A DNA stretch of 64,000 nt from Arenibacter sp. P308M17 (lineage in GTDB: Bacteria > Bacteroidota > Bacteroidia > Flavobacteriales > Flavobacteriaceae): assembly GCF_003426735.1 (NCBI RefSeq), contig NZ_QVON01000003.1, positions 558,001 through 622,000 on the forward strand, written 5' to 3'. The notes beneath the pieces are model-generated. The model did not search any database, was not told where the DNA came from, and worked only from the letters and a program-made list of their open reading frames with translations. Of this stretch, positions 1 to 64,000 are shown in pieces. Both the position numbers and the translations under genes were made by a program. How positions within the stretch are numbered: the stretch's first letter is position 1; every line of letters begins with the position of its first letter.

Positions 1-227
1 AACAGACATAGTTGCAACAATAATATACCAATCAAAAATCGGAATATAGTATGGTCTAAGCGAATTCTCATCCTTGTAACAAGCCTTTTCAATGCATAAG
101 AAAGTAAAAATAGAATTTTGGATCTTTAACCGATTTTCAATTACTTTTTTTCAGTTTTATTAAACCTTTTGGATAAGCGAAGGTCAATAGTATTTGGGGA
201 CCCTTCCCTAGTATAGATTACTAAATC
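1..227. other. Left window edge, no gene recognised
   Basis: No coding region is supported in this stretch. It is AT-rich and ends directly at the left inverted repeat of the IS element. Its last five bases (AAATC, 223-227) recur immediately after the right end of the IS (1464-1468), so it is probably the original left flank of the insertion. Confidence 0.5.
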
Positions 228-1463
228 AAGACCGTTGCTAGGGGTTGAATAATTTTTCGATATTTCGTATCTTGTATTGATGGAAATACAACGTTCCCCC
301 ACATTAGCGGATAGTATATGCGACCTTCGTTCACGCAAGATAAAGCGGACCTTTTTCGCACAGATGGACACTCTTTTGGATTGGCGGCCCATCATCAAGG
401 TCATAAAAAAGCATTATACCAAGGGCAAGAGTGCTACTGGCAAACCTAGCTATAGCGGATTATTGCTTTTTAAAATGAGTCTGTTACAGACTTGGTACGG
501 CCTGAGCGACTATGAAGTCGAGGACCGGATGAACGACAGTATTTCGTTCGGTTACTTTTGCGGGCTCCACATCGACCAAGTGGCACCGGACCATAGCACC
601 CTATCCCTTTTTAGGAGCGTTATGACCAGGGCCAATGCCTACGAACCGCTATTCAAAGAAATTAACAGACAGCTGGAACTTAACGGCATCATCGTAAAGA
701 CAGGGGCCATCGTAGATGCCAGCGTTATCGATACCCCGTTGAGACCCAAGGGCAAGACCGACCATAAAGTCACCGAGGACGGAAAAGATGGGCAGGAAGT
801 TGAAGTGACCAAGGATTATGCGGCCAGTGTGGATACCGAAGCTGCTTGGTTAAAGAAAGGCGGCAAGTATAGGTTCGGTTACAAAAAGCATCACGTTACC
901 GATAACGAAGGCTTGGTATTGGGCGTACTTACAACCAAGGCAAGCACCAATGAGATAAGCAATCTGGAAGAAGTATTGGACACGGCGGACCTGCCGGAGG
1001 ACATTCCCTTAAAAGCGGACAAGGGCTACCAATCCAAGAAAAACGGGGCACTGCTAAAAAAACGAAAATTAAAGAACCACATTTTAAAAAAAGTATACAA
1101 GAACAGACCCTTGACCCATTGGGAGAAGGTGTTCAACAAACTTGTGGGCAAGACAAGGTTTAAGGTCGAGCGTACTTTTGGAGGTATTAAAAGGTGGTTT
1201 TCCGGAGCAACAGCAAGGTACAGGGGAATTAAAAAAATGCACACCCAAAATATAATGGAGGCCATGTGCTACAATTTGTACCGCAGTCCGGGGATACTTG
1301 CGTCCAATTGTAAAAATTAAGGGAAAATGGCTTTAAAAGACGGGCCATTTGACCCGAAAAATAACCAAAAAACGAAAAATGACTGAAATATCGGCCCGAA
1401 AAATTTCTAAAAAATCAAATTTAAAAAATCGACCCTTTTTGGTAAGGGTTATGCAACGGTCTT
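228..1463 (+). mobile_element. Complete IS5-family insertion sequence
   Basis: The element is about 1,236 bp and holds one transposase gene. An 11-bp terminal inverted repeat AAGACCGTTGC is seen at 228-238, with its reverse complement at 1453-1463; similarity inside these arms is weak. The bases AAATC flank both ends (223-227 and 1464-1468) and look like a 5-bp target duplication. Size and single-ORF structure fit the IS5 family. The right part (from 745 to the right end) also occurs at 9741-10459 as part of a larger duplicated block, so this is the only complete copy in the window. The exact subgroup and the true target-duplication length cannot be settled by eye. Confidence 0.82.
277..1320 (+). 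CDS. IS5-family DDE transposase
   Basis: This 347-residue protein catalyses cut-and-paste movement of the surrounding IS. The N-terminal part carries the helical region typical of IS5-type transposases, with a run reading YSGLLLFKMSLLQTWYGLSD. The catalytic triad is visible as D147 (in VDASVID), D248 (in LKADKGY) and E298 (in KVERTFGGIKRWF). A TTG at 277 opens the frame and an ATG follows directly at 280, which is the more likely start. The gene is intact, and the terminal repeats lie close outside it, so the element could still be mobile. From codon 157 onward the gene is shared with the truncated copy at 9738-10316. Confidence 0.9.
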   Translation: MMEIQRSPTLADSICDLRSRKIKRTFFAQMDTLLDWRPIIKVIKKHYTKGKSATGKPSYSGLLLFKMSLLQTWYGLSDYEVEDRMNDSISFGYFCGLHIDQVAPDHSTLSLFRSVMTRANAYEPLFKEINRQLELNGIIVKTGAIVDASVIDTPLRPKGKTDHKVTEDGKDGQEVEVTKDYAASVDTEAAWLKKGGKYRFGYKKHHVTDNEGLVLGVLTTKASTNEISNLEEVLDTADLPEDIPLKADKGYQSKKNGALLKKRKLKNHILKKVYKNRPLTHWEKVFNKLVGKTRFKVERTFGGIKRWFSGATARYRGIKKMHTQNIMEAMCYNLYRSPGILASNCKN

Positions 1464-1637
1464 AAATCTATATGGATATAATTTCGCCAACCGGTGTTAA
1501 TAGATATAGAACGCAATAGCATTTTATAAAACCTCACCCATCGGTACCCTCTGAGAAACGAGCAATTAACAATGAACTTCAAAAGTTTGACTTGCTCTAT
1601 GCAGGACGATTTATTGATTTGTATACTGATTTTTCAA

Positions 1638-1702
1638 ATGTGTATGCACTTATTTCAAAAAATATTTCTATATTGCAATCCGAATCACAAGTGTATACAC
1701 TT
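1638..1702 (+). promoter_or_regulatory. susC promoter with paired GntR-type operators, copy A
   Basis: Two 14-bp sites flank a promoter-like box. The upstream site 1638-1651 reads ATGTGTATGCACTT and the downstream site 1689-1702 reads AAGTGTATACACTT, a perfect palindrome. Between them, TATATTGC at 1669-1676 resembles the Bacteroidota -7 box TAnnTTTG, placing a start of transcription near 1683. Palindromes of this kind recur at 10685, 16237, 23021 and 30270. The inferred binder is the GntR protein encoded at 29574-30257. A 275-nt leader would follow before susC. Confidence 0.6.
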
Positions 1703-1724
1703 TTGATTATGTGGTATTAAACAA

Positions 1725-1859
1725 ATGATAACTATGGCAATCTTACTCCAATCTCCCCGGAAAAAATCAAGTGGGCTAACAAAAAAGGAAATTAAGGAAA
1801 TCCTCAAGAAAATATTTATAAGTGACCCAAAAATCAATATAATCCAGGATTCCACCTAA
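1725..1859 (+). CDS. Short leader ORF before susC, copy A
   Basis: An open frame of 44 codons starts at ATG 1725 (a second ATG lies at 1734) and ends at TAA 1857-1859. It lies inside the untranslated leader between the operator-flanked promoter and susC. The peptide is rich in lysine and reads plausibly (SGLTKKEIKEILKKIFIS), but no family is recognised. It could be a leader peptide, the remnant of a lost gene, or chance. An identical copy lies at 10721-10855. Confidence 0.3.
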   Translation: MITMAILLQSPRKKSSGLTKKEIKEILKKIFISDPKINIIQDST

Positions 1860-1956
1860 TGGTTAATTGAAAAAATCAGTTTAAAAAAGAATACAATAAT
1901 CGCATTTATAAAAAGTGAATCACCTAATGTTTAATAAATCAACCATTTAAAGAATT

Positions 1957-4401
1957 ATGAAAAAAGTCGATCAACAGAGGTCTTTCCATTTGGCTTGCCC
2001 ATATAAGGACTTATTAAAAATTAAGCTCACGATACTCATTATGATGGTTTTTATTGGCTGGGCTAAGGCCAATGTGTATGAGCCCAACACAAAAGTATCG
2101 TTCGATACAGGTACTATTACTGTAAAGAAGGATTTGGAATCAATTGAACAATCTTTCGTTGTCAAGGGTACCGTTACTGACAATTATGGAGAGCCATTAC
2201 CGGGAGCCAATATTATGGAAAAGGGTACCTCAAACGGTACCCAAACTGATTTTGACGGAAATTTTCAGTTAAGTGTACTTGATCTGGAGGCTATTCTGGA
2301 GGTGTCCTATCTCGGTTTCGGAACAAAGGAAGTTCCTTTAAAAGGATTGACGATTCTAAAAATCCAACTAGAGGAAAGTGCATCCGGTCTGGATGAAGTT
2401 GTACTTGTTGGATATGGCTCCCAAAGCAAGGCCACATTAACCGGATCCATAACCAATATGACTACGGAAAAGATTGCGCAAATACCCTCGGCCGATCTAA
2501 CTACACTGTTGGCGGGAAGGCTATCGGGAGTAACGGTCTCAAGCAATACGGGAATGCCTGGAATATCCTCGGATTTAACAATTAGGGCGAGGGGAACTTG
2601 GAACAATGCTACTCCAGTATATGTTATTGATGGTATTGTAAAGAGCAAGGCCGATTTTGATGCACTTGATGTTAATGAGGTAGAGGAAGTCAGCATCCTA
2701 AAGGATGCCGCTTCTGGGGCTATTTATGGGGCCAGAGCTGCCAATGGGGTTGTTCTGGTAAATACGAAAAAAGGACATTCCGGTAAGCCTACGATAAATT
2801 ATATTTCGACCTATAGTGTAGAAAAGCCAACTATATTGCCTGATATGATGTCAGGGATAGATATTGCCAATATGGCCAATACAATAAGTGAGACTTCATG
2901 GTTTTCTTGGAGCCAAGAAGATTTAGATTGGTTACGTACCGTAAACAATGGTTATGGTTACGATTATTTGGACGAAGTTTATAAAGATCCTTATAGTAGC
3001 CGTCATGCTGTTAGCATATCCGGAGGATCCGATGCGGTTAAATACTACATAGGGGGTTCTATCTTTAAACAGACAGGTTTTCTTGAGCCGATTACCTATG
3101 ATAAAAACAATTTAAGGGCAAATATTGATGTCAAAATTTCTAATAACCTAACTGCGAATGTGAACCTTGCTATTTCCAATAGCTTACGCCAAAGAATGGA
3201 CCCACCTGGTGATGGCAGTGATTGGGGAGGAGAGGGGTTATGGACAAAGTTACAGACTTGGAACTTTTACGACCCAATTTTTATAGATGGGAAAGCCCCT
3301 AATTTAGGATGGCTAGGTAATGTGGGCGGATTGATCAATAATTCCGGATATATGAAAAATAGAGGTCAAAATCAAAATGCTGTACTTAGTTTGACCTATA
3401 ACATTCCAACATTGGAAGGCCTATCTGCAAAGGTTACTTACGCGAACAACCAGTCGACAAGCGATGTAAAAATATTTCAAAAGAAACATACGCTATACGA
3501 AATTACTGGGCATACACCTCATGACTTTTCACAAGTGAAACTTACTGGGCAAACTGTTAAAAGCAATTGGCCATCCAGGGAATCACTTTCGGAAACAGCT
3601 TATTTTAACAGGTCATATCAATTTAATACGCAAATAAATTTTAAGAGAGCTTTTGGTTATCACGGTATTGATGCATTGTTAGCCTATGAACAAAGTGAAG
3701 GTTTCAATAACAATTTTGGAGCTGGTCGATATGATTTTCCCGTTCTGGTAAGGGATCAATGGAATCAAACTAGTGGAGTACCTGAAGATTCATGGGCTGG
3801 AGGATCTGAAAATGAAACAGGTAGATTGTCGTATGTTGGAAGATTAAACTATGACTTCAAATCCAAATATTTGCTTACTGCATCATTTAGATATGATGGG
3901 TCTCTAATATTTAAACCAAGCGAGCGTTGGGGGTTATTCCCCTCTGTTTCTGCTGGTTGGGTTGTAAGTGAGGAAAAATTCTTTGACATTAATTTCATTG
4001 AGCGACTTAAATTAAGGGCATCATATGGGACTGTAGGTAATGATGCAGTTGATCCATGGAGATGGCAAGAGCAGTACGTCGGGGGCACCGGATATTTTTT
4101 GGGACAAAGTCCGCGAGAAGTCAAGGGAATACAATATGGGGGAATCACCAACCCCTTGATGACTTGGGAAACTTCCGAATCGACAAATTTTGGTCTTGAT
4201 ATAAATTTGACCAACAATCTCAGTTTTACCTTAGATGTATGGGGCAAAAGAACGAAGGATATCTTAGGGTCGCAACTTGATGAGCTGTCTTCTACGGTTG
4301 GGGGAAATATACCAAATACCAACTATGGTGAAATGAAGTCCAATGGTTATTTATCTTCAAAAATCACAAGGATTAATCAATTAACATTAATAAGAGCATA
4401 G
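1957..4401 (+). pseudogene. Truncated SusC-type TonB-dependent transporter
   Basis: Residues 1-798 are identical, apart from one residue, to the full-length SusC at 10953-14141. They include the hydrophobic leader, the carboxypeptidase-regulatory-like domain (around 70-125), the TonB-box-like stretch and the plug domain with LRGRVSGV-like and YGARAANGVV motifs. After position 4350 the frame enters foreign sequence, adds 16 unrelated residues and stops at 4401. About 264 C-terminal residues are missing. Those residues form the last barrel strands, so a working transporter is unlikely. The promoter and both operators upstream are intact, so the gene is probably still transcribed and would carry the GH109 gene, only 3 nt downstream, in the same message. 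Confidence 0.85.
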
Positions 4402-4404
4402 GCT

Positions 4405-5817
4405 ATGAAATCAAATAGGAGAGATTTTCTGAGAAAAACATCCATTGCTGGTATGGGTTTGGCAATGACCCCGGCATGGTCAAATTCAATCACTGGCAAC
4501 AACCCGTATAATATTCCGGCACCTTTATCTAACGCCAACTATATGGGCGGATTTTCTGCTCCTAAATTGGAGACGGTAAAATGCGCTTTCATTGGAGTAG
4601 GTGCCCGAGGGTCTGGGCATGCACAACAGATTGCGGCCATTGAGGGAACAGAAGTAGTGGCTATCAGTGATTTGTACCAGGATCTAGCCGAAAAATCGGC
4701 AAATGTTTGTAAGGAGAATGGTGGGGGTACCAGGCACAAGAAGATAAGCCTGTACACCAATGGGGAGAACGACTGGAAAAAGATGTTAAAAAAGGAAAAA
4801 CCAGACGCGGTTTGGGTTTGTACCCCATGGGAATTGCATGCACCTATGGCCATTGAAGCTATGAAAAGTGGGGCCCATGTTTTTGTTGAAGTTCCACTTG
4901 CCCTTACCATCCAGGAGATGTGGGACATTGTGGATACCTCGGAAAAAACCCAAAAGCATTGTATGATGATGGAAAACGTCAACTACGGCAGGGAAGAACT
5001 ACTCTACCTAAATATGTGCCGAAAAGGTGTTATAGGGGAGTTGCTGCACGGGGAAGCATCCTATATCCACGAATTAAGGTCAGAAATGAACCAGGTGGAA
5101 CGGGGCACCGGATCTTGGCGTACCTATCATTATGCCAATCGCGATGGCAATCTATATCCTACACATGGCTTGGGACCGGTTGCCCAATATATGAATTTAG
5201 CCAGGGGTGAGGATAATTTTAAATTTATAAACTCCTTCTCTTCTCCCGGCAAAGGACGTAATCTATACGCCGCCAAGAATTTTCCAGCAGACCACAAATG
5301 GAACAAGTTGGACTTTAAAGGAGGGGATATAAATACATCCATTGTAAAAACAAATATGGGTAGGACTATTTTGGTACAGTGGGACGAAACAAGCCCCAGA
5401 CCCTATACCCGACTTAACCTGATTCAAGGAACAAAAGGAACCCTGGCAGGTTTCCCTACCAGAATTGCCTTGGAAGGTGGGATAGAAGGCGGTCCGGATA
5501 GCCACCACGAATGGGCAGAAGGCGAGCAATTGCAAAAGATTTTTGAAAAATATGAACATCCATTGTACGTGCGCTTGGGAGAATTGGCTACCAAAATGGG
5601 CGGACATGGTGGAATGGACTTTATAATGAGGTATCGAATCATCGAGTGCCTACGCAATGGCCTACCATTAGATCAGAACGTATACGAAGGCTGCTATTGG
5701 AGTGCTGTAGGTACTTTGAGCGAGGTATCTGTGGCCCAAAATGGTGCTCCTCAAGAGTTCCCGGATTTTACCAGGGGCAATTGGAAAACCACTGCGCCTT
5801 TGGATATTGTCGGCTAA
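4405..5817 (+). CDS. GH109-type NAD-dependent glycosidase (Gfo/Idh/MocA fold), Tat-exported
   Basis: The 470-residue protein begins with a twin-arginine signal (RRDFLRK at residues 5-11 followed by a hydrophobic stretch). A Rossmann motif follows, FIGVGARGSGH around residue 60. Later segments NYGREEL, YPTHGLGPVAQY and MGGHGGMDFIMRYR are characteristic of the GH109 branch of the Gfo/Idh/MocA family. Members of this branch remove alpha-N-acetylgalactosamine by an NAD-assisted elimination mechanism. The gene starts 54 bp after the junction with truncated susC, so its native upstream region may be missing. It lies 3 nt behind the susC remnant and is probably now driven by the susC promoter. The true substrate may differ, since GH109 specificities vary. 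Confidence 0.85.
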   Translation: MKSNRRDFLRKTSIAGMGLAMTPAWSNSITGNNPYNIPAPLSNANYMGGFSAPKLETVKCAFIGVGARGSGHAQQIAAIEGTEVVAISDLYQDLAEKSANVCKENGGGTRHKKISLYTNGENDWKKMLKKEKPDAVWVCTPWELHAPMAIEAMKSGAHVFVEVPLALTIQEMWDIVDTSEKTQKHCMMMENVNYGREELLYLNMCRKGVIGELLHGEASYIHELRSEMNQVERGTGSWRTYHYANRDGNLYPTHGLGPVAQYMNLARGEDNFKFINSFSSPGKGRNLYAAKNFPADHKWNKLDFKGGDINTSIVKTNMGRTILVQWDETSPRPYTRLNLIQGTKGTLAGFPTRIALEGGIEGGPDSHHEWAEGEQLQKIFEKYEHPLYVRLGELATKMGGHGGMDFIMRYRIIECLRNGLPLDQNVYEGCYWSAVGTLSEVSVAQNGAPQEFPDFTRGNWKTTAPLDIVG

Positions 5818-5837
5818 AAGCCCTTCAGAATAAAAAT

Positions 5838-5899
5838 AAAAAGTCATTGTATACCGGTTCAACCTAATATTATTTGGTCCATGTATACAATGACTTTTT
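5838..5899. terminator. Long perfect hairpin between convergent genes
   Basis: A 17-bp perfect inverted repeat (5838-5854 and 5883-5899, arm AAAAAGTCATTGTATAC) encloses a 28-nt loop. The arms begin with A5 and end with T5, as in a bidirectional Rho-independent terminator. It sits between the GH109 gene on the + strand and the small secreted-protein gene on the - strand. The stem is unusually AT-rich and the loop long, so a palindromic insertion is an alternative. Confidence 0.65.
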
Positions 5900-5933
5900 C
5901 TTTGATATTAGGAGGGGTACTAGACCCTAAAAG

Positions 5934-6307
5934 TTACTCTGTACTATCAACGCCTGCAACTTCGGTCCTACCATCCATATAACTGATCAGGTCCAGGGTA
6001 CTTGTAAATACCTTTTTACTGTAATAACGTCCTCTATCCCAATCTGCAGGGTCGGCAGCCTTTAAGGCATCCGCTATAATGTCCTGAACTTTTTCCGAAA
6101 GGCCTTCACATTGACTGCCTTCCAATAGCTTAAAAAGTTTTTCATAGGACTCCAAGGCCTTTCCCGAATAGAATTTCTGATGATCATAGTTATTCGCCTT
6201 CAATGCGCTTTTGGCATGATTAAGGGCATAGGAAGCGGTAGAATAAATTAATTCACAATCGTCCTTTGCCTGGGCTATGGAAAAAACAACAAATAAACTT
6301 TTGTCAT
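5934..6307 (-). pseudogene. Small secreted protein, frameshifted in its signal peptide
   Basis: The longest ATG-started frame covers 5934-6203 (89 residues), but the same frame stays open upstream without a start codon, encoding FSIAQAKDDCELIYSTASYA. An ATG at 6307 in another frame starts MTKVYLLFF, a signal-peptide beginning that stops after ten codons. Adding one base in the A6 run at 6281-6286 joins both into a natural signal peptide ending near AQA. The mature protein is helical and acidic, with no family recognised. The indel in a homopolymer could be a real mutation or a sequencing error. Confidence 0.55.
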
Positions 6308-6435
6308 AGGTACGGGGTTTTAAGATTTGTCTATAGAAAACGAAACTTTAATCCCAATATTGCTGGCCTATTTTATTTCTATTATTTTTACACAGGTTTC
6401 ATACCTCCCTTATTTCCAACTAATTTCAATAAATT

Positions 6436-7251
6436 TTACCACCAAACAACGAATAGTTTTTCAAAGGTAAAATCCGATGATTTCATCCATAATAATGGAG
6501 AATTCTTAATTTCCAATCCAGCTGAAATCAATTCTAGCACATCATTATGGCTTAGCCAATTAACTCCTTGATGTGGGTCCAGAAGCCATTCCTGCTTGGA
6601 CGGAAAATAATATTGGTGTTCAAGAAACAAAGGGGACTTAAATTTTTGGAAAGGAATCCACCTTCCACTTATACAATTGGCGTTAAAAGGTGCCAAATCC
6701 AAATTATGCGCCATAAAAGGGATAAATAATTGGGATTTAAAACATACCTGATGCAATAGTTCCGAAGGTTTTATATTAAACCCTTGTAGCACAGATATGG
6801 CTTCCGGTGTCTTCAAAAGTGGAATTTGATGATTTATCATCCTTTCTTTCTTAGCTTTAAAGGAATCGCGCTGGTTGGGCCCTATCAATCGGTGCTCAAT
6901 ATTTGTTGCCTCCTCAGATATTACATAAAACTTATACGTCAATTCAACATGAGTAAATTTATGACTGTCAATATCTTGCAACAAGAAATCTATTTCCCCT
7001 AAGGTTACTTTTTCCTTCCTTATGGGAATATTGTAGGCTATAATTTTGTATTGCCGCGAATGTTGGATCAGCTTTAGAAAAATGTGTTCTATTTTATGCC
7101 CTAACCGTACATTGGAGGGAATCAACCCCATATCCAAATTTTCAAAATATATTTCTGGAAATACAAATTGCTTCAAACCCTCCAATTCCCCAGTCCAAAG
7201 TGAAGGAGTGTTAAAAAATGCCCTGTAATATGAAAGGTTTTTATGATCCAA
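6436..7251 (-). CDS. DUF1853 family protein
   Basis: A 271-residue cytoplasmic protein with no signal peptide or membrane segment. The layout matches DUF1853, with a conserved LGEIDFLL segment around residue 85 and HVELTYKFYV shortly after, reminiscent of a nuclease-like fold (the E..D..E pattern is inference). Length is normal for the family and the frame is intact. It is the only apparently undamaged gene, besides GH109, in the 5.4-kb segment between the two large repeats. It is transcribed towards the small secreted-protein pseudogene. Confidence 0.75.
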   Translation of the reverse strand: MDHKNLSYYRAFFNTPSLWTGELEGLKQFVFPEIYFENLDMGLIPSNVRLGHKIEHIFLKLIQHSRQYKIIAYNIPIRKEKVTLGEIDFLLQDIDSHKFTHVELTYKFYVISEEATNIEHRLIGPNQRDSFKAKKERMINHQIPLLKTPEAISVLQGFNIKPSELLHQVCFKSQLFIPFMAHNLDLAPFNANCISGRWIPFQKFKSPLFLEHQYYFPSKQEWLLDPHQGVNWLSHNDVLELISAGLEIKNSPLLWMKSSDFTFEKLFVVWW

Positions 7252-7328
7252 GCGATACTAATATAGGTAAACCGTTAAGTTTTCTTTAAAAAGGAAATGG
7301 TCTAGACCAAATTAAGTAAATTTATAGT

Positions 7329-8472
7329 ATGGCTATTAATAAAAGAAAAGGGTTTCGATTTTCCAACTATGAAACCCCAGAACAAACTCCTTTTGAAAAG
7401 CTTTTTGACATTTTCAAGGAACTGATTACACATACTTCTGGAGATGTGGATGAGGCTTTGGATTGGTTAAGGGAGTTGGACAAGGAGTACCAACTTACCG
7501 ATGAGAATTATACCATTGATGATTTTATTGAAGATCTTAAGGCTAAAGGATTTCTGAGAGAGGAACCAATAGAAGGTGATGGCGATGGTTCCGGGGGGGC
7601 AGAAAGCGGATTTGTCCATAACTGCCAAAATGGAACGGATTATCAGACAAGCGGCCCTGAACCAAATTTTCGGCAAGATAAAGCGCAGTGGTTCGGGCAA
7701 TCATAAAACCGGCTTGTCGGGCAGGGGGGATGAACATATGGGAGAATTCAGGGAATATAGATTTGGCGATAGTTTAGAGCGAATTTCCATGACCGAGAGT
7801 TTAAAAAATGCCCAGATAAACCATGGTATCGGTAATTTCCATTTAAGCGAAGAGGATTTGGTGGTAGAGGACACCCAATTCAAAGCTCAAATGAGCACGG
7901 TCTTAATGATCGACATTAGCCATAGTATGATACTCTATGGTGAAGACCGCATTACGCCTGCCAAAAAGGTAGCTATGGCCTTGGCAGAACTCATCACGAC
8001 CCGTTACCCAAAGGACACCTTGGAGATTTTGGTTTTTGGCAACGATGCCTGGCCCATTCCAATAAAGGATCTGCCTTATCTTAAAGTGGGGCCCTATCAT
8101 ACCAATACGGTTGCCGGATTGCAATTGGCCATGGACATGCTCCGTAGAAAGCGAAATACGAACAAACAGATATTTATGATTACAGATGGCAAACCCAGCT
8201 GTATTCGATTGGCTGATGGCACCTACTATAAAAATAGTGTGGGCTTGGACGATTATATCGTGGAGAAATGCTACAACATGGCCAGGCAGGCCAGAAAGCT
8301 CCATATCCCCATAACTACCTTTATGATTGCCAAGGACCCGTATTTAACGCAATTTGTGAGGCATTTTACGGAAGCCAATAAGGGAAAAGCCTTCTTTACC
8401 GGCTTAAAGGGACTTGGTGAAATGATTTTTGAGGATTACGAACAAAATAGGAGAAAAAGATTAAAAGGATAA
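7329..8472 (+). pseudogene. VWA-domain protein with a frameshift in a G run
   Basis: Two overlapping frames make one protein. 7329-7706 encodes the helical N-terminus (through EEPIEGDGDGSGG), and the C-terminal frame (ending at 8472) continues with KADLSITAKMERIIRQ and a von Willebrand A domain. The metal-site motif is visible as LMIDISHSM, with ITDG further on. The break falls in the G7 run at about 7593-7599; removing one G gives a continuous protein of about 380 residues. Such proteins usually pair with a chelatase-like AAA ATPase, and one follows here. The shift may be a real lesion or a homopolymer error. If the lesion is real, the second frame could be translated alone from an internal start. 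Confidence 0.8.
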
Positions 8473-8554
8473 ATAACAAAAAAAAGCAAAAGCTGATAGG
8501 CGCCATTCCTGTTGAATTAAATAAACAGGGAGACCAAAATATAAATATTTACAG

Positions 8555-9763
8555 ATGAAATTAAATCATAAGGATATTACCAATCTAGGGTAACTTAGAA
8601 AGGCAGGATACAAAACAATAAAAATAAAGGATGAGTTAAGGGCAAATCTTATTGACAAAATAAAGTCGGATGAAATTACATTTCCCGGGGTTTGGGGCTA
8701 CGAAAATTCTGTAGTGCCGGAACTTGAAAGAGCTATATTATCCCGGCACAACATTAATCTACTGGGGCTTAGGAGCCAAGCTAAAACGCGTTTGGCAAGA
8801 CTAGTGGTAAATTTATTGGACGAGTATATTCCAATAGTCACCGGTTCGGAAATAAATGATGACCCCTTAAGCCCAATCTCCCGCTTTGCTATAGAAACCA
8901 TAAAGGAACACGGTGACCTAACACCCATTTCCTGGCTGCACAGAAGTGATCGATTCTATGAAAAATTGGCTACACCGGATGTTACTGTGGCCGATTTAAT
9001 TGGTGATGTAGATCCTATCAAAGCTGCAAACCTAAAGTTGTCATATGCAGATGACAGGGTTATACACTTTGGAATGATCCCCCGTGCCAACCGTTGTATT
9101 TTTGTAATCAATGAACTGCCGGATCTACAGGCAAGGATACAGGTCTCCCTTTTTAACATCTTACAAGAAGGGGACATTCAAATCAGGGGTTTTAAGCTTC
9201 GATTGCCTTTGGACCTACAATTTGTATTTACTGCGAACCCTGAAGATTATACCAATAGGGGAAGTATCGTAACCCCACTAAAAGATAGGATAGGGTCCCA
9301 GATTTTAACGCACTATCCCGAAGATATTGAAACCGCGCGTAAAATTACGGAACAGGAATCCAAATTGGACAAACGCCAAACTGAGGCCATTTATGTCCCG
9401 GATTTAGCAAAAGATCTTTTGGAACAAATAAGCAGGGAAGCCAGGGAAAGTGAATATGTAGATGCCAAAAGTGGTATTAGCGCCAGGATGAGTATAACTT
9501 CCTTCGAAAATCTAATGAGTACCGCTGAGCGAAGGGTACTGAAGAATGGTCAAGAAACGACAATAATAAGATTGAGCGATTTTATGGGGGTTATTCCCTC
9601 TATTATCGGTAAGATAGAATTGGTTTATGAAGGGGAACAGGAAGGTTCCGGCAGTGTTGCAGAGATATTGATAGAAGATGCTGTGAAGTCCCTCTTCCTA
9701 AATTATTTTCCAAAGATAGATAAATTGGAACGCAAGGATGCCCAAGGGCAAGACCGACCATAA
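8555..9763 (+). pseudogene. Magnesium-chelatase-like AAA ATPase, nonsense codon and 3' truncation
   Basis: The natural start is probably ATG 8555. The frame reads MKLNHKDITNLG, then TAA at 8591-8593, and continues in the same frame with LRKAGYKTIKIKDEL into the main open stretch (8714 onward). AAA features include a degenerate P-loop (GLRSQAKTRLARLV), a Walker-B-like FVINELPDL and the sensor stretch FTANPEDYTNRGSIV. The reading frame then crosses the boundary of repeat copy B at 9741 and stops 8 codons later at 9763, so the native C-terminus is lost. It is the usual partner of the VWA gene upstream. With a stop codon and a missing end it is almost certainly inactive. Confidence 0.82.
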
Positions 9764-10316
9764 AGTCACCGAGGACGGAAAAGATGGGCAGGAAGTTGAA
9801 GTGACCAAGGATTATGCGGCCAGTGTGGATACCGAAGCTGCTTGGTTAAAGAAAGGCGGCAAGTATAGGTTCGGTTACAAAAAGCATCACGTTACCGATA
9901 ACGAAGGCTTGGTATTGGGCGTACTTACAACCAAGGCAAGCACCAATGAGATAAGCAATCTGGAAGAAGTATTGGACACGGCGGACCTGCCGGAGGACAT
10001 TCCCTTAAAAGCGGACAAGGGCTACCAATCCAAGAAAAACGGGGCACTGCTAAAAAAACGAAAATTAAAGAACCACATTTTAAAAAAAGTATACAAGAAC
10101 AGACCCTTGACCCATTGGGAGAAGGTGTTCAACAAACTTGTGGGCAAGACAAGGTTTAAGGTCGAGCGTACTTTTGGAGGTATTAAAAGGTGGTTTTCCG
10201 GAGCAACAGCAAGGTACAGGGGAATTAAAAAAATGCACACCCAAAATATAATGGAGGCCATGTGCTACAATTTGTACCGCAGTCCGGGGATACTTGCGTC
10301 CAATTGTAAAAATTAA
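9738..10316 (+). pseudogene. 3' fragment of the IS5-family transposase
   Basis: From 9741 the sequence equals codons 157-347 of the intact transposase. An ATG contributed by the chelatase-like gene (9738-9740) happens to be in frame, giving a 192-codon open frame. The fragment keeps the second Asp and the Glu of the catalytic triad but lacks the first Asp, so it cannot transpose. The IS right end lies at 10449-10459; no left end is present for this copy. Confidence 0.9.
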
Positions 10317-10633
10317 GGGAAAATGGCTTTAAAAGACGGGCCATTTGACCCGAAAAATAACCAAAAAACGAAAAATGACTGAAATATCGGCCCGAAAAAT
10401 TTCTAAAAAATCAAATTTAAAAAATCGACCCTTTTTGGTAAGGGTTATGCAACGGTCTTAAATCTATATGGATATAATTTCGCCAACCGGTGTTAATAGA
10501 TATAGAACGCAATAGCATTTTATAAAACCTCACCCATCGGTACCCTCTGAGAAACGAGCAATTAACAATGAACTTCAAAAGTTTGACTTGCTCTATGCAG
10601 GACGATTTATTGATTTGTATACTGATTTTTCAA

Positions 10634-10698
10634 ATGTGTATGCACTTATTTCAAAAAATATTTCTATATTGCAATCCGAATCACAAGTGTATACACTT
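10634..10698 (+). promoter_or_regulatory. susC promoter with paired GntR-type operators, copy B
   Basis: Identical to the copy A region. Operators lie at 10634-10647 (ATGTGTATGCACTT) and 10685-10698 (AAGTGTATACACTT), and a -7-like TATATTGC lies at 10665-10672. This copy drives the complete susC-susD pair. The operators are 51 bp apart centre to centre, close to five helical turns, which would suit cooperative binding on one face of the DNA. Confidence 0.62.
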
Positions 10699-10720
10699 TT
10701 GATTATGTGGTATTAAACAA

Positions 10721-10855
10721 ATGATAACTATGGCAATCTTACTCCAATCTCCCCGGAAAAAATCAAGTGGGCTAACAAAAAAGGAAATTAAGGAAATCCT
10801 CAAGAAAATATTTATAAGTGACCCAAAAATCAATATAATCCAGGATTCCACCTAA
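10721..10855 (+). CDS. Short leader ORF before susC, copy B
   Basis: Identical to the 44-codon frame at 1725-1859. It lies in the leader of the intact susC, about 100 nt before its start. No family is recognised and expression is uncertain. Confidence 0.3.
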   Translation: MITMAILLQSPRKKSSGLTKKEIKEILKKIFISDPKINIIQDST

Positions 10856-10952
10856 TGGTTAATTGAAAAAATCAGTTTAAAAAAGAATACAATAATCGCA
10901 TTTATAAAAAGTGAATCACCTAATGTTTAATAAATCAACCATTTAAAGAATT

Positions 10953-13900
10953 ATGAAAAAAGTCGATCAACAGAGGTCTTTCCATTTGGCTTGCCCATAT
11001 AAGGACTTATTAAAAATTAAGCTCACGATACTCATTATGATGGTTTTTATTGGCTGGGCTAAGGCCAATGTGTATGAGCCCAACACAAAAGTATCGTTCG
11101 ATACAGGTACTATTACTGTAAAGAAGGATTTGGAATCAATTGAACAATCTTTCGTTGTCAAGGGTACCGTTACTGACAATTATGGAGAGCCATTACCGGG
11201 AGCCAATATTATGGAAAAGGGTACCTCAAACGGTACCCAAACTGATTTTGACGGAAATTTTCAGTTAAGTGTACTTGATCTGGAGGCTATTCTGGAGGTG
11301 TCCTATCTCGGTTTCGGAACAAAGGAAGTTCCTTTAAAAGGATTGACGATTCTAAAAATCCAACTAGAGGAAAGTGCATCCGGTCTGGATGAAGTTGTAC
11401 TTGTTGGATATGGCTCCCAAAGCAAGGCCACATTAACCGGATCCATAACCAATATGACTACGGAAAAGATTGCGCAAATACCCTCGGCCGATCTAACTAC
11501 ACTGTTGGCGGGAAGGCTATCGGGAGTAACGGTCTCAAGCAATACGGGAATGCCTGGAATATCCTCGGATTTAACAATTAGGGCGAGGGGAACTTGGAAC
11601 AATGCTACTCCAGTATATGTTATTGATGGTATTGTAAAGAGCAAGGCCGATTTTGATGCACTTGATGTTAATGAGGTAGAGGAAGTCAGCATCCTAAAGG
11701 ATGCCGCTTCTGGGGCTATTTATGGGGCCAGAGCTGCCAATGGGGTTGTTCTGGTAAATACGAAAAAAGGACATTCCGGTAAGCCTACGATAAATTATAT
11801 TTCGACCTATAGTGTAGAAAAGCCAACTATATTGCCTGATATGATGTCAGGGATAGATATTGCCAATATGGCCAATACAATAAGTGAGACTTCATGGTTT
11901 TCTTGGAGCCAAGAAGATTTAGATTGGTTACGTACCGTAAACAATGGTTATGGTTACGATTATTTGGACGAAGTTTATAAAGATCCTTATAGTAGCCGTC
12001 ATGCTGTTAGCATATCCGGAGGATCCGATGCGGTTAAATACTACATAGGGGGTTCTATCTTTAAACAGACAGGTTTTCTTGAGCCGATTACCTATGATAA
12101 AAACAATTTAAGGGCAAATATTGATGTCAAAATTTCTAATAACCTAACTGCGAATGTGAACCTTGCTATTTCCAATAGCTTACGCCAAAGAATGGACCCA
12201 CCTGGTGATGGCAGTGATTGGGGAGGAGAGGGGTTATGGACAAAGTTACAGACTTGGAACTTTTACGACCCAATTTTTATAGATGGGAAAGCCCCTAATT
12301 TAGGATGGCTAGGTAATGTGGGCGGATTGATCAATAATTCCGGATATATGAAAAATAGAGGTCAAAATCAAAATGCTGTACTTAGTTTGACCTATAACAT
12401 TCCAACATTGGAAGGCCTATCTGCAAAGGTTACTTACGCGAACAACCAGTCGACAAGCGATGTAAAAATATTTCAAAAGAAACATACGCTATACGAAATT
12501 ACTGGGCATACACCTCATGACTTTTCACAAGTGAAACTTACTGGGCAAACTGTTAAAAGCAATTGGCCATCCAGGGAATCACTTTCGGAAACAGCTTATT
12601 TTAACAGGTCATATCAATTTAATACGCAAATAAATTTTAAGAGAGCTTTTGGTTATCACGGTATTGATGCATTGTTAGCCTATGAACAAAGTGAAGGTTT
12701 CAATAACAATTTTGGAGCTGGTCGATATGATTTTCCCGTTCTGGTAAGGGATCAATGGAATCAAACTAGTGGAGTACCTGAAGATTCATGGGCTGGAGGA
12801 TCTGAAAATGAAACAGGTAGATTGTCGTATGTTGGAAGATTAAACTATGACTTCAAATCCAAATATTTGCTTACTGCATCATTTAGATATGATGGGTCTC
12901 TAATATTTAAACCAAGCGAGCGTTGGGGGTTATTCCCCTCTGTTTCTGCTGGTTGGGTTGTAAGTGAGGAAAAATTCTTTGACATTAATTTCATTGAGCG
13001 ACTTAAATTAAGGGCATCATATGGGACTGTAGGTAATGATGCAGTTGATCCATGGAGATGGCAAGAGCAGTACGTCGGGGGCACCGGATATTTTTTGGGA
13101 CAAAGTCCGCGAGAAGTCAAGGGAATACAATATGGGGGAATCACCAACCCCTTGATGACTTGGGAAACTTCCGAATCGACAAATTTTGGTCTTGATATAA
13201 ATTTGACCAACAATCTCAGTTTTACCTTAGATGTATGGGGCAAAAGAACGAAGGATATCTTAGGGTCGCAACTTGATGAGCTGCCTTCTACGGTTGGGGG
13301 AAATATACCAAATACCAACTATGGTGAAATGAAGTCCAATGGTTATGAGATAGAAGTAGACTATAATAATAATATTGGGGATTTTAATTATTATCTAGGG
13401 GCAAATTATGGATATGCTACGGATGAAGTCGTAAAAATAGCGCAAGGTGATAATATAAGGGATTTTCAAAATAGAATCGGCCGTTCCTGGAATTATATTG
13501 CCGGGTTGGTTTATGATGACATTCTAAGAACTCAGGAGGACATTGATGCTTTACCTACAGGTTATACGATCTATGGTCAGTCCCCTCAATTGGGTCAAAT
13601 TAATTACCAGGATATTAGTGGTATAGACGGTGTACCAGATGGCAAAATTGATGGTTTGGATAATACTGTTATTGCTGATAATGCCGCTCCTACTTCAACT
13701 TATGGGATTCAACTTGGTGGGAGTCTAAAAGGTGTAAGCGTGGACGTATTGTTTCAAGGAACAGGAGGTTATAAGAAAATCCTAAGTGCCCAGGCTCCCT
13801 ATGGATGGACACGGGTGTATGGCATATGGGAAGACTATTGGTCACCTGAGAATATAAATTCCTCAATGCCTAAACCAAATTGGGATATTGCATCAGACCG

Positions 13901-14141
13901 TTATCATTCTACTTTTTGGTTAAAGGATGCGGATTATTTGAGACTTAGATATTTGAACATAGGTTATGATCTGCCGGAGAAAGTGCTCAATACCATTGGG
14001 GTTAAAAAATTAAAATTGTTCATTTCAGGAACTAATTTATTTACGTTCTCGAAATTTAAAGACTATGATGTGGAATTGGGTAGTGCAGGAGTTTATCCAA
14101 ATATGCAAAATTATAGTTTGGGTTTAGACATAACACTTTAA
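10953..14141 (+). CDS. susC: SusC/RagA-type TonB-dependent outer-membrane transporter
   Basis: This 1,062-residue protein is the outer-membrane channel of a SusC-SusD glycan importer powered by TonB. After a long N-terminal leader with a hydrophobic segment (about 22-40), a carboxypeptidase-regulatory-like domain starts near residue 70 (VKGTVTDNYGEPLPGANI). The TonB-box-like region DEVVLVGYGS follows, then the plug domain with YVIDGIV and GAIYGARAANGVVLVNTKKG, and finally a long beta-barrel ending in SLGLDITL. Length is normal for the family. susD begins 17 nt downstream, forming the usual pair. The operator-flanked promoter 255 nt upstream suggests control by the GntR protein of this locus. 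Confidence 0.95.
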   Translation: MKKVDQQRSFHLACPYKDLLKIKLTILIMMVFIGWAKANVYEPNTKVSFDTGTITVKKDLESIEQSFVVKGTVTDNYGEPLPGANIMEKGTSNGTQTDFDGNFQLSVLDLEAILEVSYLGFGTKEVPLKGLTILKIQLEESASGLDEVVLVGYGSQSKATLTGSITNMTTEKIAQIPSADLTTLLAGRLSGVTVSSNTGMPGISSDLTIRARGTWNNATPVYVIDGIVKSKADFDALDVNEVEEVSILKDAASGAIYGARAANGVVLVNTKKGHSGKPTINYISTYSVEKPTILPDMMSGIDIANMANTISETSWFSWSQEDLDWLRTVNNGYGYDYLDEVYKDPYSSRHAVSISGGSDAVKYYIGGSIFKQTGFLEPITYDKNNLRANIDVKISNNLTANVNLAISNSLRQRMDPPGDGSDWGGEGLWTKLQTWNFYDPIFIDGKAPNLGWLGNVGGLINNSGYMKNRGQNQNAVLSLTYNIPTLEGLSAKVTYANNQSTSDVKIFQKKHTLYEITGHTPHDFSQVKLTGQTVKSNWPSRESLSETAYFNRSYQFNTQINFKRAFGYHGIDALLAYEQSEGFNNNFGAGRYDFPVLVRDQWNQTSGVPEDSWAGGSENETGRLSYVGRLNYDFKSKYLLTASFRYDGSLIFKPSERWGLFPSVSAGWVVSEEKFFDINFIERLKLRASYGTVGNDAVDPWRWQEQYVGGTGYFLGQSPREVKGIQYGGITNPLMTWETSESTNFGLDINLTNNLSFTLDVWGKRTKDILGSQLDELPSTVGGNIPNTNYGEMKSNGYEIEVDYNNNIGDFNYYLGANYGYATDEVVKIAQGDNIRDFQNRIGRSWNYIAGLVYDDILRTQEDIDALPTGYTIYGQSPQLGQINYQDISGIDGVPDGKIDGLDNTVIADNAAPTSTYGIQLGGSLKGVSVDVLFQGTGGYKKILSAQAPYGWTRVYGIWEDYWSPENINSSMPKPNWDIASDRYHSTFWLKDADYLRLRYLNIGYDLPEKVLNTIGVKKLKLFISGTNLFTFSKFKDYDVELGSAGVYPNMQNYSLGLDITL

Positions 14142-14158
14142 TATAAATAACGTAACAA

Positions 14159-15877
14159 ATGAAAATAAATAATCACCTAGTAGTACTTTTCATTCTGATA
14201 GGGCTTGCTTTTGGTTCCTGTGAAAAAGTATTCGAAAAAGAAAACCTGAATGCGATCAACCCGGAAGATGTATGGTTGGACGAAGGACTGGCAGAGGCCT
14301 ATATCAATAATATTTATAGTCTTTTCATGCCAGGAATGGCTTTTAATGGGGGGGCATCGGACGAGGCACCTAATGGGGATGGTTTTACCATGCAGCCTCT
14401 TCTAAAGGGAACCGCAGATATAAATACAGTGAATTATTGGCCTTATGCAAATATTAGGAAAATCAATATTTTGCTCAGAGAAGTTGAAACCAGTACTCTT
14501 GATCCCGATTTTTTGGGTGGGCTGAAAGGACAGGCCCTGTTTTTCAGGGCCTGGGCATATTTCAATATGACGAAACTTTATGGAGGTGTTCCTTTGGTGC
14601 TGTATGCACAAGGTTTGGAGGAGGAAGATTTGTCCGTTCCAAGAAGTAATGCGGCCACCTGTTTTGAACAAATAATAAAAGATTTGGATGAGGCAATCTC
14701 ATTGTTGCCCGATGAATGGACGGGCGCAGACTATGGTAGGATCGATAAAGGAATAGCAATGGCCTTTAAGGGGCGGGCCTTACTGTTTTATGCAAGTCCA
14801 CAATTTAACCCTTCTGGGGATGCCACTAAATGGACTGATGCCTATAATGCCAATAAAGAGGCATTGGCATATTTGGAAACGATGGGGAAAGGATTGTACC
14901 AAGGCAATTATGAGGATATCTGGTACCAGGAATTGAACGAAGAGGTAATTATGGTAAACCAATTTTTGAATCCTGGCCGTACTTATAACCAAAATGTACT
15001 AAGACCTTTGTGGGCTACTAGTGGTGCTGTTGGGTATGATCAACCCGCTTTAAAACTTGTGGATGCATTTCCTATGAAGGACGGATCCGATTTTGATCCC
15101 AATGCCGGTTACGGAGAGTTCTATAAAAATCGTGACAATCGTTTTTATGCCAATATTGCATATAACGGGAGCCATCACTATAATATAAAAGATCTTGACA
15201 CTTTCGAGTCGTATCTATGGCTATATACAACCGCCGCCGGAGAAGATTCCGAACAATTGCTTTATGGTTTTTCCGGATTTAATTGGACCGGATTCTATAG
15301 ACTAAAGGCTGTGGATAAGGATGTAGATGGGGCAACCATTAATCTGGCGGATGTTGATTGGATCGAAATCCGATTAGCAGAAGTCTTGATGAATTACGGC
15401 GAAGCGGCCAATGAAATTGGCAATACGGCCGAGGCACTTCAGGTATTGTACGATATAAGGGCCCGTGCCGGTATAGAAGCCGGATCGGGGAATTATGGGA
15501 TCACTTCTAACGATCAGGCAGGTATTAGGGAAGCGTATATCAACGAGAGATTTGTTGAGTTCGCTTTTGAAAATAAAAGATGGGATGACCTAAGAAGATG
15601 GAGAAGATTCGATATTCTTAACGACCAAGTAGTACATAAAGGATTGTCGTTTACCGTAAATCCAGGGGAACAGGCACCTCAAGGTTATGACAATATAGAT
15701 GATTTTTGGGACAAGTTTTCTTGGAGTACTTTTGATGTGGAAACTGCCCCGAATGAAAGATTTAATATTCCTGATACCTATTATTTCTATGGGATTCCAG
15801 AATCTTATATTCAAAAGGATGCCAATTTGGAGCAGACAATAGGTTGGGATGGAGGTACCTTTGATCCATTGAATTAA
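14159..15877 (+). CDS. susD: SusD/RagB-type glycan-binding lipoprotein
   Basis: The 572-residue lipoprotein forms the lid over the SusC channel and captures oligosaccharides at the cell surface. A signal peptide with lipobox (LAFGSC, Cys at residue 21) is visible. The family core is seen as ALFFRAWAYFNMTKLYGGVPLV around residue 125 and the TPR-like helices that follow. The C-terminal block includes RLAEVLMNYGEAANEIG and FENKRWDDLRRWRRFD. Length is typical. It follows susC in one operon and ends before a strong hairpin terminator at 16012. Confidence 0.95.
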   Translation: MKINNHLVVLFILIGLAFGSCEKVFEKENLNAINPEDVWLDEGLAEAYINNIYSLFMPGMAFNGGASDEAPNGDGFTMQPLLKGTADINTVNYWPYANIRKINILLREVETSTLDPDFLGGLKGQALFFRAWAYFNMTKLYGGVPLVLYAQGLEEEDLSVPRSNAATCFEQIIKDLDEAISLLPDEWTGADYGRIDKGIAMAFKGRALLFYASPQFNPSGDATKWTDAYNANKEALAYLETMGKGLYQGNYEDIWYQELNEEVIMVNQFLNPGRTYNQNVLRPLWATSGAVGYDQPALKLVDAFPMKDGSDFDPNAGYGEFYKNRDNRFYANIAYNGSHHYNIKDLDTFESYLWLYTTAAGEDSEQLLYGFSGFNWTGFYRLKAVDKDVDGATINLADVDWIEIRLAEVLMNYGEAANEIGNTAEALQVLYDIRARAGIEAGSGNYGITSNDQAGIREAYINERFVEFAFENKRWDDLRRWRRFDILNDQVVHKGLSFTVNPGEQAPQGYDNIDDFWDKFSWSTFDVETAPNERFNIPDTYYFYGIPESYIQKDANLEQTIGWDGGTFDPLN

Positions 15878-16011
15878 TATTTATTTGATAATTCTGGAGT
15901 TGTCCATAATTAATATGGCTGTAGTATTAGTTCAAATCAATAACGCAATTATTCATAATGATAAGTGAGATTTTGATCATTGGAGTTAGTTAAGTTAGTT
16001 TTAGTAGGGGG

Positions 16012-16045
16012 AATGGAGTGTTTAAATGCACTCCATTTCTTTTTT
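16012..16045 (+). terminator. Rho-independent terminator after susD
   Basis: A perfect 9-bp stem AATGGAGTG / CACTCCATT (16012-16020 and 16029-16037) encloses an 8-nt loop and is followed by TCTTTTTT. It closes the susC-susD operon about 135 nt after susD. Confidence 0.85.
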
Positions 16046-16236
16046 GGGTCAATACATGACTTGTCTATTTAGCATTTGACGAAGGGGGGGCTTTTTGGAT
16101 CGTTGGCGCAGTTGCTAATCGTCACAGGATGGGTTTTGCAAAAAAACGATATAAACGGAGGCAGTAAAAAGTGCACAAATATCCGAAAGAAGCAATTTTC
16201 GATGTTTCATATATCATATTCTAAATAATTGTTAAA

Positions 16237-16298
16237 ATGTGTATACACTTTTTTTGGAATTTAATATCTTTCGTACGAAATTAAAAGTATATACACTT
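16237..16298 (+). promoter_or_regulatory. Operator-flanked promoter before the LamG glycosidase gene
   Basis: Site 1 at 16237-16250 reads ATGTGTATACACTT and site 2 at 16285-16298 reads AAGTATATACACTT. Between them lies the -7-like box TATCTTTC (16265-16272), 14 bp after site 1 and 12 bp before site 2, the same layout as at susC and next to gntR. It probably drives the glycosidase gene at 16736. Confidence 0.6.
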
Positions 16299-16735
16299 TT
16301 AGTTAACGATTGAACACATTAGAAATATGGGCAATAGGTTTTGGGGAGGTATAGTAAAAATTTCAAATAAAATAATGGCATACTGTTCACAGTTCACCTT
16401 AAGGTTGATTCGTTTTTAGTTCTGATCAAATGACCGATTGGTTCCAAACGGAAGATATGGAACGTTTGTGGTATTGAATATGGGAACCAAGTATTATGGT
16501 CATAATCAGTTCTATTGATAATCGTTTCATTTTTATTAAAGGACGGATCATGGAAATTATTGTGGAATGGATCTTCCAGGAACAAAAATCTATGGAAAAT
16601 GGAATTTCTTTTTCCGCGAGATCCTGGACCGGTGCTTTGGAGCCCTCAGCCTTGTTAGGTAACTAATTGTGTTGCCCAAAGGAATATGTATTGGAATAAA
16701 ATGATCAATAATATAATAGTCTAATTAAAATAATC
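16299..16735. other. Long leader, no gene recognised
   Basis: About 440 nt separate the operator-flanked promoter from the next gene. A short open frame (16496-16663) exists but matches nothing recognised, and the stretch may contain decayed coding sequence. No terminator or second promoter is clear. Confidence 0.35.
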
Positions 16736-19705
16736 ATGACCGTATTTTTAAAACACAGTTTTGTTCTCTTACTAATGATAGTCGGGATCGGCGCCAAGGC
16801 ACAGATAGATGTGAAAGCCCATTTTAAAATGGGACAGGGAACAGCAGTTACCTATGCCATAGGGCCTAAACAGATTATCTCGGAAAACAATGCACAATTG
16901 ACATTATTACGTAAAGGGAGTCCCGTATTTTATGCCAGCGCTCCTAACGGCAAACAAGGTGGATCTATACTATTTACACCTGATAATGGTTATTACCATT
17001 CGGAAAAGAATTTGATCGACAATAACGACAATTTTGTTCTTGAAGTCTGGGCAAAACCTAGATTGACCGAGGGAAAGGATATAGATGCCAAACATACTTT
17101 CGGGATTGTTGGTTTGGGCGATGCACGAAATGGATATGCAATAGTACAACAGGGCGATAAATGGTTTGCAAAAGTCGGTGGCAAAGGTATGTTCGAGATA
17201 GGAGTTGCAACTTACAATAAGTGGACCCATCTTGCTTTAGTGGCTGACGGCAATAATTGCACATTGTGGATGGACGGGGTGAAAAGAGGAATATTCCAAA
17301 AAGGAAATAAAATCAATGCAGGCTTCACTGTTGGCAATCAAAATAAGGGTAATAATCAATTTAACGGTGAAATTTACGAGGTGCGATTTGCTACTTTTAA
17401 AACAGGAGAATTTAATCCAGGGAAGGATTTTTTACTCAATTATGAATATAAAAAAGGACTAAGTGCCAACAGAATAAAAAAAACCGAAGCACTTATCCAA
17501 AACATAGAATCACCCGGAACCGGCAAAGAGATTGTTAATTCACTTTCTGTCTCCTCACAATCCCAGGACTGGCTTATACACAAAATCGATGAGCCCAGTA
17601 AATTATTGATAGAAAAATCCAAAGATGGCCTAACATCCATGTTTCAATTAAATAACGGATTGGTAAGTCGCACCTTTTATGTGTCAGACAACATTGCATG
17701 TGTCAGCTATAATAACTTATCAAATGGCGCAGAGTATGTGCGCGCTGTAAAACCTGAGGCACGTATTATGCTGGATAGTATCTGGTATGAGGTTGGCGGG
17801 TTGCAAGGTCAGCCCGAAAAATCGTATCTGATGGAAAGCTGGTATGCAACAATAGAAGCCAATCCCAATGCATTTAGTTTAGTAAAAATTGAAACGGGCT
17901 TGCCAAAAGAACGGTATCACTGGGAGCAAAAATATAATGCCCTATCCACACCGTGGCCTGCGAAAGGACTTAGATTGACAATGACTTTCAAGCCTACCGA
18001 AATAATGACGGCGGTAAAGGATATTGAAATAAAAATAAATTATGAGATCTACCAAGGCATTCCCGTAATTTCAAAATGGCTGGAAGTTATCAACCATAAC
18101 GAAAGGGATGTTACTTTGGATCGTTTTGAATCCGAAGTATTGGCCATAAACCAGGACCAAGTACACCGGATACATGTAGAAAGTGATTATTCCTTTGCTT
18201 TGGCCAACTGGGACAAGGACGGGAGCGGCTTGCTCCATTTCACGGGAGACCCCAAACCCTACCAGGCAGGTCAATCTACCACGAAATGGGTAGTAGACCC
18301 TGACTATCATACTTGGGCCACTCAAAACGCGGCGGAGGATATTTTCTTGGATTTTCCACACCGGAACCTTTTATTGAGCAAGTTGCCGATGGGGCCTAAT
18401 GTGCTAATAGGTAAAGAGGAACCCTTTATTTCAAATGTTACTTTTGAACTATTGAATGATAGTGACGATAGAGAAAGACAGTCACTGGCCCATCGGAGAA
18501 TGTACAAAACTTTAGCACCCCAGGTAACCGAATCACTGATTGGTGCCTCTATTACCTCTCATGATGAAACTCTCTTAAAGTCCCTAATTGACCAGATGTA
18601 CGAACTTGGCATGGAAAAACTTACCATTGACCCATGGCCTGGGGTGAGCTATGACAATATGGACGAAAGCTATCTGAAACATTGGAAAAAAATAGGTAAA
18701 TATGCGGAAGAGCGAGGGATAATAATGGCAGGTTACGAATTGCAGGTCGCTTCCAGAGGCCGCGGACCTGAAGTTGACTGTATTGACCCGGCCACTGGCA
18801 GCCCTGGAACTATGTTTGGCCAAAGCGTATGTATAGCAAGTAAATGGCAGGATGATTATTATCCTAAGATGTGGAGGTTTTATGATGAGTCCAAGTTTAT
18901 GGTGTATAGTGCCGATGGTCCCTACCATGGGGATGCCTGTGGGTCTGAAATTCATAAACATCACCGAGGGCTGAAAGATTCCCAATGGGAACAATGGAAG
19001 GCACAGGTGGAGGTAATTCATGAGGCCCAGAGACGTGGTATGAACATTCTTCTTCCAGATTGGTATTTTTTAAATGGGGGCAGCAGTACCGGTATGGGAT
19101 ATCGGGAAGCCACCGCCAATCTTTCCCCCCAACAGCAATTACTACTAGGGCGGCAATATATATATGATGGAACATGGTATAAGCTACCAACGATGGGTTG
19201 GATGACCTTGCAACTTGTTGGTTTTTACACAAATGACCCACGGGTTGGACTGGAACCCTTAAATGAAAACATCGAGCGATATGAACAGCAGTTAATTCAG
19301 TATCTAGCGAGCGGTTCCCAACTTACTATCCGCGGCAACCGTATGTACGATACCCCTGAAACAAAAGCAATGGTTCAAAAATGGTTGACCTGGTTTAAAA
19401 CGTATCGCCAAATTTTAACTTCTGATATTATTCATGTGAGCCGCCCCACCGGTCGTGATTTGGATTGCATGCTACATGTGGATCCCTATGGAAAATATAA
19501 AGGCATGGCCGTTGTCTTTAATCCAACGGACAAGGACATTGAAAAGGAACTTAAATTGCCCTTGTATTATACCGGATTAAAAGACAGTGTAACTGTAAAG
19601 AAAGAGGGGGGCGGGCAAAAAAAATATACTCTAACCGAGGAAGGTGAATTATTGATGACCGTAAAGATAAAGGCGGGAGGTACATCATGGTATGTATTGG
19701 AGTAA
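16736..19705 (+). CDS. Secreted LamG-domain glycoside hydrolase, alpha-galactosidase-like barrel
   Basis: A 989-residue protein with a signal peptide ending near AKAQ (residue 22). Residues about 60-230 resemble a LamG/concanavalin-type carbohydrate-binding domain (KWTHLALVADGNNCTLWMDG). A beta-sandwich follows, then a TIM-barrel-like part (about 590-860) with MYELGMEKLTIDPWPGVSYD, EVDCIDPATG and MNILLPDWYFLNGG, and a C-terminal beta domain. The order sandwich-barrel-sandwich recalls clan GH-D enzymes such as GH36, but no classical motif is certain, so substrate and family are open. It is the first gene behind an operator-flanked promoter and lies 174 nt before a GH2 gene. Confidence 0.6.
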   Translation: MTVFLKHSFVLLLMIVGIGAKAQIDVKAHFKMGQGTAVTYAIGPKQIISENNAQLTLLRKGSPVFYASAPNGKQGGSILFTPDNGYYHSEKNLIDNNDNFVLEVWAKPRLTEGKDIDAKHTFGIVGLGDARNGYAIVQQGDKWFAKVGGKGMFEIGVATYNKWTHLALVADGNNCTLWMDGVKRGIFQKGNKINAGFTVGNQNKGNNQFNGEIYEVRFATFKTGEFNPGKDFLLNYEYKKGLSANRIKKTEALIQNIESPGTGKEIVNSLSVSSQSQDWLIHKIDEPSKLLIEKSKDGLTSMFQLNNGLVSRTFYVSDNIACVSYNNLSNGAEYVRAVKPEARIMLDSIWYEVGGLQGQPEKSYLMESWYATIEANPNAFSLVKIETGLPKERYHWEQKYNALSTPWPAKGLRLTMTFKPTEIMTAVKDIEIKINYEIYQGIPVISKWLEVINHNERDVTLDRFESEVLAINQDQVHRIHVESDYSFALANWDKDGSGLLHFTGDPKPYQAGQSTTKWVVDPDYHTWATQNAAEDIFLDFPHRNLLLSKLPMGPNVLIGKEEPFISNVTFELLNDSDDRERQSLAHRRMYKTLAPQVTESLIGASITSHDETLLKSLIDQMYELGMEKLTIDPWPGVSYDNMDESYLKHWKKIGKYAEERGIIMAGYELQVASRGRGPEVDCIDPATGSPGTMFGQSVCIASKWQDDYYPKMWRFYDESKFMVYSADGPYHGDACGSEIHKHHRGLKDSQWEQWKAQVEVIHEAQRRGMNILLPDWYFLNGGSSTGMGYREATANLSPQQQLLLGRQYIYDGTWYKLPTMGWMTLQLVGFYTNDPRVGLEPLNENIERYEQQLIQYLASGSQLTIRGNRMYDTPETKAMVQKWLTWFKTYRQILTSDIIHVSRPTGRDLDCMLHVDPYGKYKGMAVVFNPTDKDIEKELKLPLYYTGLKDSVTVKKEGGGQKKYTLTEEGELLMTVKIKAGGTSWYVLE

Positions 19706-19879
19706 AGTAACAGAGTATCTAATCGAATAAAGGAAAAGGCGATTTATACGAAAAATAATTTTACCGGGATTTGCTGTTCCGTTGTTGATAATTATCTGCC
19801 CATAAGGTAAATAAATCCATGTTCATATGGCTCCATTGATCCAACTATGTGCTGTTAAATAAAAATCAAATTATTAAAT

Positions 19880-22591
19880 ATGAAAAGGATGAACAATAGA
19901 ACAGGGAAAATTGCCATGTTCTTATATTTTATTTTCGCCAGTATTACTTATACAAATGCACAGACTGTAAAACCGTTGTCACTTCCTGAAATTGGACAAA
20001 AAACAACGCTTCATAGCAATTGGTGGGCCAAGCGGGCAAGTGAGATAAATATGGATGGAAATACACTGACCTCAGCTCCAATAGTTGTTGATTCCGGATG
20101 GGTAGTGAAATCACCTCCAACCTGGGTAATCATACCTCCAACGGATCATAGTGTAGGATGGATGCCTGCCAAGGTTCCAGGTACGATTCTTACAACCATG
20201 TTAGAAAATGATATATTTCCTGACCCAGCAATTGGAATGAACAATGAACTGATCCCCGATGTATACCATGTAGGGGCAGATTTTTATACTTTCTATTTTC
20301 TAAACCAATTTACTGTAAATAAAATTCCGGTAGATGAAAAGGTGTGGCTTAATTTCCGGGGAATCAACTATAAGGCTGAAATTTTTCTCAATGGTAAAAA
20401 GATCAATACTACCACCCATGAAGGCATGTTCCTGCGTAAGAGTTTTGAAATAACACCCTGGCTAAATTATGGCAAACCAAATGTATTGGCCGTAATCGTT
20501 TACCCACCAACCCATCCGGGCAATCCAAATGGTGGACAAAGTGGCGACGGTACAATTGGCCGCGATAACACGATGCAATACATGCCTGGGTACGACTGGA
20601 GCCGCCCTATTCGTGATAGGAATACCGGGATTTGGGATGAGGTGACTATAACAAAGACCAAATCGGTGAAAGTGGAAAATCCCTATGTGGTAACCAAAGT
20701 CCCGGGAATTCGGGAAGTGAAAGGACTGCAGGAAGAAGCGTACGTAAAAACAACTGTTGAATTAGTAAACACCGCTAATGAAATTCAAACAGGTTTATTG
20801 ATTTGCGAAACCAATGGACAAAATGTAACAAAAGAGGTTACCATACCTGCCAATGAAAGAATAGAGGTTGCGTTAGATGACCTCATATTCAAAAACCCGC
20901 AATTGTGGTGGCCAAATGGCATCGGAGAACAACACTTATATGACATGAAAATATCATTTAAGAGCAACGGAAACATAAGTGATAGTAAAGAGCTGCGGTA
21001 TGGCATCCGAGAAATAAGTTCAGAACCATCACCTAATAACAAAGGCCGGAAGTTTTATGTAAACGGACAAAAGATTTTCATTCCAGGAGGAAACTACATA
21101 TCATCGGATTGGCTCCTTAGGCTCTCTCCTGAGCGATACCGTACAGAGATACGGTTTCATGCAGAGATGAATCTTCGGATGATCCGTGTCTGGGGCGGTG
21201 CAATGATTGAACGTCCTGAATTTTATGATGCCTGTGATGAATTTGGTATCCTGGTTTTTCAGGACCTATGGGGTACGGCCGATGTTATCGGTGCATGGGA
21301 CGATCCTATGAAGTTGGACAGCAGACAACGTAGAAGAGAATATCCCGATAATCAAGACCTTTATATTGAATCCGCTGTTGATCAGATCAAAATGATTAGG
21401 AACCATCCATCCTTAAGTGTATGGTGTGGAGCCAATGAAGCACCATTATCCGACTACCTAAATAAAACCTTGACGAACCAAGTATTCCCAAAACTTGACC
21501 CCCATAGGTGGTTTGTAAGTCACTCAACTAATCCCCTGCTGGTTGGAGAGGGGTTTGATGGTCCGCATGATATACAAGAGCCGGAATGGTTTTTCACTAA
21601 ACACATTCCCTTTAACCCCGAATTGGGATCAGTTGGTTTACCTGAGATAGAAACACTTCGGGAAATTTTACCTAAAAAAGATTTGGATATGTTTCCTGTA
21701 GAAGGGTTATCCCGTAATTATGCATGGAGTTATCATTTAAATTTAGGTTATGGAAACCAACTTGAACGTTACGGTAAGATTCAGGATATAGAATCATATA
21801 CTAAAATAGCTCAAGTTGTGAATTATGACCAATATCGCTCATTAATGGAAGGGCGGTCCTCGAAAATGTGGGAATGGTACACAGGTTTTCTAATTTGGAA
21901 AACACAAAACCCTTGGACAGCCCTCCGTGGCCAGGCCTATGATTGGTATTTGGATGTAAATGCTATGTTCTACGGGGTGAAAAAAGGCTCGGAACCCCTT
22001 CATCCCATGTACAATTTGGAGAGCAAAAGAATTGAATTGGTAAATTCAACACTAAATGCGTACAATGGATTGATCGTTAAGGCTCAATTAATTGATCTAA
22101 ATGGAAAAACAGTATGGGAACGATCTCAAAAATCAGATGCCCTTGCGAATACTGTTAATACCCTGTACAAAATACCAAAACCAAAGGATTTGGACGGCGT
22201 CTACTTTTTGAAGTTGACATTGGTTGATAAAACTGTTCAAATTTCTGAAAACATTTACTGGCTGACAACAGAGAAAAAGGATTACTCTCAATTCGAGCAG
22301 TTACCTAAAACACGACCAGAATTCTCATTAGAGCTGAATAAGGAAGGAGATAATTATTCGTATACAATAAGTATGAAAGCTACCGATAATATCTCATTTT
22401 TTAATAGGATAAAAGTTTTTGATAGACAAAGTGGAAAAAGAATTTTGCCGGTGTATTATTCTGACAATTACATCACCCTTATGCCAGGGGACAAAAAAAT
22501 TATCAAGTGCGAGTTTTCATCATCTATAGGTAAGGAAAACATTGGCGTGGCAGTGGATAGCTGGACCTCAGATCGGATAGAATTGAATTAA
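19880..22591 (+). CDS. Secreted GH2 family glycosidase
   Basis: A 903-residue enzyme with a signal peptide ending near TNAQ. The order sugar-binding jelly roll, immunoglobulin-like domain, TIM barrel is that of GH2. Barrel landmarks are MIRVWGGAMIERPEFYDACD (about 435), the acid/base Glu of WCGANE (E520) and a candidate nucleophile region PELGSVGLPEIE. The pattern is closest to exo-beta-glucosaminidase or beta-mannosidase-like GH2 members. It acts outside the cytoplasm, probably trimming oligosaccharides for the SusCD importer. It lies 174 nt behind the LamG glycosidase gene and is probably co-transcribed. Confidence 0.85.
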   Translation: MKRMNNRTGKIAMFLYFIFASITYTNAQTVKPLSLPEIGQKTTLHSNWWAKRASEINMDGNTLTSAPIVVDSGWVVKSPPTWVIIPPTDHSVGWMPAKVPGTILTTMLENDIFPDPAIGMNNELIPDVYHVGADFYTFYFLNQFTVNKIPVDEKVWLNFRGINYKAEIFLNGKKINTTTHEGMFLRKSFEITPWLNYGKPNVLAVIVYPPTHPGNPNGGQSGDGTIGRDNTMQYMPGYDWSRPIRDRNTGIWDEVTITKTKSVKVENPYVVTKVPGIREVKGLQEEAYVKTTVELVNTANEIQTGLLICETNGQNVTKEVTIPANERIEVALDDLIFKNPQLWWPNGIGEQHLYDMKISFKSNGNISDSKELRYGIREISSEPSPNNKGRKFYVNGQKIFIPGGNYISSDWLLRLSPERYRTEIRFHAEMNLRMIRVWGGAMIERPEFYDACDEFGILVFQDLWGTADVIGAWDDPMKLDSRQRRREYPDNQDLYIESAVDQIKMIRNHPSLSVWCGANEAPLSDYLNKTLTNQVFPKLDPHRWFVSHSTNPLLVGEGFDGPHDIQEPEWFFTKHIPFNPELGSVGLPEIETLREILPKKDLDMFPVEGLSRNYAWSYHLNLGYGNQLERYGKIQDIESYTKIAQVVNYDQYRSLMEGRSSKMWEWYTGFLIWKTQNPWTALRGQAYDWYLDVNAMFYGVKKGSEPLHPMYNLESKRIELVNSTLNAYNGLIVKAQLIDLNGKTVWERSQKSDALANTVNTLYKIPKPKDLDGVYFLKLTLVDKTVQISENIYWLTTEKKDYSQFEQLPKTRPEFSLELNKEGDNYSYTISMKATDNISFFNRIKVFDRQSGKRILPVYYSDNYITLMPGDKKIIKCEFSSSIGKENIGVAVDSWTSDRIELN

Positions 22592-22794
22592 TATGGATGT
22601 ATACATTGCAACTGCAAATAGTTTATAGTTAGTACTTCCCTATATTAGACAGATACCCAGTATATATTTTCATGGATTAACAGGAGGTAGACCTTTGGTT
22701 CCTCATGATGTACTTATGGATTGGATCGATAATTTAGGCACATGTTTATAAAACGTTATAACCATTTTTTCACTAATAAGGAGGCTGAATAAAA
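22592..22794. other. Spacer after the first GH2 gene
   Basis: No gene or convincing terminator is seen here. The sequence leads into the ribosome-binding-like AGGAGG around 22780 that precedes the decayed GH2 start. Confidence 0.3.
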
Positions 22795-22942
22795 ATGGAA
22801 TATATGAGAGGATTACTTTATTGTTGTTTTCGTTTCTTAGTGTTTTTCTTTAAGTACGGTCCAAACGCTGTTATTAAGAGGTAATGACTGGGAATTAAAA
22901 GACATTCCAAACGAGACAACCGACGCGGTCTTGCCTGGATAA
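22795..22942 (+). pseudogene. Decayed N-terminal fragment of a GH2 gene
   Basis: An ATG at 22795, behind an AGGAGG at about 22780, opens a signal-peptide-like start (MEYMRGLLYCC). A different frame from 22868 encodes LLLRGNDWELKDIPNETTD, then AVLPG and a stop at 22940-22942. This matches the opening of GH2 enzymes and resembles LLLSGNDWHL of the GH2 protein at 26480. The rest of the gene is missing. It is best read as the remnant of a third GH2 gene. Confidence 0.6.
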
Positions 22943-23020
22943 GTGTGAAGTATGCTGGTTGGACACATACACTTCTTGTTTAGAATATACTACCATATCT
23001 ACCTTTTGAAAATATTCACA

Positions 23021-23056
23021 AAGTGTATACACTTAAATAAAAAAAGCGTATATTGC
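23021..23056 (+). promoter_or_regulatory. Operator and -7 box before the second glycosidase operon
   Basis: A perfect palindrome AAGTGTATACACTT at 23021-23034 is followed after 14 bp by TATATTGC (23049-23056), the same spacing as at 16237 and 30270. No clear second operator follows; a half-site ATACACTT is present upstream at 22967-22974. It probably drives the genes at 23434 and 26480 through a leader of about 370 nt. Confidence 0.57.
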
Positions 23057-23433
23057 CATAAATATTAAAGAGTATGTATTAACGAGGTTGTGAATTTCAA
23101 CTGAACCGCAAAACTGTTACATATAATAAAGCTTAATAAGCAAATATCTACTCAATAATTTTTTGGTTTTAGATTTACTCCAAACCAAAGTTCAATGTTA
23201 TTTGGATTTGATTCGCTAGATATTTATGTACTTGATTTAAAGTTGATTATGATGAAATACAATGAGGATACTCTTATGGTGTTACCCTAGAAGGCTACGT
23301 TTGAAGGTTAGCTGCTCATATAGCCCTAGGATATTTAATGGAGTGCCATCCTTGTTCGAAATAGATATGTGGACTTAATTAACAAATAAGCTTAAACAAC
23401 CAAAGTCTAAGATTTCTTTAATACGTTAAAAAT
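23057..23433. other. Leader without recognised gene
   Basis: Roughly 375 nt of AT-rich sequence lie between the operator-linked promoter and the next start codon. No open frame of interest and no clear hairpin were seen. Confidence 0.4.
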
Positions 23434-26400
23434 ATGAGATTATTTTTTCTAAAAGCCACGTCCTTCCTTTCGTTACTCTGTTTAATTTCTTTTGATCTAT
23501 GTAATGCACAGGAAGGAAAACTTGATTTTTCCGAAGTAAAATACAGTATCGGTAGCTGGCCTGTAGAATCCTATGGTAATTACCGTGCGGTGGTAGAGGT
23601 ACAAAATAAAACAAATGCCTGCTTTGTGCGCCTACCATGGAGAAGACGGGACGTCGACCCACATAAAAAACAGATCATAGTGGTAGATGCGAGAACGAAT
23701 CAAGTCGTTAAAAATGTTTTTTGCCCGGAGATCAATAGGGAGTACGGAGATGTAATTTTTCAGCCTGGGACCGTTCCGGGCAGGTACTATATTTATTATA
23801 TGTCTTATTCGATCGGCCATAGCTATTTTCCCAATACTACGTACCTGACAACGGAAGACTTGGCAGACCCTGCTTGGAAAGCTTCTCTTCAAGATGATTA
23901 TATGAATGGCTTGGACAAGGGGCAACTGATCGAATTTCAGTCGGCCGACTCTTTTTACCGGGTCGATCCCATGGAGGTCATTGCCACAGCCGGGGAAACT
24001 GCTAGATTGCTTGCGCGTTATAAAGAGGCAGACTACCTTCTATTTCCGGAAAAAAGGGAGTTCCCCATTGCAATGAAATATGATCTTCCCCTAAGATGGG
24101 TAAAGAAAGGCCCTTCAGATATTATTACGGGGGAAGCACAACCCGGAGAATATTTCACTTTTCAAATCGGGATGTACGCCTTGAAAGATGTGGAAAACAT
24201 AAAGCTCGAATTTGCAAGCGCACAACTATCCAAAGACGCCTTCACCTGTTTTAATAAGGGGGGGGGCGACTGGATGGGCAAGGTATTTGAAAAAAAGTTA
24301 TCGGTGAATACCGGTGAGGTACAACCTTTATGGTGCGGGGTTCAAATTCCGGATAATTTCAACGGTCCACTGGTGGCTACTTTGGTGCTAAAACCATCAG
24401 GGATGAAGAAAAGAAAGATCAAAATCAATATACTGGTTGCGGGAGACCGGCTGACGGATGGCGGGAGCAGTGATATTCACAAAATGGCAAGACTGAATTG
24501 GTTAAATTCGACCATAGGATTGGACGATGAAACTTTCGGCATATATCCACCGATAGTCATAAAAGATAATCAGGTGCAGACTCTTGGCCATAAGGTCGTT
24601 TTTGATGCAAGCGGACTTCCCGGACAGATTACCAGCTCATATGATGACATGTCGACCCTTACTGATGGGCCGGAACGCAAACTACTTTCGGCACCGGTCA
24701 AATTTGTGGCGGTAAAGGAGAACAAGGAGGTGGCTTTTACATATGGTCCAAATAAAGTAATGGATAGGGCAACAGGTGCCGTTACCCAAGCAACACAGGG
24801 AACCAGTGAGTCGTTGGACCTGGAATGTCGTTCCAAAAGCGAAGTTGACGGGTATATGAACTACACCATAACGGTCACTGCAAAGGAGGATGGTAATTTT
24901 GACGACATGAGATTGGAAATCCCCTATCGGAAGGAAATCGCAGAATATATGATCGGGATGGGACGAAAGGGAGGGACCCGGCCTAAAAATTGGAGTTGGA
25001 AATGGGATGTAGAAAGAAGCAATAGTGTTTTCTGGCTTGGAACCGTGGGGGCCGGCCTTCAGTGCAGATTAAAAGGGCAGACCGACACGTGGGAAATATT
25101 TAATTTTAAAGATACGGGCATTCCTGAAGATTGGTATAATCAAGGAAAGGGAGGATGTAACATGCAGGAAAAGGACGATTCCTTTTATGTACAAATCTTT
25201 AGTGGCAGTAGGAAGATGAAAAAAAGGGATCAGCTTACGTTTCGATTCGGCCTATCGATGACCCCGGTTCGACCACTGGATAACGACCACTGGCAATGGC
25301 GCTATTGGCATTCGGATAAAAATCTGGATCAAATGGACAGTATCAATGCGTCGGGTGCCAATATCATTAATATTCATCATGCCAATGGACTAAATCCTTA
25401 TATCAACTATCCCTTTGTAGCTACTGACACCCTAACACCGTATGTTGCAAAGGCGCATCAAAACGAAAAAAGGGTGAAACTATATTATACCGTTCGTGAA
25501 CTGAGCGTGAGGGCGCCCGAAACATTTGCTTTGCGAAGCCTTGGGGATGAGATTTATCGGACTGGTGAAGGTTTCAGATTGGCAGATCGATTCACCCTTC
25601 CCACAGAAACAGGAGGGGTTACCGGAGAATCATGGCTTTGCGAACACCTGATCAACGATTATCTACCGGCATGGCATCATTATTTTAGTGAGGGACATTG
25701 GGATGCATCCATTGCACAATCGGGTCTCTCGCGCTGGCATAATTATTACCTGGAAGGGTTGGACTGGTTGGTCAGGGAGGTAGGTATTGATGGCATTTAC
25801 CTCGATGGACTGGGGTATGATCGGGAGATTATGAAACGTGTACGGAAGGTCATGGACAGAGCACGCCCAGGGTGCTTGATCGATTTTCACTGCGGAAACC
25901 ATTTTCATCCTCAATATGGGATGAACAATATCTCAAATTTCTTTATGGAGCATTTCCCATTTATTAACAGCCTCTGGTTGGGGGAGGGCTTCGATTACAA
26001 CGAACCCCCGGATTATTGGTTGATTGAGTTAGCGGGTATTCCTTACGGATTATTTAGTGAAACGCTTGGAAACCACAATCCTTTCCGGGCAATGGTCTAT
26101 GGAATGTCAGAACGTATTTATGGCAATTCCAATCCGTCGGAGATATGGAAATTATGGGATGATTTTGGTATTCAGGAGGCAAAGATGCTGGGTTATTGGT
26201 CACAACGTTGCCCTGTAAAAACCGGAGAAACAGATGTAAAAGCGACGGCTTACGTGAAAGATGATAAAACGTTGATTGCAATCGGAAATTGGGGAGGGGA
26301 TAAACTCATCACATTGGACATTGACTGGGACGCTATTGGATTGGATAAAAATAAAGCAATACTAAAAGCTCCTGACATTAAAGGAATCCAGATTGAACAA

Positions 26401-26469
26401 ATATATAATCTGGACAAACCTATTCCGATAGAGTCTGGAAAAGGGTGTCTTTTAGTTATAAATGAATAA
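23434..26469 (+). CDS. Secreted TIM-barrel glycosidase-like protein of unassigned family
   Basis: A 1,011-residue protein with a signal peptide ending near CNAQ. The first 600 residues look like beta-rich domains (PVESYGNYRAVVEVQNK at the start). The C-terminal 350 look like a TIM barrel with INIHHANGLNPYINYP, VREVGIDGIYLDGLGYDREI, CLIDFHCGNHF and ERIYGNSNPSEIWKLWDDFG. Asp in YLDG and the Asp/His in IDFHCGN are candidate active-site residues. The style recalls DUF6067-type predicted glycoside hydrolases, but I cannot assign a CAZy family. Its 3' end overlaps the next GH2 frame, so the two are in one operon behind the operator at 23021. Confidence 0.55.
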   Translation: MRLFFLKATSFLSLLCLISFDLCNAQEGKLDFSEVKYSIGSWPVESYGNYRAVVEVQNKTNACFVRLPWRRRDVDPHKKQIIVVDARTNQVVKNVFCPEINREYGDVIFQPGTVPGRYYIYYMSYSIGHSYFPNTTYLTTEDLADPAWKASLQDDYMNGLDKGQLIEFQSADSFYRVDPMEVIATAGETARLLARYKEADYLLFPEKREFPIAMKYDLPLRWVKKGPSDIITGEAQPGEYFTFQIGMYALKDVENIKLEFASAQLSKDAFTCFNKGGGDWMGKVFEKKLSVNTGEVQPLWCGVQIPDNFNGPLVATLVLKPSGMKKRKIKINILVAGDRLTDGGSSDIHKMARLNWLNSTIGLDDETFGIYPPIVIKDNQVQTLGHKVVFDASGLPGQITSSYDDMSTLTDGPERKLLSAPVKFVAVKENKEVAFTYGPNKVMDRATGAVTQATQGTSESLDLECRSKSEVDGYMNYTITVTAKEDGNFDDMRLEIPYRKEIAEYMIGMGRKGGTRPKNWSWKWDVERSNSVFWLGTVGAGLQCRLKGQTDTWEIFNFKDTGIPEDWYNQGKGGCNMQEKDDSFYVQIFSGSRKMKKRDQLTFRFGLSMTPVRPLDNDHWQWRYWHSDKNLDQMDSINASGANIINIHHANGLNPYINYPFVATDTLTPYVAKAHQNEKRVKLYYTVRELSVRAPETFALRSLGDEIYRTGEGFRLADRFTLPTETGGVTGESWLCEHLINDYLPAWHHYFSEGHWDASIAQSGLSRWHNYYLEGLDWLVREVGIDGIYLDGLGYDREIMKRVRKVMDRARPGCLIDFHCGNHFHPQYGMNNISNFFMEHFPFINSLWLGEGFDYNEPPDYWLIELAGIPYGLFSETLGNHNPFRAMVYGMSERIYGNSNPSEIWKLWDDFGIQEAKMLGYWSQRCPVKTGETDVKATAYVKDDKTLIAIGNWGGDKLITLDIDWDAIGLDKNKAILKAPDIKGIQIEQIYNLDKPIPIESGKGCLLVINE

Positions 26470-26479
26470 AATAGAAACA

Positions 26480-29257
26480 ATGGGAATAAAATATATTGTC
26501 AACGCATTACTACTTGTCCTGATGATTTCATGCATTGAGGAAGATATTGAGAATTTTCAAAAAAATGAATTGCTGTTATCTGGTAATGATTGGCACTTAG
26601 TATCATTTGAGCCTAATGAGGGAGTGCCCAATTATGCTATGGATGCTGATTTTCCATTAGATAGGGCCATTGCGGCTACAGTTCCCGGTGACATACACTG
26701 GGACTTGATGCGGGCTGGTGAATTACCTGATATTTATATTGGTTCAAATGCGCAAAAAACCTACGATTTACCACTAAAGGAATGGTGGTACCGTAAGTCG
26801 TTCACCGTGGGGAAGGAATGGTCGGAAAAACACGTAAGGATCCAATTTGAAGGTGTTGATTATGCCACTAAAGTATGGTTTAATGGAGAGTATTTAGGGT
26901 CGCACAAAGGGCAGTTTACACCTTTTGAGTTCAATGTTACGGATAAGGTGAAAATCGACCAGGAGAACACCCTTACCTTATTGATCGAATCAGCTCCTGA
27001 GAATATAGTGCATAAATTATTTGAACTTCCAAGGGGCCAATGGCAACGTCAATATGCACAGGACGAAGTAACCAACACTTTGGATTATTGGAAAAGCCGT
27101 ACCATGACCGGTTGGGATTGGGGGACCCCTTTATGGAGCATGGGCATTTGGAAAGATGTAAAACTTATAGGATCCACGGACCTTTTTCTTGATGATTTAC
27201 TCATATATCCTCAAATTGAGACTCCGTATGACACGGCGATTGTAAATACAACGATACATGTAAATTCTGAAATGTTCAATGGGGATGAAATCGTCTTGGA
27301 GTATAAGGCAGAGTGTATTACTGCAAATGCGCCGGGTTCCAGTGCAACCCATCTCTTAAAACCCACCAAAGAAAACAGTAAAGGTGTTGAATTTTCATTT
27401 CCCCTATCATCACCGGCCCTGTGGTGGCCCAATGGTTATGGCGAGCAAAATTTATATAGCTTAACGGTTACCGCAAAACACAAAGAAAACGGAGAAATAT
27501 TGGATCAGATTAAAAGAAACTTTGGAATCAGGGAAATACAATTATTGCAAAATCCAAAGGCCGATGATTATCAGAAAATGATGTGGTTTTCCCACAGGCC
27601 TACTGCTTCTGGCGTAAGGGAGATTCCAGAAGATTCGAAACCGGAATTTTTAGTGCAAATTAATGGGAGACCCATATTCTTGCATGGCGGCAATTGGCTT
27701 CCTTCCGACCTGTTATATGGCAGACCAGGAAAAGAGAAATATAAGCATTTGATACGGATGGCTACCCTGGCAAATTACAATGTATTTCGTGTTTGGGGCG
27801 GAGGGATAATTGAAAAACAGACATTCTATGATCTTTGTGACCAATATGGAATTCTTGTCTGGCAAGAAATTCCAAATGGGGGATCTATCCCTCTTGAAAC
27901 AGATAAAAGTCTGGCTACTACCAACGAACAACAGCGAAAAATTATGCCCCAGCTTATTAATCATCCCAGTATCTTTCGGTATGGCTTTGGCAATGAGCTT
28001 TATATGACAAGGGATAATAGTAAACAAGTGGCCCAATTCGAAGATATATGTAAGGAAATGGACCCAATGCGACAAGTCGTTGGTCCTAGCCCGATTGTAG
28101 AATACCAGAGGCATGGCCCACATTGGTTCAATATACCCAATGAATATGACCTGTATAATACGGGCTATCCATTGACTGCTGGCCCGGATAATCCAGTAGA
28201 ATGGACCGAATATGGGGCCTCGGGAGCATCCTCCCTGCAGACATTGAAACGTATATTGCCGGATACTGAACTCTGGCCATTACCATACAATGATTCGGTA
28301 ATGAAATGGCACAACAGTACCGGGGCCTACACTCAAACGGACTGGCTTAAACCTGAAATCTACAAATCATTATTTGGGGAATTGCCGAACCTTGAGACCG
28401 AGATCAAGGCCAGCCAATTTGTTCAGTCTGAAGGACTACGTTACGCAAACCAGTCTCATCGACGAAAAAAATGGCATCGAAGCGGATCCTATATGTGGAC
28501 CTTTAATGAACCATGGCCCAATGTTGCGCATGGCTCGATAGTTGAGTATTACGGACTTCCCAAAATGGCGTATTATTATGTAGGTAAATCCTATTCCCAA
28601 ATAGATGTAAGTGCAGAGTATAAGAACATTTCTCTTCATCCCAATGACACATTAAATTTGCCTGTTTTTGTCACCAATGCTAGGTCGGAGCAGATTGACA
28701 AGGTAGAGTTGGTAACAAAGATCATGGATTTGGAAGGGAACCTTTATTATGAAGAAAGCAAAATGGTATTAATAAATGCCAATTCAGCACATAGAATAGA
28801 TACTCTCAATTTTCATGTGCCAAAGAAGGCAAACAACAATGTACTGTTGGTTAGATTTGACCTTTTCGATGAACATAAAACGAATCTTTCATCGCAGACG
28901 TATACCTTTGGCATAAGTAGCGCTACAGTAAACAAGGTTCCCGATAAAGAGTATTTGCGCCCCATGCTTTATGCTCCCAAAACTGACATTCAGCTCTCGG
29001 TTAATTACCATCAAAATAAAAAAATGGGAAATGATGAGATGGCTTGTTATTACGCAAAAGTAAAAAACACATCAAATGTTCCTGCATTATTTGTGCAATT
29101 CATAAGTCCATACAAACCACAGGAAGTTTATTTTGGGGATAATTATTTTATTTTGTTGCCCGGAGAAGAGAAGATGATTGATATAATGGTCTCACAGGAT
29201 ATGAAGGGAAAATTTAGGACGACAGATATTTCTTTGGAAGCTTGGAACAGTAATTGA
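26480..29257 (+). CDS. GH2 beta-mannosidase-like lipoprotein
   Basis: The start at 26480 is preferred over 26462 because it gives a clean lipoprotein signal (ALLLVLMISC, Cys at residue 18). It also removes most of the overlap with the preceding gene. The 925-residue enzyme has the GH2 order of jelly roll, Ig-like domains and TIM barrel. Landmarks are NVFRVWGGGIIEKQTFYDLC, the acid/base Glu of GNELY (E506) and the nucleophile Glu of EYGASG (E577), a pattern of beta-mannosidase-type GH2 enzymes. It would be anchored to a membrane and remove terminal beta-linked sugars from imported or surface oligosaccharides. Confidence 0.85.
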   Translation: MGIKYIVNALLLVLMISCIEEDIENFQKNELLLSGNDWHLVSFEPNEGVPNYAMDADFPLDRAIAATVPGDIHWDLMRAGELPDIYIGSNAQKTYDLPLKEWWYRKSFTVGKEWSEKHVRIQFEGVDYATKVWFNGEYLGSHKGQFTPFEFNVTDKVKIDQENTLTLLIESAPENIVHKLFELPRGQWQRQYAQDEVTNTLDYWKSRTMTGWDWGTPLWSMGIWKDVKLIGSTDLFLDDLLIYPQIETPYDTAIVNTTIHVNSEMFNGDEIVLEYKAECITANAPGSSATHLLKPTKENSKGVEFSFPLSSPALWWPNGYGEQNLYSLTVTAKHKENGEILDQIKRNFGIREIQLLQNPKADDYQKMMWFSHRPTASGVREIPEDSKPEFLVQINGRPIFLHGGNWLPSDLLYGRPGKEKYKHLIRMATLANYNVFRVWGGGIIEKQTFYDLCDQYGILVWQEIPNGGSIPLETDKSLATTNEQQRKIMPQLINHPSIFRYGFGNELYMTRDNSKQVAQFEDICKEMDPMRQVVGPSPIVEYQRHGPHWFNIPNEYDLYNTGYPLTAGPDNPVEWTEYGASGASSLQTLKRILPDTELWPLPYNDSVMKWHNSTGAYTQTDWLKPEIYKSLFGELPNLETEIKASQFVQSEGLRYANQSHRRKKWHRSGSYMWTFNEPWPNVAHGSIVEYYGLPKMAYYYVGKSYSQIDVSAEYKNISLHPNDTLNLPVFVTNARSEQIDKVELVTKIMDLEGNLYYEESKMVLINANSAHRIDTLNFHVPKKANNNVLLVRFDLFDEHKTNLSSQTYTFGISSATVNKVPDKEYLRPMLYAPKTDIQLSVNYHQNKKMGNDEMACYYAKVKNTSNVPALFVQFISPYKPQEVYFGDNYFILLPGEEKMIDIMVSQDMKGKFRTTDISLEAWNSN

Positions 29258-29454
29258 TAACTATTGCAGACTGCACTGGAAGGAAGAATACTATAGACCT
29301 TTGTTTCATAAGTGAGAATTCCGTTGTTGTCCAACGCGGACTTAAAAAAAAGGGCCAGATTGACCGTAATGTAAATTGTTTCTTTCAGATGTGGTATCGA
29401 CATATGTAGGATAAGCAGTCTCTTGCCTACCTATAAAAAAAGGGCCAATAGAAA

Positions 29455-29483
29455 ATCAAGGAGGGCTTTATGCCTTCCTTGAT
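29455..29483 (-). terminator. Hairpin between the convergent GH2 and gntR genes
   Basis: Arms at 29455-29466 and 29472-29483 (ATCAAGGAGGGC against GCCTTCCTTGAT) pair with one mismatch around a 5-nt loop. On the - strand TTTTC follows, so it would end gntR transcripts; it may also act on the GH2 message. Confidence 0.55.
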
Positions 29484-29573
29484 ATGTTGGTATAAAATTT
29501 GGGTTGGAGTTCCTCCTTGTAATTTTATCCACAGACCATGAATTTGACAAGTAATTCTAGACCTTGGACGATG

Positions 29574-30257
29574 TTATTTAGGGGTTTCTTTTTTTTCTTT
29601 TAATAGTTCCTGAAGGATCGGGGTGGAGGACCTTAAATGTTCATCCAAGAGTTTACGTGCAGCATGTATATCTCCCTTATATATGGCTTGAAGGATGGCT
29701 ATATGTTCGGATAACGCTATTACGGCCCGGTTTAAATCATTGGCCGCGGCACGTTGTAGGATACGTATAAAGGTCCACAATGATTCGAAGGCCAATACTA
29801 TAAATTGGTTTTCGCAAGAATCCACCCATAATCTATGTAGGTTCGTATCAAGTTCGAGTGCCTTTTCGGTGAAAGGATCATCAGGCCCGAAATTTTGTAG
29901 CTTAATGGATATGTCCAACAATTTTTTTACTTTTTTAGACCCTATCAATACATCGATGGAAGAATCAAAGGCCAATAATTCTATTACTGCCCTAACATCG
30001 GTTAATTTAACGAGGTCTTTTTGACTAAAATCCTTTACCAAAGGGCGTTGGTTATGCCTAATTTCCATTAGCCCCATGGCAGCGGCACTTCTAACGGCCT
30101 CCCGAACCGGTGTGCGGCTTACTCCCCAATCTTTGGCGAGCTGTGTTTCACGAATAGGCTCTCCTGGAGCAAATGAGCGGTTAACGATAGCTTCCAGTAG
30201 CTTTTGCAATACGATGTCCGAGGTATCCCCAACCCGTTTTGTTTTTAATGAATCCAT
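29574..30257 (-). CDS. GntR/FadR-type transcriptional regulator with FCD domain
   Basis: The 227-residue protein has an N-terminal winged helix (IRETQLAKDWGVSRTPVREA) and a C-terminal FCD ligand domain. Candidate metal-binding residues of the FCD domain are the Asp/His pair in DTNLHRLW and the His in SEHIAIL and LDEHLRSS. FCD regulators commonly sense sugar acids or related metabolites. A start at 30257 is chosen because an earlier ATG (30281) would place coding sequence over the palindromic operator at 30270-30283. It is transcribed away from the catabolic genes, with two operator sites between them. It is the likely controller of all operator-linked promoters in this locus. Confidence 0.85.
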   Translation of the reverse strand: MDSLKTKRVGDTSDIVLQKLLEAIVNRSFAPGEPIRETQLAKDWGVSRTPVREAVRSAAAMGLMEIRHNQRPLVKDFSQKDLVKLTDVRAVIELLAFDSSIDVLIGSKKVKKLLDISIKLQNFGPDDPFTEKALELDTNLHRLWVDSCENQFIVLAFESLWTFIRILQRAAANDLNRAVIALSEHIAILQAIYKGDIHAARKLLDEHLRSSTPILQELLKEKKETPK

Positions 30258-30269
30258 ATTTTTATTTAA

Positions 30270-30330
30270 AAGTGCATGCACTTTTAAATAAAAATCATAT
30301 ATTGCGACTCATTTAAAAATGTATACACTT
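30270..30330. promoter_or_regulatory. Divergent gntR / catabolic-operon promoter with two operators
   Basis: Operator 30270-30283 reads AAGTGCATGCACTT and operator 30317-30330 reads AAATGTATACACTT. Between them TATATTGC (30298-30305) is a -7-like box for rightward transcription of the genes from 30585. The first operator lies 12 nt upstream of the gntR start, consistent with autoregulation. Confidence 0.62.
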
Positions 30331-30584
30331 GCAAAGATATTATTTTATTGGATATAACTATTGTATCACCATAAATATTGATATGGCGGTTAGTTGGCAA
30401 TAACCAAGTAGTATGTTGTATATCTCAATTAGTAGAATTCATATAAGCTATTATCCAAAGTTCCGGATGACTGCGGGTAACAGACGACTTTAATCCACGT
30501 AGGCATAGGTCAAAAAAAGGGATTTTCTATAAAATGTACAAAACCATTTCAATCTTGAGTTTTATATTTTAATCTATAATTATT

Positions 30585-31955
30585 TTGAAAAAAGCAATCA
30601 ATTTCACAGGGAAAGCAGTATTGATTTTATGTTTTCTAGGGACCATCACATCTTCGAATGTCCAATCGGACAGATCGCCTAAGAAGGATATTTTAAGTGG
30701 TAGGGATTTTCGATTCCTGAAAACACTTACCAAGGTTGTTATGGATAGTTCTCGCATATACCCCGGACAGAAAATTGCCGATATGATGGGAAATAACAAT
30801 ACTGGGGGAGTACTTATAAAACCCGGAGGAAGAGGAAGTTATCCCGCTTTTTGGATACGGGATTATGCCATGTCTTTGGAAACCGGATTTGTGGACAAGG
30901 AAGAACAAAGTCATATGTTGCTATTGACGGCGTCTACCCAGGCGGATCGGACCTGGATAACAAAGAACGGGGCCATGGTCCCTTATGGTGCCATAGCGGA
31001 TCATATACGTATGGACGATAGTTTGCCCATTTATTTTCCTGGCACTTATAGCTATGATGAACAAGGAGCACCGGAATGGGGAATGACGCCGCCTTATGGG
31101 GATCAGTTTTTCTTTATCCATATGGCCCATTATTATCTGAAATCGACCAATGAAATTTCAATTTTAGAACAGGAAATAAATGGCAGTAAGCTTATAGATC
31201 GTTTGGAACTTGCCTATAATGTGCCCCCGTCAAGGCTGGATAATCATATTGTGACTACGACCGATAATTTTAGGGGCATCGATTTTGGGTTTAGGGATGC
31301 CCAGACCATCACCGGTGACCTTTGTTATCCGTCCATTTTAAAATATAGGGCATCCCTACAACTGGCCGACCTATTTGAAGCTTTGGATGACAAAAAAAAA
31401 GCGGCCAAATATAAGGGTATTGCCCATAAAATAAAGGAAGCCATACCTTTAGTGTTCTTGGATGACAGGGGCATGCTAAGGGCTTCCAACGGCAAAGGGA
31501 GCCAGGCGGACGTATGGTCCACCTCCCTCGCAATGTATTTAAATATTTTTAGTGAGGAAGCCAGTGATAAAACCAGTCGCTTTTTGTCCGATGCATATAG
31601 AAATGGTCATTTGGCCTATAGGGGCAACATTAGACATATCCCAACTACCGATGATTTTGACAATTCTACGGCATGGGAGTTTTCCATGGCACCCAAGAAT
31701 ACCTATCAGAATGGGGCCTATTGGGGAACCCCAACCGGATGGGTGTGCGTGGCAATAGCCAAAACCGATATTGTACTGGCCCAAAAACTGGCAAAAGAAT
31801 TTATTGATGATCTAAAGGAGAACGATTTTAGAAAAGGATCCGTATTTGGAGCTCCCTATGAGTGTTTCCATCCGTCAGGTAATCTACAAAACCCTTTGTA
31901 TATGACAACGGTAAGTTGTCCCTTAATTGCTTTTAGTTCTTTTTCCAATCCTTGA
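30585..31955 (+). CDS. Secreted six-hairpin (alpha/alpha-barrel) glycosidase-like protein
   Basis: A 456-residue protein begins at TTG 30585 (MKKAINFTGKAVLILCFLG), giving a signal peptide. No ATG fits better. Motifs include the Trp-Arg-Asp pattern PAFWIRDYAMSLETG near residue 87, GDQFFFIHMAHYY, DFGFRDAQTITGDL and WGTPTGWVCVAIAK, which resemble alpha/alpha-toroid glycosidases. No family could be fixed. It is the first gene of the row facing gntR, with about 270 nt of leader after the operator-flanked promoter. It may release a monosaccharide that the downstream dehydrogenases then convert. Confidence 0.6.
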   Translation: MKKAINFTGKAVLILCFLGTITSSNVQSDRSPKKDILSGRDFRFLKTLTKVVMDSSRIYPGQKIADMMGNNNTGGVLIKPGGRGSYPAFWIRDYAMSLETGFVDKEEQSHMLLLTASTQADRTWITKNGAMVPYGAIADHIRMDDSLPIYFPGTYSYDEQGAPEWGMTPPYGDQFFFIHMAHYYLKSTNEISILEQEINGSKLIDRLELAYNVPPSRLDNHIVTTTDNFRGIDFGFRDAQTITGDLCYPSILKYRASLQLADLFEALDDKKKAAKYKGIAHKIKEAIPLVFLDDRGMLRASNGKGSQADVWSTSLAMYLNIFSEEASDKTSRFLSDAYRNGHLAYRGNIRHIPTTDDFDNSTAWEFSMAPKNTYQNGAYWGTPTGWVCVAIAKTDIVLAQKLAKEFIDDLKENDFRKGSVFGAPYECFHPSGNLQNPLYMTTVSCPLIAFSSFSNP

Positions 31956-31993
31956 AGAAAACAGACAACATTATAACAACCAATAAAGTAACT

Positions 31994-32776
31994 ATGAGAT
32001 TAGTAAATAAAAAGGTAATTATAACCGGTGCAGCAAATGGCATTGGTAAAGCTATTGCAAAGTGTTTTGCAAAGGAAGGTGCCATAATATCCATTTTGGA
32101 TATTGATTGTTCAAAGGCTTCCTCGGTTGCAAATGAAATACAAGGCGATGGTGGTGCTGCATATGCAATCCAATGCGATGTTGGGGATTCGCTTCAAGTG
32201 GATGCTGCTTTTAACGAGGCTATCAAAAAAATGGGTGGACTGAATATTTTGGTCAATAATGCAGGAATTATTAGGCAATCCCCAATTGTGGACATGATGG
32301 AAAAAGATTGGGATGATATTATTAGAACCAACCTTAAAAGTGTGTTTTTGTGTACACAGAAGGCGTTACAGGAAATGATCAAGAAAAATGAGGGAGGGAG
32401 AATTATTGCGATGTCCAGCATCCACGCTCAGTTAAGTGAACCTTCATGTGGCCATTATACTGCTTCAAAAGGAGGCATAGAAGCTTTTATTAGAACGGTG
32501 GCCTCAGAGGTTGCTCCGTATAAGATCACGGCCAATTTTATCAGGCCTGGTGCAACATATACCGAATTGACAATCCCGATGTATACCGACTCGGTGAAGA
32601 GATCCCTATATGAAAGAATTCCGCTACGCGAAATTGCCCACGCCGATTGGGTTGCCCAGGCGGCATTATTTTTAGCCGGTAATGAATCCGGATATATGAC
32701 TGGTCAGGATATTACCATTGATGGCGGATATTTAATGAACGGCTCATTGCCGGGGGCTCAATATTGGGAAGAGTAA
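31994..32776 (+). CDS. Short-chain dehydrogenase/reductase (SDR)
   Basis: A cytoplasmic NAD(P)-dependent oxidoreductase of about 260 residues. The cofactor motif TGAANGIG lies near the N-terminus and NNAG in the middle. The catalytic Ser (AMSS) and the YTASK Tyr/Lys pair follow, and the C-terminus holds the classical GQDITIDGGY. The start at 31994 (MRLVNKKVIITG) is chosen over TTG 31952, because it gives the normal SDR length and avoids overlap with the stop of the previous gene. The cyclase-type hydrolase gene begins 1 nt after its stop. Likely substrate is a sugar or sugar acid released by the glycosidases. Confidence 0.88.
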   Translation: MRLVNKKVIITGAANGIGKAIAKCFAKEGAIISILDIDCSKASSVANEIQGDGGAAYAIQCDVGDSLQVDAAFNEAIKKMGGLNILVNNAGIIRQSPIVDMMEKDWDDIIRTNLKSVFLCTQKALQEMIKKNEGGRIIAMSSIHAQLSEPSCGHYTASKGGIEAFIRTVASEVAPYKITANFIRPGATYTELTIPMYTDSVKRSLYERIPLREIAHADWVAQAALFLAGNESGYMTGQDITIDGGYLMNGSLPGAQYWEE

Positions 32777-32777
32777 T

Positions 32778-33422
32778 ATGGAAAAATATATAGATATAAG
32801 TATTCCGTCATCATCCTCGATAACCGTATTTCCCGGAGACCCGAGCCCCCAGTTAACATGGCCTTTTTGGAGCCATGAGAAGGGAAATCCGGCCAATGTA
32901 GGGTTTTATAACGGAGGCCTGCACCATGGCTCCCATGTTGATGCACCATGGCATTTTATCCCCATTGGGAAAAAGTTACATGAAATCCCCCTGGATTACT
33001 GGTTGGGTCCGGCCTATGTTCTGGATTTGACTCATCTTAATAAATGTATAGATGCCCCTGCACTGGAATCACGCAATATTCCCAAAGATGCTGAACGGTT
33101 GTTGTTCAAAACTAAGAATAGCAATTCTGATTACTGGACAGAACCTTGGGATCCAAATTTCATCTATATTGAAAAGTCGGCCGCTGAATGGTGTACTTCC
33201 AATGGAATTATCCTGGTAGGGCTGGATTACCTTACCATAGACCCTCCTTCAGAACCAACATTTCCGGCTCATTTGGAGCTATTGAGAAACGAGACGGTTA
33301 TTTTGGAAAATATATGTTTACGGAATGTTTCCGCATCTAAATATGAATTGTTGGCTCCACCCATAAATCTGGTAGACGTTGACGGAGGATGGTGTAGGCC
33401 ATTATTAGGTAAATTTTATTAA
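32778..33422 (+). CDS. Cyclase-family metal-dependent hydrolase
   Basis: A 214-residue protein with the metal-binding signature HHGSHVDAPWHF around residue 50, matching the HxGTHxDxPxHF pattern of the kynurenine-formamidase-like cyclase family. A second family segment VGLDYLTIDPPSEPTFPAHLELLRN follows. Members hydrolyse amides, esters or lactones. Here, between an SDR and an Ldh-type dehydrogenase, a lactonase role in sugar oxidation is a reasonable inference but not shown by the sequence. Confidence 0.82.
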   Translation: MEKYIDISIPSSSSITVFPGDPSPQLTWPFWSHEKGNPANVGFYNGGLHHGSHVDAPWHFIPIGKKLHEIPLDYWLGPAYVLDLTHLNKCIDAPALESRNIPKDAERLLFKTKNSNSDYWTEPWDPNFIYIEKSAAEWCTSNGIILVGLDYLTIDPPSEPTFPAHLELLRNETVILENICLRNVSASKYELLAPPINLVDVDGGWCRPLLGKFY

Positions 33423-33439
33423 TATCTCAAATTAAAAGC

Positions 33440-34486
33440 ATGAAATATGTACACTCAGAATCTTTTTCCAAATGGGGAAGGGCTTGTTTAATAAAAATGG
33501 GACTATCGGATAAGGATGCCGCTGTAGTTACGGACTGTTTGGTACAAACGAGTTTATGGGGCATCGATTCACATGGAATTGCCCGTTTTCCACATTACTT
33601 AAATAGAATAAAAGCAGGGTCATTAAATCCCATTCCTAAGTTTAAAATTGAAAATACCGGGCCGTGTTCGGCAAATATGGACGGTGATCACGGGCTGGGA
33701 ATTGTAGTTGTTGATGCCGCTACCAGGGAAACAATTGCATTGGCCAAAAAAAATGGGATCGGAATTGTTGGAGTAAAGGAGTCCTCCCATTGCGGTGCTA
33801 TTGGAGTCTATGGAAGAATGATTGCGGAATCAGGATTAATAGGCATAGTATTTACCCATTCGGATGCTTTTGTGGCCCCACATGGGGGATTCCGGAAATT
33901 CGTTGGAACAAACCCTATTTGTATAAGTGTTCCCAACAGTAATGGCAGGCCGTTATGTTTGGATATGGCCACCAGTGCAATAGCATGGAACAAGGTTATG
34001 AATGCGAAATATGAAAACGTAAAAATCCCTTCTGACGTGGCTTACACAATTGAGGGAGATCCTACGGATGATCCCAATTTGGTCAGGTGTCTAAAACCTA
34101 TGGCCGAGCATAAGGGATATGCCTTGGCTTTTATGATAGATTTGCTTTGTGGGCCTCTTAACGGTATGCCATGGGGACCGAATATCTCTGAAATGTATGG
34201 AGACCTATCTAAGAAAAGACATTTGGGATCTTTGGTCATAGCAATTGATCCTTCCCGTTTTTTTGGGGGAGCCAATTTCTCGGAAATCGTATCGAATATG
34301 GCCGATGAGGCACGAAAACAGCCTGCAAAAGATTCCAGTGTGCCTATTGAGGCTCCAGGAGATGACCATTATAGAAAAGAAAAAGAAAGAATAATAAAAG
34401 GAATCCCAATGGAGCCCGCTTTATGTAATCAGATCAAACATTGGAGCATTGAGCTGGGGATAGATCTTCCCATAGAACTCGTTTAA
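33440..34486 (+). CDS. Ldh/malate-dehydrogenase-2 family oxidoreductase
   Basis: The 348-residue protein carries family motifs GIDSHGIARFPHYLNRIKAG (about 35), GIGIVGVKESSHCGAIG and HKGYALAFMIDLLCGPLNG. The family includes 2,3-diketogulonate reductase, ureidoglycolate and L-sulfolactate dehydrogenases, all using NAD(P) in a fold unlike classical lactate dehydrogenase. It follows the cyclase gene by 17 nt in the same operon and may reduce or oxidise a keto-sugar acid. Confidence 0.87.
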   Translation: MKYVHSESFSKWGRACLIKMGLSDKDAAVVTDCLVQTSLWGIDSHGIARFPHYLNRIKAGSLNPIPKFKIENTGPCSANMDGDHGLGIVVVDAATRETIALAKKNGIGIVGVKESSHCGAIGVYGRMIAESGLIGIVFTHSDAFVAPHGGFRKFVGTNPICISVPNSNGRPLCLDMATSAIAWNKVMNAKYENVKIPSDVAYTIEGDPTDDPNLVRCLKPMAEHKGYALAFMIDLLCGPLNGMPWGPNISEMYGDLSKKRHLGSLVIAIDPSRFFGGANFSEIVSNMADEARKQPAKDSSVPIEAPGDDHYRKEKERIIKGIPMEPALCNQIKHWSIELGIDLPIELV

Positions 34487-34511
34487 TAAACCTTATAACA
34501 GACCAAGTCAA

Positions 34512-35849
34512 ATGTCAAAAATCGGCTATGTTTATGTAATCAGTAGTATTGCCGCCATTGGCGGTATATTGTTCGGATATGATACCGCTGTAATTTCCGG
34601 TACTACCGAAGCATTGCAATCGCACTTTAAACTGGATGATAACACTTTGGGATGGATTGTATCCTGCGCATTGATCGGATGTATTATTGGTGTTGCCGGT
34701 GCCGGGTGGATTATAGATACGTTAGGGCGTAAAAAAGGAATGTTCTTTTCCGGACTTCTATTTACGATCTCGGCACTAGGCTGTGCCTTTCCTATGAACA
34801 TTGAATTTCTTATAATGGCAAGATTGGTCGGTGGTGTTGGAGTTGGTGTAGCTTCTATGGCAATACCAATATATATTGCAGAAATAGCACCTCCCAACAT
34901 TCGTGGAAAATTAGTCTCCATTAATCAGGTAGCTATTATAATAGGAATGGTAATGGCCTATACGGCAAATCGATATATTATAGACTTAGGTGATGAAGAT
35001 TGGATGAACAATATGGGGTGGAGATGGATGTTTGCTACGGAAATGGTACCTGCCGTTTTATATCTGATGTTACTATATTTTATTGTAGAGAGTCCCAGGT
35101 GGCTGGCCAAAAGCCAAAACTTGGAAAGAGCACAGTTGGTTCTCCGAAAGATAACACGTCCTGAGTTTGTAGAAGCAACCTATTCTGCAATCCTAAATAA
35201 TCTAAAGGAGGAAGAAGGGAGGGTAGGAGAATTGTTTCGACCCAAAAGACGACGAATTACCATTATGGCTATGATACTAGCTCTTTTCCAGGCAATTACA
35301 GGTATAAACGTTATTATGTACTATGCCCCGAGAATTTTTCTGTCCGCTGGAATTGCAACAGGGGATGCATATGGTCATTCTATAATCATAGGTTTAATGA
35401 TGCTTGTCTTTACTTTAGTTTCTTTGTCTTTGATTGATAGGGTAGGCAGAAGGATATTATTGTTGGTTGCCTCTTTTGGAATGGGGGCTTCATTGATTCT
35501 ACTGGGGCAGGCCTTTCCAAACGCAGAAGAGGGAGGGGGCTTATTGCTTTTTTATACACTAAGCTATGTGTCCTTTTTTTCCGTAGGAATGGGTGGTGTA
35601 TATTGGGTTGTGGTTTCCGAAATTTTTCCCAACAGGGTAAGGGGAAGGGCTATGACCATTTCGGTAATTTTTTTATGGGGCGGTAACTTTTTGGTAGCAC
35701 AATTCTTTCCTCTTATGCTTTCGGTGCTTATGGAGCAAGTGTTTTTTGTTTTTGCCGTAAGTTGTGGAATATGCTTCTTGTTTATTTACCTCACTGTTCC
35801 CGAGACAAAAGGACAGTCGTTGGAGGAGATTGAAAATAAGCTATTTTAG
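34512..35849 (+). CDS. Sugar-porter MFS transporter
   Basis: A 445-residue inner-membrane protein with 12 predicted helices. Sugar-porter signatures are visible: GGILFGYDTAVISG in helix 1, DTLGRKKG between helices 2 and 3, ESPRWLAK in the central loop, DRVGRR between helices 8 and 9, and PETKGQSLEEIE at the C-terminus. It would import a monosaccharide by proton symport. As last gene of the row it delivers substrate to the SDR, cyclase and Ldh-type enzymes. Confidence 0.93.
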   Translation: MSKIGYVYVISSIAAIGGILFGYDTAVISGTTEALQSHFKLDDNTLGWIVSCALIGCIIGVAGAGWIIDTLGRKKGMFFSGLLFTISALGCAFPMNIEFLIMARLVGGVGVGVASMAIPIYIAEIAPPNIRGKLVSINQVAIIIGMVMAYTANRYIIDLGDEDWMNNMGWRWMFATEMVPAVLYLMLLYFIVESPRWLAKSQNLERAQLVLRKITRPEFVEATYSAILNNLKEEEGRVGELFRPKRRRITIMAMILALFQAITGINVIMYYAPRIFLSAGIATGDAYGHSIIIGLMMLVFTLVSLSLIDRVGRRILLLVASFGMGASLILLGQAFPNAEEGGGLLLFYTLSYVSFFSVGMGGVYWVVVSEIFPNRVRGRAMTISVIFLWGGNFLVAQFFPLMLSVLMEQVFFVFAVSCGICFLFIYLTVPETKGQSLEEIENKLF

Positions 35850-36789
35850 CATTTTCACCGATTGTAGCAGGTCTAATTATTGGGGATGAACCAAAAAGTG
35901 GTCCCACGAATATAGAAATATGGGAGCATTCGAATTTTTCAATAATAGCAGTAGAAGCTCAAATTGCAAAAGTTTTCGTAACCCAATGTCCGGTATCCTA
36001 GAAGATATTCTGTTTCTGGATGTCGTCCAAAGAAGAATAATATCCTTTTGGGATACTTTGTCCCACCGGTTGTTTAATACAATGAACTGCATAAAAATTG
36101 TGGGGTGGTGTTTAATTTCTGTTGTAATTTTAGCGAATAATTCCGAATAGTATTGTAAATCATTCTAGTATTAATCAACCCATTCCCCTACATTCCGCAA
36201 AAAAAGCTCCATATGGGTAAATGCGCTTTGTTAAAAAAGTCTTGTACACAACTTGAAAGATTCCGATGTCCAGGTTGATAGCCCCGTAATAAAGCGGTAA
36301 ATACTTCGTGCCTAATCTCTATCTTTAAAGTTAGGTCCACTTTAGTTTCTTGGCCAAAAGAATAATCCGCTTTCATATTCCGTTCAGCACATTGCCCTAA
36401 ATTTCGCGAAAAGCTTCATTTCGGGCAAAGAGCTTCACTACAAATTTCTTGAACACAATCCCCAATTTCGGCTGTCCATTCCGTTAGTCCTTCCCGCTAT
36501 GCTGGGAAGGAACACTTCATTACCTAGCCAAAATCGTGAATAGCATTCGCCTGATCGGATATGTGTTTTTGCCTTTGGTCCCGCTTCCTTAGTTTTCTTT
36601 ATTCACAAGGACCATTAAACTTCCTTCCATAACCGCGACAGTCCCTACCTTTTTTTGACAGCAAAAAAACAACATTCATTCTAGGGCGGCGGCATAAACC
36701 GTTTCGCTTCGCTCCACTATTTATACGCCTTACCAAGCCTAAATATTGTAACCCAGTAAGCAACAAAAAAAGGTAACAGCTGCGGCTCT
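35850..36789. other. Junction region between the glycan locus and the conjugative element, no gene recognised
   Basis: Nearly 940 nt hold only short frames. A hairpin CCTTCCC / GGGAAGG (36489-36495 and 36504-36510) is visible. The stretch reads like several pieces of decayed sequence. It may contain one end of the conjugative element, but no target repeat, tRNA end or integrase is seen here. Confidence 0.45.
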
Positions 36790-36921
36790 ATGGGAAGTAA
36801 ATCCAAAACGAATGTTATGAAATCTTACGAAAACATCAAAAAGGAATCGGGAACAAAGTTAAAAAAACTAAAAGAGGAAAACGCTCCAGATATAATAAGT
36901 AAATCATTTGAAAAAATATAA
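36790..36921 (+). CDS. Small lysine-rich hypothetical protein
   Basis: A 43-codon frame beginning MGSKSKTNVMKSYENIKKE and ending FEKI. It is highly charged and helical, without recognised family. It precedes ssb by 50 nt on the same strand and could be the first gene of the mobilization region. Only composition and context support it. Confidence 0.4.
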   Translation: MGSKSKTNVMKSYENIKKESGTKLKKLKEENAPDIISKSFEKI

Positions 36922-36971
36922 ACGTACGCTGTCTGAGGGTCGGGCAGCCAATTTAATCTAAATCTTTTATT

Positions 36972-37325
36972 ATGAGTACTATCAGAAATCATGTTCAGTT
37001 GATCGGGAACCTGGGGGAGGATCCCAAAATAACCGTTTTAGAAAGTGGGAAGAAAGTAGCCCGTTTTTCTCTTGCCACCAATGAGTATTACAAAAATGAA
37101 AAAGGCGAGAAAACCCAAAGCACAGAATGGCATAGGATCGTAGCCTGGGTAAGGACTGCCGAGATTGTCGAGAAATATGCAGGTAAGGGCAATGAAATAG
37201 GTGTAGTGGGGAAATTAAAGACCCGTACTTACACAACAGACGATGGGAACCACGGGTATATCACCGAGGTGGAAGCAAAAGAAATCCTTTTGTTGGGAAC
37301 CAAGATCGGCAAAGATGCCGAGTAG
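36972..37325 (+). CDS. ssb: Single-stranded DNA-binding protein
   Basis: A 117-residue OB-fold protein. Typical features are the start NHVQLIGNLGEDPKI, the segment FSLATNEYYKNEKGEKTQSTEWHRIVAW and GKLKTRTYTTDD. It lacks the long acidic tail of the chromosomal SSB, which is common for element-borne copies. It would protect the transferred single strand during conjugation. A strong terminator follows at 37335. Confidence 0.93.
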   Translation: MSTIRNHVQLIGNLGEDPKITVLESGKKVARFSLATNEYYKNEKGEKTQSTEWHRIVAWVRTAEIVEKYAGKGNEIGVVGKLKTRTYTTDDGNHGYITEVEAKEILLLGTKIGKDAE

Positions 37326-37334
37326 TATGTAAAC

Positions 37335-37375
37335 AAAAGAGGGCGTCTCTGTCGAAAAGTTGCGCCCTCTTTTCA
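37335..37375 (+). terminator. Terminator after ssb
   Basis: An 11-bp perfect stem AAAAGAGGGCG / CGCCCTCTTTT (37335-37345 and 37363-37373) with a 17-nt loop ends in a T-run. Confidence 0.85.
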
Positions 37376-37401
37376 TTATTAACTTCTAAAACGAAATTAC
37401 A

Positions 37402-37782
37402 ATGAGAGCACAAATTAATGAAATAATTGGGGGATTGCAACATTTTCACGGTTCGGAAATGTTGTACCAAATCCCATTGATGGGAACCAGATATACTGAA
37501 GGAATTAAATATTTGGCCAATGCTGCGGAATGCTATTGGCTAATTACCGATGCTTCGATCATGGCAAAAAGCCTCATGACGATAAGCAGATTTATAACCG
37601 TAGACTTTAAAAGGCTATCGCAGGAAAAGCAGGATCATTCTGGATATGAGGCAGAAATAATTTACAGTGATGGCAACGACAATATTCTTGAATCGCACCG
37701 GTACCGCATTACGGATTTCCCACTGGACGAATTGCGGTTGTACTTTGTAGACAATACATTGATGCTCCCGAGCGAATATTAA
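37402..37782 (+). CDS. DUF6876-like protein
   Basis: A 126-residue cytoplasmic protein. The pattern of an N-terminal HGSEMLYQIPLMGTRYTEGI block followed by ANAAECYWLITDA recalls DUF6876, a small family common on Bacteroidota mobile elements near ssb. Function is unknown. The gene is separated from ssb by a terminator and so has its own promoter or is a separate unit. Confidence 0.6.
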   Translation: MRAQINEIIGGLQHFHGSEMLYQIPLMGTRYTEGIKYLANAAECYWLITDASIMAKSLMTISRFITVDFKRLSQEKQDHSGYEAEIIYSDGNDNILESHRYRITDFPLDELRLYFVDNTLMLPSEY

Positions 37783-37792
37783 ATCCCATGCT

Positions 37793-37906
37793 ATGATCTG
37801 CCTTAATTTCACCGATTTGAGGAAGGAAACCCTGGAATGTTTGTTTGTATCTTTCAAAGAAGCGATACGAAATTTATATTCCTATCAATACACTTTCTGT
37901 ATTTAA
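37793..37906 (+). CDS. Small hypothetical ORF
   Basis: A 37-codon frame (MICLNFTDLRKETLECLF at the start) begins 10 nt after the DUF6876-like gene and ends 33 nt before a terminator. Position suggests co-transcription; no family is recognised. Confidence 0.3.
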   Translation: MICLNFTDLRKETLECLFVSFKEAIRNLYSYQYTFCI

Positions 37907-37939
37907 TTCAATTGTTCAATTCAACTATTGAAATGGTAC

Positions 37940-37968
37940 GGCCCTTGAAACTCAAGGGCCTTTTATTT
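37940..37968 (+). terminator. Terminator
   Basis: Stem GGCCCTTG / CAAGGGCC (37940-37947 and 37953-37960), loop of five, followed by TTTTATTT. It ends the DUF6876-like unit. Confidence 0.88.
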
Positions 37969-38115
37969 GGTTACAGCATTGAGGTATTCGTAAAGGTTTC
38001 GCCATTTTATTATGGATATCAGGGTATACCAATTTTTTAAATCTTAAAAAACCATAACTGTTTTCAGTTACCATAAAGAGCCATTAAATTACTATTGAAT
38101 GGTTCGAAAGTTTGC

Positions 38116-38299
38116 CACGCTTTAGCGTGACAAAAAGGAGAAGCAAGAGGGTAACGGGCAAAGCCGCGTTACATATTTCTTTTTGAATTTAAATGACTTA
38201 TAATCAGGTATTTATAAATATTTAAACATTTCGAATTTTTGTCATTTGCGTCAAATGCCATGAAATAGCCAATAAATAGGGATGAAATTGCGTCAAATG
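38116..38299. other. Candidate transfer origin (oriT) and mobilization-gene control region
   Basis: Directly upstream of bfmA lie a hairpin CACGCT-TT-AGCGTG (38116-38129) and two exact 12-bp direct repeats TTGCGTCAAATG at 38246-38257 and 38288-38299, 42 bp apart. The first of these repeats sits in a small palindrome, CATTTG-CGT-CAAATG. Inverted repeats and short repeats just before relaxase genes are the usual layout of an oriT with accessory-protein sites. No nick site can be identified from sequence alone. Confidence 0.5.
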
Positions 38300-38317
38300 T
38301 CTTTAAAAAACTAAAAT

Positions 38318-38680
38318 ATGGATTCATTTATTACCATAAGGTTCAAGCGCAAAACGGCAAAGCGTTTTCAGACATTCTCACGCACCCATTTCAAATCCCA
38401 TACGGAAGCCATGGCTACTATGCTCGATTTTTTCTTCTATAACGAAATCTCCCCTAGGGAGAATCTTGGACCCACGGGAAGGACCATTGAACAGTCCTTG
38501 AAGAAACGGATCAATGCATCTATCGCGATTATACGGGATATGGAAAAGACCCAGACCAAGCCCACTGTGGCCATGATACAATCCTTGTTTGAAATGGAGG
38601 AGCCAAAAAAGAAAACTTTGATTTTGGAGAAGAAAAAAGATGAGGAGAAACAACCAAAATTTCACAAGCGTAATAAATAA
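38318..38680 (+). CDS. BfmA/BtgA-type mobilization accessory protein
   Basis: The 120-residue basic protein starts with FITIRFKRKTAKRFQTFSR, a ribbon-helix-helix-like beginning, and ends in a lysine-rich tail. Size, charge and position immediately before a relaxase match the BfmA/BtgA family of Bacteroidota mobilization proteins. These bind oriT and assist the relaxase. The repeats just upstream are plausible binding sites. Confidence 0.8.
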   Translation: MDSFITIRFKRKTAKRFQTFSRTHFKSHTEAMATMLDFFFYNEISPRENLGPTGRTIEQSLKKRINASIAIIRDMEKTQTKPTVAMIQSLFEMEEPKKKTLILEKKKDEEKQPKFHKRNK

Positions 38681-38699
38681 AAACAAAAAAAAGAGCACT

Positions 38700-39749
38700 A
38701 TGTACATCACTATTACAGCCCAAAAACTCGGAGGTTCCTATTCCCCAAGTTCAGCAGGTTTTGTGGATTATCTGGGGAAGGAAAACCAAGGAGTGGAGGA
38801 GGACCTGCCTTCCTGCGAGGCAGGTATGGAACATTTTTTCAATCAGTACGGCGATCAAATTTCAGCAGAGGAAGTAGTAAGGAAAATCGATGGCAATACC
38901 GCTAAGCTGGAAAAGACCGAACCAAGGTTTTACTCTATTACTGTGAACCCCTCCAAATATGAACTTAACGCATTACAGAATCCAAGTGAAGACCTTAAGA
39001 CATATACCCGGGAACTGATGAAGGATTATGTGGCATCATTTAATCGGGAGATAAATGGACGGCAGGTTACTGTTGATGATATAAAGTACTATGCCAAGAT
39101 CGAGCAGCAAAGGACGTTTAAAGGAACGGATAAGCAAATCCGGGAAAATCAGCCCTTTGCTACAAAAATACTTGAGTTAAGGAATAACATAGGAAAGGTG
39201 GAAAACGGTACCATGGAGGGCAGTATTAAAAAGATGGAAAGACAGATCAACAGATTGGAACGCCAGGCCCCTCATCAACAAAATGGCCAACGAATCGTAC
39301 AGGGAATGGCCAAGGCTGGGAGCCAAAGTCATGTACATATCGTCATGAGTAGAAAGGATGCTTCCAATTCCTTCAGCTTGTCCCCAGGGAGCAAGTACAA
39401 AGCCTCCGAAACGGAGTTGCACGGAAAGATGGTCAAAAGAGGATTTGATAGGGATCAATTTTTTGAACGAGCGGAAAGGACCTTCGATAGGACCTTTGGA
39501 TACCAAAGAAACTTTTCGGAAAAATACAGTGCCCGAAAGGAGTTTATCAATAATCCGAAAATGTACTTTAATTCTTTGATGAGACTGCCCACCAACGAAA
39601 AGGCTATTGCCTTTAAAATAATGCGCGAAACAGGCCTTCCCATAATGGGTAGCATCCCGGTAAATAAAGCTCAGATAGCATTGAAAATTTTCAATAAGCT
39701 TAGGCAAGGGGTAGAGGGGGCCATCAAATCGAGTTCTATAGGAATCTAA
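38700..39749 (+). CDS. Relaxase / mobilization protein (DUF5712-like)
   Basis: Start 38700 (MYITITAQKLGGSYSPSSAG) is preferred over an upstream in-frame ATG at 38640 that overlaps bfmA. The protein has about 349 residues. The motif QSHVHIVMSRKD (about residue 210) supplies the two histidines expected for a relaxase metal site, and FYSITVNPSKYEL holds a candidate catalytic Tyr. It would nick oriT and pilot the strand through the tra pore. It lies between bfmA and the coupling-ATPase gene, as in Bfm-type mobilization modules. Confidence 0.78.
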   Translation: MYITITAQKLGGSYSPSSAGFVDYLGKENQGVEEDLPSCEAGMEHFFNQYGDQISAEEVVRKIDGNTAKLEKTEPRFYSITVNPSKYELNALQNPSEDLKTYTRELMKDYVASFNREINGRQVTVDDIKYYAKIEQQRTFKGTDKQIRENQPFATKILELRNNIGKVENGTMEGSIKKMERQINRLERQAPHQQNGQRIVQGMAKAGSQSHVHIVMSRKDASNSFSLSPGSKYKASETELHGKMVKRGFDRDQFFERAERTFDRTFGYQRNFSEKYSARKEFINNPKMYFNSLMRLPTNEKAIAFKIMRETGLPIMGSIPVNKAQIALKIFNKLRQGVEGAIKSSSIGI

Positions 39750-39758
39750 TTTAAGGGT

Positions 39759-41339
39759 ATGGAAATAGTGGATCCTTTCCTGATTTTCATGATCATCGGA
39801 TTGATCAGTATTCTGTTTTATATGTTGTTTAAGAACAATAAATTTGCGTTTGGTCTAAATATCTTACTTGTTTTGGGAATGTTGGTCGGGGCTGCCCAAT
39901 TAATGACGTTGTTGCAGGGAATACTATACTTAGCATGTCCCTTATTACTTATCAATACGGTTTTATATGTTTTTCTTCATAAAAAGGATATAGCTGAATC
40001 CATTAATGATAAATATCAAGTCAGCTTTAAAACTACCAAGGGAAATTTCCAAATCAATAACATCAAACGGGGCGTTTCCATTATAGGATCTGCGGGAAGT
40101 GGAAAGACCGAAAGTGTGGTCTATGGCTTTCTACAACATTTTAATAGACATGGTTTCTGTGGGGTCATCCATGATTATAAGGATTTTGAGATTTCCGAGA
40201 TGGCTTATCCACTGTTCAAGGATTCCGACATCCCTTTTAAAGTGATATCCTTTGATAAGATCATTCATCGGGTGAATCCCATAGCACCTCGATATTTGGA
40301 GAATCCGGAAAGTGTAAACGAGGTATCCCGGGTATTGATAGAGAACCTTTTGGAACAGAAAGATTCCGTTTCGATTGGCGCTACCAAGTTTTTCCACGAT
40401 GCCGCGGAAGGGTTGATAGGTGGATTGATCTGGAGACTCAAGTCTTCCTATCCCGAATATTGCACTTTGCCACACGTCATCGCAATATACCATTACCTGG
40501 ATACTGAGAGCCTTATTACATTTTTGGAGTCCAATATAATCTCCAAAGGAATGGCCGATGCTTTTATTAGCGGGATGGATTCGGACAGGCAGACCGCAGG
40601 GGTGAAAGGGACATTAAGCAATGCATTAAAAAGGATAAGTACCCCACGAATATTTATGGCCCTGTCCGCGGATGAAGTGCCGCTCAATATCAACCACAAG
40701 GATAATCCTGCCGTTATTTCCGTGGTGAACAATCCTAGGTTTGAAACCTCGTATTCACCAATAATTGCCACTATTATCCACACAATAACCAAACAGATGA
40801 GTGTTAGACATTCTAAACCTTCTTTTTTATTAATGGAAGAAGCCCCTACCATTAAACTTTTGAACATGCACCGGATTCCCGCAACTCTTCGGAGTTATGA
40901 CATAACAACGATCTATGTTATGCAGGACAAGATTCAAAATGATATGATGTACGGTGATAAGGCGAGCAGGGCGATTTTGAGCAACTTGTCCTATCAGTTT
41001 TTTGGAAAGGTCAATGATCCTGACACTGCAAAATATTATGAACGATTTTTTGAGATTATCAAAGACCCAACCAAGAGTGTTAGCCGAGGCCATAGTCTTG
41101 ATTTTGATACCCGAGTAACCACAGGAGAAAAGGAAATTCCGAAAATTAGAGCGGATGTGTTTTTTCGATTGGAACAAGGCGAATTTATCACCTATGCAGA
41201 TGGAAAGGACAAAAAGGTGCAATTTAAATTACAGGCCATTCGCCGGGGTCTTCCTAAACCTTCCAAAGAATTTACTAAGTCTGATCTAGAAACTAATTTC
41301 GAGAGAATTTATAGAGAAGCCAGGTCTATATTTGAGTAA
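39759..41339 (+). CDS. Type IV coupling ATPase (TraG/TraD-like, MobC type)
   Basis: A 526-residue inner-membrane ATPase. Hydrophobic segments lie at residues about 5-25 and 30-70. Walker A is IIGSAGSGKTES (about 112) and Walker B is SFLLMEEAPT. It links the relaxase-DNA complex to the conjugation pore. The gene begins 9 nt after the relaxase gene, so both are one transcription unit. Confidence 0.9.
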   Translation: MEIVDPFLIFMIIGLISILFYMLFKNNKFAFGLNILLVLGMLVGAAQLMTLLQGILYLACPLLLINTVLYVFLHKKDIAESINDKYQVSFKTTKGNFQINNIKRGVSIIGSAGSGKTESVVYGFLQHFNRHGFCGVIHDYKDFEISEMAYPLFKDSDIPFKVISFDKIIHRVNPIAPRYLENPESVNEVSRVLIENLLEQKDSVSIGATKFFHDAAEGLIGGLIWRLKSSYPEYCTLPHVIAIYHYLDTESLITFLESNIISKGMADAFISGMDSDRQTAGVKGTLSNALKRISTPRIFMALSADEVPLNINHKDNPAVISVVNNPRFETSYSPIIATIIHTITKQMSVRHSKPSFLLMEEAPTIKLLNMHRIPATLRSYDITTIYVMQDKIQNDMMYGDKASRAILSNLSYQFFGKVNDPDTAKYYERFFEIIKDPTKSVSRGHSLDFDTRVTTGEKEIPKIRADVFFRLEQGEFITYADGKDKKVQFKLQAIRRGLPKPSKEFTKSDLETNFERIYREARSIFE

Positions 41340-41556
41340 AATTTTCTGATAATATTATAGGAGGGGTATTAATTGAGTGGTTACACTAATAGCATTTTCA
41401 GTTTCGTTAAATCGCACTTTATAGAATCAGTAAAGTATATTTAATCGACCCTTTTATTAAACTTTATAGCCTTACAATATTTATTGATTTTAAATAGTTT
41501 AAAGTATCGTACTAAATAATTAGTTTGTATTTTGAGGTTTATTTAAACTTTGGGTC
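41340..41556. other. Spacer between mobilization module and recombinase
   Basis: An AT-rich gap of 217 nt without a clear hairpin. Crossover sites of serine recombinases often lie just upstream of their gene, so a res-like site could be here, but no convincing inverted repeat was identified. Confidence 0.3.
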
Positions 41557-42174
41557 ATGGTTTTTGGATACGCTAGGGTAAGTACTGCAGAACAGAATCT
41601 GGATTTACAATTAGATGCCTTTTTAAAAGAAGGCATTGATACAAAGAACATTTACACGGATAAAGTTTCCAGTTCACAAGAAGAACGTAAAAGCTTAAGC
41701 AAACTTCTGGACTATGCCCGTGAAGGGGACACTATTGTCGTTTGGAAATTGGACCGCCTGGCCAGAAGCTTGATTCATTTTACAAACTTTATCAATCAAT
41801 TGAATGAAAAGGGTGTCAAGTTCCGGAGCATTACCGAACCTTTTTTGGATACCACGGACAAGTCTTCACATTCCCAATTCATTGTAAACATGTTCGCTGC
41901 CCTAGCACAGTTAGAACGGGATATTATTATTGAACGAACCAAGGCAGGTTTGGCCTCCGCGAGAGCAAGGGGTAAAATATTAGGTGCCCCTACGGGCATC
42001 AGTAATAAAAATCAACAAAAAGCCATAATTTGCGAACAGTACTTTAAAGAGGGTAAATTAACCGTTTCTGAAATTTGCGAGAGAGTGAATATTTCTAGAG
42101 CAACGTATTACAAGTATTTAAGGCATAGAGGGCTTAATGGGAAGCTTCGTCCTTACAATGCGGACAGTAAATAA
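41557..42174 (+). CDS. Serine recombinase (resolvase/invertase family)
   Basis: A 205-residue protein with the catalytic-domain start MVFGYARVSTAEQNLDLQ (catalytic Ser9). VWKLDRLARSL, FAALAQLERDIIIERTKAGL and a C-terminal helix-turn-helix (TVSEICERVNISRATYYKYL) follow. It acts on short sites to resolve or invert DNA. The last 150 bp recur nearly unchanged at 47067-47216, and a related but diverged 3' end lies at 44859-45089. The intact gene therefore stands at the head of an array of cargo blocks separated by recombinase ends. Confidence 0.93.
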   Translation: MVFGYARVSTAEQNLDLQLDAFLKEGIDTKNIYTDKVSSSQEERKSLSKLLDYAREGDTIVVWKLDRLARSLIHFTNFINQLNEKGVKFRSITEPFLDTTDKSSHSQFIVNMFAALAQLERDIIIERTKAGLASARARGKILGAPTGISNKNQQKAIICEQYFKEGKLTVSEICERVNISRATYYKYLRHRGLNGKLRPYNADSK

Positions 42175-42179
42175 AGGAT
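42169..42179. repeat. 11-bp direct repeat at cargo boundary, copy 1
   Basis: AAATAAAGGAT spans the stop codon of the recombinase gene. The same 11 bases occur at 47058-47068, exactly where the later copy of the recombinase 3' end begins. The pair brackets the cargo at 42180-47057 and may mark a recombination or integration point. Confidence 0.55.
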
Positions 42180-42273
42180 TTATAAATCAAAAAACTAGAA
42201 GTACTCACAAAGCAGAAATATAGTAACTTGTTACTATATCCGTGACGTTACCTGCAAGCTGAAAAATAAAAAT

Positions 42274-42357
42274 ATGAACAAAACAACTAAAATACTAATC
42301 ATACTAATTTTCACATCAATGTCTTTCAATAAAGTTTTTTCTCAAGAGATAATGTAG
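42274..42357 (+). CDS. Short signal-peptide ORF, probable gene remnant
   Basis: 27 codons encode a clear secretion leader (MNKTTKILIILIFTSMSF, cleavage near FSQ) that stops four residues after the predicted cleavage site. It is probably the truncated start of an exported protein gene, left at a cargo junction. Confidence 0.4.
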   Translation: MNKTTKILIILIFTSMSFNKVFSQEIM

Positions 42358-42369
42358 GCTTCCCTAAAA

Positions 42370-44139
42370 ATGAATGAAATTCCAGATGAATTAAAAGAAT
42401 TCTATAACTCAATTGAAAATCTCAATTCATTGAGCATTTGGAATATTCATAGAGAAATTAAACAAACTACAAGAATCGAAGGAGATTGGGAGGATAAACT
42501 AATCATCGAAAGAAAATCATTAAACTATAATTTAAATAAAGGGGAACTAAAAACTAATGTTCAAGTCACTGACTCAAAAGGTCAAATTGTAGGAATTGGA
42601 CTTGAAAAGAAAGACCTAGAATATTTAAAGAACAGATTAGACGAAACTCAAAACACTTGGCTAAAATCTAGATATTCACACCTATTATGGCAAGAAACAA
42701 AACACAACAAATATGCGGAAATAGCAATTGATAATTATATTCAAACTATAAACAGAATAAAATCAGATGAAGCTAATGAATTACCTATTATTCTTTCAGC
42801 TATTCTAAATATATCAAAAAGGTCAAAGAAGAAAATAGAACAAGCTAAAGAATTAGCAATTATATTGATTCACGACTTACCAAATTGGTTTAAACCAAAT
42901 ATTCTAAATTCAATTTTAGATAATAATATACTTTCAAGTGAAGAACTAAATGATATAGCAGAGAAATTACCAAATTGGATAGAAGATGACAAATCTGTTT
43001 CATATTTTTCTAATAAAAGCACATTGGATTCTGGAATAAGACTTTATAATTCTCTCGAACTTCCATTGAATAAATTATACGAGTTATTAGCTAAAAATGA
43101 AGATGTAATTATCGAGCAACATCCAGAAGATACTGACTTTGTAAAATATACAACCATTGGCACTAAAGCTAAATATTTAAGGCTAGCAGGAAAACTAGAT
43201 GAAGCTGAAGAAGTTTTAAAAGAATATAATAGATTAAAACAAACAGTAAAACTTGGAAAAGTAAGTTGGCAACTTGGTGAAAAAGAAACAGAAATGTTTA
43301 ATGAATATCTTAATATGAAATCTAAAATCATTTTAGATATGCCAACTGAAGGTATTCTTGCTTTCTTTTCAATTAATGAGGACATACTTGTTGATCCAAT
43401 TGAGAATGAAGAAAACGCGAAAAAATCAATAAAGAAGTCAATTAGCTATCTCTTTAGCACAAGTGTTTTTGACATAAACAGCAACTTCAAGAACCTCAAA
43501 GATTCAGAGAAAATTGACAAAGAAATAATTCAAGGCTATACAATTTCTCACGGAGTTAAATGTTCCAGCCTTTTTCTAAAAGTATTCGTAGATGGTATTT
43601 TAGCAGGTAAATTAAATTATTACAAAATATTCGAGTTCTTGGAAACTCATACTTGGTATGGTGTTAAATTCAAACGAGGAATGACTGACAATGAAATTGA
43701 CCAAAACTCATCTTGGTTGACAATGCTTGCCCCTGGAATTCATAATTTATTCGCTCAATTTGAACTATCAGTATTGATGAATACTAATAAAATCAATAAT
43801 TTCATTTTAGCAATGGACTCTTTGACTATCAAGTTTGAAGGAGCTTTAAGAGATTTTATTCGTTTGTCTGGTGGAAATACGTCTACATCAAAAAGAGGAG
43901 AAATCAAGGAACAACTTCTAGAAGAATTACTAGACAATCCAACAACAAAAAAACATTTCACAATAAAGGATATTGAGCTATTCAAATACACATTCACATT
44001 AAAAGGGAAAAATTTGAGGAATAATATAGCACATTCATTTTTACAATACTCTGATTATAACTTACAAGCTGTTATATTAGTTTTCTTCTGTATTTTAAGA
44101 CTTGGAAAATATACATTTGAAGAAAAAACCCGAAGCTAA
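42370..44139 (+). CDS. DUF4209-like protein with HEPN-type motif
   Basis: A 589-residue cytoplasmic, mostly helical protein, strongly AT-rich in coding sequence. The C-terminal 150 residues contain FEGALRDFIRLSGGNTSTS and LRNNIAHSF; R550 and H555 form an Rx4H pattern like that of HEPN ribonucleases. The overall layout recalls DUF4209 proteins, which are found on mobile elements. An RNA-cleaving defence or abortive-infection role is an inference. It is the first gene of the first cargo block, followed 109 nt later by a small membrane protein that may be its partner. Confidence 0.55.
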   Translation: MNEIPDELKEFYNSIENLNSLSIWNIHREIKQTTRIEGDWEDKLIIERKSLNYNLNKGELKTNVQVTDSKGQIVGIGLEKKDLEYLKNRLDETQNTWLKSRYSHLLWQETKHNKYAEIAIDNYIQTINRIKSDEANELPIILSAILNISKRSKKKIEQAKELAIILIHDLPNWFKPNILNSILDNNILSSEELNDIAEKLPNWIEDDKSVSYFSNKSTLDSGIRLYNSLELPLNKLYELLAKNEDVIIEQHPEDTDFVKYTTIGTKAKYLRLAGKLDEAEEVLKEYNRLKQTVKLGKVSWQLGEKETEMFNEYLNMKSKIILDMPTEGILAFFSINEDILVDPIENEENAKKSIKKSISYLFSTSVFDINSNFKNLKDSEKIDKEIIQGYTISHGVKCSSLFLKVFVDGILAGKLNYYKIFEFLETHTWYGVKFKRGMTDNEIDQNSSWLTMLAPGIHNLFAQFELSVLMNTNKINNFILAMDSLTIKFEGALRDFIRLSGGNTSTSKRGEIKEQLLEELLDNPTTKKHFTIKDIELFKYTFTLKGKNLRNNIAHSFLQYSDYNLQAVILVFFCILRLGKYTFEEKTRS

Positions 44140-44248
44140 GACGTGTAAAATTTATTGCTAGATAAACCCAACTTAAGTAAGTCTTAGCAGACTTTCTGTC
44201 TGTAATTTATTTGCTAACTTTAGTGCTGAAACACGCAACGAAATCATA

Positions 44249-44803
44249 ATGAAGGAAAAAAAAACAAATAAAATCAATTTTGGATTATGGATTTTTTTGT
44301 CTGTAATTATCGTTGCTGTGCTATTTGCTATAATTTGGCACATTACCTTCAATGGATATTCGTTTCCTGAAAACTCAAATGAATTTGGAGACAGTTTTGG
44401 CATGGCAAATGCGCTATTCTCGGCATTAGCTTTCGCATTTCTCATTGTCACAGCCTTAATGCAAAGAAAGGAGCTTGAGTTACAAAGAGAAGAGCTAATG
44501 GAAACAAGGTATGAACTCAAAAAATCTGTCACTGCCCAGGATGCCAGTCAACAGGCATTAAATATTCAAGTGCGTATAATGGCAAAGCAAGCAATGTTGA
44601 CTTCTTATCAAAGCTTGTATCAACTGAACTTAGATAACTCTAGAAACCTGGTGGATCCTATTAAAGACATACAGGAATCAAAAAAGGAGGCTAAGGTGTA
44701 CCTTGGACTAATCGAGCACATGGTTAAGGAATTGGAAAAGGAGCAAGAATTATTTGCCAACCCTGACATTATTGAATTAATAAAACTAACAAGGAAATTA
44801 TGA
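44249..44803 (+). CDS. Membrane-anchored coiled-coil protein
   Basis: A 184-residue protein with two transmembrane helices (about 13-34 and 50-70). A coiled coil rich in Glu/Gln/Lys follows (QRKELELQREELMETRYELK), then a helical C-terminus. The family is not recognised. Proteins of this shape occur in mobile defence cargo as membrane sensors or effectors, so it could work with the DUF4209-like protein upstream; this is inference from position. Confidence 0.5.
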   Translation: MKEKKTNKINFGLWIFLSVIIVAVLFAIIWHITFNGYSFPENSNEFGDSFGMANALFSALAFAFLIVTALMQRKELELQREELMETRYELKKSVTAQDASQQALNIQVRIMAKQAMLTSYQSLYQLNLDNSRNLVDPIKDIQESKKEAKVYLGLIEHMVKELEKEQELFANPDIIELIKLTRKL

Positions 44804-44858
44804 CCTCTTGGTTTTAAGAGGTTTCCAGAAGGTCTAATAAACGATTATCAAATGTAAA

Positions 44859-45089
44859 AAGGTTGGGTTAGAATATACAAGACGACGCGGAAAAATTTTA
44901 GGCGCCCCAAAAGGTATTAGTAAGAAAAATCAACAAAAAGCTGTACTTTGTGAACAGTACTTTAAGGAAGGCCTTCTTACAGTAACTGAGATATGTGAAC
45001 GGCTTTAAACTTCAATGGCAACTTATTATAAGTACTTGAGGTACCGAGGGCTTGATGGGAAGTTAAGACCATATCCACAAAAATTATGA
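44859..45089 (+). pseudogene. Diverged 3' end of a serine recombinase gene
   Basis: The frame encodes RRRGKILGAPKGISKKNQ and KAVLCEQYFKEG, then TVTEICERL, a stop, and ATYYKYLRYRGLDGKLRPY to a final stop at 45087. It aligns without net indels to the last 77 codons of the recombinase at 41557, but at clearly lower identity, so it derives from a related gene. The catalytic domain is absent. It lies between the membrane-protein gene and the OLD nuclease gene and marks a cargo boundary. Confidence 0.85.
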
Positions 45090-45140
45090 ATAAATCGTGT
45101 TACCTACTTCCACGAAAGACTAATTAAACAGAACTATTCT

Positions 45141-47030
45141 ATGAAGTTAGAAAAAATAACACTTAAAAATTTTAGATGTTATAATACCCGAACGGTCTTT
45201 AAAGTCGACGATTTAAATTGCTTGATTGGTAAAAATGATGTCGGTAAATCAACAATTTTAGAAGGACTTGAAGCCTTCTTTAATGATGGTATTGACTCCG
45301 GTGATTTATCTACAAATAGTGATGGAACAGAGATAGAAATTACCTGCGAGTTTTCAGCAGTTCCAGATACCATAATTCTTGATACTACAATAGAAACAAG
45401 TCCAATGGAAGAAGGAATACTTAACGAAGCTGGGAATCTTGAGATAATCAGAGTTTTTAAGATTGGTAAAACCATAGGGAAATCAATTTTCTTGAATGTG
45501 CAAAATTATGCCCATGCCGAATTATCAAACCTTTTAGAACTTAAAAATGATACTTTAAAGGCGAAAGCTCAAGTATTAGGAGTCGATTTAACCGGGGTTA
45601 CTTTAACAAAAAATCCTCCCATTAGAAGTGCTTTTAGAAATCATTTTGGTCGTGACAAAGTTAACATGAGAATTAAAGTAGATGGAAATTTAACTACAGA
45701 AAACAATCTTAAAGCAGTTTGGGGTAAGCTAAAAGCTATGCTACCAATTTTTTCACTTTTCAAAGTTGATAAAAATCTCGATGATAAAGATGGTGATGTA
45801 CAAGACCCAATGAAAAGTGCCATAGAGGAAACCCTAGCTATTGAAGCCATTAGGACAAGAATGGAAGAAATAGAAAATATGGTTAGGCTGCAATCTACAG
45901 ATGTAGCTGATCGAATAATTGCAAAACTAAAAGACATAGATGCTTCCTTGGCTGAAACGCTGAAATCCGATCTTAGAAAACAACCTAACTGGAAAGGCCT
46001 TTTTGATCTTACACTTTTTAACGAAGATGGAATTCCTTTGAATAAAAGAGGAAGTGGGATAAGGAGATTAGTTTTGCTTAGTTTTTTTCAAGCACAAGCA
46101 GAAAAAAGGAAAGCAGATCAGAGCGCACCTGCTATAATTTATGCTATTGAAGAACCTGAAACGTCGCAACATCCTAATCACCAAAAATTACTTATACAAG
46201 CTTTAATAGAATTGGGCGAAAGCGAAAATACACAAGTTTTTTTCACCTCTCATAGTGCAAATTTAGTTAGAGAAATACCTATCCAGTCGCTAAGATATAT
46301 TACCAATACCGGTGCAGGCCTTCAGATAGAATATGCTTGGAATTTTGAAACAGAAGAAGAAATTCAAGAAACAATTGATTCCGTAATAACTACATTGGGT
46401 ATTTTACCTAATCCAAAAGACTCGATTAAAGTTTTAGTCTATGTAGAAGGAAATAATGATGTTCTAGCATTAAAGAGGTACAGTACAATCTATCAAATGG
46501 AAGGAGAGGAGACAATAGATTTAAATGATCCTTCAGTTGGATGGGTTATAACAGGTGGTTCTTCTCTTAAACATTATGTCGAGAATAGTTATCTGTCCGG
46601 TTTAGGCAAACCGGAGGTTCATATTTATGACGGTGATGACATTACTTATATAAATGCAGTAAAAGAAATAAATGCAATGGGAAATCCTAATAAAGTTGCA
46701 TATAACACTTCAAGACGGGAACTAGAAAACTATTTGCATTATGAAGCAATAAACGAAGCCTATTCTGCAAATGGAAGCCAATGTCAACTATCTGCATTAG
46801 ATGAGCAGGATGATGTTCCTATAATAGTAGCAGAGCATACATATACCCTAGCAGGAGGGGATTGGGCAGCACTGGGCTTCGAAAAGCAAAAAAAGAAATC
46901 TGACAGCAAGAAAAAGTTACTTAATACTCAAGCAGTAGAATTAATGACTCTAGCGAGATTAAAAGAGACCGATGGGTACACGGAAATTAGAGGTTGGTTA
47001 GATCAAATTGAAGTATCTTCAAGATTATAG
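45141..47030 (+). CDS. OLD-family ATPase/Toprim nuclease
   Basis: A 629-residue protein. The N-terminal ABC-type ATPase has Walker A LIGKNDVGKSTIL (about residue 30), signature RGSGIRRLVLLSF, Walker B IYAIEEPETSQHP and the H-loop FFTSHSANL. The C-terminal Toprim nuclease has the acidic motifs VLVYVEGNND and VHIYDGDDIT. OLD proteins cut DNA and occur in anti-phage systems. No helicase partner gene (as in Gabija) lies next to it, so it looks like a stand-alone form. Recombinase-gene 3' ends flank it on both sides, which makes it a self-contained cargo block. Confidence 0.88.
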   Translation: MKLEKITLKNFRCYNTRTVFKVDDLNCLIGKNDVGKSTILEGLEAFFNDGIDSGDLSTNSDGTEIEITCEFSAVPDTIILDTTIETSPMEEGILNEAGNLEIIRVFKIGKTIGKSIFLNVQNYAHAELSNLLELKNDTLKAKAQVLGVDLTGVTLTKNPPIRSAFRNHFGRDKVNMRIKVDGNLTTENNLKAVWGKLKAMLPIFSLFKVDKNLDDKDGDVQDPMKSAIEETLAIEAIRTRMEEIENMVRLQSTDVADRIIAKLKDIDASLAETLKSDLRKQPNWKGLFDLTLFNEDGIPLNKRGSGIRRLVLLSFFQAQAEKRKADQSAPAIIYAIEEPETSQHPNHQKLLIQALIELGESENTQVFFTSHSANLVREIPIQSLRYITNTGAGLQIEYAWNFETEEEIQETIDSVITTLGILPNPKDSIKVLVYVEGNNDVLALKRYSTIYQMEGEETIDLNDPSVGWVITGGSSLKHYVENSYLSGLGKPEVHIYDGDDITYINAVKEINAMGNPNKVAYNTSRRELENYLHYEAINEAYSANGSQCQLSALDEQDDVPIIVAEHTYTLAGGDWAALGFEKQKKKSDSKKKLLNTQAVELMTLARLKETDGYTEIRGWLDQIEVSSRL

Positions 47031-47057
47031 ATTATGTAATATTTAATAAGAAAGTTC

Positions 47058-47216
47058 AAATAAAGGATAATTTGCGAACAGTACTTTAAAGAGGGTAAAT
47101 TAACCGTTTCTGAAATTTGCGAGAGAGTGAATATTTCTAGAGCAACGTATTACAAGTATTTAAGACATAGAGGGCTTAATGGGAAACTTCGTACTTACAA
47201 TGCAGACAATAATTAA
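47058..47216 (+). repeat. Near-identical second copy of the recombinase 3' end
   Basis: From 47067 to 47216 the sequence repeats the last 150 bp of the recombinase gene (42025-42174). Only about six differences, all in the distal part, were noticed. It encodes IICEQYFKEGKLTVSEIC and onward to a stop. The 11 bp just before and into it (47058-47068, AAATAAAGGAT) repeat the bases around the stop codon of the intact gene. The catalytic part is missing, so this is a remnant or recombination scar rather than a gene. Confidence 0.88.
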
Positions 47217-47299
47217 AGAATTAGTTACCTTAGTTTTTATAAATAATATATAGTTAATAGCTATATCCAATTGTAGGCAACAATTATATTAAAAAAATA

Positions 47300-47343
47300 A
47301 AGTTCACTTAATTAGTGAACTTTTTTATTTATTTGTACCTTTG
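47300..47343 (+). promoter_or_regulatory. higBA promoter and operator
   Basis: A 9-bp perfect inverted repeat AAGTTCACT / AGTGAACTT (47300-47308 and 47314-47322) lies 13 bp upstream of TACCTTTG (47336-47343), an exact fit to the Bacteroidota -7 box TAnnTTTG. The toxin start follows at 47364. The palindrome overlaps the expected -33 region, as in antitoxin-repressed toxin-antitoxin promoters; with its flanking A/T runs it could also terminate upstream transcripts. Confidence 0.65.
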
Positions 47344-47363
47344 CACTATGGTAAAAGAAAGTT

Positions 47364-47684
47364 ATGGAAATAAACTTCGAGAAAGATTATTTAGAAGAAC
47401 TGTATGAAAACGGAAAGGCTCGAAGCAAAAAACACAGGTTTCAACCAAGCGTTATCAAAAAGTATATACAAACAATAGATAAATTAAGAGTTGCAAAAAA
47501 TACAGAAGAGTTATATCCCATTAAGAGTTTGAACTATGAACGGCTTATTGGCGATAAAAAAGGATTAGAATCTGTTCGAGTCGATGGCAAATATCGAATA
47601 GAATTTCTAACTACACTAGAAGGAGAAGAACCTAATAGTATTACAATATGCTCAATTATTGAATTGAGTAATCACTACAAGTAA
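47364..47684 (+). CDS. higB: HigB/RelE-type mRNA-interferase toxin
   Basis: A 106-residue basic protein with the RelE/HigB layout: an N-terminal helix pair (YLEELYENGKARSKKHRFQP), the middle strand block LIGDKKGLESVRVDGKYRIEF, and a C-terminal strand with SIIELSNHYK. Members cleave mRNA on ribosomes. The antitoxin gene begins 13 nt downstream, and the toxin-first order is typical of HigBA. Confidence 0.85.
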   Translation: MEINFEKDYLEELYENGKARSKKHRFQPSVIKKYIQTIDKLRVAKNTEELYPIKSLNYERLIGDKKGLESVRVDGKYRIEFLTTLEGEEPNSITICSIIELSNHYK

Positions 47685-47696
47685 ATACTGGGAAAA

Positions 47697-48791
47697 ATGG
47701 CAACAAACAAAGTTTTAATACCCGCGCAAGCGACACATCCTGGAGTTTTAATTAAAGATGAATTAGACGCAACACCTGATTTAAACCAAAGAAAATTGGC
47801 AAAGGAATTAGGTGTGCAACCTTCATTTTTAAATGAAATAATTAAAGGAAAAAGACCTGTAACCGCAGACATTGCAATTTTATTAGAAAAAATATTGGGC
47901 GTTTCAGCGGACTATTGGATGAAATTTCAGTCTCAATACGAGATTGACAAGGCAAGAGTTAAGCAAAAAAACATTAAAAGAGTTAAGAATATCGAACTAT
48001 GGAACATTATAAAAGAGTATGTTCCAGTTCGATATTTTAAAAAACACAATTACTTAAATGATGATATTGAAAGTGACATAAAAACTATAAAAATTATTTA
48101 TGCTGTAGAAACTATTGATGGTCTAGTATCAGCTTTTTCTAAAGATAAATTCGCATATTATCGTAAATCAGAAAAATTAAAGATAGACGACAAAAATATG
48201 TTTGCTTGGAGTTCTTTAGCACAATATGAAGCTAAAAATCAAAAAACGAACACTTTTAATTTTGACAATTTAAATCAACTCTGTTTAAATCTAAATAACA
48301 TATTTTACGAAAACTCTGGAACACCTGAAAGAGTTAAAGCCGTTCTCAATCAATTTGGAATTAAAATGCTATTAATTGATAAACTAGAAAAAACACCTAT
48401 TGATGGGTTTTCCTTTTGGTCTGAGAAAAATCCAGCTATTGCCTTGACATTGAGATATAATCGGATTGACAATTTTGCATTTACAATTATGCACGAAATT
48501 GGACATATTGATTTGCACTTGCGAAATGATAAGGACAGAAAGTTTATGGATTTAACTAGAAAACAGAATTTAGATAAATGTGAAACCGAAGCAGATAATT
48601 ACGCTCAGGAAAAACTAATTTCTAAAGACATATGGCAAGATATTTTAGAAAACCATCTTCCATTGAATGATGAAAAAATTAAAGCTCTAGGTAACAGACA
48701 CAGAATCAATCCCGCTATCCTTTTGGGCCGAGTTTGTTATGAAATGGATTATTACGCAATGAAAACCACGATTGACAAAAAAATGAAATAA
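47697..48791 (+). CDS. higA: HigA antitoxin fused to an ImmA/IrrE metallopeptidase domain
   Basis: A 364-residue protein. Residues about 10-85 form a HigA-type helix-turn-helix (HPGVLIKDELDATPDLNQRK, then LAKELGVQPSFLNEIIKGKR). The C-terminal half holds an ImmA/IrrE zinc-peptidase motif (MHEIGHIDLH, H266 and H270). It should neutralise HigB and repress the upstream palindromic operator. The peptidase may be a damage- or phage-responsive switch that inactivates the antitoxin; this is inference from the fusion. Length fits known HigA-ImmA fusions. Confidence 0.88.
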   Translation: MATNKVLIPAQATHPGVLIKDELDATPDLNQRKLAKELGVQPSFLNEIIKGKRPVTADIAILLEKILGVSADYWMKFQSQYEIDKARVKQKNIKRVKNIELWNIIKEYVPVRYFKKHNYLNDDIESDIKTIKIIYAVETIDGLVSAFSKDKFAYYRKSEKLKIDDKNMFAWSSLAQYEAKNQKTNTFNFDNLNQLCLNLNNIFYENSGTPERVKAVLNQFGIKMLLIDKLEKTPIDGFSFWSEKNPAIALTLRYNRIDNFAFTIMHEIGHIDLHLRNDKDRKFMDLTRKQNLDKCETEADNYAQEKLISKDIWQDILENHLPLNDEKIKALGNRHRINPAILLGRVCYEMDYYAMKTTIDKKMK

Positions 48792-48793
48792 CT

Positions 48794-48985
48794 GTTTAAC
48801 ACAACCTATAAACAATAAGGGTTTCAGGCATAAACGTAAGGTTTGTATATTTTTGTGAAGACCCCAAAATCTTTTGGATTTTGCTTTGAGCAGAAAAAAA
48901 AGAAAAAACAAAACCAAAAGCTTTTGCTATGTGCGTGGGGGAAAGCAAACGCTGGTTTGCCCCCGTACTGTTCATAGAGCTAAAC
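48794..48985. repeat. Large imperfect hairpin, attC-like cassette boundary (candidate)
   Basis: The left arm (48794-48821) and right arm (48961-48985) are inverted repeats with a few mismatches and a 4-nt bulge: GTTTA, CTAT, AACA, TA and GGG recur in order. Inside are a second imperfect inverted repeat (around 48866-48884 and 48908-48925) and a short hairpin GCAAAC-GCTG-GTTTGC flanked by G5/C5 (about 48936-48964). It ends in GCTAAACCGTCGTAGGC. A bulged long palindrome behind a toxin-antitoxin pair is the layout of integron attC sites, but no integron integrase is in the window. Confidence 0.45.
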
Positions 48986-49012
48986 CGTCGTAGGCAATGC
49001 GAGAAAAACTGA

Positions 49013-50455
49013 ATGGTAAGAATATATTTTGATAAACAAATATTTAGTCATCTTTTTAAACAGGAGAAAAGCCAATATGTTGATTTATTAAATAAAATTA
49101 AGAATCATAAAACCAGTCTCTTTTGCTATTCGCACGCCCATTTGCTTGATTTAAAAAGTGATAAAACTGATATAAAATATTCAGAATTAGAATTCATTGA
49201 AACTCTCGTAAACGACAACTATTTATCTTATCACGCTTTAGAGAAGAAAACATCTTGTTATTTAGCCAAGCCTTTAGACGCGTTTAAAGACGTAGAGGAA
49301 GAAACTGACCATATAGATTTCTCAAGCATCCTTGATTTTGACACTTCGAAACTACCAATTGAAGACATAAAAAAATTAGAACAAGCTAAAACCTTGTTAA
49401 CTGAAAAATTTCTTGATTTCGGCTTTATTGATACTGATTCCATTGATTCAAAAGTATTAGACCCATTATCTAAAATATTACCAACTGACTTACCACCAAT
49501 GAATATTATGGAGTGGAGTGAACACTTTATGGGAATGTTCAAAACTATGCAAGATGATAAATCCGTATACAAGGGACTTCGAAATGTAACTGACAAACAT
49601 CTTAATAATGGAAAATTCGTTGTTGATTATGATGAAATTGATTTCAATGAAGACTTAAAAGATTCTTACCTTCAAAAAAGCTTCCTTGATTATGTTAGAA
49701 GTAACATAAACCCAAATGGCGATAAGGAAATGTCCAATTACGATTTTTTCACTAATGCCTATTTTACACTTGACCTTTTAGGCATTAGTAAGGAGCCTTC
49801 AAAAAGTGTTCGTTTCAACAACGTCCTCAATGATGGGATTCATAGTTACTACGGAGCATACTGTGATTGCGTAATATCCGATGATAACGAATTTTTAAAA
49901 AAAACAAGAGTCCTTTATAAACTTTTAGGAATTGAAACTAAAGTATATCACGCCGAAGAATTCATAAAGTCGTTCAATTTCATATTAGATAAAGAAGAAG
50001 ATAGTTACCAAACTTTTAGCAAGTTACTAATCAACGATATTAAAACGGGTATAATTATAGACGATTTCAAATCACTGAATTTTGATAGACATACTTCAAC
50101 TATAAAACCAATTCATAGTTATTTAGGATATTTCAATCGCATTGATAATTTAGTAGAGGAAGGAAAAAATTATCTCTATTTTTATAGAAGAACTAAAAAC
50201 TACTCTAACTTTAGTTTTCTTCGAGAATATGAATTAGTAGTTAATAGTGGATTCCGAGTTTTAGGAATTGACCAAGATTCAAGGGGTATTTTCGATTGGG
50301 ACACTGAAAAAGAGGAGTTAGTCAATGACAAATGGAATGGTCGATTTTGGGACTTTAATGACTTTACAATTAAAATAGAAAACAATAAAGGCTCTAAAGA
50401 ATTGAGTATGCTAATGGCATTTAGGAGCGAAAGCACTGCCTACAACAATATATAA
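49013..50455 (+). CDS. Predicted PIN-like nuclease-domain protein
   Basis: A 480-residue protein without signal peptide. The N-terminus VRIYFDKQIFSHLFK puts an Asp (D7) after a hydrophobic strand. Much later, GAYCDCVISDDNEFLKK is followed by TRVLYKLLGIETKVYHAEEF, the arrangement of acidic residues and last strand of PIN-type ribonucleases. The middle is a long helical insertion. The C-terminus has no recognised domain. A nuclease role in defence is plausible. The gene lies between two palindromic spacers. Confidence 0.5.
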   Translation: MVRIYFDKQIFSHLFKQEKSQYVDLLNKIKNHKTSLFCYSHAHLLDLKSDKTDIKYSELEFIETLVNDNYLSYHALEKKTSCYLAKPLDAFKDVEEETDHIDFSSILDFDTSKLPIEDIKKLEQAKTLLTEKFLDFGFIDTDSIDSKVLDPLSKILPTDLPPMNIMEWSEHFMGMFKTMQDDKSVYKGLRNVTDKHLNNGKFVVDYDEIDFNEDLKDSYLQKSFLDYVRSNINPNGDKEMSNYDFFTNAYFTLDLLGISKEPSKSVRFNNVLNDGIHSYYGAYCDCVISDDNEFLKKTRVLYKLLGIETKVYHAEEFIKSFNFILDKEEDSYQTFSKLLINDIKTGIIIDDFKSLNFDRHTSTIKPIHSYLGYFNRIDNLVEEGKNYLYFYRRTKNYSNFSFLREYELVVNSGFRVLGIDQDSRGIFDWDTEKEELVNDKWNGRFWDFNDFTIKIENNKGSKELSMLMAFRSESTAYNNI

Positions 50456-50594
50456 AAAAATAGGGCAAATAGTGCTTAATCGAAAGGTCTGTGTGTATTT
50501 AAAACAAAATGCAAAAGATTTGGCTTATGGATAATCCGCAAGGTAATTCCTTATTTTAAGCCCTACTTCTTTTATACTAAACGTTGTCAACCAT
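50456..50594. repeat. Second, weaker palindromic spacer resembling a cassette boundary
   Basis: An imperfect inverted repeat pairs AGTGCTTAA (50471-50479) with TTAAGCCCT (50556-50564). The spacer ends in CTAAACGTTGTCAACC (50578-50593) just before the next start codon, similar to the CTAAACCGTCGTAGGC end of the hairpin at 48794-48985. It could be a related attC-like site, but pairing is much poorer. Confidence 0.35.
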
Positions 50595-51533
50595 ATGGAA
50601 AAACAATTTTATATTCCATTTAAGAACTCGGAATTTAACACCAGTAGTTGCTTCTTATGTGGTTATATTATTGAAGAAAAAATAACTCGAGAACACGTTT
50701 TCCCTAAATGGTTACAAAAAGAATTTGATTTATGGGATAAAACCATCTCAATAACTAACAACACAACTATTCAGTATAAAAACCTTACAGTTCCTTGCTG
50801 TTCAAAATGTAACAATGAGCATTTATCAGTTATGGAAAGTAATTTTCAAGAATTACTTCAACAAGGTTTTAAAGAACTAACCGATTTTGATGAGCAAGTG
50901 ATTTTCAATTGGTGTGGTAAAATATTATACGCCACAAGACACAGGGAATTATCATTGCTATATGATAGAAAAAAACCTGAATTTGGTTCAATAATTTCTG
51001 ACGAGGAATTTCAAAGTTATTCTTGTCTTCAATTTTTTTTACAATCAATTAGATATAGTACAACTTGGAATGTAAAACCTTGGAGTTTATTTCTATTTGA
51101 ATCTAAAACCAATGATTTCTTTTATCAAACGAGAGTACATTTTCCTTGCTTATCCATTAAACTCGGAAAATACATAGTGATTATTCTTTTTGAAGACAAT
51201 AATGCAATTGAAAACCACTTTAGTAAATTCAAACAAATAAGGTTTACACCAATAAGTTTTGTTCAGCAAATTGAAATTACTTCATACTTATTTTATGCTG
51301 CCTCTATAAAAGAAAAAATCCCATCTTACAGCTCTCACTTTTTTGATAACCACCTAACAATAAACAGTTCTAATCAAATACAGAGTAGAAATTTTGATTA
51401 TGATGAATTTGCTTTTTACTATCGATTGATGTTAAGAGATGTGGGAATAGAATTTAAAGATAAAATCCATACAGGAAACGGAATGATTAACACAAGCTTA
51501 ATTGACGAAAACAATGAGCCTTTAATAAAATGA
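50595..51533 (+). CDS. HNH-type endonuclease-like protein
   Basis: A 312-residue protein. The N-terminal 90 residues carry a zinc-finger HNH layout: C19xxC22, then REHVFPKWLQKEF (H34 as candidate catalytic His), and later VPCCSKCNNEHLSVMESNF with the second Cys pair and the distal His. The remaining two thirds are unassigned. Such proteins are common in mobile defence cargo; the target is unknown. The gene begins right after a palindromic spacer, and a complementary GATTGCCAAC motif follows its stop. Confidence 0.68.
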   Translation: MEKQFYIPFKNSEFNTSSCFLCGYIIEEKITREHVFPKWLQKEFDLWDKTISITNNTTIQYKNLTVPCCSKCNNEHLSVMESNFQELLQQGFKELTDFDEQVIFNWCGKILYATRHRELSLLYDRKKPEFGSIISDEEFQSYSCLQFFLQSIRYSTTWNVKPWSLFLFESKTNDFFYQTRVHFPCLSIKLGKYIVIILFEDNNAIENHFSKFKQIRFTPISFVQQIEITSYLFYAASIKEKIPSYSSHFFDNHLTINSSNQIQSRNFDYDEFAFYYRLMLRDVGIEFKDKIHTGNGMINTSLIDENNEPLIK

Positions 51534-51980
51534 AAAAATGCGATTGCCAACAAACAACTGAGTTAACTAAATGTTCAAATAAACGATTAATTTTTATGAA
51601 TAGAAATAAATTTTGTTTGTTGGTTTTCATAATATTTTTTTGTCCTTGGGTAGTTGTGAGAAAGTAGAGGAGTCTACGAGAATGTATACAAAAGGAGGAG
51701 GACTAAGACATGGATGACAGATTAAGGTTCCATGTATTTTTCCAGAGCCATTCCAGGTACCTATGAAAATTGTAAGTCAACTTTTAAGTTATAGGAAAAT
51801 TAGTATTCCTAAGGTTGTATTGAGTAAAATAAGTGAAAACATCAGCATAATAAAATCAAAGCTTATATGAAGTGCTAATTATTATAGTTTTAATAAAAGG
51901 AAGAAAATATATCTTCTCCTTATTATAATAATAAGGAATTAATTTTATCTTAATCAACTATTATACTAATAATTAGCAGG
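51534..51980. other. Cargo spacer with a decayed lipoprotein start
   Basis: The sequence begins with GCGATTGCCAACAAACAACT (51540-51559), whose complement resembles the GTAGGCAATGCG end of the hairpin at 48794-48985. A frameshifted small lipoprotein follows (separate entry). The remainder is AT-rich without recognised genes. Confidence 0.35.
51596..51717 (+). pseudogene. Frameshifted small lipoprotein
   Basis: ATG 51596 starts MNRNKFCLLVFIIFF. After a T7 run another frame continues with LGSCEKVEESTRMYTKGGG to a stop at 51715-51717. Joining the frames gives a lipoprotein leader with lipobox LGSC and a short tail. The function is unknown; the indel lies in a homopolymer. Confidence 0.45.
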
Positions 51981-52652
51981 ATGTTCCAATTTAAATATAA
52001 TTTAAATGATATTCACCTATATGAATGGGGTGATCTGTGGTGGTTTGAATATGAAGTTCAAGTGGGCTTGTGGGCATTACAAGATTTAATAAAATACCAA
52101 GAGGAAATTTATCACCTAAGAAAAGATGAATTCATTAAATCTAAAGAAAAGAGGCTTGCGCAAATTCCAGTTGAATATAAAGACTCATACGAGCAACATT
52201 CTTTTGAAGATGGAGATAGAACATTTACTGAATTAATTAAAATTCAAAGAAATTCAGTCTGTTTGTCTATTTTTTCATATTTAGAGGGACAACTAATAAA
52301 GTTGTTAAGGATGATGGCGAAAGTTTTTAAAATTGATATAGAACCACCCACTACTGGTATTTTATCATCTATTAAAGGAACTATGGAAAATACATTTGAA
52401 GTAAACAATGAGAGTTACCAAAGGTATTTTGGAAATATTATTAATCAATTGGGTACTAGAAATGCTATTGCACATGAAAACTCTCATATTACTGACAAAA
52501 AAAAGTTTAGAAAGACTGAAGGTCTAGAATTAAGAGGCTTGGAAATCATTATTTCTGACATTAAATACTTAGAATTCCTTATCAATCAGGCAGAAAAATT
52601 ATTTGAAAATTTGCTTGTTGCAATAGATAAAAGGCTATCCATTTGTACCTAA
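51981..52652 (+). CDS. Helical protein with HEPN-like Rx4H motif
   Basis: A 223-residue, mostly helical protein. NSVCLSIFSYLEGQLIKLLR in the middle and GTRNAIAHENSH (R160, H165) follow the pattern of HEPN-type ribonucleases and RiboL-PSP-like proteins, where Rx4-6H is catalytic. No signal peptide or membrane segment is present. A 72-residue acidic protein gene starts 5 nt downstream and could be its antitoxin or regulator. Family assignment is tentative. Confidence 0.5.
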   Translation: MFQFKYNLNDIHLYEWGDLWWFEYEVQVGLWALQDLIKYQEEIYHLRKDEFIKSKEKRLAQIPVEYKDSYEQHSFEDGDRTFTELIKIQRNSVCLSIFSYLEGQLIKLLRMMAKVFKIDIEPPTTGILSSIKGTMENTFEVNNESYQRYFGNIINQLGTRNAIAHENSHITDKKKFRKTEGLELRGLEIIISDIKYLEFLINQAEKLFENLLVAIDKRLSICT

Positions 52653-52657
52653 TTTAA

Positions 52658-52876
52658 ATGAATTTACCCAACCATCACTTCCAAGACTTTCTTATGGAAT
52701 TCAAATATATTAATACTGAAGATTTTCCACATTGTGAAGTAGATGAAAAACAAAATATTGATATTAATAATAGTTATATCGGAGATTCATTTATAGCAAA
52801 CATATTTTTAGATGAGTCTAACACTGTAGTTGTCAATTGTGGAGTTGGGAATGGTAAGACTAGAAATAAACTATGA
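52658..52876 (+). CDS. Small acidic hypothetical protein
   Basis: A 72-residue protein, rich in Asp/Glu/Asn, with strands around SYIGDSFIANIFLDESNTVV. It begins 5 nt after the Rx4H gene and is probably co-transcribed. In-frame sequence after the stop (KSIDELKLFCSKYP) still looks coding, so the gene may be shortened by a stop mutation. A role as antidote to the upstream protein is only a positional inference. Confidence 0.4.
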   Translation: MNLPNHHFQDFLMEFKYINTEDFPHCEVDEKQNIDINNSYIGDSFIANIFLDESNTVVVNCGVGNGKTRNKL

Positions 52877-53031
52877 AAAAGTATAGATGAACTAAAACTT
52901 TTTTGTTCAAAATATCCTTAACTCCATGCATTCAATTGAGTCTATTATAGAGAAAATATTTACCGGTGAACTTAAAATCTCAAGTTATAATAGATAGGTA
53001 TCCAACTAAAAATTAAGATGATTGGATTGTA

Positions 53032-53220
53032 TTAAAATAAAGGTATTTCCAAAACTAGTTTTCCTATGTATTTTAGAGGTGTGAACTTTTTTAAAGTAGT
53101 GTTGTCTTTGGCGTAGAAACTTTCTACAACTATCTTCGCTGTCTCTGTATGAGATAGGTCTTGTTTATAAGAACAGGCGATCAGCAAGAATGCCAATATG
53201 GAAGTGATCAATGTTTTCAT
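53032..53220 (-). CDS. Short lipoprotein at the end of the tra operon, probably truncated
   Basis: A 62-residue lipoprotein (lipobox FLLIAC, Cys16) with HTETAKIVVESFYAKDNTTLKKFT, which resembles the start of DUF4878/NTF2-like lipoproteins. It begins 6 nt after traN in the same direction. Normal members are about twice as long, and the cargo region starts right after its stop, so its 3' part may have been replaced when cargo entered. Confidence 0.5.
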   Translation of the reverse strand: MKTLITSILAFLLIACSYKQDLSHTETAKIVVESFYAKDNTTLKKFTPLKYIGKLVLEIPLF

Positions 53221-53226
53221 AATATT

Positions 53227-54081
53227 TTAATTTGGGTTATTGATATATCTATGCGAGACTTTAAGCACTATATTCCGTTCTCCTTTCTTTTCATTTAACT
53301 CAAGGACAGCGATGCGGTCATCACTCAAGGAGATTTTATTCAATACATAAACCAATCTGATGGCTTCACCTTTAGTAATTCTGGAGGGCACATTATATCT
53401 GAATAGCGGTTCTTGATACAATTTCTGTAAAGATTTCCTTTTTCCCTTCTGTCTTGTTTCAACCGAGAGTTTTAAGAAATTCAAATCGTAATCCAAAGTA
53501 GATTTGTTTTCAATCTGGATAACGAAGTAGAGTTCTTCGGTATCAAAAACAATATTTTCAACGCTTAAAAGGATGTCCTCGCTACCCTTTTTTAACCTCC
53601 CTATTTTCTGCTTTTGGTTGAGAAGGTATGCGCAAATTTTCTTGTAATAAAAAGTTTTTTTGTCAATGGTATCCCCAAGTGAATCTTTACGGGTAATCAC
53701 TGGGACCAGAGGCTTTTCATTGCCTATACTACTGGAATCCGGTATAAAATAATTCAGCTTGGAAAGCTCCTTTTTATAACTTACAATATACGAATAAATA
53801 GAACCATTTCTATTGACTACCAGCAAGTTGCTTTCCTTTCCCGGCTTTGCCTGAAGCAAACCGAAATATTGTTCTTTTTCCCGATTGTAGGTAAAGATGA
53901 AGTTATCGGACCCAGTAATTCCTTGGCGAATGGGATCGGGAAAAAAGAGTGCCACATTCTTTTGGTCATTAGCGTAGATGGTATCCAATACTATTGGCTG
54001 TTGTGCTGGGGCCTGCGCTGAGCAAGGCCGAAATAAAAAAGCGGAAATTACTATAGCAGATATTAATATAAATGTTCTCAT
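53227..54081 (-). CDS. traN: Conjugative transposon protein TraN (VirB9-like)
   Basis: A 284-residue exported protein with a signal peptide ending near PCSAQ. The body is beta-rich with PIVLDTIYANDQKNVALFFP at the start and FDTEELYFVIQIENKSTLDY in the middle, matching Bacteroidota TraN, an outer-membrane-ring subunit of the conjugation pore. It overlaps traM by 4 nt (stop/start), showing translational coupling. Confidence 0.85.
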   Translation of the reverse strand: MRTFILISAIVISAFLFRPCSAQAPAQQPIVLDTIYANDQKNVALFFPDPIRQGITGSDNFIFTYNREKEQYFGLLQAKPGKESNLLVVNRNGSIYSYIVSYKKELSKLNYFIPDSSSIGNEKPLVPVITRKDSLGDTIDKKTFYYKKICAYLLNQKQKIGRLKKGSEDILLSVENIVFDTEELYFVIQIENKSTLDYDLNFLKLSVETRQKGKRKSLQKLYQEPLFRYNVPSRITKGEAIRLVYVLNKISLSDDRIAVLELNEKKGERNIVLKVSHRYINNPN

Positions 54082-55007
54082 AGCTTTGGTTTTAGAATTA
54101 GTTTGTAGTTGTTCAGTACGGTTACTTTTACGTTTCGATTCTTTCGCCGAAGTACTTTGGTCATACCTCCCACCTGAGGAACGCTGGGAATATTGATGTC
54201 CTGAATAATATCGTTGAGGACCTCGGTACCAACTTCTTCCCGAAAACTATTTTCTACATAGATACCCTCGCTACCATCCTGAACATCAAAGGCCTTTAAT
54301 TTGGTAGGATGATGGTCAATATTTTCAATTTCGATCAACGCACGATTGGGCTGAAAACTTATAAATCCAAAAACAGGTGTGTTTTTAGTAATTACCTTTC
54401 CATTGATAGTCGCTGTGTTGGTCAACCGCATTCGCAATCGAGAATTGGCCTGGACTACTTGGTCACCGTCGGCAACTGCATAAATCGTAACATCCGTATT
54501 CCCGATAATTGAAATGTCGTTTGGCTTAGGCGAAGCAGCAAAGAATAATTGATGTTCCAAACCCAGTTCTTTGGATTCAATCTTTTGTTCCCGTTTTATT
54601 TCCGCGGAATCTATTTCCTGAACATTTTTGGGAGCGGTTTTTCTTTCCCCAAGATTCTGATAGGACGATTTAGAATATTTAATTTTCCCTGCTGCATAGA
54701 TGCTATCCACAATACGCTCTTTTTCAAGTTCAGGAAGATTTGGATTATAATAACCAAGGGAATCAATCAGTTTTTCATCATAGATACTCGGCGCATTGTT
54801 CTCACGCTCTTCTTTCAAATCATTGATGGCATCCAGTTTGGAATTGTATTCTTTTTGATTCTCTTCCAAATTGGGCACAAAGGTTTGCTCCAGGTTTTCA
54901 TTTTCACTTTCATCATCGCCCATTACCATTACGGAATAGGAAATTAGAAACAGAAATATCACAGCTAGGACTGCAGCAAAGACAATTTTATTTTTTTCTA
55001 TCTTCAT
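54078..55007 (-). CDS. traM: Conjugative transposon protein TraM (VirB10-like)
   Basis: A 309-residue bitopic protein with one N-terminal membrane helix (about 8-30), a long polar, coiled-coil-prone linker, and a C-terminal domain starting near SRLRMRLTNTATINGKVI. It ends with GGMTKVLRRKNRNVKVTVLN. The layout fits TraM/VirB10, spanning inner and outer membranes. Its start overlaps the end of traK by 20 nt. Confidence 0.87.
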   Translation of the reverse strand: MKIEKNKIVFAAVLAVIFLFLISYSVMVMGDDESENENLEQTFVPNLEENQKEYNSKLDAINDLKEERENNAPSIYDEKLIDSLGYYNPNLPELEKERIVDSIYAAGKIKYSKSSYQNLGERKTAPKNVQEIDSAEIKREQKIESKELGLEHQLFFAASPKPNDISIIGNTDVTIYAVADGDQVVQANSRLRMRLTNTATINGKVITKNTPVFGFISFQPNRALIEIENIDHHPTKLKAFDVQDGSEGIYVENSFREEVGTEVLNDIIQDINIPSVPQVGGMTKVLRRKNRNVKVTVLNNYKLILKPKL

Positions 55008-55611
55008 CGTTAAGTTTTTTTAAAGTGTTCTCGAAAAAGTCAGTAATCAATAGGCCATGTGGATTGTTTGGAAAGTTTCGATCGACCATAGCTAGGTTGC
55101 CAGTGGAAACAAGTTCATAGGTGTCGATTATAGACCCTCTATTGATTTCAAAAATGGTCTTAGTCGTAAAGCCATAGGAACCATTATCTTCTGTTAACCG
55201 TGAATCGATGCTCAGCACTTTTTGAACCAAAGAATATTGCAATAATCGATTATAGACACCATCAGCTTTTTTTTGGCGATAGAGATTATCCACAGAACTA
55301 TTACCTAACCAAAGTGCTTTTTTTAAATTACGTTCATAGTTACTGGCATCAATATTATAGAAGTAATTGTGGAACAGTTCCAAATGGGCCAAAGCTTCGA
55401 CCCTGATATTCTCTTTTTGGGTTACAAGCTTTAACGGAATGATACTCCCATCGGTATTGATGGCAAACGCACTATTAAGCGCATTTTTATTGGCCGTAAA
55501 AGCCATCCAAACCGAAAAGGTGCTGGACAACAAAGCAAAAACGACGACCGTAAAAACGATGAATCGGTTTAGCTTTAGGACGTTATAAATATTCTTGTAT
55601 GCTGTTTTCAT
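54988..55611 (-). CDS. traK: Conjugative transposon protein TraK (VirB8-like)
   Basis: A 207-residue protein with one N-terminal membrane helix (IVFTVVVFALLSSTFSVWMA) and a periplasmic domain containing HLELFHNYFYNIDASNYERN and NRGSIIDTYELVSTGNL. This is the expected shape and operon position of TraK. It lies 11 nt after traJ. Confidence 0.88.
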   Translation of the reverse strand: MKTAYKNIYNVLKLNRFIVFTVVVFALLSSTFSVWMAFTANKNALNSAFAINTDGSIIPLKLVTQKENIRVEALAHLELFHNYFYNIDASNYERNLKKALWLGNSSVDNLYRQKKADGVYNRLLQYSLVQKVLSIDSRLTEDNGSYGFTTKTIFEINRGSIIDTYELVSTGNLAMVDRNFPNNPHGLLITDFFENTLKKLNDEDRKK

Positions 55612-55622
55612 TTTAAGTTAAA

Positions 55623-56465
55623 TTAGCTAGTAAACAATCTGAGTGTGAAGGAAGTGGCGCGCCTGTATAATTTGAATTTTAGGAAGACAATGAAACCCAC
55701 AGATCCAAGCTGTACCACAGGGGCAAAAAAGCCTTGACCTACATCCGTACCAAAAAGATTTGTCCAGAAATTGGTATTGATTTCGGTGTATATGGCATTC
55801 ACAAATATGTTGACCAAAAAGAAGGCGGGTACGAGCATATAAACTGCAGCATACAATTTGAAAAACGTGTAGGCCAGTGATCGAAATTTTTCAAATACTG
55901 CCAAGCTTATGACCAATGGGAACAATGCCTGCATTATTCCCAATAGAAAATATCGTTCTGCAAGAAATAATGGATAGATAAACAAATCTAAAATCCAAAG
56001 AATGATACTTATGATAAAGGCGAATATTTTAAAGCCATATAGTGGCGTTATTAGGGCTTCATAGAGCAATGCCATAGCAGCTTGCGCTGCTCCAATAAAG
56101 TTGATATCCTCCTCTATTGGAATGTCCTGCATCTGTAATGGCAATAGTGCTGGTGCTGTGCCGCGATATTGCCCTTCAATTGCTACTAAAATGCCATCAA
56201 ACAATCCCAATACTTGTGATGAAAAAATGACCAATACAACTATTGCAAAATTCTTTGCCAATTCCCCAGGGTTTAATCCCCAGGTGTAGCCATCCTTATC
56301 CGCTATCCCTTCATTATATTTTTTAAGGATATTGACCAAAAAGAACAGAACAGCAAGCGCTTTGATTCCTGCAATAGTGTATTGCGAAAAGCTGCTGTTC
56401 CGTATGGTCTGGAAAACCGTATCTATATATTCCAGTCCTATCCCTAAAATGATGGTCGCCGTCAT
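55623..56465 (-). CDS. traJ: Conjugative transposon protein TraJ (VirB6-like membrane protein)
   Basis: A 280-residue polytopic protein with about six to seven hydrophobic segments. It includes QYTIAGIKALAVLFFLVNIL near the start and a GFIVFLKFKLYRRAT tail. Order and size fit TraJ, the inner-membrane channel component. It lies 2 nt after traI. It is shorter than some TraJ proteins (often above 300 residues) but no break is visible. Confidence 0.82.
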   Translation of the reverse strand: MTATIILGIGLEYIDTVFQTIRNSSFSQYTIAGIKALAVLFFLVNILKKYNEGIADKDGYTWGLNPGELAKNFAIVVLVIFSSQVLGLFDGILVAIEGQYRGTAPALLPLQMQDIPIEEDINFIGAAQAAMALLYEALITPLYGFKIFAFIISIILWILDLFIYPLFLAERYFLLGIMQALFPLVISLAVFEKFRSLAYTFFKLYAAVYMLVPAFFLVNIFVNAIYTEINTNFWTNLFGTDVGQGFFAPVVQLGSVGFIVFLKFKLYRRATSFTLRLFTS

Positions 56466-56467
56466 CT

Positions 56468-57046
56468 TTAATATTCGGTTTCGCGGTTATTGATTTTATC
56501 CTGCATTTTCCTGAAGGAAATAATATCCTTGTAGCGTCTTGTTTTAGTAGTGATATTGGAAACCATTTCTTGAGATTCCAGCTCTTTTTCCTTTAGAATT
56601 TCGGCACGTTCGGCATCGCTCATTTTAAGATAATCACTGGATAGGATTTCGTCTATAAAATCCATGGTGTCCAAAGAGTTTTCTATAACAGCAGTGAACG
56701 ATTCCGAAACCCTTGCCACTTCCTCGGGTTTGATGTAGGGGCTATCAAGGATGTTTCTTAAATCATCCTGCATCATATCGATAAGGCGTTGATTATTGCG
56801 TCCAATTTCCCGGACAGCTCTTAATTGCTTGACCACATCGTTGACCTTTTCAAAATTTTCTTTTTGTGCTTTCAAGAACTTTACGGTTTTGATAATGTTC
56901 GCGGTCTGCTTACCAGATTCTATCAGTTGTTTTACCAAGCTGATGAAATTGGTGTTGTCATAAGTCGGTATTCCTTGGCACATGGCACGTGCAGGCAATA
57001 AAAAAATAAATGCCATTACGATAATTAAGATTTTTGTTTTACTCAT
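56468..57046 (-). CDS. traI: Conjugative transposon protein TraI (DUF4141-like)
   Basis: A start at 57046 is chosen because it gives a direct signal peptide (SKTKILIIVMAFIFLLPARA); an ATG at 57088 would add 14 polar residues before it. The mature protein of about 170 residues is helical, with NFEKVNDVVKQLRAVREIGR and coiled-coil stretches, matching DUF4141 TraI, a periplasmic pore component. It lies between traG and traJ, as expected. Confidence 0.82.
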   Translation of the reverse strand: MSKTKILIIVMAFIFLLPARAMCQGIPTYDNTNFISLVKQLIESGKQTANIIKTVKFLKAQKENFEKVNDVVKQLRAVREIGRNNQRLIDMMQDDLRNILDSPYIKPEEVARVSESFTAVIENSLDTMDFIDEILSSDYLKMSDAERAEILKEKELESQEMVSNITTKTRRYKDIISFRKMQDKINNRETEY

Positions 57047-57089
57047 CGCTAAAAATTTATTTTGGTATTCGTGAATCTGTGATTTCATT

Positions 57090-59495
57090 TTATGGTGTTT
57101 TAGATGTGAATTCTTTAATGGCTTGTTCCATATTCTGGGTCCTTTCGTAAATGGCCATTATGGCTTCGTTTTCTTGTCCATCGGTTAGATAGGCGGCATA
57201 GACCTCCTTTGGGACTTCGAGCCGAAAAATGTTGCTTTCCTTTCCTATTTTGATGAACATTTCGGTGTACTTCCTTTGTCCGGAAAGATTGTTCTTGATC
57301 GATTTTAATTGGTTCAGGTCATGGCTGGAAAGGTTAAGCCTTTTGACCAGTTCATCATAGCCTTTCTCATTGTTCAGGCTATAAATGACCTGTGTGTTTT
57401 CCAGAATACTTGCGGAAGTAGAATTGTTGGGCAGTTGATTAATGGATTGCAAAATAATCCCAATTGCACCGTTCTGTTTACGGATAGCTTGGTAATAGAA
57501 TTCAACACTTTCCAGTACGTTTTCAAACTTGAGTTGTTTGGCAAACTCATCGAATAGGATGATTCCTTTTTCAGCTCTATTTTTCCAAATAGTCCTTTGG
57601 ATCGCCGACTTGATCAGCTTCAACATTACGGACAGGATTTCCTTATTATCCTTTACTTCATCCAGTTCAAAAACTATCAATCTTTTGTCCTCGATCTTAT
57701 AGGTTTGGTCTTCGCTGACCTCAAAAAGAAAGCTATATAGACCATCGCCGACGTACTCGGACATTACGTGCAGGAAGCTTGTAACATTGAAGTAGTCGGG
57801 ATGGATTTTAAGGGTATTGAGAAGGTCTTCCCGATTCCTTTCGATAAAGTTATAGAAGCCTTCCAATGAATGATTTTCCACAGTGCTATCGTAATAATGC
57901 CGTAGTATTTTCTTGATGGAAACCGATTGTGCCTTGGTTACTTTCAGATCTGAAGCGAACAATTCAAAAAGGAACACGGACAGATCTTCAAGACGTTCCG
58001 GTGTCAGGTCATTTTGGTTACTGATATAAAATGGATTGATGCCCAGATTCTTTCCGCTCTCGTAGCGAAGCACCGTGTATTTTTCGGGATAGAGTTTTGC
58101 GAATTTGGTATACGAGCCCCCCAAATCTATAATGACCAGACGAACGCCACTTTCAAAATATTGACGCAGGATGTTATTGGCCAAAAAGGATTTTCCCTCG
58201 CCTGTGGGCGCGAAAATGGCAAAGTTCCTTGCCTTTATTCGTTTCTTTCGTTCGTCCCAAACATCCTTTAGAACTGGAATATTATGTTCCCTGTCATTAA
58301 AGATGATCCCGGTAGTATCAGATTTATAATTGGTGTTGTTTATAAACAAACACAGTGCGTGTTTCAAATCGGTAACGTACAGATCGTTGTTCGAGAAATT
58401 GGAAGAGAAGCAGCAGTAACTGTTCAATATATAATTTTTGCGTTCTTCACCACGGGGATAGTAGGGGATAATATCCAGTTCCTTGAATTCGGTCTTTATC
58501 ATTGACGTTATTTTGTCGAGCTCTTTGGATTCTTTGGCCCAATAGACAATATTGAGGTGACCGCGGATAATCCGCGCATTATCATCGGCATTGATTTGGT
58601 CAAGAATGTGCTGGATCTTTCCAAGAACCACTTTGTTCTGTGAACCAAAATTCGAACTCTTTTTCAGTTCCTCAATTTTCTTATCGAGCAGCTTGCGCCA
58701 CTTTTGTTTGTCATCCAAATACAGGATTTGGTTGACGATATGGTTTTCATTTAGCGTAAGCCCTAGGCCATCAATAAACCCTTGATGAAACACAAAATCA
58801 TCAGAAGTGAATTTTTCATTGGTCTTGCTGCTCTGTACGCTTTCGCCAAAGCACAGTTCACTATTGATGGCCAGGGCATCAAAATGGTTTTCACCAATAT
58901 TGACGCTTTTCTTATCCAGTAAAATATCGGTATCAAAGCCTTCGTTGAAGCCGTTGAAAAAGGTCTCTGTGAGGCTGACAATTTCATTTTCATTCAATGT
59001 TCTGAGAGATACTTTCCGGCTATTGTTTATAAAGGAAACCGAGTCGCTTACGGAGTTGACGAAGCTTTTAATGTTGCCATCCAGTTCCTGTACAATTCCA
59101 TTTGAAACTTTTCTGAAGGGATTGACGTATTTTGGGTTGTTGAGTGCTTTGTTTTTGGTCAATATGAAGAACAAATAGCAACGATGTTCAATATGTCCAC
59201 GTCCCTTAAAATACTCGTGTGTGGCCTTTTCCAAAAAAGTTGAATTCGGAAGTTGCTCCGAGGAATAGGATTTTTTGAGGTAGACATCCTGTTTGTGAAC
59301 TACAGTCCCAACGGGCAAAGATTTTAAGGCCTGAAACCAGGCACCATGCATATCCTCAAAATCCTTTTCGGACAAGGAGTAGATTTCCGGTAGATTTCCT
59401 TCATAGCATAGGACTACATTGCCATTATTGGCAAAAACGATATGGTCCTGAATATCTACAATTGGCCGATATGCCGAAAGATTGAACTTATTCAT
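57090..59495 (-). CDS. traG: Conjugation ATPase TraG (VirB4 family)
   Basis: An 801-residue ATPase energising pore assembly. Walker A is APTGEGKSFLANNILR (about residue 435), Walker B is KGIILFDEFAKQL, and SINQLPNNSTSASILENTQV is the typical late motif. The N-terminal part starts with NLSAYRPIVDIQDHIVFANN as in Bacteroidota TraG. Its start overlaps the end of traF by 8 nt. Length and motifs are complete. Confidence 0.94.
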   Translation of the reverse strand: MNKFNLSAYRPIVDIQDHIVFANNGNVVLCYEGNLPEIYSLSEKDFEDMHGAWFQALKSLPVGTVVHKQDVYLKKSYSSEQLPNSTFLEKATHEYFKGRGHIEHRCYLFFILTKNKALNNPKYVNPFRKVSNGIVQELDGNIKSFVNSVSDSVSFINNSRKVSLRTLNENEIVSLTETFFNGFNEGFDTDILLDKKSVNIGENHFDALAINSELCFGESVQSSKTNEKFTSDDFVFHQGFIDGLGLTLNENHIVNQILYLDDKQKWRKLLDKKIEELKKSSNFGSQNKVVLGKIQHILDQINADDNARIIRGHLNIVYWAKESKELDKITSMIKTEFKELDIIPYYPRGEERKNYILNSYCCFSSNFSNNDLYVTDLKHALCLFINNTNYKSDTTGIIFNDREHNIPVLKDVWDERKKRIKARNFAIFAPTGEGKSFLANNILRQYFESGVRLVIIDLGGSYTKFAKLYPEKYTVLRYESGKNLGINPFYISNQNDLTPERLEDLSVFLFELFASDLKVTKAQSVSIKKILRHYYDSTVENHSLEGFYNFIERNREDLLNTLKIHPDYFNVTSFLHVMSEYVGDGLYSFLFEVSEDQTYKIEDKRLIVFELDEVKDNKEILSVMLKLIKSAIQRTIWKNRAEKGIILFDEFAKQLKFENVLESVEFYYQAIRKQNGAIGIILQSINQLPNNSTSASILENTQVIYSLNNEKGYDELVKRLNLSSHDLNQLKSIKNNLSGQRKYTEMFIKIGKESNIFRLEVPKEVYAAYLTDGQENEAIMAIYERTQNMEQAIKEFTSKTP

Positions 59496-59766
59496 AATCG
59501 AGGCCGGAATTTCGTTTGTTACTTATAATTCTTGGGAAGACCTTCCCCGTCTGAAATAGTTGTGGATTGTTGGTAATTCGGGTCAATACCACGTAGAGCG
59601 CAGCATTAAAAATCATTATGCCTATAATCATCCCGAAGCTGAACGAGAAGATGATGACCATCAATGACGCAAGTATGGACATCATCATTAGGGCAAAAAG
59701 TGAAATGGGCAGTCCAAAAATGACCGCCTGTTTTCTGATGTTCTTATATACTTCGAACTGCTTCAC
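59488..59766 (-). CDS. traF: Conjugative transposon protein TraF (DUF4133-like)
   Basis: A 92-residue inner-membrane protein with two adjacent hydrophobic helices (about 17-60) flanked by basic ends. The start KQFEVYKNIRKQAVIFGLPI is typical of DUF4133 TraF, a VirB3-like partner of the TraG ATPase. It is coupled to traE by a 1-nt overlap. Confidence 0.88.
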   Translation of the reverse strand: MKQFEVYKNIRKQAVIFGLPISLFALMMMSILASLMVIIFSFSFGMIIGIMIFNAALYVVLTRITNNPQLFQTGKVFPRIISNKRNSGLDYE

Positions 59767-60053
59767 TATACCACGATTGAAATTAGATAGGTAAATATGC
59801 CCACTACCGCACCGGCGATAAGGACAAATACAAGAACTCTAGTAATTCCCTTTTTTAGATCTGCGTTTTCGCCAAAGAAGTGTCCTGCATTGAAAAGGAA
59901 ACCGATAAGGAAGATGACGCCTAAAATTATTGGAAAGATGGTCCTGATGGTGTCCGAAACATCGTTTACAGAATCCTCGATACCACCGATCTGTGCAAAA
60001 GTGGGCATTGCCATAAGCAGCATTCCCATTAACATAAAAAGTGATTTTTTCAT
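59766..60053 (-). CDS. traE: Conjugative transposon protein TraE (DUF4134-like, VirB2 type)
   Basis: A 95-residue protein with a signal peptide ending near TFAQ and two further hydrophobic helices. It resembles small TraE/VirB2-type proteins thought to form the transfer tube. It is the first visible gene of the leftward tra operon; no traA-D genes are seen in the window. Confidence 0.82.
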   Translation of the reverse strand: MKKSLFMLMGMLLMAMPTFAQIGGIEDSVNDVSDTIRTIFPIILGVIFLIGFLFNAGHFFGENADLKKGITRVLVFVLIAGAVVGIFTYLISIVV

Positions 60054-60258
60054 AACTGTTCGTTTTTGGTTATTAAATCCCTATGCCTGTTTACTTTGCC
60101 GTCCGAGTTGGACGTGATATATAAATTTTGTGAAATCTATTGAGAAAAGAAGCTTAGAGAAGGAAATCTCTAAACTTTAACTCGAAATCTTGTTAAACTT
60201 TGGAAGATTCCTAAGGAAAGGAGAAAAACGTTGCAAATTGTTCAAAAATAAAAGTGTG

Positions 60259-60909
60259 ATGACCATTCAAAGTCGATTTTTTATAGGGTTGATCGTGGCA
60301 GGTATTTTATGGAGCCCAAGAGCATTATTTTCCCAATTCAAAGAAAGTTCCAAAAAGGTAGTGGTCATAGACCCGGGTCATGGAGGAACGGATTCCGGTG
60401 CTACGGGAACCAATGGCATTATTGAAAAGAATGTCGTGCTGAAAGTTGCCAAGGAAATGGTGCGATATAACCAAAATCTCTTTGATAATGCCCTTGAAAT
60501 ATACCTGAGCAGATATACGGATACCTTGATTTCTTTGGGTGAAAGGACAAAATTGGCAAAAAGGCTGAATGCCGATATATTTATTTCCCTGCATTGCAAT
60601 CATTCGGAAAACCCTAATGCAAAGGGTATTGAAGTTTATGTTTCCGATCGAAAGGGGGAACATACCAATGAATCTATTTTATTGGCCTATAACATTCAAA
60701 AAGCCAATCAAAAAAATCTAGGCTTTAAAAGCCGTGGCGTAAAGTTTGCCAACTTTCAGGTTCTTAGGGAAGGGTCCCGGCAGATTCCTTCCGTGCTTGT
60801 GGAGTTTGGTTTTTTATCCAACTCAGTTGAGGCAGTGCATATGGGCGAGGAAGGAAATATCCGTGCACTTGCGTTGTCGGTTCTTCAAAGTTTAATCCTA
60901 TCAAAATAA
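60259..60909 (+). CDS. N-acetylmuramoyl-L-alanine amidase (Amidase_3)
   Basis: Start 60259 is preferred because it places a signal peptide (FFIGLIVAGILWSPRALFSQ) directly at the N-terminus; an ATG at 60190 lies upstream in the same frame. The 216-residue protein shows the zinc-amidase motifs VVVIDPGHGGTDSGA, FISLHCNHSENPNAKG and PSVLVEFGFLSN. It cleaves the stem peptide from peptidoglycan. Divergent from the tra operon, it probably opens the cell wall locally for pore assembly. Confidence 0.9.
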   Translation: MTIQSRFFIGLIVAGILWSPRALFSQFKESSKKVVVIDPGHGGTDSGATGTNGIIEKNVVLKVAKEMVRYNQNLFDNALEIYLSRYTDTLISLGERTKLAKRLNADIFISLHCNHSENPNAKGIEVYVSDRKGEHTNESILLAYNIQKANQKNLGFKSRGVKFANFQVLREGSRQIPSVLVEFGFLSNSVEAVHMGEEGNIRALALSVLQSLILSK

Positions 60910-60913
60910 TTGT

Positions 60914-61021
60914 ATGGAAGAAATGTTTACTGCCGTAATCCGGAATATTAGAGTATTGCTCCTAACGATAGCCTTGGAACTCAAAGCTGCTATCAATGGC
61001 CTTAGAAAACCTAAATCTTGA
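60914..61021 (+). CDS. Small hydrophobic ORF after the amidase gene
   Basis: 35 codons (MEEMFTAVIRNIRVLLLTIA at the start) begin 4 nt after the amidase stop and overlap the convergent nuclease gene end by 11 nt. One hydrophobic helix is present. Position suggests coexpression with the amidase; no family is recognised. Confidence 0.3.
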   Translation: MEEMFTAVIRNIRVLLLTIALELKAAINGLRKPKS

Positions 61022-62138
61022 TATCCGCCCATAGCGCAGGATGCCCACTTGCTTCCTGTGACTTTTCCTGGACGGTTGAATACACGGACCACATCGGTTT
61101 TTCTAATGGCCATATGGCCATACGATTGAGACCACCTGCCTCGGCATTTTCAAAGAGTTCCGGGGAGAGCAAGAGATAATCTTTCTGCTTAATATTGACC
61201 CCCATTCGATATGCCCCAAGACGAAAGTAACTAGCATCATTTCCCTTATCAATATCAACGTTGAACGATGGGTGTTTGGTAATATCCCTAAGATCGGTAC
61301 CTCGGAGTAGGGGGGAGAGGCAGTCACTGTAAGGGACGTTATTCAGGGTCCCAGCAATGGAAATATTGGTTTTACCATCTTCTTGCAAACCCTTATAAAC
61401 CTCTGCTACTTTCATAGCCTGTGCCTTTCGTATACGGTCGGTTTTATCGATATCTGCCGTGCGCTCCTGAAAATACGCGGAAATAAGATGGCATATAGTA
61501 CCGGACGGGGTCTTGACCTCATACTCCAATAGGTCTTTTTTAAAGGGTGGATTTCCATTTTCATCTTGATCGTAGATATGGCTTCTAATAGATTGCAATC
61601 TATATCCGTTCTTGGTCATTATGGCCATTTCCAGCCCACGTTTATCGGTCCCCTGCACCACGAAAATCTCGTCAAAAGGACAACAACCCATCTCGGGGAG
61701 GAACTCCTGGTTAAACTCTTCCAAGGACGCCCTGTCCTCAATTTCCTGTAACAGTAAAATATCGGGATCGATATCCGCTATCACCCTTGCCTTATTTTTT
61801 ACGGCCAATGTTTTGATAGGGACGGTCCTGAGGGAGACCCAACCGTTCCAATCGTTAATCTCATTGGCGGCCAGCTCCTTGGAGTAATTTTTGCCCTTTA
61901 GAAAAAGATAGCCGGCCCTGCGGCGCATTACCGCATAAGGTTGGTGATATGTTTTGTCGAACCCGAGCAAAAAGCTAAGTTCTTGGATACGCTCGGCATT
62001 TGATCCGTGCCGATCGTTTTTCTTAAGAAGGCCATCGAGTTCATTGACCCAGTCGGACATACATTTGCCGAATGTTCTTTCCGAATTGGTCCGGTCCCGA
62101 TGGAAAAGGTTTTGGATATTAAATGTGGCCAGTTTCAT
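61011..62138 (-). CDS. Endonuclease/exonuclease/phosphatase-family protein
   Basis: A 375-residue protein of the DNase-I-like fold. The opening KLATFNIQNLF, the acid motif DPDILLLQEIEDRASLEEF, a central IDKTDRIRKAQAMKVAEVY block and the C-terminal ASGHPALWADI (in place of the usual SDHxP) are recognisable. The expected GDFN metal motif reads SIAGTLNNVP, so Asp is replaced. That may lower or change activity. It is cytoplasmic and lies 2 nt downstream of the ATPase gene in a small leftward operon. Confidence 0.78.
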   Translation of the reverse strand: MKLATFNIQNLFHRDRTNSERTFGKCMSDWVNELDGLLKKNDRHGSNAERIQELSFLLGFDKTYHQPYAVMRRRAGYLFLKGKNYSKELAANEINDWNGWVSLRTVPIKTLAVKNKARVIADIDPDILLLQEIEDRASLEEFNQEFLPEMGCCPFDEIFVVQGTDKRGLEMAIMTKNGYRLQSIRSHIYDQDENGNPPFKKDLLEYEVKTPSGTICHLISAYFQERTADIDKTDRIRKAQAMKVAEVYKGLQEDGKTNISIAGTLNNVPYSDCLSPLLRGTDLRDITKHPSFNVDIDKGNDASYFRLGAYRMGVNIKQKDYLLLSPELFENAEAGGLNRMAIWPLEKPMWSVYSTVQEKSQEASGHPALWADIKI

Positions 62139-62140
62139 AA

Positions 62141-62803
62141 TTACTTGCGTTTGTCGTTAGTATTCTTATCAAATGCGATCAGGTTAAAAATATCCCGCAT
62201 CCGGCTGCGGACACGGTTGCCGTAAAGCTCTTCCAGTTCCTCGGCGTTAAGGTTTGTGGTGGCGTGGGTCTTGACCTTCCCCTTGGTCTGAAGAAACAGT
62301 TCATATCGGGATAATAGCACTTCGCCCATCACGTTGCAGTCCCTGCCATAGTAGCGGCCGATCGGCTCTATCCCCAGATCATCGAAGCAGTAGGATCTAC
62401 CGTTCCCAAACTCTTCGATGGTCTTATAGCCCAAATGGTTGAAACTGAATGTAATATTCCTTGAGGGAATCACTTGGTAAGGGCGTTGCTTCGGTACAAG
62501 ATGGCGGATCAACTTCATTAGGCTTGTCTTGCCACAGCCCACTGGACCGGTAAGAAGAACACCTTTTGTGGGGTCGATATTCTCTTTATTGCAAAAGTCC
62601 TTGTCATTGATGAAGTAATTGCACAGTTTGAATACGATGTCCCTATCCCGGTCAAAAATCTGGAATTGCTTGCCAAAGAGCAGTTTTCCTTTGGCGTTCA
62701 AGTAAATCAAGATCTTGTCGAAATCATAGAGCACTTCTTTCCCGTCGAACACACCAAGGGTATATTCCGTACCATCTTCGATAATTTTAGAGGGGTTGTC
62801 CAT
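62141..62803 (-). CDS. DnaC-like AAA ATPase
   Basis: A 220-residue P-loop ATPase with Walker A LTGPVGCGKTSLMKLI (about residue 85), Walker B SYCFDDLGIEPIG and a sensor region KTHATTNLNAEELEELYGNR. This matches DnaC/IstB-type helicase loaders. It overlaps the 3' end of the upstream gene by 17 nt. Together with that winged-helix protein it probably serves replication of the excised element. Confidence 0.85.
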   Translation of the reverse strand: MDNPSKIIEDGTEYTLGVFDGKEVLYDFDKILIYLNAKGKLLFGKQFQIFDRDRDIVFKLCNYFINDKDFCNKENIDPTKGVLLTGPVGCGKTSLMKLIRHLVPKQRPYQVIPSRNITFSFNHLGYKTIEEFGNGRSYCFDDLGIEPIGRYYGRDCNVMGEVLLSRYELFLQTKGKVKTHATTNLNAEELEELYGNRVRSRMRDIFNLIAFDKNTNDKRK

Positions 62804-63458
62804 AGTCCTTGTCTTTAGTGATTTTTAAGTTGTCCCGTTTTTGGGACGGTCCGTGCAGCGTTTTTTCTTTATTTATTTCTTCGCCCTTTAACATCCAGTT
62901 CTTGGCCGTAGAATGCCAATCCAGTATCGGTATTTTTCCACCAACTTTCCACCCGATAGAAGTGTAATGATTGAAGAATTTTTTTGCTTCATTAGCGGGC
63001 CATTTCTCTTTTTTAAAAAAATCCAAAACCTCATTTTCATTTTTGGGTAGCTTATGTTTATTAATGTTTTTATTTTGTTTATTAATGTTTATATTAGGTA
63101 CTAATGCTTGTCCCTCTACTTGGCCACTACCTGAACCTATAGTTGCCCCAGTGCTAGTATCATCAGTTATACCGAATTTGAGCATGTGTACCCGGCTTCC
63201 TTTGTACGGATTGTGCGAGGGCAAATACCTGAGATATTTCCAATAGTCCAATTCTTTTAGACAGCGATGATAAGTGCTCTTTGAACCAACTTTTGCAATA
63301 CGCATCACTTCCTCCCGGTTGACATAAAAAGATTCTGTAAAACGGTTGATGTTCCACAGTTGGAAAAGAGCGATATAGATACTGATATGTGTGGGATTGA
63401 GCCTAGAATCCTTCGTAAACAATTCAAAAACAGAATTTAGATGTCTTATGTAATTCAT
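62787..63458 (-). CDS. Winged-helix replication/control protein
   Basis: A 223-residue protein. The N-terminal 100 residues form a winged helix (SFYVNREEVMRIAKVGSKST and HRCLKELDYWKYLRYLP). A polar linker follows, and a C-terminal helical segment has FFKKEKWPANEAKKFFNHYT. Such proteins sit with DnaC-like ATPases on Bacteroidota elements. It overlaps both neighbours, so the three genes form one coupled operon. Confidence 0.65.
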   Translation of the reverse strand: MNYIRHLNSVFELFTKDSRLNPTHISIYIALFQLWNINRFTESFYVNREEVMRIAKVGSKSTYHRCLKELDYWKYLRYLPSHNPYKGSRVHMLKFGITDDTSTGATIGSGSGQVEGQALVPNININKQNKNINKHKLPKNENEVLDFFKKEKWPANEAKKFFNHYTSIGWKVGGKIPILDWHSTAKNWMLKGEEINKEKTLHGPSQKRDNLKITKDKDYGQPL

Positions 63459-63751
63459 CTCTTTGTCTTAAAGGGTTTCACGGTATTCTCCTTAAGAACT
63501 TTTTCGATTTCCCCTGCTTCATAAAAAATAAGTCCCCCAATTTTGATAAATGGAAGGGTTCCGTTAACCCGGAGGCCGTGAAGGGTGGTCATACTTATTT
63601 GGAGCATATCCATAACCTGGGTGCTCCTGAGCCATTCCTTCTTTGTCATTTTAGAATGTTTTTCGTTCAACAATTCCTTGATCTCGTCGAGAAGTTCCAG
63701 TTTAAATTCCCGCAGATCGTCCGTAGTGATAATAGCTGTTGGCATATCCAT
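63455..63751 (-). CDS. Excisionase-type helix-turn-helix DNA-binding protein
   Basis: Start 63751 is chosen (another ATG at 63745), because the longer frame to 63802 adds unusual residues. The protein has about 98 residues: an N-terminal coiled coil (DDLREFKLELLDEIKELLNE) and a MerR/excisionase-like fold, WLRSTQVMDMLQISMTTLHG to LPFIKIGGLIFYEAGEIEKV. Proteins of this type control excision or the first genes of conjugative elements. It is the first gene of the leftward operon with the winged-helix protein, the ATPase and the nuclease. Confidence 0.78.
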   Translation of the reverse strand: MDMPTAIITTDDLREFKLELLDEIKELLNEKHSKMTKKEWLRSTQVMDMLQISMTTLHGLRVNGTLPFIKIGGLIFYEAGEIEKVLKENTVKPFKTKR

Positions 63752-63802
63752 TGATTTAATACAGAACCTACTTAATTGTAGTTGTCTGTGGTTCGGATAC
63801 AA

Positions 63803-64000
63803 AGTTGAAAAGGAGTTTTGGAATAAATTGCCAAGTCATAGCCAGTTGACATAACTGATTATTGCATTAAATATGAACAAATTGGCAGGAAAACACCTCG
63901 CATCCGGACGAAATTTGGTATAATTTGAGTGATTTCGTCAAGAAATGTTAAACAGTCAATTGACTATGACCTGACATTTTTTATTCGTCCAGATTGGCCA
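63803..64000. other. Right window edge, no gene recognised
   Basis: Upstream region of the leftward control operon. A 12-bp perfect palindrome AGTCAATTGACT lies at 63954-63965, which could be a binding site but has no second copy in view. Confidence 0.35.

Follow-up and report, generated by a model that had tools for sequence, protein, structure and literature searches.

The 64,000-nucleotide stretch of Arenibacter sp. P308M17 DNA analysed here (the window) very probably carries a gene-cassette array that behaves like an integron and is headed by a small serine recombinase, R (Table 1). Each cassette comprises one gene, sometimes a few, and is closed at the 3′ end by a single 18-bp site. We also consider it probable that such arrays constitute a 'serine integron', i.e. 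an integron-independent system of cassette capture and shuffling, distributed across Flavobacteriaceae genera and here lying between conjugation genes, with a small serine recombinase inserting and removing cassettes as double-stranded DNA at an 18-bp site that is one-sided.

Organization of the array

Table 1. Features of the cassette array, in window coordinates
Feature	Position	Strand	Remarks
Inverted cassette-site copy	41448..41465	-	~109 bp upstream of R start
Second inverted site copy, directly upstream of R start	41534..41551	-	res-like arrangement
Small serine recombinase R (resolvase/invertase family)	41557..42174	+	205 aa; PF00239, HTH_7; structure matches
AAATAAAGGAT spanning R stop codon, possible partial head site	42169..42179	+	
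Cassette 1	42180..44845	+	DUF4209/PDC-S39 protein (42370-44139); 184-aa protein (44249-44803)
Site ending cassette 1	44828..44845	+	3 mismatches of 18
Cassette 2	44846..47068	+	R 3′-end scar (~44844-45089); OLD/AriA-like ATPase (45141-47030)
Site ending cassette 2	47051..47068	+	perfect match
Cassette 3	47069..51587	+	R 3′-end scar (to 47216); HigB-like toxin; HTH-M78 partner; 480-aa and 312-aa proteins
Site ending cassette 3	51570..51587	+	L004 homology stops 4 nt past site

A sequence-only reading of this DNA had described three cargo units: a DUF4209-like gene with a membrane protein, an OLD nuclease, and a HigBA pair. The units are as described, with the refinement that the HigBA unit holds two more genes (encoding the 480- and 312-residue proteins), and the cargo is not only defence genes as had been proposed. 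Each unit is terminated by an 18-bp site, AAAGTTCAAATAAA[C/G]GAT (window sites at 44828, 47051 and 51570), which was absent from that reading. The OLD-type ATPase has AriA as its best PADLOC model (2.1e-56), and the HTH and M78-peptidase partner of the HigB-like toxin matches PD-Lambda-2_B (1.2e-46). The N-terminal part of the 184-residue protein in cassette 1 is hydrophobic, as judged by eye.

The 18-bp site

Twenty-two loci were chosen by their recombinase only; allowing up to two mismatches, these contain 71 sites downstream on the R strand, none downstream on the opposite strand, and one upstream. At least one site is present in 18 of the 22, and none within 10 kb downstream of R in the other four (L009, L013, L015 and L025); L149 has an intact R and no site, with less than 900 bp of sequence behind the gene. 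Sites are likewise confined to one strand in all 20 loci that were retrieved by their sites. When k-mers were counted blindly in five loci with known arrays, the same 13-mer was the top strand-specific repeat in four, and an overlapping variant in the fifth.

Across 131 sites there is one 18-bp block, and not the two arms around a central spacer of Xer dif/pdif sites. An A precedes the search pattern in 94% of them, although this position lies outside the pattern searched, and no flanking position exceeds 0.2 bit from 24 nt before to 30 nt after the block. An upstream inverted partner (at least 14/18 matches, within 200 nt) accompanies 4 of 158 sites and 4 of 158 random positions; the corresponding numbers for a downstream partner (at least 14/18) are 8 and 2. 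Folding is weaker at the sites, with a mean MFE (RNA parameters) of -15.3 versus -19.8 at random positions, and attC-like folding is ruled out by these values and by the lack of an upstream inverted partner above the random level. A role as promoter, ribosome-binding or terminator element, as sole explanation, is contradicted by the recombination breakpoints described below. Conservation lies on one side of the exchange point only, which is unusual for a serine recombinase acting as a dimer.

The recombinase and its upstream region

R has a PF00239 catalytic domain (2.7e-41) and a C-terminal HTH_7 domain (2.5e-5), the combination that defines small serine recombinases, and it is the only PF00239 match found in its own genome. 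Its structure matches are to DNA-invertase and gamma-delta resolvase, the latter aligning with R residues 2-189. It is the proposed cassette recombinase and would catalyse exchange at the cassette site.

An inverted copy of the site (at least 13/18 matches) lies 104-110 bp 5′ of the R or R2 gene in all 29 loci scored, which comprise two subfamilies. In the window this copy is at or near the left limit of conservation among R loci, with some relatives extending about 50 bp further.

The evidence for a head site (attI-like) at the R stop codon is uneven. The window candidate has 13/18 matches and on its own is not significant; in L006, a perfect site precedes sequence similar (82%, 118 bp) to that following AAATAAAGGAT in the window, and in L020 (2 mismatches of 17) and L011 (15/18) the R stop codon is overlapped by a site-like match. 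Most loci have no clear head site there, the matches being at chance level relative to a control set of 63 recombinases of which at least three (L072, L073 and L099) are family members.

Exchange of cassettes between arrays

Comparison of arrays identifies homologous blocks whose ends coincide with sites in both sequences at 20 of 49 left ends and 21 of 46 right ends, where random placement gives means of 0.009 and 0.001; for more than half of the compared ends, at least one of the two sequences has no recognised site there. A block is also present or absent as a whole unit: in the orthologous pair L110 and L116, with flanks 99.1% and 97.0% identical, L110 has a 5,757-bp block between two identical sites, and L116 has a single site.

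Each site forms part of the cassette to its left. There are 62 left-site mismatches over 20 pairs with different left neighbours, and 17 right-site mismatches over 18 pairs with different right neighbours, these pairs sharing cassette families and hence not being independent. Because the site travels with the left-hand cassette, exchange is placed at the AT that ends the site. We collected 289 site-to-site units; the longest ORF is on the site strand in 251, on the opposite strand in 14, and 24 have no ORF of at least 50 residues. These are thus arrays of the integron type, with mostly single-ORF cassettes in one orientation and the site at the 3′ end.

We propose that R binds to the site, where it carries out strand exchange, and that excised cassettes would be circular and integrate again at a different site. 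Such circle exchange may operate in arrays either with or without a local R gene.

Arrays with and without a recombinase gene

A match to the R tail is present in 16 of 19 genomes with at least two exact sites versus 22 of 378 others (Fisher, 1.4e-15), some of these matches being weak (e.g. 38% in G289). Three site-bearing genomes (G222, G369 and G377) lack it, and arrays therefore persist without R; G222 and G369 have no PF00239 match at all. Among the 20 loci retrieved by their sites, R2 precedes all of the sites on the same strand in L114 and L118, and the fetched stretches of the other 18 contain neither R nor R2. Four of those 18 (L115, L117, L120 and L129) continue the arrays of L006, L007, L014 and L024; the remaining 14 are not known to continue R-headed arrays. 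A small serine recombinase stands at the array head in many cases, and many arrays have none nearby.

Recombinase 3′ ends within the array

The recurrence of the last 150 bp of R at 47067-47216, noted from the sequence alone, is borne out, the copy from 47067 being 96% identical over a 156-nt register. So is a more diverged 3′ end, in which R residues 124-200 are matched at 44844-45074 (74% amino acid identity; 61% for ungapped DNA) and which has an internal TAA. Both have the same orientation as R, and the catalytic domain is missing from each. Searching the genome with R at the DNA level finds these three places only, and a protein search adds one weak match (C22:150781-150930, 42% over 50 residues). 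Similar scars were expected elsewhere, and one was found outside the window in L140, where a site is joined directly to a 3′ portion of R. Such direct junctions occur in three of six truncated copies examined (two in the window and L140); in L138, L144 and L145 the junction is not directly at a site. R copies in the loci used were looked for by tblastn.

Positions 47047-51591 are 99.4% identical to Arenibacter catalasegens (L004), in which an intact R allele directly precedes the same cassette; window cassette 3 thus corresponds at this identity to the first cassette behind an intact R. The scar before HigBA is the 3′ end of another R allele. A local duplication was considered as its origin and rejected, as the scar derives from a different allele, found intact ahead of the same cassette in L004.

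These 3′ ends do exist, but they seem to be by-products. Because the L004 arrangement fits, we favour capture of a partial recombinase gene together with a cassette, rather than one relic per acquisition; the scars are most readily explained as 3′ ends of recombinase genes that were captured via pseudo-sites. R would sometimes act on the AT of a poorly matching site within a recombinase gene; the resulting circle would carry the 3′ end of that gene plus the next cassettes, and could insert behind the site of another cassette. Window cassettes 2 and 3 are read as captures of this kind. For the scars only, it is possible, though doubtful, that an entire module of R plus a cassette was inserted within the 3′ portion of an earlier R gene and that recombination between the two upstream regions, present as direct repeats, then deleted the 5′ part of the earlier gene. 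This accounts for why only 3′ ends remain and for the differing sequence left of the upstream inverted site among relatives, but needs two events, whereas a single step, capture in one circle, yields both these junctions and the arrangement seen in L004.

Alternative explanations

The sequence-only reading had held that cargo enters at, or together with, the recombinase 3′ end, leaving one such end behind each time. Two window scars each directly preceding a cargo unit, the junction in L140, and the truncated R genes of L138, L144 and L145 all agree with this. The cassette-like character of acquisition is sustained, with cargo exchanged cassette by cassette and its order varying among relatives, but acquisition does not in general take place at the R 3′ end: cassettes are delimited by an 18-bp site of their own at the 3′ end, exchange boundaries lie at that site, the mismatches show the site going with the left cassette, and 289 site-to-site units stand against three junctions of a site with truncated R. 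As a general mechanism it is contradicted, and we regard it as very unlikely. Homologous recombination between arrays at short repeats or shared genes, with no site-specific enzyme, is more improbable still. Runs of neighbouring cassettes common to L004 and L112 and to L110 and L116 would be expected from it, and the window R has a 125-nt stretch identical to L004 in a region of 93% identity, a pattern that gene conversion would produce. However, RecA recombination is inefficient with a match as short as 18 bp, the crossovers fall at one end of the site, as the mismatches across its positions 1-16 go with the neighbour on the left, and the sites are on one strand in every site-fetched locus.

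A somewhat stronger, although still unlikely, alternative is that the cassettes are real and moved by another enzyme, such as a Xer-like or phage-type tyrosine recombinase, with R riding at some array heads. Arrays in the two genomes without a PF00239 match and the many fetched stretches without R speak for this, as do several sub-cut-off matches to the integron-integrase model in all 18 genomes tested. One tyrosine recombinase gene (G000:C12:1347-2117) is located about 3.5 kb ahead of the Arenibacter genome's second array and another (G384:C5:18807-19016) about 1.2 kb ahead of an R gene; among the matches listed, all but these two are on other contigs or tens of kilobases from the arrays with listed positions. 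No integron integrase (TIGR02249 above cut-off) was found in any of the 18 array-bearing genomes, the controls giving weaker tyrosine recombinases in 13 of 14 genomes, none above cut-off, and including no positive control. The genes found heading arrays and preceded by an inverted site are R and R2, which speaks against another enzyme.

Comparison with known systems

Integrons, with an IntI tyrosine integrase, attI and single-stranded attC sites, are the textbook platform for collecting and reshuffling genes. The arrays here resemble them in their mostly one-gene cassettes in one orientation, with one site at each 3′ end, in that a recombinase gene is at one end in some arrays and absent from others, and in high cassette diversity. 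They differ in that the recombinase is of the small serine type, lies upstream of the array and is transcribed toward it, and in that the site lacks an attC-like partner or folding. By sequence, R is in the same protein family as the Tn3/gamma-delta resolvases, which resolve cointegrates, and the Gin/Hin invertases, which invert segments, and the stretch ahead of its gene, with the motif in inverted copies, is reminiscent of a res site; to our knowledge, no member of this family heads a gene-cassette array. IS607-type transposases are also small serine recombinases, whose integration needs little specific sequence on one side; they have an N-terminal DNA-binding domain and move their own element, whereas the HTH of R is C-terminal and the cassettes carry other genes. 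A pdif site is a Xer site whose two arms flank a spacer, and pdif sites alternate in orientation. In contrast, the site here is 18 bp with one-sided conservation, a single orientation and linkage to a serine recombinase. The available passages on dif/pdif modules of Acinetobacter plasmids (XerC/XerD) describe gene modules bounded by short sites and shuffled among contexts (e.g. PMC6449649, PMC13141974), and the arrays here share the small modules, the short recombination sites at their bounds and the shuffling of context.

Distribution and implications

The exact site is present in 33 of 397 genomes of the Flavobacteriaceae, and in only one, the Arenibacter genome itself, of 395 drawn over the phylum. 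On plasmids, all R relatives among the matches listed (at least 5000 records) are below 60% identity, the best being 52.4%. Carriage by phages was considered and rejected, with the exact site (AAAGTTCAAATAAASGAT only) found in 16 viral-contig stretches, one match in each, which we read as chance. The flavobacterial site was found in none of 41 loci with distant recombinases (L026-L079; blind k-mer test, with 13 of the 54 left out as too short), including those of the close relatives L072 and L073. Two repeats unrelated to it were noticed in Bacillus and Planococcus loci. No description of such cassette arrays was found in the passages available from the open-licence literature.

Some flavobacteria thus apparently have a gene-collecting system with integron-like behaviour and an enzyme unrelated to that of integrons. 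If this is true, cassette arrays arose more than once, and the second platform is a small serine recombinase with a short double-stranded site. The site would provide a simple sequence tag with which to find hundreds of cassettes, mostly of unknown function, in marine bacteria, those tagged including defence and toxin-antitoxin genes, and the system may offer a tool for ordered DNA insertion.

A one-strand site downstream of a small serine recombinase

By sequence, R in the window (G000:C20:558001-622000, in a genome of 5.04 Mb) is a complete small serine recombinase, and sequence searches recovered all three recombinase 3' ends claimed by the sequence-only reading, two of them being scars that lack the catalytic domain. 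Arenibacter catalasegens (locus L004) has an intact R that shares 93% identity with the window R; immediately 3' of it comes a 99.4% identical counterpart of window positions 47047-51591, and the common stretch stops 4 nt past GTTCAAATAAACGAT on both sides of the comparison. In A. hampyeongensis (L006) an 82% match to the 118 bp around the window R stop codon lies 3.2 kb behind R and directly adjoins GAAAGTTCAAATAAAGGAT, on its 3' side; the same motif precedes each of the two window scars. A 125-nt segment in the 3' part of R matches the L004 allele exactly, as against 93% across the whole aligned region, and may resemble the outcome of gene conversion with a scar. Because R is flanked by genes for a coupling protein and DUF5712 (which we take to be relaxase-type) and by DUF4138, TraM and TraG-type genes beyond the array, a conjugative element appears to house the array.

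Features of the window and of related loci
Feature	Sequence	Position	Strand
Coupling-protein and DUF5712 genes, preceding R	window	38640-41339	
Recombinase R	window	41557-42174	+
R segment identical to L004 allele	window	41998-42122	
Intergenic repeat of cassette 3	window	48791-49000	
DUF4138, TraM and TraG-type genes	window	53227-59495	minus
IntI-like tyrosine recombinase	own genome, C12	1347-2117	
Second array (L110)	own genome, C12	5609-11894	
Scar outside the window	L140	9406-9807	
Bacillus sp. ISL-34 repeats	L075	11745-19301	
Bacillus sp. ISL-34 repeats	L078	3551-14718	
Planococcus repeats	L048	12721-18968	

A motif scan of the R loci gave numerous copies of a site downstream of R and on the R strand. 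The consensus of 131 distinct sites, AAAGTTCAAATAAA[C/G]GAT, has sharp edges, and its first A is 94% conserved though absent from the search pattern. In 22 loci for which R was the sole criterion of choice (at most 2 mismatches, R region excluded, up to 10 kb per side where available) 71 sites lie downstream on the R strand, none downstream on the opposite strand and one upstream. At least one site is present in 18 of these loci, and none was found in L009, L013, L015 and L025 within 10 kb downstream of R at up to 2 mismatches. Repeated 13-mers downstream of R were also counted blind in five loci picked as known arrays; four gave AAGTTCAAATAAA, and the fifth an overlapping variant. At up to 1 mismatch, 18 relative genomes have 2-39 matches each (reversed control pattern, 0-2), largely in same-orientation clusters among the places listed, and all 20 loci fetched by their sites, 4 of which overlap loci already in the set, have sites on a single strand. 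The exact site is limited to Flavobacteriaceae within the genomes sampled, occurring in 33 of 397 genomes of the family (at least twice in 19) and in 1 of 395 across the phylum, namely the window's own.

Recombination at the site

Comparison of all array loci against each other yielded 70 blocks (at least 80% identity and 150 nt), of which 50 remain once the 20 covering R are dropped; examples are L006/L007 (2.03 kb, 97.9%), L008/L125 (1.53 kb, 92.0%) and L119/L123 (0.6 kb, 93.9%). Not counting ends at locus edges, blocks end at a site in both sequences at 20 of 49 left and 21 of 46 right ends, where 1000 random placements give means of 0.009 and 0.001. Two genomes can be compared at an orthologous place whose flanks are 99.1% and 97.0% identical: there two site copies enclose 5,757 bp of cassettes in L110, and L116 has a single copy. 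The 287 cassettes in 48 loci include 23 near-full-length homologous pairs, which have cassette families in common and are not independent; the left site has 62 mismatched positions over the 20 pairs with different left neighbours, and the right site 17 over the 18 pairs with different right neighbours. The left site therefore varies with its neighbour and the right site rarely does, which argues that the site is the 3' end of its cassette and that strand exchange is at its last bases, between SG and AT; conservation is confined to one flank of this point.

Cassettes and their cargo

The 289 site-to-site units (limits 60-4000 bp) have a median of 610 bp, with the longest ORF on the site strand in 251, on the opposite strand in 14, and no 50-aa ORF in 24. 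Their ORFs fall into 217 clusters, 184 of single members. A domain scan of 146 of 173 representative proteins matched 114 Pfam families and 65 PADLOC models, each by at most 3 proteins; the 25 families listed include hydrolases, thioredoxins, glyoxalases, aspartyl proteases, Mrr nucleases, and HTH and M78 proteins, and the 25 models listed include RmrA, AbiD, PDC-S02 and PDC-S60. Defence cassettes do occur, but the cargo is not defined by defence. Cassette 3 of the window also contains a repeat of ~200 bp in the intergenic stretch that separates the 480-aa gene from the HigBA partner. Partial copies of it, 68-90% identical, occur in 16 of 18 genomes of the genus, several of them near contig ends, and it may mark a different type of mobile unit.

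Link between the recombinase and the site

All 29 loci scored for R and R2 (a second subfamily, 50-55% identical to R) have inverted site copies 104-110 bp ahead of the start codon, with at least 13 of 18 matches, although these loci are kin and not independent. A match of 13 of 18 turns up somewhere in 24% of shuffled upstream sequences, and one of 15 in 0.7%, so the weight rests on the fixed position and the presence in two subfamilies. Conservation among R loci stops at or near the inverted copy, in some relatives up to ~50 bp further. Eight R2 loci, selected mostly for sites on the same contig, have downstream sites on the same strand, and in L114 and L118, fetched by their sites, R2 is ahead of all sites. 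An R-tail match is present in 16 of the 19 family genomes with at least two exact sites versus 22 of the other 378.

Loci and genomes without R count against a strict link. No R is present in the fetched stretch of 18 of the 20 site-fetched loci (4 of these 18 extend arrays of known R loci), nor was R found in loci L141, L142, L143 and L147. The second array of the own genome has no local serine recombinase, R being that genome's single PF00239 match, and genome searches found no PF00239 in G369 and G222. About 3.5 kb before this second array lies the gene of an IntI-like tyrosine recombinase that scores under the integron cut-off.

Origin of the scars

Twice in the window and once in L140, a site's AT runs straight into an inner part of a recombinase gene; the L140 scar (R from about codon 65, directly on a cassette site) agrees with the expectation that equal 3'-end scars occur elsewhere. 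The scar preceding HigBA has its parent sequence in L004, where ...AAAAAGCCAT stands to the left of the junction point and AATTTG to the right, so that the AT is in common and the left side is weakly similar to the site. The simplest account would be that recombination between a true site and a pseudo-site lying upstream of it, within an R gene, gives a circle, which would carry the R 3' end plus the first cassettes and would insert behind a site of another array, leaving a scar. Formation in two steps, by insertion of a module and then deletion between upstream regions, is a somewhat less likely alternative to such capture of a pseudo-site circle.

Comparison with known systems

Small serine recombinases include resolvases, invertases and IS607-type transposases, and to our knowledge none heads a cassette array. 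Searches of a library of open-licence full texts turned up no account of such arrays, and one may be published elsewhere. Repeats also occur behind distant serine recombinases. In Bacillus sp. ISL-34 a one-strand repeat, AACTA[A/T]CGGGGCAGG[A/T]TAGTT, lies for the most part behind a serine recombinase of 41% identity. The genome has 131 copies and a relative up to 195 (at most 3 mismatches); palindromic in form, it is perhaps another cassette-like repeat. In Planococcus a one-strand repeat akin to the palindrome GTTCGTAAAAGTGTACTTTTACGAACG lies behind a serine recombinase of 42% identity, and one relative has it at contig ends as well; these are possibly res sites at module boundaries.

Integrons are defined by an integrase and attC, neither of which was found for these arrays: no integron integrase scored above cut-off in 18 genomes, in a search that included no positive control, and the sites showed neither an inverted partner nor a fold of attC type. 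Xer dif modules are a near relative in behaviour, but their second arm was not found in the alignment of 131 sites. The array behaves like an integron but lacks these defining features in the searches made. The position of R, its upstream sites and its co-occurrence suggest R as the catalyst of cassette exchange.
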